A stretch of DNA of 36,238 nucleotides, from positions 1 through 36,238 of the forward strand of contig JAMWBQ010000007.1 in assembly GCA_023819315.1 (NCBI GenBank), written 5' to 3'. Shown here piece by piece: positions 1-36,238 of the stretch (positions are counted from its first letter, which is position 1; each line of letters starts with the position of its first letter). Position numbers and translations under genes: made by a program. The notes beneath the pieces were generated by a model. That model worked only from the letters and a program-made list of their open reading frames with translations, did no database searches and was not told the DNA's origin. This DNA is from Candidatus Omnitrophota bacterium. Its GTDB lineage: Bacteria; Omnitrophota; Gorgyraeia; Duberdicusellales; 4484-171.

Positions 1-792
1 GGCTTGAGTATTCAGGCATCTAAGACAGAGGCGGATGTTATTGTCTTCTGTGGAGTATATTTTATGGCAGAAACAGCAAAGATACTTTCACCCCAAAAGA
101 TAGTTATTATTCCTGATAAAAATGCTGGCTGTCCCTTGGCGGATACGATTAATGCTGAGCAATTAAGGGAGTTAAAATCAAAATATCCTCGTGCAAAAGT
201 TCTTTGTTATGTAAATACTCCTGCAGAAGTAAAAGCAGAAGCAGATTACTGTTGCACTTCTGCTAATGCTGTGAGTTTGGTAAATAAAGCGTTAAAAGAC
301 GAAGAAGAGATAATATTTGTTCCTGATAAGTATCTTGCTCATTACGTTTCCCGGAAAACTAACCGTAATTTTATCGTTTGGCAAGGTTATTGTCCTGTAC
401 ATGCAAATATTTCTCCAGAAGAAGTTAGAAAAGAAAGAATGTTACACCCTTGCGCAGTAGTTTTAGTTCATCCTGAGTGTCCTCCTGAGGTTATTGAATT
501 AGCTGATGAAGTTTTATCTACTGAGGGAATGTGTAAATACGCTAAGGAGAGTAAAGCTAAAGAAATAATTGTAGGTACAGAAGTAGGGGTTATTTACAGA
601 TTAGAAAAAGAGAACCCTTATAAAAAATTTTATCCCCTTTCTGAACGAGCGATTTGTTCCCCTATGAAGATTATTAGCTTAGAAAAAGTCCTTTTATCCT
701 TAGAAGAAATGAAAGAAGAAGTTACTCTTCCTAAAGAGATAATTTTATCTGCTAAAGAAAGCATATATAGGATGTTAGAGTATAGAGATTGA
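1..792 (+). CDS. nadA: Quinolinate synthase A, 5'-truncated by window edge
   Basis: ORF open to the left edge; NadA-like motifs GVYFMAETAKIL, PDKNAGCPLAD, CYVNTPAEVKAEADYCCTSANAV, PDKYLAHYV, WQGYCPVHANI, HPECPPEV. Confidence 0.93.
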   Translation, partial: GLSIQASKTEADVIVFCGVYFMAETAKILSPQKIVIIPDKNAGCPLADTINAEQLRELKSKYPRAKVLCYVNTPAEVKAEADYCCTSANAVSLVNKALKDEEEIIFVPDKYLAHYVSRKTNRNFIVWQGYCPVHANISPEEVRKERMLHPCAVVLVHPECPPEVIELADEVLSTEGMCKYAKESKAKEIIVGTEVGVIYRLEKENPYKKFYPLSERAICSPMKIISLEKVLLSLEEMKEEVTLPKEIILSAKESIYRMLEYRD

Positions 793-816
793 GTATCGAT
801 AACTTTTACCCCCCAG

Positions 817-3800
817 ATGAATAAGAATAATCCTCGTATAGTTGATTTGTTTGCCCAAAAAATTTACAATGGTTCCCCTTATAAACTACCACGCAATATG
901 TCCGTACGTATAGAAGATAATTTAGAGGAAGTTAGTTTAACTTTTGCCTTAGAGGTAATTGGTGCTTTACAATTTTATAAGGATTTACCACTGATAGTTA
1001 TTTGTTTATGTGCTGGCAATACTCCTCTTATGGGTTATAGAAAACTGGGAGGGAGGGCGTTAATAAATTTTAGGAATAGAGGAATGGATAGGAATAAACG
1101 GCGATATTTTAAACTGCGTTCTATTTTAGATACTTGGCATACATCTTCTACTCAGAGATTACTTAAGGTTAATGGCTTAGATCCTAAATATAAGCCAGAT
1201 ATGAAAAAAGTAGTGGTATTCAGTATCGATGAAATATTTCCTCGTAAAAGAGATGATATTTTTTCTTTCTCTCGTTTGCTTAATGAAATTTGTGAGCTTT
1301 GGGGTATAGAAAAACAAAATCGTAACTTTTTTTATGGCGATTTATATGTATTTAGAGATAATAATCGTTGGGTAGTTGAAGGGATAAAAGATGAAGAATT
1401 TACAAAGATTACCCATAGTATTGAAAGGGAGGGATTGAAGATAGTAGAGTATCAAGCACACTGTTTACTTAGAAACGATAGAGAGGGGTTCATTTTAAAT
1501 TCACCTTTGCGTATAGAAGGGAATAGGGTTTTTTCCCCGCGGTTAAAACAGAACAAAAGAGGTGATTTTATTTTAGAAGAAACAGTTGTAGAGCCACTTA
1601 CTCCCAATCATATTCAGTATAGGTATATAGATAGTATGCGTAACCAGGCAGTAATGATGAATGAGAAGTTAAAAAATTTAGGTGGGCCACATATAACCAT
1701 ATTAGGTGTTGGTCCCTGTGAATTAGGAGAAGGACATATCGGTTTCTGTGAGAGAGATACTTTACCACAACAGACCTCTTTTATAGGAGCAATTAACGAT
1801 TACGATAAAACCTATCATATATCTTCTTATCATTCTAAAGAGTTTTACGGATTTAAAAATATGTTTGTTACCGTGGGTGGTATTAGAATGCCTAAATTAG
1901 GTTTTATAACCTTCGGTCCACAAGAACTTATTTATGGATACGATAGAAAAAAACTAAGCCCAAGAGTTATCATTATTGCTACAGGGATTAGTAAGAGTGC
2001 ATCTATATTAAAAGGTTTAGAAGCGGATTACGATATTCGTTATCCTTTAGCTTTGAGTAGGAATTCTTACGGTTTATACGTTTTAGATAAGCGTGCCGCC
2101 AGAGAACTTAGGTTATTAAGATTCCCTTGGGAATTTAAAGTTTTATCCCCCCAGTTTTGGGATGATAATTTTTGTAAGGAATATTTAATTAGTTTGGCTA
2201 AATTCTTTCAAAGCTCAATCTCTAAATTGAATGTTGATTTTGATAATATGTATAAAAGACTTTTTAATAATTCTAAAACACATACTTGTAAAAAGAACGC
2301 TCAAAAAAACTTTTTTCATTTTTATAAAGCTATAAAACAAAAAGGGTATGATTTTAACGATTTTAAGAAAAAGATTATTGAAGGTATATTAGCCAATACA
2401 ATTTTCCCTTCCCAAATTAAAGATAAATTAGAACAATTGGGCATAAAAGAAAAGGATAGTATTCTTTTAATAAACCCTCATATGGACGATGAGTTTTTAG
2501 CCCTTGCTCCGATTTTAAAGGAAATGGCTAAATATTATAGAGTTTATAGTGTTTATTTATCTGGTGGTTACCATGGTGTTTACAGTGATTATGTTTTTGA
2601 TTTGTTAGATACAGCCATTAATTTAAGAAATAAAGATATAGTTTCTTTAAATATTAACCATAAAGAAGATTTGTTGAGAGAGTTGATTAGGAATAGGTTT
2701 TTAAGGGTAATCCCCTATTTAGATTACCAGGTTACACCCTATATGAGCGATGAGGAGAAAGAATTAAGAGTAAAATTACTAATTATAGATTTAAATGAAA
2801 GGAGTAAATTAGTTAAAGTGTTCCCTAAAATAAAAATTATTAAGGATATAAAAGATATTGTTAGGCTTAAAGAATTTTTAGAAGCAGTGGAGGAAAGAAA
2901 AAAATATATTTATTCAGAAGATATAGAGATTATGCGTTTTATTAAATCATCACTAAGGTTTAATGAGAGTGTTTCTCTTCTTATGTATTTAGGCCTGTCT
3001 TATAATAACATTTATCCTTCTATGGACAATCTTGGTTGTAATCAGAGCCAAAATGAATATTCAGAATATATTATCAGAATAAAGGATTTAATAACCTCTT
3101 TAAAACCTAAAATGGTAATGGTTAATGGGGAGGGTTATAATCAAGCTAATACTCATTATTATAACCAGATATTCACTTATCTTGCCTTAAAAGATTTAGT
3201 TAGAAATAAAGTTATCAGAAAAGATACTTTAATTCTTCAATGGGGGGGTGTGTGGGATAGATTTAGTATAGGTAGTTCTCAATTGAATGTTATCCTCTCT
3301 AAAGAGGAATTGGACAATTTTAAACACGATTTCAATTATTTTTACCCTACGCAGGCTCCTTATGCTCCTATACCTAATCCGTCAGGATGTTTCCCAAGGT
3401 CTTTTTATGAAGATTTTATTAAAAATGCTAAAGAGAGTAGTCAAGAGTTAATTTCTCTTATAGATTTGCAGGAAGATATTCTTAACAAAGAAGATGGAGG
3501 TTTGATTTCCTACAAGATAGGAAAATTAAAAGATGTGATTAAACAAAATTTTTTATTGATGAAATCATCTCAGGATAGTTATTTTACATCTAAACCATAT
3601 ATTCTACCTCTTCAAGTTAATAAGTTAGATTGTGCACTTATTGGAGATATGGTTAGTAAAGGAGTAATTTATATTACTAAGGAGAAGGAAGCTTTTGGGT
3701 ATGGGGAGAGTTTCTCTTTATCAGTAAAGGATTTGGTTAAAATAGTTTATGATTTTCAGAGAGATATGGAAGGTGGGTTAGAAGGGAAAAAAAGTAGTCT

Positions 3801-5079
3801 TGCTATGTTACCTACTTTTGTAGATATTTCTACAGGTAAAGAGGAAGGTTTATTTTTGGCCTTAGATTTAGGTGGTTCTACATTAAGGATAATGGCATTG
3901 AATTTAAAGAGAGGTAGAAAACCAAAGTTAATCATTGAACGGTTTAATCTAAGAAGCGGTGAGAAAAATAATCTTAATTACGGTAAAGCCGATGATTTCT
4001 TTGCTACGATTGCCAAAAGATTAGAATGGTTTATAACCAAATACAAAAGTAAACTTATATATGGTAAACCTTATCCTTTAGGTTTTACTTTTTCTTTTCC
4101 TGTTAAACATATTTCTGCAGATAAAGCAATACTTAAACGCTGGTCAAAGGATTTCTTTCTTCCTGAGGTTATCAATAAAGATGTAGTGAGTTTTTTGAGA
4201 ACAGCTATTGAGAAAGAGGGTTTATCTAATGTGGTTAGGGTTGTATCTTTGAACAACGATACAGTAGCTACCCTTGTAGCCGGTAGCTATTTTGATAGTA
4301 ACTGTGATATAGGAGGAATTATTGGAACAGGAACGAATTTTTGTTATCGTGAATGGGTAAAGAATATTTGTAAACTAAGCGAGGAAGAAAAATCTCGTTA
4401 TCGAAGAGAGAGAATGATTGTTAATATAGAGTCAGGCAATTTTAATAAATTACCCCGGAGTATTTACGATATAAAATTAGATGATACCTCCTCTAACAGA
4501 GGAGAACAGATAGAAGAGAAAATGGTTTCTGGTTTATATTTAGGCGAACTTACGAGGTTAGTGCTTTTAGACTTGATAGAGAAAAGAATTCTATTTAAAG
4601 GAAATTTATCCTTGGGGGAAAAAGAATCTATACTAATAAAAAATAGTTTCCCCACTCCCTTTATGACGGATATAGCTATAGATAATACACCATCTTTTGA
4701 GATTATTAAAGACTGCCTTATTAAATGGGGGATAAAGGAGGGAAGAATTGAGTTAGAAGATAGATTGATAGTAAAAGATGTGTGTAAAAAGATAGCTTGT
4801 CGTAGTGCCAGATTAAGTGCAAGTATAGTGTTTGCTATAGTTACTCATATTGATAAAGATATAAATTACTACCACACGGTAGCTATAGATGGTAGTCTTT
4901 TTAGTAAGTATCCTCATTTTAAAGATGATATGGAAGATGCTTTGAAAGAATTATCTTGGGAAATATTTGGTGATGATCGCTCTTATAGGATAAGATTGGA
5001 GTTAACATCCGATGGATCAGGTATAGGAGGGGGAATAATTGCTGCTGTAGAGGTTTCTCAAAAGGCTAAGATTATCTAA
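817..5079 (+). CDS. Three-domain fusion: NagB-like glucosamine-6-phosphate deaminase/isomerase (about aa 1-470) + PIG-L/LmbE-like N-deacetylase (about aa 540-890) + eukaryotic-type hexokinase (about aa 985-1420)
   Basis: One uninterrupted 1420-aa ORF. NagB-like: FSIDEIF, GVGPCELGEGHIGFCE (aa about 297). PIG-L: INPHMDDEFLALAP (aa about 552) and downstream NTHYYNQ. Hexokinase: LFLALDLGGSTLRIM (aa about 1012), GFTFSFPVKH, SLNNDTVATLVAG, IGTGTNFCY, GEQIEEKMVSGLYLGELTRLVLLDL, VAIDGSLFSKYPHF, LTSDGSGIGGGIIAAV. Confidence 0.85.
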   Translation: MNKNNPRIVDLFAQKIYNGSPYKLPRNMSVRIEDNLEEVSLTFALEVIGALQFYKDLPLIVICLCAGNTPLMGYRKLGGRALINFRNRGMDRNKRRYFKLRSILDTWHTSSTQRLLKVNGLDPKYKPDMKKVVVFSIDEIFPRKRDDIFSFSRLLNEICELWGIEKQNRNFFYGDLYVFRDNNRWVVEGIKDEEFTKITHSIEREGLKIVEYQAHCLLRNDREGFILNSPLRIEGNRVFSPRLKQNKRGDFILEETVVEPLTPNHIQYRYIDSMRNQAVMMNEKLKNLGGPHITILGVGPCELGEGHIGFCERDTLPQQTSFIGAINDYDKTYHISSYHSKEFYGFKNMFVTVGGIRMPKLGFITFGPQELIYGYDRKKLSPRVIIIATGISKSASILKGLEADYDIRYPLALSRNSYGLYVLDKRAARELRLLRFPWEFKVLSPQFWDDNFCKEYLISLAKFFQSSISKLNVDFDNMYKRLFNNSKTHTCKKNAQKNFFHFYKAIKQKGYDFNDFKKKIIEGILANTIFPSQIKDKLEQLGIKEKDSILLINPHMDDEFLALAPILKEMAKYYRVYSVYLSGGYHGVYSDYVFDLLDTAINLRNKDIVSLNINHKEDLLRELIRNRFLRVIPYLDYQVTPYMSDEEKELRVKLLIIDLNERSKLVKVFPKIKIIKDIKDIVRLKEFLEAVEERKKYIYSEDIEIMRFIKSSLRFNESVSLLMYLGLSYNNIYPSMDNLGCNQSQNEYSEYIIRIKDLITSLKPKMVMVNGEGYNQANTHYYNQIFTYLALKDLVRNKVIRKDTLILQWGGVWDRFSIGSSQLNVILSKEELDNFKHDFNYFYPTQAPYAPIPNPSGCFPRSFYEDFIKNAKESSQELISLIDLQEDILNKEDGGLISYKIGKLKDVIKQNFLLMKSSQDSYFTSKPYILPLQVNKLDCALIGDMVSKGVIYITKEKEAFGYGESFSLSVKDLVKIVYDFQRDMEGGLEGKKSSLAMLPTFVDISTGKEEGLFLALDLGGSTLRIMALNLKRGRKPKLIIERFNLRSGEKNNLNYGKADDFFATIAKRLEWFITKYKSKLIYGKPYPLGFTFSFPVKHISADKAILKRWSKDFFLPEVINKDVVSFLRTAIEKEGLSNVVRVVSLNNDTVATLVAGSYFDSNCDIGGIIGTGTNFCYREWVKNICKLSEEEKSRYRRERMIVNIESGNFNKLPRSIYDIKLDDTSSNRGEQIEEKMVSGLYLGELTRLVLLDLIEKRILFKGNLSLGEKESILIKNSFPTPFMTDIAIDNTPSFEIIKDCLIKWGIKEGRIELEDRLIVKDVCKKIACRSARLSASIVFAIVTHIDKDINYYHTVAIDGSLFSKYPHFKDDMEDALKELSWEIFGDDRSYRIRLELTSDGSGIGGGIIAAVEVSQKAKII

Positions 5080-5111
5080 CATAAAATTTTTGTATTTTTA
5101 AAATTTTATGT
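5079..5111. other. AT-rich perfect inverted repeat (11-bp arms ACATAAAATTT / AAATTTTATGT, 11-nt loop) between the fusion gene and glgB
   Basis: Read directly at 5079-5089 and 5101-5111, starting at the last base of the stop codon; a TATAAT hexamer follows at 5118-5123. Low GC makes strong terminator function doubtful. Confidence 0.5.
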
Positions 5112-5171
5112 ATATTGTATAATATTTAACCTAAAATTTAGAGAAGGAGTTTACTAAATTAAGGAGGGGAT

Positions 5172-7157
5172 ATGGGCGAGGTTATTCAGGGAGTTAGTCT
5201 TTTTAACGACGAAGATATTTACCTGTTAAAAGAGGGTAACCATTTCCGCCTCTACGATAAGTTGGGTGCGCATACTTTAGTGATAGATGGTAAGGAAGGG
5301 ACCTATTTTGCTGTATGGGCACCTAATGCTAAGGAAGTATCTGTTATAGGTAATTTTAATGGGTGGAATCCCCATACTCACAAATTATCTTCTCGTTGGG
5401 ATAATTCTGGTGTATGGGAAGGTTTTACTCCTGGGGTTAAAGAAGGTGCTCTTTACAAATACCATATAGTTTCCCACTACAATAATTATACGGTAGATAA
5501 AGCTGACCCCTTTGCTTTTTATAGCGAAGTTCCTCCCAAATCAGCTTCCATAGTTCATAATTTAGATTATAAATGGAATGACCAGAAATGGATGGAGGAA
5601 AGAAAAAAATATAATAGTCTTAACTCCCCTATGTGTATATACGAGGTACATTTAGGTTCTTGGAGAAGATTAGTAGAGGAGAATAGGAGATTCCTTACAT
5701 ATCGTGAGGTTGCACATTTGTTAGTAGATTACATAAAAGATATGGGTTTTACTCATATAGAGTTATTGCCAATAATGGAGCACCCTTTTTATGGTTCTTG
5801 GGGTTATCAGATGTTAGGTTTTTTTGCTCCTACCAGTCGCTATGGTAAACCACAAGATTTTATGTATTTTGTAGATTACCTTCATCAAAACGGTATAGGT
5901 TTAATTTTGGATTGGGTCCCTTCCCATTTCCCTACCGATGGGCATGGATTAGTTTTTTTTGATGGGACACATCTTTACGAACATCAAGACCAGAGAAAAG
6001 GTTATCAACCTGATTGGGGTAGTTATATATTTAATTACGGTAGGAACGAAGTGCGTAGCTTTCTTATAAGTAGTGCCCTTTTCTGGTTAGATAAATACCA
6101 TGCTGATGGTTTAAGAGTTGATGCTGTAGCTTCTATGCTCTATTTAGATTATTCTCGAAAGAATGGGGATTGGATACCGAACCAATATGGTGGTAACGAA
6201 AATCTTGAAGCTATAGCTTTTATGAAACGATTGAATGAAATGGTTTATGGGACATTTCCAGACGTTCAAACTATAGCTGAAGAATCTTCTGCTTGGCCTA
6301 TGGTAACAAGGCCGGTATACGTAGGTGGTTTAGGATTCGGTCTAAAATGGAATATGGGTTGGATGCATGATACTTTATTCTATTTTTCCAAGGACCCTAT
6401 TTATCGTAAATACCATCACGATAGTCTTACTTTTAGTCTTTGGTACGCTTTCACTGAGAATTTTTTACTATCTCTTTCTCATGATGAAGTTGTTCATGGT
6501 AAAGGTTCTCTTTTAAATAAGATGCCCGGTGATGAATGGCAGAAGTTTGCCAATTTAAGATTGTTATTCGGATATATGTATACTCACCCGGGCAAAAAAT
6601 TATTATTTATGGGTGAAGAGTTTGGACAATGGCGGGAATGGAATCATGAGGAGAGTTTGGATTGGCATCTTCTTAATTATCCTATGCATCAGGGAGTACA
6701 GAAGTGGGTTAGAGATTTAAACCATTTTTATAGAAACGAACCAGCACTCTATGAAATTGATTTTTCTCCCGAAGGTTTTCAATGGATAGATTTTCGTGAT
6801 TATGAAGGTAGCATAATTAGTTTTATTCGTAAGGGGTTTTCTACTAAGGATATTATTTTTGTCGTCTGCAATTTCACTCCTGTTCCTCGTTTTAACTACA
6901 AAGTTAAAGTTCCTGCGGGTGGTTTATGGAAAGAGATATTTAATAGCGATGCTAAGGAATACGGCGGTAGTGGTATAGGTAATTTTGGAGGTATAGAAGC
7001 AATAGAAAGTTCTTTTTCCCATAATACCTATGAGCTTTCTTTAACATTACCTCCTTTAGGTATTTTAATATTTAAGAAAGAGATTAAAGAACAACCCTTA
7101 AAAGATTCCAAGAGGAAGAATAAAAAAGTTACAACCAAGAATAGTTTAAAAGATTAG
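5172..7157 (+). CDS. glgB: 1,4-alpha-glucan branching enzyme (GH13)
   Basis: CBM48-like N-terminus ([21 protein letters not shown]); GH13 motifs [62 protein letters not shown]. Confidence 0.97.
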
Positions 7158-7178
7158 TTGTATACCTCTAGAGAATAT

Positions 7179-9608
7179 ATGAATCATTTCGTTTGTATTC
7201 ACGCTCACTGTTATCAACCACCAAGAGAAAATCCTTGGTTGGAGGAAGTTGAACAGGAACCATCAGCGTATCCGTATCATGATTGGAATGAGAGGGTTAC
7301 TGCGGAAAGTTACGCTCCTAACACAGCATCACGTAGACTGGATGGTGATAATTGGATTATCGATATTGTAAATTTATATTCCAAGATAAGTTTTAATTTT
7401 GGTCCTACCCTTATGTTTTGGTTAGAAAAACATAGACCTAAAGTTTATCAAGCGATTATTTCAGCGGATAAAGAGAGTAGAAAGAATTTTTCCGGACATG
7501 GTTCAGCAATTGCCCAAGCTTACAATCATATGATTATGCCTTTAGCTAATAGTAGAGATAAGTTAACTCAGGTAATTTGGGGAATAAAAGATTTCGAGTT
7601 TCGTTTTGGAAGGAAGCCTGAAGGAATGTGGTTACCAGAAACTGCTGTGGATAGAGAAACATTGGAGATTTTAGCCACACAAGGGATAAAATTTACCATT
7701 CTTTCTCCTTTTCAGGCAAAATGGATAAAAAGGATAGGTTCAACACAATGGATAGATGTTCGGGGAGGGAAAATTGATACTAAAAGACCGTATATATACA
7801 GCTTACCTTCGGGTAAAAGGATTATTATTTTCTTCTATTGTGGTGAGATATCTAATGATATTGCTTTTGGTAGGCTATTAGATAGGGGAGAGGAATTTGC
7901 TAAACGATTATCCTCATTGTTTGACCGGCAGAATAACGAACCGCAGATATGTAACGTGGCTAACGATGGAGAAACTTACGGGCATCATCGTAAACATGGC
8001 GATATGGCTTTAAATTATTGTTTATATTATTTGATGACGAACAAATTAGCTCAAATTACCGTTTATGGTGAATATTTAGAAAGGTTTCCTCCCACCTATG
8101 AGGTAGAAATTATAGAGAACACATCTTGGAGTTGTGTTCATGGAGTAGAGAGGTGGAGAGATGATTGTGGTTGCAATTCAGGTATGCATTTAGGTTGGAA
8201 GCAAAGTTGGCGTAAAAATCTTCGGGAAGCGATGGATTGGTTACGAGATAAATTAATCCCCATATATGAGAAGAGTATGTCAGGTTATGTTGTTGACCCT
8301 TGGGCATTACGGAACGAATATATAACGGTGATACTTAATCGTGATAGAGATAACGTAGAAAGATTTTTTAAGAAATATATAAAGAAAAAATTGTCCTATG
8401 AAGAAAAAAACAAAATATTGAGTTTGTTGGAGATGCAACGGTGTTCTATGCTTATGTATACGAGTTGTGGTTGGTTTTTTGATGATATTTCAGGTATAGA
8501 GACTATCCAGATAATGCATTACGCTAATAGAGCAATGTATCTTTGTTATCGAACAACAGGTATATCTTTGCACGATGATTACCTAAGGTTACTCAAATCT
8601 GCCAAGAGTAACATTAGTGGTTTAAAGGATGGAGTGAGTATTTATGAGATTTTCGTTAAGCCAGCAATAGTAAATCTTTTAAATGTAGGTGTTCATTACG
8701 CAGTTTCTTCTCTATTTAACCATTACCCTTCTACTACTAAATTATTTAGTTATAGGGTAAATAGATACTCCTACGAAAAGATAGAAGATAGAAAAAACAA
8801 ATTTGCTTGTGGAAGAGTTCTTATCCGTTCGGATATTACCTGGGAAGAAGAAATTATTAGTTTTGCCGTGGTTCATTTAGGTGGCCATAATTTATTGGCT
8901 GGCGTTACGGAATCAAGTAAAATAAAAGATTTTAACAGGATGAGGGATGATTTGAAGAATAGATTTATAAGAGGAGAATATGAAGAAACTATAAAATTAA
9001 TAAACAAATATTTTTCTTCTAATACTTATTCTTTGTGGCATCTTTTTTGTGATGAGCGGAATAGAATTATTAATGTTATATTTGAAGAAGCTATACAAGA
9101 TATAGAAGTAACGTTTAATAAACTTTATAACGACTATCATATTTTGGCGCAGGTAGCAAAGAATTCCGGTGTGAATATCCCCGAAATATTTATGTCAATT
9201 ATAGATTTTGTTTATAATCATAAAGTTTATAATTTTTTAAAGAAAGGTGAATTTAATGTGGAAAATTTAATGCAGATAATTAACGAGTTTAAAAATTGGT
9301 CTTTGATTTTAGATAGAACGAAACTTAATATCCTTATGGGGAAGATTATTGAGGAACTAATGGAAGATTTCATAAAAGATCCTAACGGTATATCTATCTT
9401 AGATAGAGTTTTAAATGTAGTAGAAGTGGGGAATATTTTATCGCTTGACTTTTCTCTTTGGGAAGCTCAAAATATGTATTTCCATATAGCGAATAAATTA
9501 ATAAGTAGGAAGAAAGAAAATCTACATAAAAATGATAGAGAATCTAAACTATGGTTGGATAAATTTCTAAGGTTGGGGAAATATTTAAGGGTTAAGATAG
9601 ATAGGTAA
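7179..9608 (+). CDS. Glycoside hydrolase family 57 protein with DUF3536-type C-terminus
   Basis: MNHFVCIHAHCYQPPRENPWLEEVE...PYHDWNERVTAESYAPN, GMWLPETAVDRETLEIL. The ORF track starts at TTG 7158; ATG 7179 fits the family N-terminus better. Confidence 0.88.
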   Translation: MNHFVCIHAHCYQPPRENPWLEEVEQEPSAYPYHDWNERVTAESYAPNTASRRLDGDNWIIDIVNLYSKISFNFGPTLMFWLEKHRPKVYQAIISADKESRKNFSGHGSAIAQAYNHMIMPLANSRDKLTQVIWGIKDFEFRFGRKPEGMWLPETAVDRETLEILATQGIKFTILSPFQAKWIKRIGSTQWIDVRGGKIDTKRPYIYSLPSGKRIIIFFYCGEISNDIAFGRLLDRGEEFAKRLSSLFDRQNNEPQICNVANDGETYGHHRKHGDMALNYCLYYLMTNKLAQITVYGEYLERFPPTYEVEIIENTSWSCVHGVERWRDDCGCNSGMHLGWKQSWRKNLREAMDWLRDKLIPIYEKSMSGYVVDPWALRNEYITVILNRDRDNVERFFKKYIKKKLSYEEKNKILSLLEMQRCSMLMYTSCGWFFDDISGIETIQIMHYANRAMYLCYRTTGISLHDDYLRLLKSAKSNISGLKDGVSIYEIFVKPAIVNLLNVGVHYAVSSLFNHYPSTTKLFSYRVNRYSYEKIEDRKNKFACGRVLIRSDITWEEEIISFAVVHLGGHNLLAGVTESSKIKDFNRMRDDLKNRFIRGEYEETIKLINKYFSSNTYSLWHLFCDERNRIINVIFEEAIQDIEVTFNKLYNDYHILAQVAKNSGVNIPEIFMSIIDFVYNHKVYNFLKKGEFNVENLMQIINEFKNWSLILDRTKLNILMGKIIEELMEDFIKDPNGISILDRVLNVVEVGNILSLDFSLWEAQNMYFHIANKLISRKKENLHKNDRESKLWLDKFLRLGKYLRVKIDR

Positions 9609-9630
9609 TTATAAATAGAAGGGAGGAATT

Positions 9631-9849
9631 ATGAGCAGAGAAAAGATGGTTACTTGTCCGGTTTGTGGAGAAAAATTTGAACTTGAGTCCTATGCCGATA
9701 TTGGTGAGATAATTACCTGTACTAACTGTTTTGAAGAATTGAGAATTGTTAGACTCAATCCTATAGAATTAGAGGAAGTAACCGATTATTACGATGATAA
9801 CGATGATTCCGAAGATTATCTGGAAGATGAAGAAAAGGAGGAATGGTGA
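9631..9849 (+). CDS. LysW-like small acidic zinc-ribbon protein (amino-group carrier protein family)
   Basis: 72 aa: VTCPVCGEKFELESYADIGEIITCTNCFEELRIVRLNPIELEE followed by an acidic tail EDYLEDEEKEEW; CxxC...CxxC ribbon; preceding SD-like GGGAGG. Confidence 0.7.
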   Translation: MSREKMVTCPVCGEKFELESYADIGEIITCTNCFEELRIVRLNPIELEEVTDYYDDNDDSEDYLEDEEKEEW

Positions 9850-9878
9850 TGGGAAATAACTTTATAGAAGTATATTAT

Positions 9879-9936
9879 CAATAATCATTCTTATATAGTA
9901 ATCATTATTGACAAAGTTAGAAAATTGTATTAGAAT
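9879..9936 (+). promoter_or_regulatory. Sigma70-type promoter (TTGACA 9908-9913, 17-nt spacer, TAGAAT 9931-9936) with overlapping dyad operator (TCAATAAT 9879-9886 / ATTATTGA 9904-9911)
   Basis: Read directly; consensus -35 and 5/6 -10 at optimal spacing, 42 nt upstream of the superoxide reductase ATG. TAATCATT also occurs as a direct repeat at 9882-9889 and 9899-9906. Confidence 0.65.
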
Positions 9937-9978
9937 GAAATTAGTAATAATATTGTATACAAATAGGAGGAGGTTAAA

Positions 9979-10374
9979 ATGGTATATTTAAAGGATTTAT
10001 TTCAAACAGCCGATTGGCGAGCAGAAAAGCATGTGCCGGTAATAGAAAGTGTGAGTGAGGTAACCAAAGGTATGTCAATTAAAGTAACCGCTATGGTGGG
10101 CAAAGAAATTCCTCACCCTAATACTACTGAGCATCATATAGCCTGGATTGAACTGTACTTTCTACCTTTGGGTGAGAAATTCCCCTATCAATTAGGAAGA
10201 TACGAATTTTCTTCTCATGGTGCATCTATAAATGGACTAAACACTAGCACAGTATACACTCAGCCAGAGATAACAATTAATTTTAAAACGGATAAATCAG
10301 GAACGATCTATGCAACAGCTTATTGTAATATCCATGGATTATGGACAAATTCTAAAGAATTAAAGGTTATATAG
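9979..10374 (+). CDS. Superoxide reductase (neelaredoxin, class II SOR type)
   Basis: ADWRAEKHVPVIE, GKEIPHPNTTEHHIAWIELYF, TAYCNIHGLWTNSKEL: E-K-H-x-P plus His ligands and CxxH. Confidence 0.93.
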   Translation: MVYLKDLFQTADWRAEKHVPVIESVSEVTKGMSIKVTAMVGKEIPHPNTTEHHIAWIELYFLPLGEKFPYQLGRYEFSSHGASINGLNTSTVYTQPEITINFKTDKSGTIYATAYCNIHGLWTNSKELKVI

Positions 10375-10416
10375 TTAGAAAAATTTAATGGTGAAGGTAA
10401 AAGGAGATAATTAATA

Positions 10417-10935
10417 ATGAATTTAGAAAAAACAAAAGTTAATACTCAAATAGATGATAAACTAATAGGGTTATTTTGTTCTGTAGTTGATGTAGAGGCT
10501 CTTACTCATAAATGTTGTACACATCTTAGTACATTAGTTGCCAATGGTAGAGTAAGGAATAGATTGTTACGATGTGCAAAATATGCAAATAGGAATAAAG
10601 AGTTGATTTTGAAGTATTTGAATTCTCAAGAATTTGTTTACGTTTGCGAAGAAAAATGTGAGTTCTGTAAAATTAAACCGGAAAGCTTCTCTGTTTTAGG
10701 AGCGATAAAGTTAGGTGAAGAGATTACTTCTCTGGGTATAAAACTCTACAAAAAGATATTAGATGAGTGTTCACATACAAGAGAAAAGAGAATGATTTTA
10801 AACATAATTAAAGAGAAAATTCGTCAAAGGGATTTTTTTAAAAAGGAAGAAGAATTCTGGGAGAATAGAGGAGATAAATTAGGTATAGTTAGTTCTTACT
10901 GTATACCTAATATTATTTCTTCTCTTTGGAAATAG
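10417..10935 (+). CDS. Uncharacterised Cys-containing, probably all-helical protein
   Basis: 172 aa; LTHKCCTHL, CEEKCEFCKI; helix-rich; inside the O2-defence cluster; no confident family. Confidence 0.6.
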   Translation: MNLEKTKVNTQIDDKLIGLFCSVVDVEALTHKCCTHLSTLVANGRVRNRLLRCAKYANRNKELILKYLNSQEFVYVCEEKCEFCKIKPESFSVLGAIKLGEEITSLGIKLYKKILDECSHTREKRMILNIIKEKIRQRDFFKKEEEFWENRGDKLGIVSSYCIPNIISSLWK

Positions 10936-10977
10936 TTTTATCTTATCCACCCGTGAGGTGGAGTTGGAGGTTAGAGA

Positions 10978-11118
10978 ATGAATAAAAAAGGTAATAAAAA
11001 ATATAAAGAGAGTGTTTATGTTTGTTTTGTATGTGGTAAAGAGAAAAAATTAAAAACTAAAGTAAAATGTTGCGGCAAATATATGACTGCCAAAGAGAAA
11101 GGTAGCTGGAATATTTAG
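10978..11118 (+). CDS. 46-aa zinc-ribbon-like mini-protein
   Basis: Below the ORF-track cutoff: MNKKGNKKYKESVYVCFVCGKEKKLKTKVKCCGKYMTAKEKGSWNI*; upstream GGAGG; tight spacing to its neighbours. Confidence 0.6.
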   Translation: MNKKGNKKYKESVYVCFVCGKEKKLKTKVKCCGKYMTAKEKGSWNI

Positions 11119-11139
11119 TCTAAACTTTAGATAAGCTAT

Positions 11140-12096
11140 ATGGTAAATACTCAAGCGAAGATAGCAATAGTAGGTGTAGGGAATGTAGGTAGTACATTTG
11201 CTTTTTCTTTGATGATGCGTGGGATAGCCAGAGAGATTATCCTTATTGATAGAGATATGAAGCGTGCGCAAGGTGAGTGTATGGATTTAAATCATGGAGC
11301 AAGTTTTGTTCCTCCTGTAAAAATATACTCGCAAGGTTATGAAGGTTGTCAAGGTGCAAATATAGTTGTTATTACCGCAGGAGTTAGACAATTACCGGGA
11401 GAAACGAGGATAGATTTAGTTAATCGCAATATAGATGTTTTTAAAGAAATTATTCCTAAGATAGTAAATTATGCCAAAGATGCTATTCTTCTGGTTGTTT
11501 CTAACCCTGTAGATATTCTTAGTTATTTTACTTGGAAAATATCAGGATTACCCTCTAAAAGAGTTATAGGTTCAGGAACTGTTTTAGATAGTTCAAGATT
11601 TAGATACCTTATAAGTCAATATTGTCAAATAGACCCAAGGAATATTCACGCTTACGTAATTGGAGAACACGGTGACAGCGAGTTACCCCTGTTAAGTTCT
11701 GCAAATATAGGGGGCATGCCTTTTCTTAATTATTGTCCGTTTTGTTTCAAATTTTCTCATTGCAATCCACAAAAAGAATTAGAGAATATTTTTAAAGAAG
11801 TAAAGAATGCAGCTTATAAGATTATTGAAGCAAAAGGAGCCACTTACTATGCTATCGCTTTAGCATTGGTAAGAATTGTAGAGGCAATTCTAAGGAATGA
11901 AAATTCCCTACTGCCTATTTCTACCCTTATTTATGATTACTATGGAATAGATGATGTTTATTTAGGTATGCCATCAATAGTTAATGCTAATGGTGTAGAA
12001 AAATTTTTAAGATTAGATTTATCATCTCAGGAAGAAGAACAATTACGTTATTCAGCTAATGTTTTAAAGGAAATAATAAAGAAAGTAAATCTGTAA
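11140..12096 (+). CDS. ldh: L-lactate dehydrogenase
   Basis: IAIVGVGNVGSTFAF, TAGVRQLPGETRIDLV (Gln at the specificity loop favours LDH over MDH), VSNPVDIL, GSGTVLDSSRFR, IGEHGDSELP. Confidence 0.92.
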   Translation: MVNTQAKIAIVGVGNVGSTFAFSLMMRGIAREIILIDRDMKRAQGECMDLNHGASFVPPVKIYSQGYEGCQGANIVVITAGVRQLPGETRIDLVNRNIDVFKEIIPKIVNYAKDAILLVVSNPVDILSYFTWKISGLPSKRVIGSGTVLDSSRFRYLISQYCQIDPRNIHAYVIGEHGDSELPLLSSANIGGMPFLNYCPFCFKFSHCNPQKELENIFKEVKNAAYKIIEAKGATYYAIALALVRIVEAILRNENSLLPISTLIYDYYGIDDVYLGMPSIVNANGVEKFLRLDLSSQEEEQLRYSANVLKEIIKKVNL

Positions 12097-12115
12097 GAAT
12101 ATTAGGAGGTAGATG

Positions 12116-12259
12116 ATGGATAAATATAAATGTTTGGTATGTGGTTACATTTATGACCCTTTAGAGAATAACGGTGTGCTTTTTGATAATTTACCCGATG
12201 ACTGGGTTTGTCCTGAGTGTGGGGTAGATAAGAGTAACTTTGAAAGATTGGAGGAGTAA
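12116..12259 (+). CDS. Rubredoxin
   Basis: Below the ORF-track cutoff: [56 protein letters not shown] at 12104-12110. Confidence 0.96.
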
Positions 12260-12276
12260 ATAAAGGAGGTGTTACT

Positions 12277-12765
12277 ATGGGGACAAAAGCAAGAGAAATC
12301 GCTGGTAAAGATTTAAAGAAAACAATTGCTCTTTTGAACAAAGCTTACGCTGATGAATGGTTAGCTTACTATCAGTACTGGGTAGGAGCTAAAGTAGCTA
12401 TAGGTATAATGAGAGGTGCGGTTACTTCTGAGTTAGAGCAGCATGCACAAGAAGAACTTAAACACGCCACCATGCTTACAGAAAGGATAATCCAGTTAGG
12501 AGGAGAACCAATTTTGAATCCCCAAAATTGGGTTAAAGAGACAAACTGTGGTTATAAAGCTCCTACTGACCCTAAAGTGGTTACTCTTTTAAAACAAAAT
12601 ATTGAAGGTGAGCAGTGTGCTATAGAGGTATACAATAAATTAGCTGATTCAGTTAAGGATAAAGATATAGTTACTTATAATATGATCTTAGAGATTTTAA
12701 AAGATGAAGTAGAACACGAAGAAGATTTAGAGGCTATATTGAGAGATATTCAGACAGGTAAATAA
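12277..12765 (+). CDS. Ferritin-like protein (bacterioferritin/Dps-type)
   Basis: YADEWLAYYQYWVGAKVA, HAQEELKHATMLTERIIQLGGEP, EGEQCAIEVYNKLAD, EILKDEVEHEEDLE: carboxylate/His di-iron pattern. Confidence 0.88.
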   Translation: MGTKAREIAGKDLKKTIALLNKAYADEWLAYYQYWVGAKVAIGIMRGAVTSELEQHAQEELKHATMLTERIIQLGGEPILNPQNWVKETNCGYKAPTDPKVVTLLKQNIEGEQCAIEVYNKLADSVKDKDIVTYNMILEILKDEVEHEEDLEAILRDIQTGK

Positions 12766-12772
12766 TTTTAAT

Positions 12773-12811
12773 TTCCCCCTCATTACACCCGCCGGGTGTA
12801 ATGAGGGGGAA
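12773..12811. repeat. 39-nt near-perfect palindrome (19-bp arms, 1-nt centre): TTCCCCCTCATTACACCCG-C-CGGGTGTAATGAGGGGGAA
   Basis: Read directly between the ferritin and fprA genes; a second, half-degenerate copy lies at 36011-36036. Confidence 0.9.
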
Positions 12812-12821
12812 GGGAGAAATT

Positions 12822-14009
12822 ATGCAGATAGCTAATAATATTTATTGGACAGGTTATATTGATTGGGGGTTGAGGAATTTTCATGGTTATTCTACACCAT
12901 CTGGTTCTACGTACAATGCTTATCTTATTGTTGATGAATATCCTACTATTATAGATACAGTTAAACATTACGGTTTTGCTCAGATGCTTTTTGAGATTAA
13001 AGACATAATTGACCCTTCTCGTATACGGTACATTGTTTCTAATCATTCTGAGATGGATCATTCAGGATCAATAGATAAACTTATAGAATTTTCTCCTAAC
13101 GCGGAAGTGATTTGTTCTCCTCAGGGAAAAGAAAACTTGCGTTATCATTTTAAGAAAAATTGGAAATTCAAAGTGGTAGATACACAAGATACGTTGAATA
13201 TAGGTAAGCGCACATTAAAGTTTTTTCTTACCCCGATGGTTCATTGGCCGGATTCAATGGTTACTTATAGCGAAACTGATGGTATACTTTTCTCTAACGA
13301 TGCTTTTGGCCAACACTATGCGAGTGTAGAAAGATTTGTTGATGAAGCAGGTAGAGATATCGTTTTAAGAGAATCTGCTAAATATTATGCTAATATCGTT
13401 ATGCCTTACGGAAATAATGTTTTAAAAACATTAGAGACATTAAATTCTCTTAAAATAGAAATGATTTGCCCTTCCCATGGTTTAATTTGGAGAAAGAAAG
13501 AAGATATAGAAAAGATTAAAGAACTTTATCTTAAATGGGGTAGTTACCGAACAGATAAAAAAGTTGTTATTGTTTACGATACTATGTGGGGTTCTACGGA
13601 AAGAATTGCTTTTGAGCTTTTTAAACTGATTGGTAAATTAAATATACCTTGCCGTTTAATTAATCTCGCTGTTACGCATATATCTGAGGTTATTACTGAG
13701 GTATTGGAAGCGAAAGTTTTAATTTTAGGTACACCTATACTTAACAATAAAATTTTTCCCACGGTTGCTTCTTTTCTAACTTATTTGAGAGGGTTAAAAC
13801 CGAAGAATCGTTTTGGATTAACTTTTGGTTCTTACGGTTGGTCAAAGTTAGGATTTAAAGAATTGGAGGATGGTATTAAGGAAGCAGGGATAGAACTTAT
13901 TGCTGAAGGTATATATCCCCGATATGTTCCTGATGATGATTTCCTGAATGATATTTCAAAAGTAGTTATCAAGATAAAAGAGTTGTTGGATAAGGAGGAG
14001 ATTTTATGA
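12822..14009 (+). CDS. FprA-type flavodiiron protein
   Basis: Metallo-beta-lactamase di-iron motif SNHSEMDHSGSID and SPQGKENLRYHF, FSNDAFGQHYAS, C-terminal flavodoxin domain KVVIVYDTMWGSTERIA. The ORF-track start at 12801 lies inside the palindrome; ATG 12822 has the SD. Confidence 0.95.
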   Translation: MQIANNIYWTGYIDWGLRNFHGYSTPSGSTYNAYLIVDEYPTIIDTVKHYGFAQMLFEIKDIIDPSRIRYIVSNHSEMDHSGSIDKLIEFSPNAEVICSPQGKENLRYHFKKNWKFKVVDTQDTLNIGKRTLKFFLTPMVHWPDSMVTYSETDGILFSNDAFGQHYASVERFVDEAGRDIVLRESAKYYANIVMPYGNNVLKTLETLNSLKIEMICPSHGLIWRKKEDIEKIKELYLKWGSYRTDKKVVIVYDTMWGSTERIAFELFKLIGKLNIPCRLINLAVTHISEVITEVLEAKVLILGTPILNNKIFPTVASFLTYLRGLKPKNRFGLTFGSYGWSKLGFKELEDGIKEAGIELIAEGIYPRYVPDDDFLNDISKVVIKIKELLDKEEIL

Positions 14010-14494
14010 GTAATATTTTTAGTCCTCAAGAGATTTTAAGAATAGCAATTAAGGTTGAAGAAAATGGTAAGAAGCTTTATGAGATTTTAGAAAATAAATC
14101 AAAATTAGATAAACTGAAAGGGATGTGGAAATATTTGAAGGAACAAGAAGATAGCCATCGGAATATATTTAAACAGATGTTAGAAAATGTAGGAGATTAC
14201 ATCGTTTACGAGTTTAGTCCTGGCGAATACGACAGTTATCTCTCAGCAATAGCTTCTGATTACGTTTTTACTCAGAATTTAATCGAAGAGAAAATAAAAG
14301 ATTTATTTACTTCTGATATTGAGGCAATAGATTTCGGTATATATATAGAGAAACAGTCTATCCTCGTTTACTCCTCTTTAAGAGATTATGTAATTAAAGA
14401 TAAGCAAGATGTAATTGGTAAGGTTATAGATGAAGAGAAAAATCATTTATCCCAGCTTAATTTAATGAAGGGAACAATTTCTAAAATTAATTAA
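14006..14494 (+). CDS. Rubrerythrin-like ferritin-fold protein
   Basis: ATGA overlap with fprA; ILRIAIKVEENGKKLYEIL, KYLKEQEDSHRNIFKQML, IEKQSILVYSSL, VIDEEKNHLSQL. Confidence 0.75.
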   Translation: MSNIFSPQEILRIAIKVEENGKKLYEILENKSKLDKLKGMWKYLKEQEDSHRNIFKQMLENVGDYIVYEFSPGEYDSYLSAIASDYVFTQNLIEEKIKDLFTSDIEAIDFGIYIEKQSILVYSSLRDYVIKDKQDVIGKVIDEEKNHLSQLNLMKGTISKIN

Positions 14495-14513
14495 GAAAAA
14501 ATGGAGGTATGAA

Positions 14514-14750
14514 ATGAATATAAAAGTTTATTCAACACCCACCTGTCCTTACTGTAAAATGGCAAAGCAGTATTTAGCTTCTAAAGGATTTACCTATGAA
14601 GATTTGGATGTCTCTCAAGATAGGGGGGCTTTAGAAGAGATGGTAAGAATCTCCGGTCAAATGGGAGTACCAGTTATAGTGATTGATGGTGAGGTAGTAG
14701 TTGGTTTTGATCGAGCAAGAATAGATTCTCTTCTTCCCAGAAATATTTAA
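14514..14750 (+). CDS. Glutaredoxin-like protein
   Basis: MNIKVYSTPTCPYCKMAKQYLASKGFTYEDLDVS...GQMGVPVIVIDGEVVVGFDRARID; CPYC active site. Confidence 0.94.
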   Translation: MNIKVYSTPTCPYCKMAKQYLASKGFTYEDLDVSQDRGALEEMVRISGQMGVPVIVIDGEVVVGFDRARIDSLLPRNI

Positions 14751-14759
14751 AACTTTTAT

Positions 14760-15674
14760 ATGCTTAAAATATATGACCTCATAATTTTGGGGGCTGGCCC
14801 TTCGGGAATAACGGCAAGTGTATACTCTGCCCGTAAAAAGATGGATTTCTTAGTGATTACCAAAGATATTGGTGGACAGGCAGCGTGGAGTGGAGATATA
14901 GAAAATTATATAGGTTACCAATTTATTAGCGGCCCACAGTTAGTTACGAAATTTGAAGAACATATGAGGCATTTTGGTATAGATATTCGTATGCCTGAGG
15001 AGGTAAAAGAGATTTTTAAAGATAATGATCTTGTGCATACGGTAACAGATAAATCTGAATATATCTCGCGCACTTTGATAGTTGCTACCGGTAAACGCCC
15101 AAAAGAATTGGGGATTGAAGGAGAGAGAGAATTTAAAAATAGGGGAGTTACCTATTGTGCTACCTGTGATGGTCCTTTGTTTAGCGGTAAAATTGTAGCA
15201 ATTATTGGAGGTGGCAATTCTGCCTTAGATGCCGCCTTACAGATGGTTAAAATTTCACCTTTGGTATACATTATTAATATCGGTGAAAGATTGACCGCAG
15301 ATAATGTAATGGTAGAGAAAATTAATAGCTATCCCAATGTAGTAATATATAATAGAACAGTGGTAAAAAGAATTTATGGAGATAAATTCGTTAAAGGATT
15401 AGAGGTCTTAAGAGATGATAAATTAGAGGATATAGCTTTAGAGGGAATTTTTGTAGAGATAGGACTTATACCTAATTCAGATTTTGCCGGTATTTTGGAG
15501 CTTAATAAGGATAAAGAAATAATTGTAGATTGCACAAATAGAACAAATATAGAGGGAATATTTGCTTGCGGTGATGTTACTAATGTTCCGGAAAAACAGA
15601 TTATCGTTGCCTGTGGAGAAGGAGCAAAAGCTTCTCTATCAGCCTTTAGATACCTATATACTCACAATTGGTAA
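14760..15674 (+). CDS. trxB: Thioredoxin reductase
   Basis: LIILGAGPSGITASVYSARK, YCATCDGPLFSGKIVAIIGGGNSALDAALQM, GIFACGDVTNVPEKQIIVACGEGAKASLSAFRYL; CATC motif. Confidence 0.94.
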   Translation: MLKIYDLIILGAGPSGITASVYSARKKMDFLVITKDIGGQAAWSGDIENYIGYQFISGPQLVTKFEEHMRHFGIDIRMPEEVKEIFKDNDLVHTVTDKSEYISRTLIVATGKRPKELGIEGEREFKNRGVTYCATCDGPLFSGKIVAIIGGGNSALDAALQMVKISPLVYIINIGERLTADNVMVEKINSYPNVVIYNRTVVKRIYGDKFVKGLEVLRDDKLEDIALEGIFVEIGLIPNSDFAGILELNKDKEIIVDCTNRTNIEGIFACGDVTNVPEKQIIVACGEGAKASLSAFRYLYTHNW

Positions 15675-15683
15675 AGATAATTT

Positions 15684-16157
15684 ATGAAAAGTTTAAATAG
15701 GGATATAGTTAATTTTTTTGAAAGGCAGGGTTTCGTTATCGTCTCTACGATCAATCCTTATGGAAATATTCATTGTTCTGCTAAAGGAATTGCTGATATA
15801 GATGAGAATGGTTTGGTATATATTATTGATCTATATGTGGGTAGAACTTTTAACAATTTGAAGAATAACCCCACAATTAGTATTACTGCTATAGATGAAC
15901 ATTTATTCATAGGATATACTTTAATAGGTAAAGCAAAAATTGTAGAAGGAGAGAAAATTAATAGCAATATTATTATGAATTGGGAGGAGCGCCTAATAAA
16001 GAGGATTTCTAAAAGAGTTATAAGAAATATTAAGGATGATAGAAAAAATAATCGTCATCCCGAATCCCGTTTCCCTACACCAAAATATTTAATTGAGATG
16101 GAAGTAGAAGATATAGTTGACCTTACTCCTCGAGATTTATTTAAATCATTCTCCTAA
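15684..16157 (+). CDS. Pyridoxamine 5'-phosphate oxidase-related FMN-binding protein
   Basis: FFERQGFVIVSTINPYGNIHCSAKGI...VYIIDLYVGRTFNNLKNNPTISITAIDE split-barrel pattern. Confidence 0.8.
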   Translation: MKSLNRDIVNFFERQGFVIVSTINPYGNIHCSAKGIADIDENGLVYIIDLYVGRTFNNLKNNPTISITAIDEHLFIGYTLIGKAKIVEGEKINSNIIMNWEERLIKRISKRVIRNIKDDRKNNRHPESRFPTPKYLIEMEVEDIVDLTPRDLFKSFS

Positions 16158-16290
16158 TCAAAACATCACTTAGGAGTGTACATTGCAATTTCAAAACTAA
16201 TCCACGATTCAATTTCACAAGATATTCCTAAAAATAAAATTTTGATGATTTTTTATCTTTTAATTTATTAGAGAAGAAATTTGTCTAAAA

Positions 16291-18525
16291 ATGAGTGAAA
16301 AAAATAAATTGTTTTTTTTATCAATTTTGATTGCTTTTATAGGATTCACTTCTGTTTTTTCTCAGAGTATTTTTATAAGAGAATTAATAGTGGTTTTTTC
16401 TGGTAACGAAGGGGCTATAGGGATTATTTTATGTTTTTGGCTCTTCTGGTCTTCAGTAGGTAGCATAATTTTGGGAAAATTAGGGAGAAGAATAATAAGA
16501 ATAGAGAGATTTTTCTTTTTTATTTATCTTACATACATTATTTTTATCTTGGTTGAGTTAATTCTAATTAGAAATATAAGGGTAATTCTAAGACTTAACC
16601 CGGGAGAAATTGTCGGACCGATAGAGATGATTTATATTTCTTTTTTTGTTTTAGCACCGTTTTCTTTAACTAATGGTTCAATTTTTATCTTGAGTGTAGA
16701 AATCCTATCTAAGTTGTTAGCTAAGAATAGCTTAAGTATGGTTTATTCTATAGATGCTTTAGGAGATATGTTGGGGGGCTTAGCTTTCTCTTTTTTATTT
16801 GTTTTTATTCTCTCTTCTTTTCATAACCTATACTTGATGGTTATGTTGAATTTGTTTTTTATTTTAATGTACGTATATTTTTATAGGTTAGGTAAAATAT
16901 ACTTTTTTTTAACTACTGCACTTATATTTACCTTTATAATTTTTGGTTTTTTTGTTCACTCTATAGATAGTTTCCTTTTGAATCTTGAATGGAAAGAATT
17001 TAATCTAATCGCTAAGAAGATCTCCCCTTACAGTAACATATATATAACTAAAAATAGGGATAGTTTTAGTGTGTTTGAGAATGGTTTTTTAAGTTTTAGT
17101 TTCCCTGAACCTTTAAATTCCCAAGAAACAGTTCATTTGACTTTTTTACAAAGTAAAGATTGTAAGCGTATACTTATTGTAGGAGAAGGAGTTAGTGGCT
17201 TACTTTATGAGATTCTAAAGTATCCTGTGGAGGAGGTTTACTATTTAGAATTGGACCACAATTTAATATCCCTACTTAAAAATTATTTACCTCCAAAATA
17301 CAAGGGAACACTCTATAACCCTAAGGTGAAAATTTACAATTTGGAAGCAAGGGTATTTTTGAATTACTATCGGGGAGAAAAATTTGATATAGTTCTTATC
17401 AATACACCTCCACCTTATAATGCTTACCTCAACAGATTCTATACTTACGAGTTTTTTAATAAAATTAAAACAATTATAAAAGAAGAGGGCGTTTTTTCCT
17501 TTACTTTACCTTATCAAGAGGGTTACCTAAGTAAGGAGTTAAGGAATCTTATTTCCAGTATATACTATACTTTAAATAAAGTTTTCCCTCACATTTTACA
17601 TATTCCTGGTAGAGAACTTAGATTTATCGCTTCTTTGAGTTCCACTCAACTTACTTACAACCCTGATATAATTTCTGCTCGTTTAGAAAAATACAATTTA
17701 TCTACAGAGTTCTTTAACAGATTCTATTTAGAGAGTAGATTGTTACCTTGGCATATAAATTATTTAGGAGATGTAATAAGAGAAAATAGTAAGGTAAGAT
17801 TAAATTACGATTTTTCTCCTGTTAGTTACTACTATGGGATTATCTTTTTTTCTTCATTTTTTAAATTTTGGTTAGTAAGAATATTTTATTTTCTAATTCG
17901 TATTAAGCCTTATTTTTATTTAATTTTGTTTTTTATGGTATGGATATTTACCTATGCTTTAAAGAAGAGGTATTTTGTTATTTTATCAGTTTTTAGTATG
18001 GGTGGATTAGGTATAGCTTCCCTAATAATATCCATTTTAGGTTTTGAAATAATTTATGGTTATGTTTACCATAAAATTGGGCTAATGAGTACTTTCTTTA
18101 TGTTAGGTCTTGCTTGTGGTTCTAATTACTTTAATAAAAAGAGGTATCTTAGATTTGATTTTCTTCCCTATTTATACTTTATAGGAGCAATATATGTGTT
18201 CTTTTTACCATATTTATTTAGACTATTAGAGAAATTGCCAATTTTCTTTTCAGGTGTTAGCTTTATTTTCCCTTTTTTAGGAGGTATTTTAGTAGGACTA
18301 AATTTTTCGTGGATAAATGCTTTAAATATTAGCAAAGGTTTTATTAAAAATCCAGGTACTATATATGCTTTTGATCTCGTAGGAGGCGGAAGTTGGGGAA
18401 TTTTTTTGAGTTTATTTTTAATTCCCCTCTATGGTTTATTTATAAGTAGTGGTATAATAAGTTTTATATTATTATTAAGTGGAATATTGAATATTTATTA
18501 TTTTAGAAGTGTTAATTATGGATAA
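16291..18525 (+). CDS. Polytopic membrane protein with a central spermidine-synthase-like domain
   Basis: Hydrophobic segments at the N-terminus (about aa 10-230) and C-terminus (about aa 520-740) flank a Rossmann-like region RILIVGEGVSGLLYEILKY...VYYLELDHNLISLLKNYLP...FDIVLINTPPPYNAYLNRFYTYEFF. Confidence 0.8.
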   Translation: MSEKNKLFFLSILIAFIGFTSVFSQSIFIRELIVVFSGNEGAIGIILCFWLFWSSVGSIILGKLGRRIIRIERFFFFIYLTYIIFILVELILIRNIRVILRLNPGEIVGPIEMIYISFFVLAPFSLTNGSIFILSVEILSKLLAKNSLSMVYSIDALGDMLGGLAFSFLFVFILSSFHNLYLMVMLNLFFILMYVYFYRLGKIYFFLTTALIFTFIIFGFFVHSIDSFLLNLEWKEFNLIAKKISPYSNIYITKNRDSFSVFENGFLSFSFPEPLNSQETVHLTFLQSKDCKRILIVGEGVSGLLYEILKYPVEEVYYLELDHNLISLLKNYLPPKYKGTLYNPKVKIYNLEARVFLNYYRGEKFDIVLINTPPPYNAYLNRFYTYEFFNKIKTIIKEEGVFSFTLPYQEGYLSKELRNLISSIYYTLNKVFPHILHIPGRELRFIASLSSTQLTYNPDIISARLEKYNLSTEFFNRFYLESRLLPWHINYLGDVIRENSKVRLNYDFSPVSYYYGIIFFSSFFKFWLVRIFYFLIRIKPYFYLILFFMVWIFTYALKKRYFVILSVFSMGGLGIASLIISILGFEIIYGYVYHKIGLMSTFFMLGLACGSNYFNKKRYLRFDFLPYLYFIGAIYVFFLPYLFRLLEKLPIFFSGVSFIFPFLGGILVGLNFSWINALNISKGFIKNPGTIYAFDLVGGGSWGIFLSLFLIPLYGLFISSGIISFILLLSGILNIYYFRSVNYG

Positions 18526-19618
18526 GTTAAGATTTATATTTCTCATATTTTTTTGTTTTTTCTTAAGCATTTGCTATTCTCTTGATTACAAAGAAGCTTT
18601 GTACTGGCAAGCAGAGGAGAATGGTAATGTTAGATGTGCGTTATGCCCAAGAAGGTGTGTTATAGCAAAAGGTAATAGAGGGTTTTGTGGAGTAAGGATA
18701 AATCGTGATGGTAAGTTGTATACTTTAGCTTATAATAATCCCGTAGCTATAGCTGTTGACCCTATAGAGAAGAAACCTTTCTTTCATGTTTTACCAGGCA
18801 CAGGAGCTTTTTCTTTAGCTATTTCTGGTTGTAATATGAGGTGCCTTTTTTGTCAAAATTGGCATATCTCTCAAGCAAAGCCTGATGAGACAATAAACTA
18901 TACTCTTTCCCCGGCTGATATTGTAAGAATGGCAAAAAAATATAATTGCCCATCAGTAGTATTCACTTATACCGAACCAACTGTATTTTATGAGTATATG
19001 CTTGAAACTGCTAAGTTATCTAAGCAGGAGGGGTTATTAGTGGGTATGCATAGTTGCGGGTATATAAACGAGGAACCACTCGTTGAGTTACTAAGGTATA
19101 TGGATTTTATTAATGTTGATTTGAAGAGTTTTTCTCCAGATTTCTATAGAGAAATGAGTAATGGAGCAGATTTAAATAGTGTGCTTACCACATTAAAAAA
19201 GATAAAGGAAGCAAATATTCACTTAGAGATTACCAATTTAGTTATTCCTACTAAGAATGATTCCCCCCAAGAGGTGAGAAATTTATGTTTATGGATAAGA
19301 GACAATTTAGGTGTAGATACACCTGTTCATTTTTCTCGTTTTTTCCCTCATTATAGGTTAAAGAACTTACCACCAACGCCTGTAAGTAATCTAAAAGAGA
19401 TTTATAATATGGCTAAAGAGGTAGGGCTAAAATTCGTTTATATCGGTAATGTCCCTGGAATAGAAGAGGAATCTACATATTGTCCCAAATGTAATAATTT
19501 ACTGATAAAGCGGGTAGGTTATTCCATTTTAGAGAATAATATTAGAGATGGTAAATGTAAATTTTGTGGAGAAACTATACCGGGTATATGGGAAGGGGAA
19601 AAGGAGAGTAAGTTTTGA
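18518..19618 (+). CDS. AmrS-like (AmmeMemoRadiSam-type) radical SAM protein with N-terminal signal/anchor segment
   Basis: MDKLRFIFLIFFCFFLSICYSLDY leader; CALCPRRCVIAKGNRGFCGVR; radical SAM SGCNMRCLFCQNWHISQ (CxxxCxxC); C-terminal ribbon YCPKCNNLL...CKFCGETIPG. ORF-track start is GTG 18509; ATG 18518 preferred. Confidence 0.88.
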   Translation: MDKLRFIFLIFFCFFLSICYSLDYKEALYWQAEENGNVRCALCPRRCVIAKGNRGFCGVRINRDGKLYTLAYNNPVAIAVDPIEKKPFFHVLPGTGAFSLAISGCNMRCLFCQNWHISQAKPDETINYTLSPADIVRMAKKYNCPSVVFTYTEPTVFYEYMLETAKLSKQEGLLVGMHSCGYINEEPLVELLRYMDFINVDLKSFSPDFYREMSNGADLNSVLTTLKKIKEANIHLEITNLVIPTKNDSPQEVRNLCLWIRDNLGVDTPVHFSRFFPHYRLKNLPPTPVSNLKEIYNMAKEVGLKFVYIGNVPGIEEESTYCPKCNNLLIKRVGYSILENNIRDGKCKFCGETIPGIWEGEKESKF

Positions 19619-20700
19619 ATAATAGTAAAATAAATATTATAGGTGAGATAGTGAGTGATTTTTTAGAGCGCACCTTAGGATTACGCTTTGATATTTGTAG
19701 GTGTGAGTTGTGTAAGAAGAAAATGTTAGATATGGTTTTAGATAAATTTCCTCCCTATTTATGGGAAGGTTCTAAGGAAGATAGTGAGTATCAAAAAAAA
19801 TTTTTCTCCCTTACTAACCAGTACATTAAAAATATTATGTTAGAGATATATAAAGCGGTGGATTATGTAAGTAATCACCCCCCTCATAATTTAGAAGAGG
19901 ATAGAGAAAAGAGTTTTAATCAACTCTTAGAGAAGATATATCAAGATAGAGGAGTAGATTTCAGCCAATACCACCGCAATATTTTGAAAAGAAGGATAGC
20001 TCTAAGAATGCAGGTTAACGGAATAGATTCTTATACTGATTATTTAAAGCTATTAATTAACTATCCTGAGGAGTACGATAAGTTGTTTGAAGTCTTAACT
20101 ATAAACGTCTCCGAATTTTTTCGTGATTTGGATAACTGGGCAGTTATAAATAGTTTGCTTAAGGATTTATCAGAGAAAGCAAGATTAGAGAAGAGGAGGT
20201 TAAAAGTATGGAGTGCAGGTTGTGCTCATGGTGAGGAACCCTACTCTATAGCTATACTGTCAAAAGAGCTAAATTTAGCTGAGATGATAGAGATAATCGC
20301 TACCGATGTAGATAAGAGTAGTCTTGAGGTAGCGAAGAGAGGAGAGTTCGATACCTATAGAATTAAGAATATTTCCCAAGAATTGCTAAAAAAATACTTT
20401 GATTCTAAAGGAGATGGTAAATATCAGTTAAAGGATAGCATTAAAATTATGGTAGACTTCAAATATCACAATCTTATAGGTGATCCTTATCCCAAAGATA
20501 TAGATATCATTTTCTGTAGAAATGTTTTTATATATTTTACTAAACCTTTACAGGAGCAAATTCTTAATAGGTTTTATTATTCTCTAAAGGATGAGGGATA
20601 TTTAGTGATTGGCAAAAGCGAGGTTATTCTCGCTGAGGCAAAGTTGATTTTTGAAGAAGTGAATATAGAGAATAGATTGTATAGGAAGAAAAAGATATAA
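19615..20700 (+). CDS. ComFB-like domain fused to CheR-type protein-glutamate methyltransferase
   Basis: N-term DICRCELCKKKMLDMVLDKFPPYLW...YIKNIMLEIYKAVDYVSNHPPHN resembles ComFB; then CheR: QLLEKIYQDRGVDFSQYHRNILKRRIALRM, TINVSEFFRD, KVWSAGCAHGEEPYSIAIL, IIATDVDKSSLEVAKRGEF, DIIFCRNVFIYFTKPLQEQIL. TTG start overlapping the upstream TGA. Confidence 0.85.
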   Translation: MNNSKINIIGEIVSDFLERTLGLRFDICRCELCKKKMLDMVLDKFPPYLWEGSKEDSEYQKKFFSLTNQYIKNIMLEIYKAVDYVSNHPPHNLEEDREKSFNQLLEKIYQDRGVDFSQYHRNILKRRIALRMQVNGIDSYTDYLKLLINYPEEYDKLFEVLTINVSEFFRDLDNWAVINSLLKDLSEKARLEKRRLKVWSAGCAHGEEPYSIAILSKELNLAEMIEIIATDVDKSSLEVAKRGEFDTYRIKNISQELLKKYFDSKGDGKYQLKDSIKIMVDFKYHNLIGDPYPKDIDIIFCRNVFIYFTKPLQEQILNRFYYSLKDEGYLVIGKSEVILAEAKLIFEEVNIENRLYRKKKI

Positions 20701-20719
20701 TAAAATTTTAAGAATCATT

Positions 20720-21826
20720 ATGTTAACGGATAATTCAAAAAAGACCCCTTTGTATACCAATCATATTAACAGCAATGCTAAGATGGTAGAATTTTTTAAC
20801 TGGTTACTCCCCTTAGAATTCTCTGGTATACTAAGAGAAGCAAAAGCTTGCCGTAGTAACTGTCTTATGTTTGATATTTCCCATATGGGACAAATAAGAA
20901 TTAAGGGAGATAACAGTGAAGCGTTTCTTCAAGAATTAACCGCTAACGATGTTTCTTCCATTAAACCCAATGGTTTACAATACAATCTATTCATTAATTC
21001 TCAAGGAAATATTATAGATGATTTTGTCCTTTACCGCCTAAGGAATAGTTTTTTATGTATCGTTAATGCCTGTAATAAAGATAAAGTTTTAGATTGGCTT
21101 AATAAGAGGAAATTTAATGATTTAGATATAGTAGATGAAACCGAGAATAATGCTTTTATTTCTCTTCAGGGACCGAATTCTCAATGTCTTTTAGAAAATG
21201 TAGTGGGAGTGGGCTTAGATGATTTAAGTTATATGAACTTTTTAGATTTAGACTTAGGAGGAGTTAAACTTACTATTTCTCGCAGTGGATATACTGGCGA
21301 GGATGGTTTTGAGATAATTTGTCCAAGATATTACGCATCTAATTTGTGGGAAAAAATTAAGGAAGGGAGAGGAAGAGTTATCCCCGATTTAGGTGGGTTA
21401 GGAGCAAGAGACATTTTAAGGATAGAAGCTGGCTATCCTTTATACGGTAACGATATAGACGAGACAACCAATCCTCTGGAAGCTTCCCTTAAGTGGGTGG
21501 TAAAATATAATTCTAAAGATTTCTTAGGTAAAGAAAAAATATTAGAGATACTGAGGAAGGGTATAGAGAGAAAACGAGTAGGTTTTATTATGGAGGATAG
21601 GGGTGTGCCAAGAAAAGATTACTTAATTTATTCTCTCCAAGGTTCAGTTGTCGGTAAAGTTACCAGTGGAACATATTCGCCTAATTTAGATAGATTTATT
21701 GGTATGGGTTACATAGATATAAATTTTTCTTATGAGAATACTCCTATTATTATAGATATAAGAGGTAAATCGTTTCGTGCTTTTGTCCATCGTTACCCAT
21801 TTATAAAGACGAGAGTTAAATCTTAG
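20720..21826 (+). CDS. gcvT: Aminomethyltransferase (glycine cleavage T protein)
   Basis: FDISHMGQIRIKG, FLQELTANDVSSI, SRSGYTGEDGFEI, GLGARDILRIEAGYPLYGNDID. Confidence 0.96.
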   Translation: MLTDNSKKTPLYTNHINSNAKMVEFFNWLLPLEFSGILREAKACRSNCLMFDISHMGQIRIKGDNSEAFLQELTANDVSSIKPNGLQYNLFINSQGNIIDDFVLYRLRNSFLCIVNACNKDKVLDWLNKRKFNDLDIVDETENNAFISLQGPNSQCLLENVVGVGLDDLSYMNFLDLDLGGVKLTISRSGYTGEDGFEIICPRYYASNLWEKIKEGRGRVIPDLGGLGARDILRIEAGYPLYGNDIDETTNPLEASLKWVVKYNSKDFLGKEKILEILRKGIERKRVGFIMEDRGVPRKDYLIYSLQGSVVGKVTSGTYSPNLDRFIGMGYIDINFSYENTPIIIDIRGKSFRAFVHRYPFIKTRVKS

Positions 21827-21837
21827 GAGGTGAATTT

Positions 21838-22221
21838 ATGGATAATCTGCTATTTTCTAAAACTCACGAATGGGTAAAAATAGATAACGATATAGGTTGG
21901 GTAGGCGTTTCTAATTATGCTCAGAGTGAGTTAGGTGATATCGTTTATGTGGAGTTACCAAAGATAGGTGATGAGTTTACTCAATTTTCAAAATTTGCTA
22001 CTTTAGAATCTACCAAGGCAGCGGCGGAAGTTTATCTTCCCCTAAGTGGCACGATATCAGAAATTAATAAGGAATTAGTTAGTAATCCTCAGTGGATAAA
22101 TGAAAGTCCTTACGAGAAAGGTTGGTTAGTTAAGATCAAGATAAAAGACTTTAAAGAGAAAGATAATCTCTTAAATGAAGATGCTTATAGGGAATTTATA
22201 GAGGAAGAGAAAGAAAAGTAA
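21838..22221 (+). CDS. gcvH: Glycine cleavage system H protein
   Basis: LLFSKTHEWVKIDND, SNYAQSELGDIVYVELP, FATLESTKAAAEVYLPLSG (lipoyl Lys), SPYEKGWLVKIK. Confidence 0.97.
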   Translation: MDNLLFSKTHEWVKIDNDIGWVGVSNYAQSELGDIVYVELPKIGDEFTQFSKFATLESTKAAAEVYLPLSGTISEINKELVSNPQWINESPYEKGWLVKIKIKDFKEKDNLLNEDAYREFIEEEKEK

Positions 22222-22231
22222 AATATTTGAT

Positions 22232-23575
22232 ATGCCTTATATATTGAATACGAATTTACAAACAGAAGAGATGTTGAGGGAGCTGGGTTTATCCTCTTGG
22301 GAGGAACTCTTCCATCATCTACCTCCCCAGATAAAAATTAAAGGGAATTTAAACTTACCTTGTGGTTTAAGTGAACATTCTCTAAGAGAGGTTATGGAAG
22401 ATATTGGTAGTAAAAATATTCCCATAGACGAATTTAATTCTTTTTTAGGTGCTGGTATATACGACCACTATGTTCCCAGTGCTCTCGAACATATTGTTTC
22501 TCGTTGTGAATTCTACACTTCTTATACTCCTTATCAACCAGAGTGTTCACAGGGAGTTTTACAAGCACTTTATGAGTATCAGACTTATATTTGTTTACTT
22601 ACGGGTATGGATGTTACCAATGCTTCTTTATACGATGGTGCTTCTGCTTTAGGAGAGGCAGTGCTTATGAGTTTAAGATTGCAGAATAATCGAAATAAGG
22701 TATTAGTTGCTTATAGTGTTCACCCTGAGTATAGAAGGGTATTGGCTACGTATATAGGAGGGGGAGATTTTTCCCTTCAAATTGTTCCTTTTACTTCTCA
22801 AGGGTTTATTGATTTAGAGTTTTTAGAAAACAATTTAGATGGTAACTCTTCTTGTTTTGTTTTACAGAGTCCTAACTTTTTTGGTCTTATTGAAGATTTA
22901 GATAAGGTGAGTGCTATTTTAAAGGATAGAGGTGTTTTATTTATTTTGGTAACTAATCCTTTATCTTTAGCAATGCTAAAGGAGCCATATAAATTAGGAG
23001 TAGATATTATCTGTGGAGATGGGCAAGTTTTGGGAGGTAATTTGAATTTGGGAGGACCAACTTTTGGTTTTTTAGCTACCAAGTCTGAATATTTACGCCA
23101 GTTGCCAGGAAGGATAGTAGGCAGGACAATAGATATCGTAGGTAACAGTTGTTTCTGTCTTACCTTACAGACGAGAGAACAACATATAAAGAGAGAGAAA
23201 GCAACAAGTAACATATGTTCTAATCAATCTTTGAATGCAATTAGTGCATCTATATACTTATCTCTTTTAGGTAAGGATGGTTTAAAGAAAGTTTGGTTAT
23301 ACTCTTTTAATCTTGCCCATTATCTTTACCAGCGATTAAAAGATTTAGAATGTGTTTCTTTACCTTTTGGAGAAAGATTTTTTAACGAGTTCGTCTGGCA
23401 GATAGAGGGGGCTAATAGGTTACTGAATAGATTGGCTAAGAAAAAAATTCTTGCTGGTTTATCTATAGGTAATTATTATCCCCAACTTAAAAACTGTATA
23501 CTCAGTGCCTGCACGGAGAAAAAGAAAGCCTCTGATATAGATGAATTGATAGAGAATATAAAGAAATTAGTTTAA
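22232..23575 (+). CDS. gcvPA: Glycine dehydrogenase (decarboxylating) subunit 1
   Basis: FLGAGIYDHYVPSALEHIVSRCEFYTSYTPYQPECSQGVLQALYEYQT, YDGASALGEAVLM, LPGRIVGRT. Confidence 0.96.
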   Translation: MPYILNTNLQTEEMLRELGLSSWEELFHHLPPQIKIKGNLNLPCGLSEHSLREVMEDIGSKNIPIDEFNSFLGAGIYDHYVPSALEHIVSRCEFYTSYTPYQPECSQGVLQALYEYQTYICLLTGMDVTNASLYDGASALGEAVLMSLRLQNNRNKVLVAYSVHPEYRRVLATYIGGGDFSLQIVPFTSQGFIDLEFLENNLDGNSSCFVLQSPNFFGLIEDLDKVSAILKDRGVLFILVTNPLSLAMLKEPYKLGVDIICGDGQVLGGNLNLGGPTFGFLATKSEYLRQLPGRIVGRTIDIVGNSCFCLTLQTREQHIKREKATSNICSNQSLNAISASIYLSLLGKDGLKKVWLYSFNLAHYLYQRLKDLECVSLPFGERFFNEFVWQIEGANRLLNRLAKKKILAGLSIGNYYPQLKNCILSACTEKKKASDIDELIENIKKLV

Positions 23576-23581
23576 ACTATT

Positions 23582-25033
23582 ATGGATAAACGATTGATTT
23601 TTGAGAAATCGGATGATTCTAAAGATAATAAATTAGTTAATCCTCCTGATATACCATTGAACTCTCCGGAAAGTATTATCCCCAAAGAACTCCTAAGAGA
23701 AGATTTACCTTTGCCTTCCTTAGGAGAGTTAGATGTGGTAAGGCATTACACAAATCTTAGTAAACTTAATTTTAGCGTAGATACAAATTTCTACCCTTTG
23801 GGTTCCTGTACGATGAAGTATAATCCTAAAGTAAATGAGGATATAGCTAAGCTTAAAACTTTTACTCATCTCCACCCTTATCAACCCGAAAGTTATATTC
23901 AAGGCGCTCTTAAGGTAATCTACGAATTAGAAAAGCTTTTGTGTGTTTTGACGGGTATGGCAAGATTTAGTTTTCAGCCACCAGCAGGAGCTAGTGGAGA
24001 ATTTACAGGGATGATGATTATAAGAGCCTACCATAAGCTCCGTAAAGAGAAAAGATATAAAGTTATTATACCTGATTCCTCTCATGGCACTAATCCTGCA
24101 ACGGCGAGTATGTGTGGATATAAAACTGTGGTTGTTCCTAGCACCAAGGAAGGTCTGGTGGATATAGACAATCTACGAAAATTGGTAGATGAAGAAACAT
24201 CAGCTATGATGCTTACTAATCCCAATACCTTAGGATTATTTGAAGAAAGGATACTTGATATAAGTGAAATAGTTCATAGTAGAGGAGCATTGTTATACTA
24301 CGATGGAGCTAACTTTAACGCTCTTTTAGGGATTACCAAACCCTCTCTTATGGGGTTTGATGTAATTCATCTTAATTTACATAAAACATTTTCTACCCCA
24401 CATGGCAGTGGTGGTCCAGGATCAGCTGGTGTGGGAGTGAAAGAGGAATTAAAGGAATTTTTACCTGTTCCTTTAGTAGATATTAAAAACGGACGTTATT
24501 ACTTAAATTATAAACTTAAAAATTCCATAGGTAAGGTAAAATCATTTTATGGGAATTTTAACGTTTTAGTTAAAGCTTACGCTTATATCTTGCGTTTAGG
24601 AGAAGAAGGTTTAAAAAGAGTATCTAAACACTCAGTTTTAAATGCTAACTATTTAAGAGAAAAACTAAAAGATACTTATAAATTAGCTTCTCCAAATAGA
24701 TGTATGCACGAGTTGGTTTTATCTTGCATATGGCAAAAAGAGAAAGGAGTAAAAGCAGGGGATATAGCTAAGCGACTCATAGATTTTGGAATACATCCTC
24801 CTACAATGTATTTCCCTTTAATTGTTAAAGAAGCTTTGATGATTGAACCTACAGAGACAGAGAGTAAATCTACGCTTGATTATTTCATACAGATTATGAA
24901 ACAGATTAACGATGAGGTAAACTTTTCACCTGAGAATTTCAAGAATTATCCTCTCACTACACCTGTTAGAAGAGTAGACGAAACGTATGCCGCTCGTTTC
25001 CCTGATATAAGATGGAAAAAAGCTGGCGTATAA
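23582..25033 (+). CDS. gcvPB: Glycine dehydrogenase (decarboxylating) subunit 2
   Basis: FYPLGSCTMKYNPKVNE, FQPPAGASGEFTGMMI, DSSHGTNPATASMCGY, LNLHKTFSTPHGSGGPGSAGVGV (PLP Lys). Confidence 0.97.
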   Translation: MDKRLIFEKSDDSKDNKLVNPPDIPLNSPESIIPKELLREDLPLPSLGELDVVRHYTNLSKLNFSVDTNFYPLGSCTMKYNPKVNEDIAKLKTFTHLHPYQPESYIQGALKVIYELEKLLCVLTGMARFSFQPPAGASGEFTGMMIIRAYHKLRKEKRYKVIIPDSSHGTNPATASMCGYKTVVVPSTKEGLVDIDNLRKLVDEETSAMMLTNPNTLGLFEERILDISEIVHSRGALLYYDGANFNALLGITKPSLMGFDVIHLNLHKTFSTPHGSGGPGSAGVGVKEELKEFLPVPLVDIKNGRYYLNYKLKNSIGKVKSFYGNFNVLVKAYAYILRLGEEGLKRVSKHSVLNANYLREKLKDTYKLASPNRCMHELVLSCIWQKEKGVKAGDIAKRLIDFGIHPPTMYFPLIVKEALMIEPTETESKSTLDYFIQIMKQINDEVNFSPENFKNYPLTTPVRRVDETYAARFPDIRWKKAGV

Positions 25034-25800
25034 TTATTGATGGTTATAACGATGGTTTACTTAATATGGCAAAAGATGAGGTTTTACTCTTTTGTTATCC
25101 TAAGTTAAAAGTTCCTACATTAAGAATATATTCCTGGCTTAAACCGTTTCTCTCTTTAGGGTATTTTCAGAAGATAGAAGATACGATTAATTTAGAAGAG
25201 TGTTTTAAAAAAGATATAGGTTTTGTTCATAGAATAACCGGTGGTTCAGCGATAGTTCATTATAAAGAACTTACCTATAGTATTGTCTGTGATGTGGAAG
25301 ATTTGAATTTGCCAATAGGGGTGAAAAAATCTTATAAATTAATTAATTCTTTCCTCATAAATTTTTATAAAGAGTTAGGGTTGAATGCAAAATTCTTTGA
25401 AGATGTTTCTTGTTTGGAAGTTATAAAGAGTCCATTTTGTTTCTTAGGTAAAGAACGGTTTGATATCGTAATAGATGGTAAAAAAATAGGCGGTAATGCT
25501 CAAAGGAGAGCAGGGAGAGTTATTTTCCAACACGGTTGTATACCTATGGATTTAGATTTTAGAGAAGTTAGAAATCTAATAAAGGGTGTGGATTATTCTA
25601 AATTATGTCAACAGGTTACCTATTTAAATAAATTATTGTCCCAACCTAAATCTTTTGAATATTTGCAAGAGACATTTATAAAAGTTTTTTTAAAAACTTT
25701 TAATATTAAAGGAAAGATAAGCTCTTGGCATAATGAGGAGATAGGATACTTAGATTATCTTTTGAGCAATAAGTATGATCGATATTATGTTAATATATGA
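25012..25800 (+). CDS. lipM: Lipoyl/octanoyl transferase, LipM-like
   Basis: LRIYSWLKPFLSLGYFQ, HRITGGSAIVHYKELTYSIV, SPFCFLGKERFDIVIDGKKIGGNAQRRAGRVIFQHGCIPMD; the Cys in SPFCF fits the LipM catalytic Cys position, hence LipM over LplA. Confidence 0.75.
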   Translation: MEKSWRIIIDGYNDGLLNMAKDEVLLFCYPKLKVPTLRIYSWLKPFLSLGYFQKIEDTINLEECFKKDIGFVHRITGGSAIVHYKELTYSIVCDVEDLNLPIGVKKSYKLINSFLINFYKELGLNAKFFEDVSCLEVIKSPFCFLGKERFDIVIDGKKIGGNAQRRAGRVIFQHGCIPMDLDFREVRNLIKGVDYSKLCQQVTYLNKLLSQPKSFEYLQETFIKVFLKTFNIKGKISSWHNEEIGYLDYLLSNKYDRYYVNI

Positions 25801-26654
25801 TTAAACCATCTTGGTTGAATAAACGTATGGAACTATCAAGTTGTAGGAAGATGAAGATACTTCTTAGAGAGTTAAATATCCATACTATATGCGAAGAGGC
25901 TTTATGTCCTAATGTGTCCGAATGTTTTTCTTTAGGGGTAGCTACATTTATGATTTTAGGTAGGATTTGCACAAGGAATTGTAAATTCTGTGCAGTAGAA
26001 AAAGGTACTCCTAAGCCAATAGATTTAACTGAACCCTTCAAAGTTAAAGAAGCGGTAGAGAGATTAAATTTAAGGTATGTGGTAGTAACGAGTCCCTCGC
26101 GTGATGATTTAGAGGATAAAGGGGCAAAGTTGTTTTACTCAGTAATTGAAGAAGTAAAGAGGGTAAAGTGTGTAGAGAAAGTAGAAGCTCTCATCCCTGA
26201 TTTTTCTCTGAATATAAATGCAATAAGGATGGTAGTTTCCGCACAACCTCAGGTGATCTCTCATAATATTGAAACTGTAGCTTCTCTTTATAAAATTCTA
26301 CGACCGAGCTATAACTATATAGACTCTCTTAAGGTTTTAGAGATGGTAAAGAAATTAAGCAAAGATATATTTGTTAAATCGGGAATTATCTTGGGTTTTG
26401 GGGAGGAGGATAAAGAGGTTGTACAGACTATTGGTCATCTACGAGATAGTGGTTGTGACTTTTTAAGTATTGGACAGTATCTATCTCCTTCCAAGAATTG
26501 TTTTCCTGTAAAAGAGTACGTTTCTTTAGAAAAATTCAATTATTTTAGAGAGGTAGCTTTATCTTTAGGGTTCCTTAATGTTTTTAGTGGACCATACGTG
26601 CGCAGTTCTTATTTAGCTTCTATGTATTTTGATGATTTGGTAACTACTTTATAA
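25797..26654 (+). CDS. lipA: Lipoyl synthase
   Basis: CEEALCPNVSECF cluster, MILGRICTRNCKFCAVEKG radical SAM cluster, KSGIILGFGEEDKEVVQT, GPYVRSSYLA. Confidence 0.95.
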   Translation: MIKPSWLNKRMELSSCRKMKILLRELNIHTICEEALCPNVSECFSLGVATFMILGRICTRNCKFCAVEKGTPKPIDLTEPFKVKEAVERLNLRYVVVTSPSRDDLEDKGAKLFYSVIEEVKRVKCVEKVEALIPDFSLNINAIRMVVSAQPQVISHNIETVASLYKILRPSYNYIDSLKVLEMVKKLSKDIFVKSGIILGFGEEDKEVVQTIGHLRDSGCDFLSIGQYLSPSKNCFPVKEYVSLEKFNYFREVALSLGFLNVFSGPYVRSSYLASMYFDDLVTTL

Positions 26655-27405
26655 TTTTGGAGGCAAAAATTAAAAAACCAGTATGGGAAGGTATGCGTTG
26701 TTCGGGACGGGTTATTCCCTTTTTAAGCAGTATTCTTCTCGTTAATATTTCCATTGCTTCTATATTAGTAAATCCTGTTTCTTCAAGTTTAGCTACAGTT
26801 TTAGTCAGTTGTTCAAAACTTGGACATATAGTAGATAACCTATAACCAGCTTTAAGCGATTTATAAGCAGGAGGAATTAATTCCCAAGGACTGCCAATAT
26901 CTATCATTACGAAATCAACATCTTCTTCGTCAAAACTATCTATTACTTCTTTATTCTTTAATTCTACCCATTCAAGGAGATTATTTTTTTCTAAATTCTT
27001 ACGCGTATTCTCAAAAAATATTTTGTTCCGTTCGTAACTATAAACTTTGCCGTTTGGTCTTACAAAATTTGCCAATGCTGATGTAAGAGCACCACTGCCT
27101 GAACCAACCTCTATGATTCTTGCTCCTGAGAAAATATTAGCTTTCATTAATATAATGCCTATATCTTTGGGGTAGATTATCTGGGTTTGCCTTTTTACTT
27201 TCATAGTTAAATCGTAAAGAGTAGGTTTAAGAATGTAGAATTCCTCGTTTAGATTAGTAGTTATCTTATCGCCAAAATTTTTACCAATTATATCTGTGGT
27301 ATCTATAAATCCCTTATCGGTATGAAATCTATCCTTATTTATCTTTAGAAGATAATTTCTTTGATTATCTCTATAAAGCAATACTAAATCGCCTTCTCTA
27401 ATCAT
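26644..27405 (-). CDS. trmI: tRNA (adenine-58-N1) methyltransferase
   Basis: RQTQIIYPKDIGIILMKANIFSGARIIEVGSGSGALTSALANFVRPNGKVYSYERN, VDFVMIDIGSPWELI. Convergent 11-nt overlap with lipA. Confidence 0.9.
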   Translation of the reverse strand: MIREGDLVLLYRDNQRNYLLKINKDRFHTDKGFIDTTDIIGKNFGDKITTNLNEEFYILKPTLYDLTMKVKRQTQIIYPKDIGIILMKANIFSGARIIEVGSGSGALTSALANFVRPNGKVYSYERNKIFFENTRKNLEKNNLLEWVELKNKEVIDSFDEEDVDFVMIDIGSPWELIPPAYKSLKAGYRLSTICPSFEQLTKTVAKLEETGFTNIEAMEILTRRILLKKGITRPEQRIPSHTGFLIFASKIIK

Positions 27406-27469
27406 ATTTATAAATAGATGATACCATTTTTATGATAAATTGCAATTTTTTTTAGCATTTTAAGGGACT

Positions 27470-28548
27470 GATATAGGCACATCTTATCCACTTTTTTCTT
27501 TTTCTTCTTCTTCTTTATAACATTCTTTAAGCAAGGTTTAAACTCCTATCAGTGGTAAATTAAGTATCCCTTCATCTATTTGAGGAAATCGCTCTCTTAA
27601 TATCTCAATAGGTGCTTTTTTATCTCGGTATCTATTTCTTTTGTAATTAAAGTATAGTTGATAGGCATAGGCTTTACCAAAGAATTCTATATGGTTAGCA
27701 TAGTCTTATATATCGTAAAGCTCCTTTTCCACTATCCTATGAAAAGTTTCTACATTGTTCTATAACCTTAAGGCTGGTGGTGGTATCTTGGCATGTTCTA
27801 TTTTGTTAGCTACAAGCACTCTTTAAAAAGCTATAGAGCCGGTTTATTCTCTTCCTCACTGAACATATAGATTCGCTCCCATTATCAGTCTACCAGATGA
27901 TGCTTGTCGTATTTATACCGTAGCTTTTTAAATGATCAATTACATATCGAGCAAACAATGAAGCGTAGGTAGAATTATTCTCATTGGCGTAGGCATAAAA
28001 GGTGGTACCTGTAGAGAGTTCTCGGAGAGTATATTCGTAGCGAGGTAGATTTAGTTTATTCATCACTGGCCAGTAGTGATAGATATCTATAAGATCTTTG
28101 GTATCTATCTGGCTACTCTATAAAAAATGTCATCTGTTTTTTAAGTTCTAATAAGTCTTTTCTTTTGCGCCAACGCTTCTTCTTAGTTTTAATCAGGTTG
28201 TTTTGCTTGAGTACTCTATTTACTTCAGCCGTTGCTTCCTTCTACATGGTAACGCTCTAATAAACGCAAAGGCCTCCAAGAAGGATGTCTTTGTCTTAAA
28301 GCAATTATCCTTCCTTTAGCTTCCTTGCTTAATTTATGTGGTATGTTCTTGGGGGTTATCTTTCTCTCCTTTAAGCCTTCTAAACCTTCTTTCTCATAGC
28401 GCTCAATCCACTTCCTTATAGTCTTTCTGGTCATACCATAGAATCTAGAAGCCTCAGAGATAGAAGTTTGTTTAGCCTTGGGTACCATTTTTAACCTTAA
28501 ATTGAATTTCATCTTTGACATATCCTTGATTAAGTGATAATATTGCAT
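27470..28548 (-). pseudogene. Degenerate IS481-like (rve integrase core) transposase
   Basis: Intact HTH piece at 28225-28548 (SISEASRFYGMTRKTIRKWIERYEKEGLEGLKERK). Reverse strand continues in shifted frames: TAEVNRVLKQNNLIKTKKKRWRKRKDLLELKKQMTFFIE, then HYWPVMNKLNLPRYEYTLRELSTGTTFYAYANENNSTYASLFARYVIDHLKSYGINTTS, then TDNGSE with many stops. Confidence 0.85.
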
Positions 28549-28619
28549 TTGACCTCCTTTCTTTTTGGTTTGGCTGATATATCTTATACAATATCAGGGG
28601 AAGGGAGGTGATTTTTTTA

Positions 28620-29020
28620 TCTATACATTAGTGCATAAGCTCGCTTTAGCTTATTATCTTGCTCCATATAATCTAAGAACTCTCGGTAATATTCTTTTAC
28701 TCTTCTTCAAGCCCAGAATAAATAATCACGTGTAGTAAAAATATTGGTCGGCTCATAACAGGGTATATGGTTATCTATCCTTGATGAGAAATCTTTGTTC
28801 GTATGGTATGCTAAGGGCTGTTTCTTAACAAACGATTGCCTCTTGGGTGACTTTCTAAAAAATCTAGTCGCCATTTTTTAAAATTAACCCTTAAAACCCT
28901 TAGAAACTTAAAATCTTCTTTACTTAAGAAAATTAAAGGCGCAAGGTGAATACCAGGTACCTGTATTCTTCTTTTTAGCGTTTTAAGGAGTGAGTCAGAA
29001 ACATCGCATCCAGTTTTAAA
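28620..29020 (-). pseudogene. Decayed coding remnant of unknown origin, probably mobile-element derived
   Basis: Reverse-strand fragments RVKEYYREFLDYMEQDNKLKRAYALMYR and DFKFLRVLRVNFKKWRLDFLESHPRGNRLLRN broken by stops and frameshifts. Confidence 0.4.
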
Positions 29021-29089
29021 CCTTTCATCAAGTAGTATTTCAACTCAGATTTTGTATTAGAAACTATATTTTAATAGGCAATTGAGTGG

Positions 29090-29560
29090 TTAGATAGACC
29101 AATCTTTAAGAACAATCTCTCCAACCAAGCCCTGCGTTTAAACGCAACTTATAGTTTCAATACCTTTTTTTGCTATGTTTAGCAATCCAGCTTCACAATG
29201 CAAAGCATTTGAGCCTAATAGTGGAAATTACAGGCTGTATTTTTGTTTTAATAATGATTGTCTAAAAAAGCTAAGTAAATTATAAGCAATAATTCTAAAA
29301 GCTATATCTATGGCAAATTTATGTAGAGAGAGTCCTTCCCTACCAAAATTCGTATTTAAGTTATTTTATCCGATTTTCTGAATTAGCTTTTCTTCGGTAA
29401 AGCCTCCAGATTTCTAACGCAGAAAGATTTAAGCGGGTAACATATAACTGGAAACGATATTCCGCCCTCGTTCTAAAAATTATACACTTGACCAAATTTA
29501 CTTTGCCACAGACGAAATTTTAAGGGAAAAATTGGACTTACAATACTACTTAACTAAGGG
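29090..29560 (-). pseudogene. Remnant of IS1380-like DDE transposase
   Basis: Reverse strand: EYRFQLYVTRLNLSALEIWRLYRRKANSENRIK, then (shifted) SLHKFAIDIAFRIIAYNLLSFFRQSLLKQKYSL, GSNALHCEAGLLNIAKKGI; pattern typical of IS1380-type C-termini. Confidence 0.7.
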
Positions 29561-29774
29561 TTTAAAACTAGATACGATCTATGTGATCAGCCCATTTTTC
29601 TAAATATTCTTGCCTATTTTTTATAAAATTGATAAAATAAAACCAGTAAATGATTATTAGTGATTTCATTATACATTAAGTTAGTATAATATACAACACG
29701 AAGGTCGAAATCATACATACATTCCCTCTAAAAACGAGTTATATGTAATGGCGGGTTTTATTTAGGCGAAAATT

Positions 29775-31376
29775 ATGAAGAGAAGATATAAAGATATTAA
29801 GGAACGGAGTGTAACAACTTCAAAGATGACTTATGTTAAGGAGCAATTATCCCTTTTGGAAACTTATAGAGATAGCCCTGCGATGAAGGAAAAAGATGTT
29901 ACCGTGTATATAGGAGATGTAAATAAGGCTCTTCATTTATTGCCTGACAGGATTGTTGATTGTGTTATAACTTCACCGCCATATTGGAAACAAAGAGATT
30001 ACAAGAATCCTCAACAAATTGGTCAAGAAAACTCATATCTTAAATATATTAAGAGACTCGTTGATGTCTTTAATGAAATGAAGAGAGTATTAAAACCTAA
30101 AGGTACTTTCTTTCTGAATATAGGGTATAAATATCAAAACAAGGAGTTGTTACTTATACCAGAGTTATTAGCAGTTGAACTGCAAAAAAATAGTTGGCAC
30201 TTCTAAATAAAATTATATGGTTCAAACCTAATGTTATGCTTTCTTCATTAGATAGTAGATTTTCAAATGTCTATGAGCCAGTATTTTTATTTGTAAAAGA
30301 AGAAAGTAAGTACAATTATTATTTATCATTAGATAAATTAAGAGTGCCGGTTAGTAACTTTACAAACAATAAAAGTCCTGAAGATATTTTAGGTTTTGAA
30401 ATAGAAAATTCTCTATTAAAAGATGGTAAGATTAGAGGACAGGTTTTGAAGGTTTTCAAAAATCCTACAGTAGAGGTCTTTGGGAAAATGGTAGGACAAC
30501 CATTGAAATTGTGCAGGATTTTAATAAAGAGTCTCAATTACCGGTTGAGTTGATTTGTGAGGATTGTGGGAAAACGATTAAACATGAGAGTGATATAAAT
30601 AGTCATCATGGCTGTAAAGGATTTCCTAAACCCATATTGTCTCAAAGACCAGATTTTGATAAGTGTGTAGAGTTAAAGTCTTCACTGCTATTTTCCTCTA
30701 CTGATTTTCTATTCTGGCAGACGGGGAAGCGAAATTATAAAGGTAAGTTTAGATTAAGTCCTGATAATAGGGGTGCTTCTCCGGGTGCAAGAAAATCCCT
30801 TTTTGGAGAATATTTAGTACTACAGAGAAGATACGAAATTTTTCAACCAATAATTGCTGAGTATCTTAGATTTTGGCGTAAAAATAAAAGTATTACCATA
30901 AAAGAGATTGATAGATTATTGGGTTATAAAGATACAGCAGGTCATTGGTTTAGGAAAGATACTGGTAGCTGGGGAAGAGGGGTTCTATCCCTTTACCAGA
31001 TGATTGGTTTAGGCTAAAAGACATGCTTAAATTTGATGATATCTATGATAGATGGGTTACTGAGACACATTTGGTTCTTCAGACAGTAAAACCCCATCCA
31101 AAAGGTAAAAATCCCGGTGATGTTTGGAGCATAAAACTCCAACTTCTTTCCGAGGCGCACTTTGCAACCTTCCCTGAAGAACTTGTAAAAAAATGTATTG
31201 AGGCCGGTTGTCCTGAAGAAGGGATTGTATTGGACCCTTTTGCTGGTTCAGGAACAGCAGGTAAGGTTGCTTATGATTTGGGAAGAAATGCTATATTGAT
31301 AGAACTCGTTCCTGAATATCTGAATATTATCAAGAAAAGATGTCCAAATATAAAGAAAGTAATCTATGTTAAATGA
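29775..31376 (+). pseudogene. Site-specific DNA methyltransferase (SPPYW type, beta-class order) split by three frameshifts
   Basis: Consecutive ORFs 29775-30206, 30194-30553, 30511-31017, 31023-31376: VYIGDVNKALHLLPDRIVDCVITSPPYWKQRDY, IIWFKPNVMLSSLDSRFSNVYEPVFLFVK, HWFRKDTGSWGRG, IVLDPFAGSGTAGKVAYDLGRNAILIEL. Confidence 0.85.
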
Positions 31377-32117
31377 TTTTGAACTTGAGAAAATAGAAAG
31401 ACAATATTTTGATCTAATTTTGCTTCACCTAAAGCAGGATTTAAATACCCTTATTGATGGATTGAACTCACGAATAAAAATCCTGCACGATTGGTATGAT
31501 AATTTTATAAAGACAGCAAGAAAAGGTTATAAGGCATCTGATTTAGACATAGGAGCAGAGAGAATTTTCCATCATTTCTTTGCCTCAATTTTACGATTTC
31601 CCAACTCTTCTCCTCTTGGTTCGGATTTGATGTTTGAACTTCCAGATACTTTTATCCATATTGAGGTTAAAACTGCTCTTTTAGATAATCCAGCAGATTA
31701 CAAAGGAAAAATCAATATTGCAATCAATCAAACTTCTTATGTGGTAAGCAAGATATTCACGCCTAACTTACCTAAATATTATAAAATTTTCCCCAAAAAA
31801 GAGAAACCTTGCCTAACTTATATTATTCAAATAGTTCACGAACATGCTAAACCAAATATTAAAGCACTAAAATTAGTTTGCGTTCCTAATGGCCAACTTT
31901 ATACACATTATGGGAAAGATATTTTTAAAAGCGGGAAAGGGGGTATGTCAAAGGAAAAGATTTTCGTTATAATTATTCCGTTGAGCCTTATTTTAAGCTT
32001 TTGTCAGATAGATACAACGAAAAGATATTTAGGGTTGAATTGATATATTTGGCTAAAGGTACCCTCAAAGAAGATATTACTAATTTGTCAGATGCCCGTG
32101 TTCATTTTCAATTTTGA
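31366..32117 (+). pseudogene. Cognate-type restriction endonuclease (PD-(D/E)xK-like), likely frameshifted near 31939-31943
   Basis: GSDLMFELPDTFIHIEVKTA (D..ExK). Frame 31366-32043 ends abnormally, while the alternative frame encodes FRYNYSVEPYFKLLSDRYNEKIFRVELIYLAKGTLKEDITNLSDARVHFQF* to 32117; a GGGGG run lies at the likely junction. Confidence 0.65.
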
Positions 32118-32284
32118 AGATATGAAGATATGAAATCGTCACTTCATATAACACAGCATAAAATGTTCGTGCCAGAGGGCATTCATCCAAATCCTTCGCT
32201 ATCGTTCAAAACTTATTTCGTGCGGGGAACGTTATAATAATATCAAAGGGTAGTAATTCAGAACCATAAACAAACTATAATCAA

Positions 32285-33460
32285 ATGGATAATCAAATAA
32301 ACAGAAAGAAGTTAGCATTACAATTCATTATTCTTATGGGTTTGGTTAGCCTCTTCGCTGATATTGTTTACGAGGGAGCAAGGGGTGTTAGTGGACCTTA
32401 TATGTTATTATTGGGAGCAAGTGCTACTATTGTAGGATTGGTTAGCGGGTTAGGTGAATTTTTTGGGTATATGTTGAGGCTTCCTTTTGGTTATTTTGCT
32501 GACCGAAGAAGAGCATATTGGGGATTGACTATCTTAGGGTATAGTTTAATTTTGGCTATACCACTTCTGGCATTTGCCGGTAATTGGCAACTTGCTGCCA
32601 TATTTATTCTCATTGAACGAGTAGGAAAAGCAATCAGAAGTCCGGCAAGAGATGCTATACTTTCCTACTCTACCAAAGAGGTAGGTAGAGGTTTAGGTTT
32701 TGGTATCCATGAGGCTGTTGACCAAATAGGAGCAGTTATAGGGCCGGCGTTATTTGGCATTATTTTTATATTTAGAGGAAGTTACAAAGAAGGATTTAAT
32801 GTTATGTGGATACCAGCATTTTTGATATTGTTTTTCCTTTTAGTAGCAAAGAATAAAGTTCCTTCACCGCAAAAATTAGAAAGATTAACAGAAGATATTC
32901 AAGGTAAATTTCCTTCTGTTTTCTGGTTTTATGCATTATTTATTTTCTTTGCAGTTTGTGGATTTACTAATTTCCAGTTGATTTCTTATCATTTTAAAAT
33001 CAAAGGAATATTTTCTGACGCTACGATACCTTTTTTGTACGCTCTTACCATGTTAATTGACGCATTATTTGCGCTTATTATCGGTAAGATATATGATAGA
33101 ATTGGGATGAAAGTATTTATTGTTATTCCTTTAATAACTATTTTTATTCCTATTCTTTCATTTTCGCAAAGAAAAATTTTAGCATTAGGCGGTTTAATAC
33201 TTTGGGGGATAGTTATGGCTGTTCATGAGACAATTATGCGTGCAGGTATCGCAGATTTAACTTCTCTTTCAAACAGAGGTTTTGCCTACGGTATTTTTAA
33301 TACTGTTTATGGAGTTAGTTGGTTTTTAGGAAGTACAGCGATGGGGTTCTTATACGAAGTTTCTATTTTGTATCTGATTTTATTTTCTGTCGCTATGTTA
33401 TTAATTTCAGTATATATTTACTTATTACTAATTAGAAAAGTTAAGCCGGTTTTCTCTTAA
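32285..33460 (+). CDS. Major facilitator superfamily transporter
   Basis: About 12 hydrophobic segments; FGYFADRRRAYWGLTILGY, ERVGKAIRSPARDAILSYSTKEVGRGLGFGIHEAVDQIGAVIGPALFG, KIYDRIGMKVF. Confidence 0.92.
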   Translation: MDNQINRKKLALQFIILMGLVSLFADIVYEGARGVSGPYMLLLGASATIVGLVSGLGEFFGYMLRLPFGYFADRRRAYWGLTILGYSLILAIPLLAFAGNWQLAAIFILIERVGKAIRSPARDAILSYSTKEVGRGLGFGIHEAVDQIGAVIGPALFGIIFIFRGSYKEGFNVMWIPAFLILFFLLVAKNKVPSPQKLERLTEDIQGKFPSVFWFYALFIFFAVCGFTNFQLISYHFKIKGIFSDATIPFLYALTMLIDALFALIIGKIYDRIGMKVFIVIPLITIFIPILSFSQRKILALGGLILWGIVMAVHETIMRAGIADLTSLSNRGFAYGIFNTVYGVSWFLGSTAMGFLYEVSILYLILFSVAMLLISVYIYLLLIRKVKPVFS

Positions 33461-33735
33461 GAGAGGCGAATCCTTTCAGAATGATGTAGTTATTTATGGA
33501 GAGATAGAAGGAGTGATTTTATTTTGGTAGCAGAGAAACACGGAGCAAAGTATATTGGGTAAATTGAAATTTTGCCAAAAATATCAAGGTAAATTTTTAA
33601 TCTTTTCTTTCCTTAAATTATTTACTAACCTACAATATCAGGTTTTAATTTTTATCTTGAAAAAAATATAAAAGTTGTTATAAAAGTATAATTGAAATTA
33701 TCGGCCTGCTATATTGTGAGGGAGGCTTTTAAGAG

Positions 33736-34563
33736 ATGAAGATAATAAATAAGGATATAATATCTCACTACAATAATATCCGTATTGTTTGTTTAGAAAT
33801 CAGCGCGCCAGATATATCCAAGATGGCAAAGCCTGGACAATTTGTTGTATTAATGGTTTGTAAAGAAGGAGAAAGAATTCCTCTGACCATTGTAGATAAT
33901 AACCTTGAAAAAGAGATAATCACTTTAATTTTCCAGGAAGTGGGATTGACTACTAAACTTTTAGGAGGATTAAAGGAAGGAGATTCTTTATACGCATTGG
34001 TAGGTCCTTTAGGTAATCCTACGGAAATAAAGAAATATGGTAATGTAATTTTGATTGGTGGGGGAGTGGGTATTGCTGAAATTTATCCAGTGGCGAAAGC
34101 ATTGAAAGAGGAAGGTAACGATATTACTACCATATTAGGGGTAAGAACTAAACAGTTATTGATTTTAGAAAAAGAAATGGAAAAATTTTCCCATAAGTTT
34201 TACATTACCACTGATGATGGTTCTTATGGTAAAAAAGGGTTTGTCACAGATATATTAAAGGAAATTTTAACCGATAATTTAACCTACAACTTAATCTATG
34301 CGGTTGGTCCTATCCCGATGATGAGGGAAGTTTCTGAATTAAGTAAACCTTATAATATAAAAACTATTGTCTCTTTAAATGCGTTGATGGTTGATGGAAC
34401 AGGTATGTGTGGTTGTTGTCGGGTAACTGTAGAGGGTAAGACTAAATTTAGTTGCGTTGATGGTCCTGAATTTGATGCTCATTTAGTAGATTGGGATAAT
34501 CTGATAAAAAGAAACTCTATGTATTTAGAAAAAGAAAGACATATTTGTAATTTATTAAAATGA
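33736..34563 (+). CDS. FAD/[2Fe-2S] reductase subunit of NfnA/SudB (ferredoxin-NADP+ oxidoreductase / sulfide dehydrogenase beta) type
   Basis: AKPGQFVVLMVCKEGERIPLTIVD, ALVGPLGNPTEI, VILIGGGVGIAEIYPVAKAL, DGTGMCGCCRVTVEGKTKFSCVDGPEFDAHLVDWD. Confidence 0.9.
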   Translation: MKIINKDIISHYNNIRIVCLEISAPDISKMAKPGQFVVLMVCKEGERIPLTIVDNNLEKEIITLIFQEVGLTTKLLGGLKEGDSLYALVGPLGNPTEIKKYGNVILIGGGVGIAEIYPVAKALKEEGNDITTILGVRTKQLLILEKEMEKFSHKFYITTDDGSYGKKGFVTDILKEILTDNLTYNLIYAVGPIPMMREVSELSKPYNIKTIVSLNALMVDGTGMCGCCRVTVEGKTKFSCVDGPEFDAHLVDWDNLIKRNSMYLEKERHICNLLK

Positions 34564-35999
34564 CAGAGGCGGTTTTACCCAAAGAGAGAATAACTCAAGA
34601 AAGAATAAACGATTTTGAGGAAGTAGTTTCTACTTATAGTGAGGAAGAAGCTTTCCAAGAAGCGAAGAGATGTCTTCAATGTAGCAATCCTACTTGTATT
34701 TTGGGTTGTCCTGTGGGAATAGATATAAAAAGATTTATTTATCAGATTACTCAGAAAGATTATCAAAGTGCTTATTTTACTATCAGAGAAAAGAATAATT
34801 TCCCATCTATTTGTGGTAGAGTTTGTCCGGCGGAGTATCAATGTAGAAAGGCTTGTATTTTGACTAAGAAAGGTATGTCTTTTGCTTCAGAACAAGCTAT
34901 AAATATACATTTCTTAGAAAGATTTGTGGGAGATTGGGGTATAGAGAGCGGTATAGATATTTTACAGAATAAAAATGAAAAAATTTCTAAATTTAAAGTA
35001 GCAGTAGTTGGTTCAGGGCCTGCTGGTCTTTGTTGCGCGGGAGAATTAGCCAGAGCAGGAGTAAAGGTAGTTATTTTTGAGGGATTGCATAAATTAGGAG
35101 GAGTCTTGAGGTATGGGATACCGTCTTTTAGATTACCACCCCAGATTTTAGATAAGGAGATAGATTATTTAAATAAGTTAGGGGTAGAATTTATTACTAA
35201 TTGTATAATTGGTAAAACTAAAAGTTTAAATGAACTTTTTATAGAAGGGTTTCATAAAATATTTTTAGGTTTAGGTGCAGGAGTACCATCGTTTTTAGGA
35301 ATACAGGGAGAAAATCTATGTAATATCTACTCGGCCAATGAATTTCTAACCCGCATAAATTTGATGTGTTCATATGATTTCCCTCAATTTCATACTCCCA
35401 TAAATGTAGGTAGAAGTATAGTAGTTATTGGGGGTGGTAATACCGCTATGGATGCGGCACGGTCTGCTTTAAGATTGCAGAAGATAAATGGGATACCTCC
35501 CAATGTTACTATACTTTATCGTAGGACAGAGGTAGAGATGCCGGCAAGACGTCTGGAGATAGAGCATGCTAAAGAGGAAGGGGTAAATTTTAGATTTTTA
35601 GTTCAGCCAAAAAAATTTATTGGTGACGAGAATGGATTTGTGGAGAGACTTATATGTTTAGAGTGCAAATTAGGAGAACCTGATAGTTCAGGAAGAAGAA
35701 GACCAATTGAAATAGAAGATAGTGAATTTGAAGTTAAATGTGATTTGGCGATAGTGGCAATTGGACTTTTAGCTAATCAGATTCTAACTACGGTTACACC
35801 TCAATTGAGAACTGATAAATATAAAGATGTGGTAGTAGATACTGAAACTATGCAGACATCAATAAAGAATGTTTATGCTGGAGGGGATATAGTAGGGGGG
35901 GAAGGAACCGTTATTGAAGCAATGGGCATGGCAAAAAAAGCAGCTACCCATATAATAACAGGTTTGTTAACCTCAAATAAATTGTGTAAATTCTTTTAA
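34560..35999 (+). CDS. NfnB/SudA/GltD-like NADPH-binding flavoprotein
   Basis: EAKRCLQCSNPTCILGCPVGIDIKRFIYQI, NFPSICGRVCPAEYQCRKACIL, VAVVGSGPAGLCCAGELARAGVKVVIFE, VVIGGGNTAMDAARSALRL, NVYAGGDIVGGEGTVIEAMGMAKKAA. ATGA overlap with the preceding gene. Confidence 0.92.
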   Translation: MTEAVLPKERITQERINDFEEVVSTYSEEEAFQEAKRCLQCSNPTCILGCPVGIDIKRFIYQITQKDYQSAYFTIREKNNFPSICGRVCPAEYQCRKACILTKKGMSFASEQAINIHFLERFVGDWGIESGIDILQNKNEKISKFKVAVVGSGPAGLCCAGELARAGVKVVIFEGLHKLGGVLRYGIPSFRLPPQILDKEIDYLNKLGVEFITNCIIGKTKSLNELFIEGFHKIFLGLGAGVPSFLGIQGENLCNIYSANEFLTRINLMCSYDFPQFHTPINVGRSIVVIGGGNTAMDAARSALRLQKINGIPPNVTILYRRTEVEMPARRLEIEHAKEEGVNFRFLVQPKKFIGDENGFVERLICLECKLGEPDSSGRRRPIEIEDSEFEVKCDLAIVAIGLLANQILTTVTPQLRTDKYKDVVVDTETMQTSIKNVYAGGDIVGGEGTVIEAMGMAKKAATHIITGLLTSNKLCKFF

Positions 36000-36010
36000 G
36001 TGGGCATAGC

Positions 36011-36036
36011 TACACCCGGCGGGTGTAATGAGGGGG
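36011..36036. repeat. Second copy (inverted orientation, outer left arm lost) of the palindrome at 12773-12811: TACACCCGGCGGGTGTAATGAGGGGG
   Basis: Matches TACACCCGCCGGGTGTAATGAGGGGG except at the central base. Both ORF-track minus-strand ORFs crossing the copies end in PPHYTRRV. Confidence 0.88.
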
Positions 36037-36054
36037 CTTAACAGTGGGGAAAAT

Positions 36055-36238
36055 TTTTCTGTCACCGCAATATAATAATGTCACCTTATTGCAAAGTAGA
36101 AATGTCAGGGTAACTTGATGTAAAATACCACCTCTTAGAAGCAAAAAGGAGGTGGTATTATGGAAGAAGTAATTATCCTGACGATGAAAGAACAAAATAA
36201 ATACGAGGTGATTAGAGATAGTCTAAAAAAGTTAATTA
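36055..36238 (+). mobile_element. Left end of an insertion sequence; transposase begins at ATG 36160 and runs off the window
   Basis: MEEVIILTMKEQNKYEVIRDSLKKLI resembles the N-terminus of ISNCY/IS481-type transposases; TGTCA motifs repeated upstream (CTGTCACC, ATGTCACC, ATGTCAGG) as in the terminal regions of such elements. Confidence 0.6.
36124..36159 (+). promoter_or_regulatory. Hairpin (11-bp arms AATACCACCTC / GAGGTGGTATT, 14-nt loop) sequestering the transposase Shine-Dalgarno
   Basis: Arms at 36124-36134 and 36149-36159; SD GGAGG overlaps the right arm; ATG follows immediately at 36160. Confidence 0.65.

Follow-up and report, generated by a model that had tools for sequence, protein, structure and literature searches.

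The locus and its three-domain frame

The window, a 36,238-nucleotide stretch of a contig from Candidatus Omnitrophota, an uncultured phylum, carries a single uninterrupted frame with an ATG start (817..5079, +). The encoded protein of 1,420 aa joins a NagB-like domain (aa 1-460; 817..2196, +), a PIG-L-like deacetylase domain that contains a large insertion (aa 540-890; 2434..3486, +), a linker (aa 891-963; 3487..3705, +) and a hexokinase domain comprising both lobes (aa 964-1418; 3706..5070, +). The gene for the quinolinate synthase NadA (1..792, +) ends 24 bp upstream; it is not part of the system and is probably co-transcribed with the fusion ORF. The downstream neighbours encode alpha-glucan enzymes, namely a GH13 protein with CBM48 that resembles glycogen branching enzymes (5172..7157, +) and a protein combining GH57 and DUF3536 (7158..9608, +).

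The sequence-only reading had recognised the NagB, PIG-L and hexokinase families in one continuous ORF. This was confirmed, and every motif it had quoted is in its place. The same three domains occur in one frame each in two further Omnitrophota genomes, G001 and G258 (87% and 49% identity), the latter from another family than the source genome; the ORF is therefore no assembly accident. Comparison of the window ORF with G001 gave dN/dS values of 0.23 for the NagB-like, 0.32 for the PIG-L-like and 0.21 for the hexokinase domain, placing each of the three under purifying selection, and of 1.6 for the linker (codons 890-963), where constraint is relaxed. Retention of the catalytic residues, together with purifying selection on each domain, makes it probable that all three are active. 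Beyond Omnitrophota, the architecture search comprised one genome-collection scan for close relatives, plus plasmids; plasmid or viral carriage of NagB-PIG-L was looked for and none was found.

A Pfam scan recovered the three families unevenly. Both hexokinase halves scored well over the cut-off (PF00349 and PF03727; E 2.5e-49 and 3.5e-64, 168 and 217 bits versus 24), PIG-L (PF02585) stayed sub-threshold at 19.4 bits versus 28.2, and NagB (PF01182) had no match to the protein. A single-sequence match to the PRK02122/NF002557 family, 'glucosamine-6-phosphate deaminase-like', spans the first two domains in the same order, NagB and then PIG-L in one chain (E 1.7e-17). The window protein differs from this family in scoring far below its cut-off (62.8 versus 384 bits), in the replacement of NagB D141, in its large insertions and in the appended hexokinase.

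Catalytic sites of the three domains

A profile built from 14 NagB-PIG-L sequences matched GlcN-6-P deaminases (3hn6, E 3e-10). The AlphaFold2 structure predicted for aa 1-920 (pLDDT 84, pTM 0.84) likewise retrieved GlcN-6-P deaminases when compared with the PDB (E 2e-9 for the best match, target TM about 0.73-0.81), with 6-phosphogluconolactonases next. Alignment to the NagB family located the phosphate-loop equivalent at GNTP (aa 67-70; 1015..1026, +) and the equivalents of NagB D72, H143, E148 and K208 at D138 in FSIDE (1219..1233, +), H307 and E312 in GEGHIGFCE (1726..1752, +) and K393 in GISKS (1984..1998, +). All four are invariant across the 14 relatives, in agreement with the earlier claim that the D, H and E equivalents are kept; E139 of FSIDE was seen only in the source genus. 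The accompanying claim, that a D-to-E change preserves a conserved carboxylate, did not survive: the position of NagB D141 holds Glu (E305) in the window protein and Glu, Lys or Leu in relatives, so that the carboxylate is not conserved. D141 is a residue of the ring-opening triad, and its equivalent, judged from the alignment, is replaced in the window protein. Since this equivalent is not conserved, it does not follow that the domain is a normal GlcN-6-P deaminase. The loop ahead of the GH pair additionally contains a four-residue insertion.

Such departures bear on the alternative of a NagB-like domain that acts as sugar-phosphate isomerase or lactonase instead of deaminase, so that its product from amino sugars would be other than Fru-6-P. 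The loss of D141, conserved residues peculiar to the family (R145 of FPQKRTD) and the rank of the 6-phosphogluconolactonases in the fold search would all fit, but deaminases come first by profile as well as by fold and the equivalents of D72, H143, E148 and K208 are invariant. We regard this alternative as quite improbable.

In the PIG-L-like domain, the predicted HMDDE motif with a downstream His was borne out. H555, D557 and D558 of HMDDE (2479..2493, +), the metal and base residues, and H780 of NTHYY (3148..3162, +), the equivalent of the third metal ligand, are invariant in the 14 relatives. The 14-sequence profile matched diacetylchitobiose deacetylases (8bgo, E 1e-5), and the AlphaFold2 model matched them more weakly (E 4e-4 to 2e-3, target TM 0.48-0.58). 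These archaeal PIG-L enzymes (8bgo, 4xm0, 3wl4) are the nearest solved relatives and share the HxDD...H metal site; they differ in being stand-alone, while the window domain has its large insertion and only about 10% identity to them.

The nearest solved structures to the hexokinase domain are mammalian hexokinases. As in the hexokinase family at large (mammalian HK1-4, yeast hexokinases), both lobes and all catalytic residues are present, including the equivalents of the catalytic Asp D657 of rat HK1 (in NNDTV; 4252..4266, +) and of N656, K621, N683, E708, E742, S603, D532 and D861. The domain is unlike that family in its fusion to NagB-PIG-L and in the sugar loop, where the glucose-contact Glu of IESG (4426..4437, +) is followed by Ser (S1206) in place of Trp. 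The E-W-G loop is also found in the rat enzyme, and its Trp was present in 20 of 20 free-standing homologues and absent from the clade of fused and giant-embedded hexokinases. The other glucose-contact side chains are kept, except that T620 is replaced by Ser. E-W-G is typical, not defining, for the family. Phylogenetically, the fused hexokinase is sister to those embedded in giant proteins (clade support 99/96), and the Trp was lost in a single event that the clade inherited, not repeatedly. The earlier remark that hexokinases of the eukaryotic fold are uncommon in bacteria does not carry over to Omnitrophota, because about 37 of 386 genomes have one by match-table count.

A hexokinase-family GlcNAc kinase from Yarrowia, YlNag5, has E-A-S in the loop shared with hexokinases (NCEASLF), the Glu being essential, and yeast hexokinase phosphorylates GlcN (PMC4376941). 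YlNag5 resembles the window domain in its hexokinase fold and in the non-Trp residue after the essential Glu; it differs in being fungal and unfused, and the loops resemble each other, which is no test of specificity.

The retained contacts and the downstream genes bear on a second alternative, in which the kinase is a glucokinase for glucose that the branching and GH57 enzymes encoded next to it release, with a NagB-PIG-L half that either uses a different sugar or conjugate or has a regulatory effect on this kinase. GH13 and GH57/DUF3536 genes adjoin the ORF in G001 too, judged by length and order, and in G266 and G038 the NagB-PIG-L module comes after sequence with homology to a phosphorylase-like part of G388. 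In G258, however, the same protein lies among genes unrelated to sugars (DnaX, RibBA, LigA and a BatD-like protein), only the fused and giant clade departs from E-W-G, and the invariant catalytic residues speak against a purely regulatory NagB-PIG-L half. This glucose-based explanation appears rather unlikely to us. The G258 neighbours also rule out a conserved operon as functional evidence.

Modules shared with giant Omnitrophota proteins

The NagB-PIG-L and hexokinase modules are homologous to modules of the Omnitrophota giant ORFs (Seymour et al. 2023, PMC10066038), here of 9,390 to at least 57,756 aa. The window protein is unlike them an ordinary-sized stand-alone chain, its 1,420 aa lying below the giant criterion of over about 5,000 aa. 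Some giant frames also carry PGI, PGM, PFK, 6PGD, 6PGL, NagA, adenylate kinase or GH77. In the tree, the NagB-PIG-L part of the fusion groups with the giants G018 and G266 (support 100/100), in which the module has no adjacent hexokinase. Giant fragments of G388 and G030 place a canonical NagB directly before a hexokinase, and in G028 a single frame contains hexokinase, PIG-L and NagB. A canonical NagB beside the hexokinase of giant G250 was rejected: that PF01182 domain, which sits beside 6PGD, has the 6-phosphogluconolactonase motifs DER and GADGHTMSLF.

The two groupings would suit a third alternative, that the modules are together by descent from one giant frame and that their adjacency implies no consecutive reactions, and giants do join many enzymes whose reactions are not consecutive. 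Against this, the three-domain protein is intact, shows low dN/dS in all domains and is present in two families. Moreover, simple excision from a giant is not seen, since no giant examined has a NagB-PIG-L of the fusion type adjoining a hexokinase. We consider such an origin unlikely as the explanation of the architecture.

Genome-specific motifs stand between the giant modules (DGG, SSP/SASP, SSS, LQTSSTRK) and are encoded by varied codons. DNA repeats were ruled out as their basis, with 62 distinct DNA words at 68 SSP sites in G038 and 20 at 66 DGG sites in G250. As read from the sequences, these border motifs would be either linkers or candidate processing sites of metabolic polyproteins. 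Some giant genes may accordingly encode intracellular metabolic polyproteins with dozens of sugar-metabolism enzymes, the motif serving as protease site or dedicated linker and the window protein being a small stand-alone relative; we hold this possible, if somewhat doubtful. The motifs yield a second clear prediction, cleavage or none. In the published account the giants have few annotated domains and may serve in adhesion or predation; they are not presented there as sugar-metabolism chains, and their roles are called poorly understood (PMC10066038). Searches of open-access journal papers turned up no mention of hexokinase-PIG-L or of glycolytic enzymes within Omnitrophota giants, which is not proof of novelty. 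Modules shared with giants and found beside ordinary sugar-metabolism enzymes offer a handle on what some giants may do; expression and assay of the stand-alone version are feasible, which makes the enzymatic content of giants directly testable.

A possible route for amino sugars

The 1,420-aa protein varies known enzyme families in a new way and is best understood as giant-protein modules in a compact, stand-alone version. We tentatively propose, with a little less than even confidence, that this version of the modules embedded in giant multi-enzyme proteins is an amino-sugar enzyme with three activities. Its hexokinase domain would phosphorylate GlcN or GlcNAc at O6, the PIG-L domain would take off the acetyl group using a bound metal, and the NagB-like domain would convert GlcN-6-P to Fru-6-P and ammonia; we infer the substrates, the order of steps and any channelling. 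Phosphorylation followed by deacetylation, the order originally suggested, does not follow. The acetyl group may be removed before phosphorylation (GlcNAc to GlcN to GlcN-6-P to Fru-6-P), since the closest PIG-L relatives of solved structure act on chitobiose that carries no phosphate, and GlcN is a substrate of hexokinases. The chitin route of Thermococcales runs in that order. Nor does channelling follow from fusion alone, because the phylum puts many unrelated enzymes in single frames.

The source genome (G000, 92.5% complete) yielded no canonical NagB, NagA or other PIG-L, and separate NagA and NagB were found in neither G000 nor G001. This fits the suggestion that PIG-L replaces NagA; the GlcNAc-to-Fru-6-P pathway as a whole is plausible on sequence grounds, not proven. 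GlmS and PGI are present in the source genome. A reversed NagB as GlmS substitute was ruled out, GlmS being present in 10 of 10 genomes tested. A search confined to GH3, the family of NagZ, found no member in five genomes, so GlcNAc has no obvious supply from recycling. Should all three activities be confirmed, a single bacterial chain would take amino sugars into glycolysis, using PIG-L instead of NagA and, for the kinase step, a eukaryotic-type hexokinase.

In weighing the amino-sugar reading, we counted against it the D141 replacement, the loop insertion, the weak PIG-L fold match, the missing GH3, the alpha-glucan neighbours, the G258 surroundings, G018 and G266 without adjacent hexokinase, and the Trp loss as a single change. 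Counted in its favour were the domain and fold matches, the invariant catalytic residues, the separate constraint on each domain, a source genome with GlmS and PGI in which canonical NagB, NagA and other PIG-L were not found, NagB directly before hexokinase in G388 and G030, all three families in the G028 frame, the clade without the E-W-G Trp, the loop of the Yarrowia GlcNAc kinase and the action of yeast hexokinase on GlcN.

The three-domain frame and its surroundings

ORF 817-5079 (+) is a single open frame of 1,420 aa, present as a single copy in its own genome (1.88 Mb, 92.5% complete). Pfam matched both hexokinase halves at high score and PIG-L below threshold, NCBIfam matched the NagB-PIG-L subfamily PRK02122 far under its cut-off, and the PDB sequence matches were hexokinases. 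Together with the folds in an AlphaFold2 model, these matches bear out the sequence-only reading that NagB, PIG-L and hexokinase share one frame. A genome-collection scan for close relatives identified an 87% identical protein in the same-genus assembly 'Candidatus Omnitrophota bacterium QZM4_2.bins.366.Tibet'. Among 386 Omnitrophota genomes (G-handles), the complete three-domain protein was found in the own genome, in same-genus G001 and in G258, a member of another family whose protein is 49% identical to the window protein over 28-1412 and has different gene neighbours. Counted from the match table, about 15 of these genomes carry NagB-PIG-L modules and about 37 have hexokinases. The component families are already known; the protein departs from them in how they are combined, in its changed NagB and hexokinase sites and in its tie to giant frames.

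Comparison of the window with G001 gave dN/dS values of 0.23, 0.32 and 0.21 for the NagB-like, PIG-L and hexokinase domains, and 1.6 for the linker. The low domain values indicate that all three are maintained as proteins. NadA lies upstream, and downstream is a branching-enzyme-like GH13/CBM48 protein directly followed by a GH57 fused to DUF3536 (7158-9608); the latter two ORFs are 1 bp apart, with TTG as the listed start. The own genome carries GlmS, PGI and one ROK-family kinase, and no match to PF01182 (NagB), NagA, PF02585 (PIG-L) or GH3 was found in it. Elsewhere in the window, desulfoferrodoxin, ferritin-like, flavodoxin-type metallo-beta-lactamase, rubrerythrin and flavin disulphide oxidoreductase genes (9979-15674) form the oxygen-stress set of an anaerobe. 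A 744-aa protein (16291-18525) has a spermine-synthase-like domain in its middle only, the remainder being unmatched, and at 20720-25800 a lipoate ligase accompanies GcvT and the two halves of GcvP from the glycine cleavage system.

Domain sites and the proposed activity

D138, H307, E312 and K393, assigned by alignment to the family as NagB D72, H143, E148 and K208, are invariant among the aligned relatives (n=14), and so are the PIG-L metal-site residues H555, D557, D558 and H780. The suggested retention of catalytic D, H and E equivalents thus stands for D138, H307 and E312. The D141 position varies: the proposed D to E change is present in the closest relatives, and others have K or L. The loop preceding this position contains a four-residue insertion, and the usual NagB loop is replaced by a family-specific FPQKRTD motif with an invariant R145. 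The AlphaFold2 model of aa 1-920 was confident and matched GlcN-6-P deaminases first, then 6-phosphogluconolactonases, and also diacetylchitobiose deacetylases. From the alignment and these model matches, both predicted folds appear sound and catalysis by the NagB-PIG-L half is likely, GlcN-6-P deamination being a candidate reaction for the NagB-like domain. The module is central in two complete, mid-size proteins from G099 (1,815 aa, locus L079) and G384 (1,515 aa, locus L081), neither of which has a Pfam match anywhere; their N-terminal ~550-600 aa are of no recognised kind.

Every catalytic position set against rat HK1 is kept in the hexokinase domain, whose signature had been noted as near-complete. 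The window, G001 and G258 hexokinases, all fused, group at 100/100 in a tree of 38 rows and join seven from giants or long contig-end fragments in one clade (99/96), with free-standing hexokinases outside. Simple descent of ORF 817-5079 from giant modules is among the closest rival explanations; this clade agrees with it, and the maintenance of all three domains speaks against it. In 10/10 members of the clade, Ser or Ala replaces the Trp that adjoins the glucose-contact Glu, and E-W-G is found in rat HK1 and 20/20 free-standing Omnitrophota hexokinases. A hexokinase-family GlcNAc kinase of Yarrowia, with E-A-S in the loop NCEASLF and an essential Glu (PMC4376941), likewise has no Trp after the sugar-loop Glu. 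On this sequence comparison the change points away from plain glucose, short of proving any substrate. A glucose or alpha-glucan role is another of the closest rivals, with the GH13/CBM48 and GH57 neighbours in its favour and the sugar loop against it. Distant eukaryotic-type hexokinases (25-29% identity) also occur on plasmids of unrelated bacteria, NZ_OY725779.1 (Parabacteroides) and NZ_CP118182.1 (Entomospira).

We tentatively propose, at somewhat under an even chance, that ORF 817-5079 encodes a trifunctional amino-sugar enzyme in which deacetylation may precede phosphorylation. The archaeal diacetylchitobiose route of Thermococcales runs from PIG-L deacetylation to phosphorylation. GlcN is phosphorylated by yeast hexokinase (as cited in PMC4376941). 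Because enzyme fusion is common in Omnitrophota, the fusion is weaker evidence for channelling here than elsewhere.

Giant frames and their border motifs

Many NagB-PIG-L and hexokinase matches fall within very long open frames, of 32,526 aa in G390, 27,888 in G250 (G250:C35, L062-L066), 18,187 in G038, 9,390 in G028 and 8,943 in G018. The listed giants run off both contig ends, G266 and G038 excepted. The G266 giant (G266:C2:22777-196044, L053-L061) has at least 57,756 aa and is open at the contig end, and its NagB-PIG-L module spans aa 33,882-34,763; it also contains ~100-aa repeat units (FFTWQL) near aa 21,000 and one run of ~34 X residues (N bases). Published accounts describe Omnitrophota giant ORFs as sparsely annotated for domains and their roles as poorly understood (PMC10066038), and mention doubt as to whether such proteins are intact (PMC12057145).

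Pfam maps revealed metabolic enzymes in a row. Over aa about 10,000-20,000, the G250 order is PGM/PMM, PGI, shikimate-dehydrogenase N-domain, 6PGD, 6PGL, PGI, PRK-like, ARMT1, hexokinase, methyltransferase, histidine phosphatase, amidohydrolase (NagA profile E 1e-59), OMP-decarboxylase/HUMPS family and SIS. G028 has hexokinase, GH57, GH77, oxidoreductases, esterase, inositol phosphatase-like, adenylate kinase, PIG-L and NagB. G388 has NagB with hexokinase 33 residues on, and G030 begins with a NagB C-terminus homologous to that of G388, ahead of its hexokinase, PFK and alpha-amylase. G033 has a PGI C-terminus, acetyltransferase, dehydrogenase and hexokinase; G018 and G038 have NagB-PIG-L alongside TPR, GT5, ARMT1, RpiA and LysM pieces.

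Every giant listed over-uses its own short motif, the motifs having been chosen after inspection of the sequences. DGG, located between domains, occurs 66 times in the G250 giant versus 7.4 expected from composition, and SSPL 32 times versus 0.5 in G038; the others are SSP/SASP in G390, SSS in G028 and LQTSSTRK in G018. The motifs lie preferentially outside domains: within Pfam domains fell 1/28 DGG at 43% coverage (binomial p 3.6e-6), 0/10 of the G028 motif at 34.5% coverage and 0/27 of the G390 motif at 13.6% coverage, the last weak alone. Copies of the motif lie before and after the hexokinase of G390 and that of G250, and likewise bracket NagB-PIG-L in G018. No DGG or SSP excess was found in ordinary ORFs of the fetched loci. 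Motif codons vary, so the constraint acts on protein, not DNA. Disordered linkers could be a partial source of the pattern. Processing or cleavage at the motifs is a possible hypothesis, and a polyprotein reading of the giants, drawn from sequence patterns, would if true be categorically new. A 2,987-aa open frame of the own genome weakly matches a G018 giant (G000:C135:11114-11383, L093).
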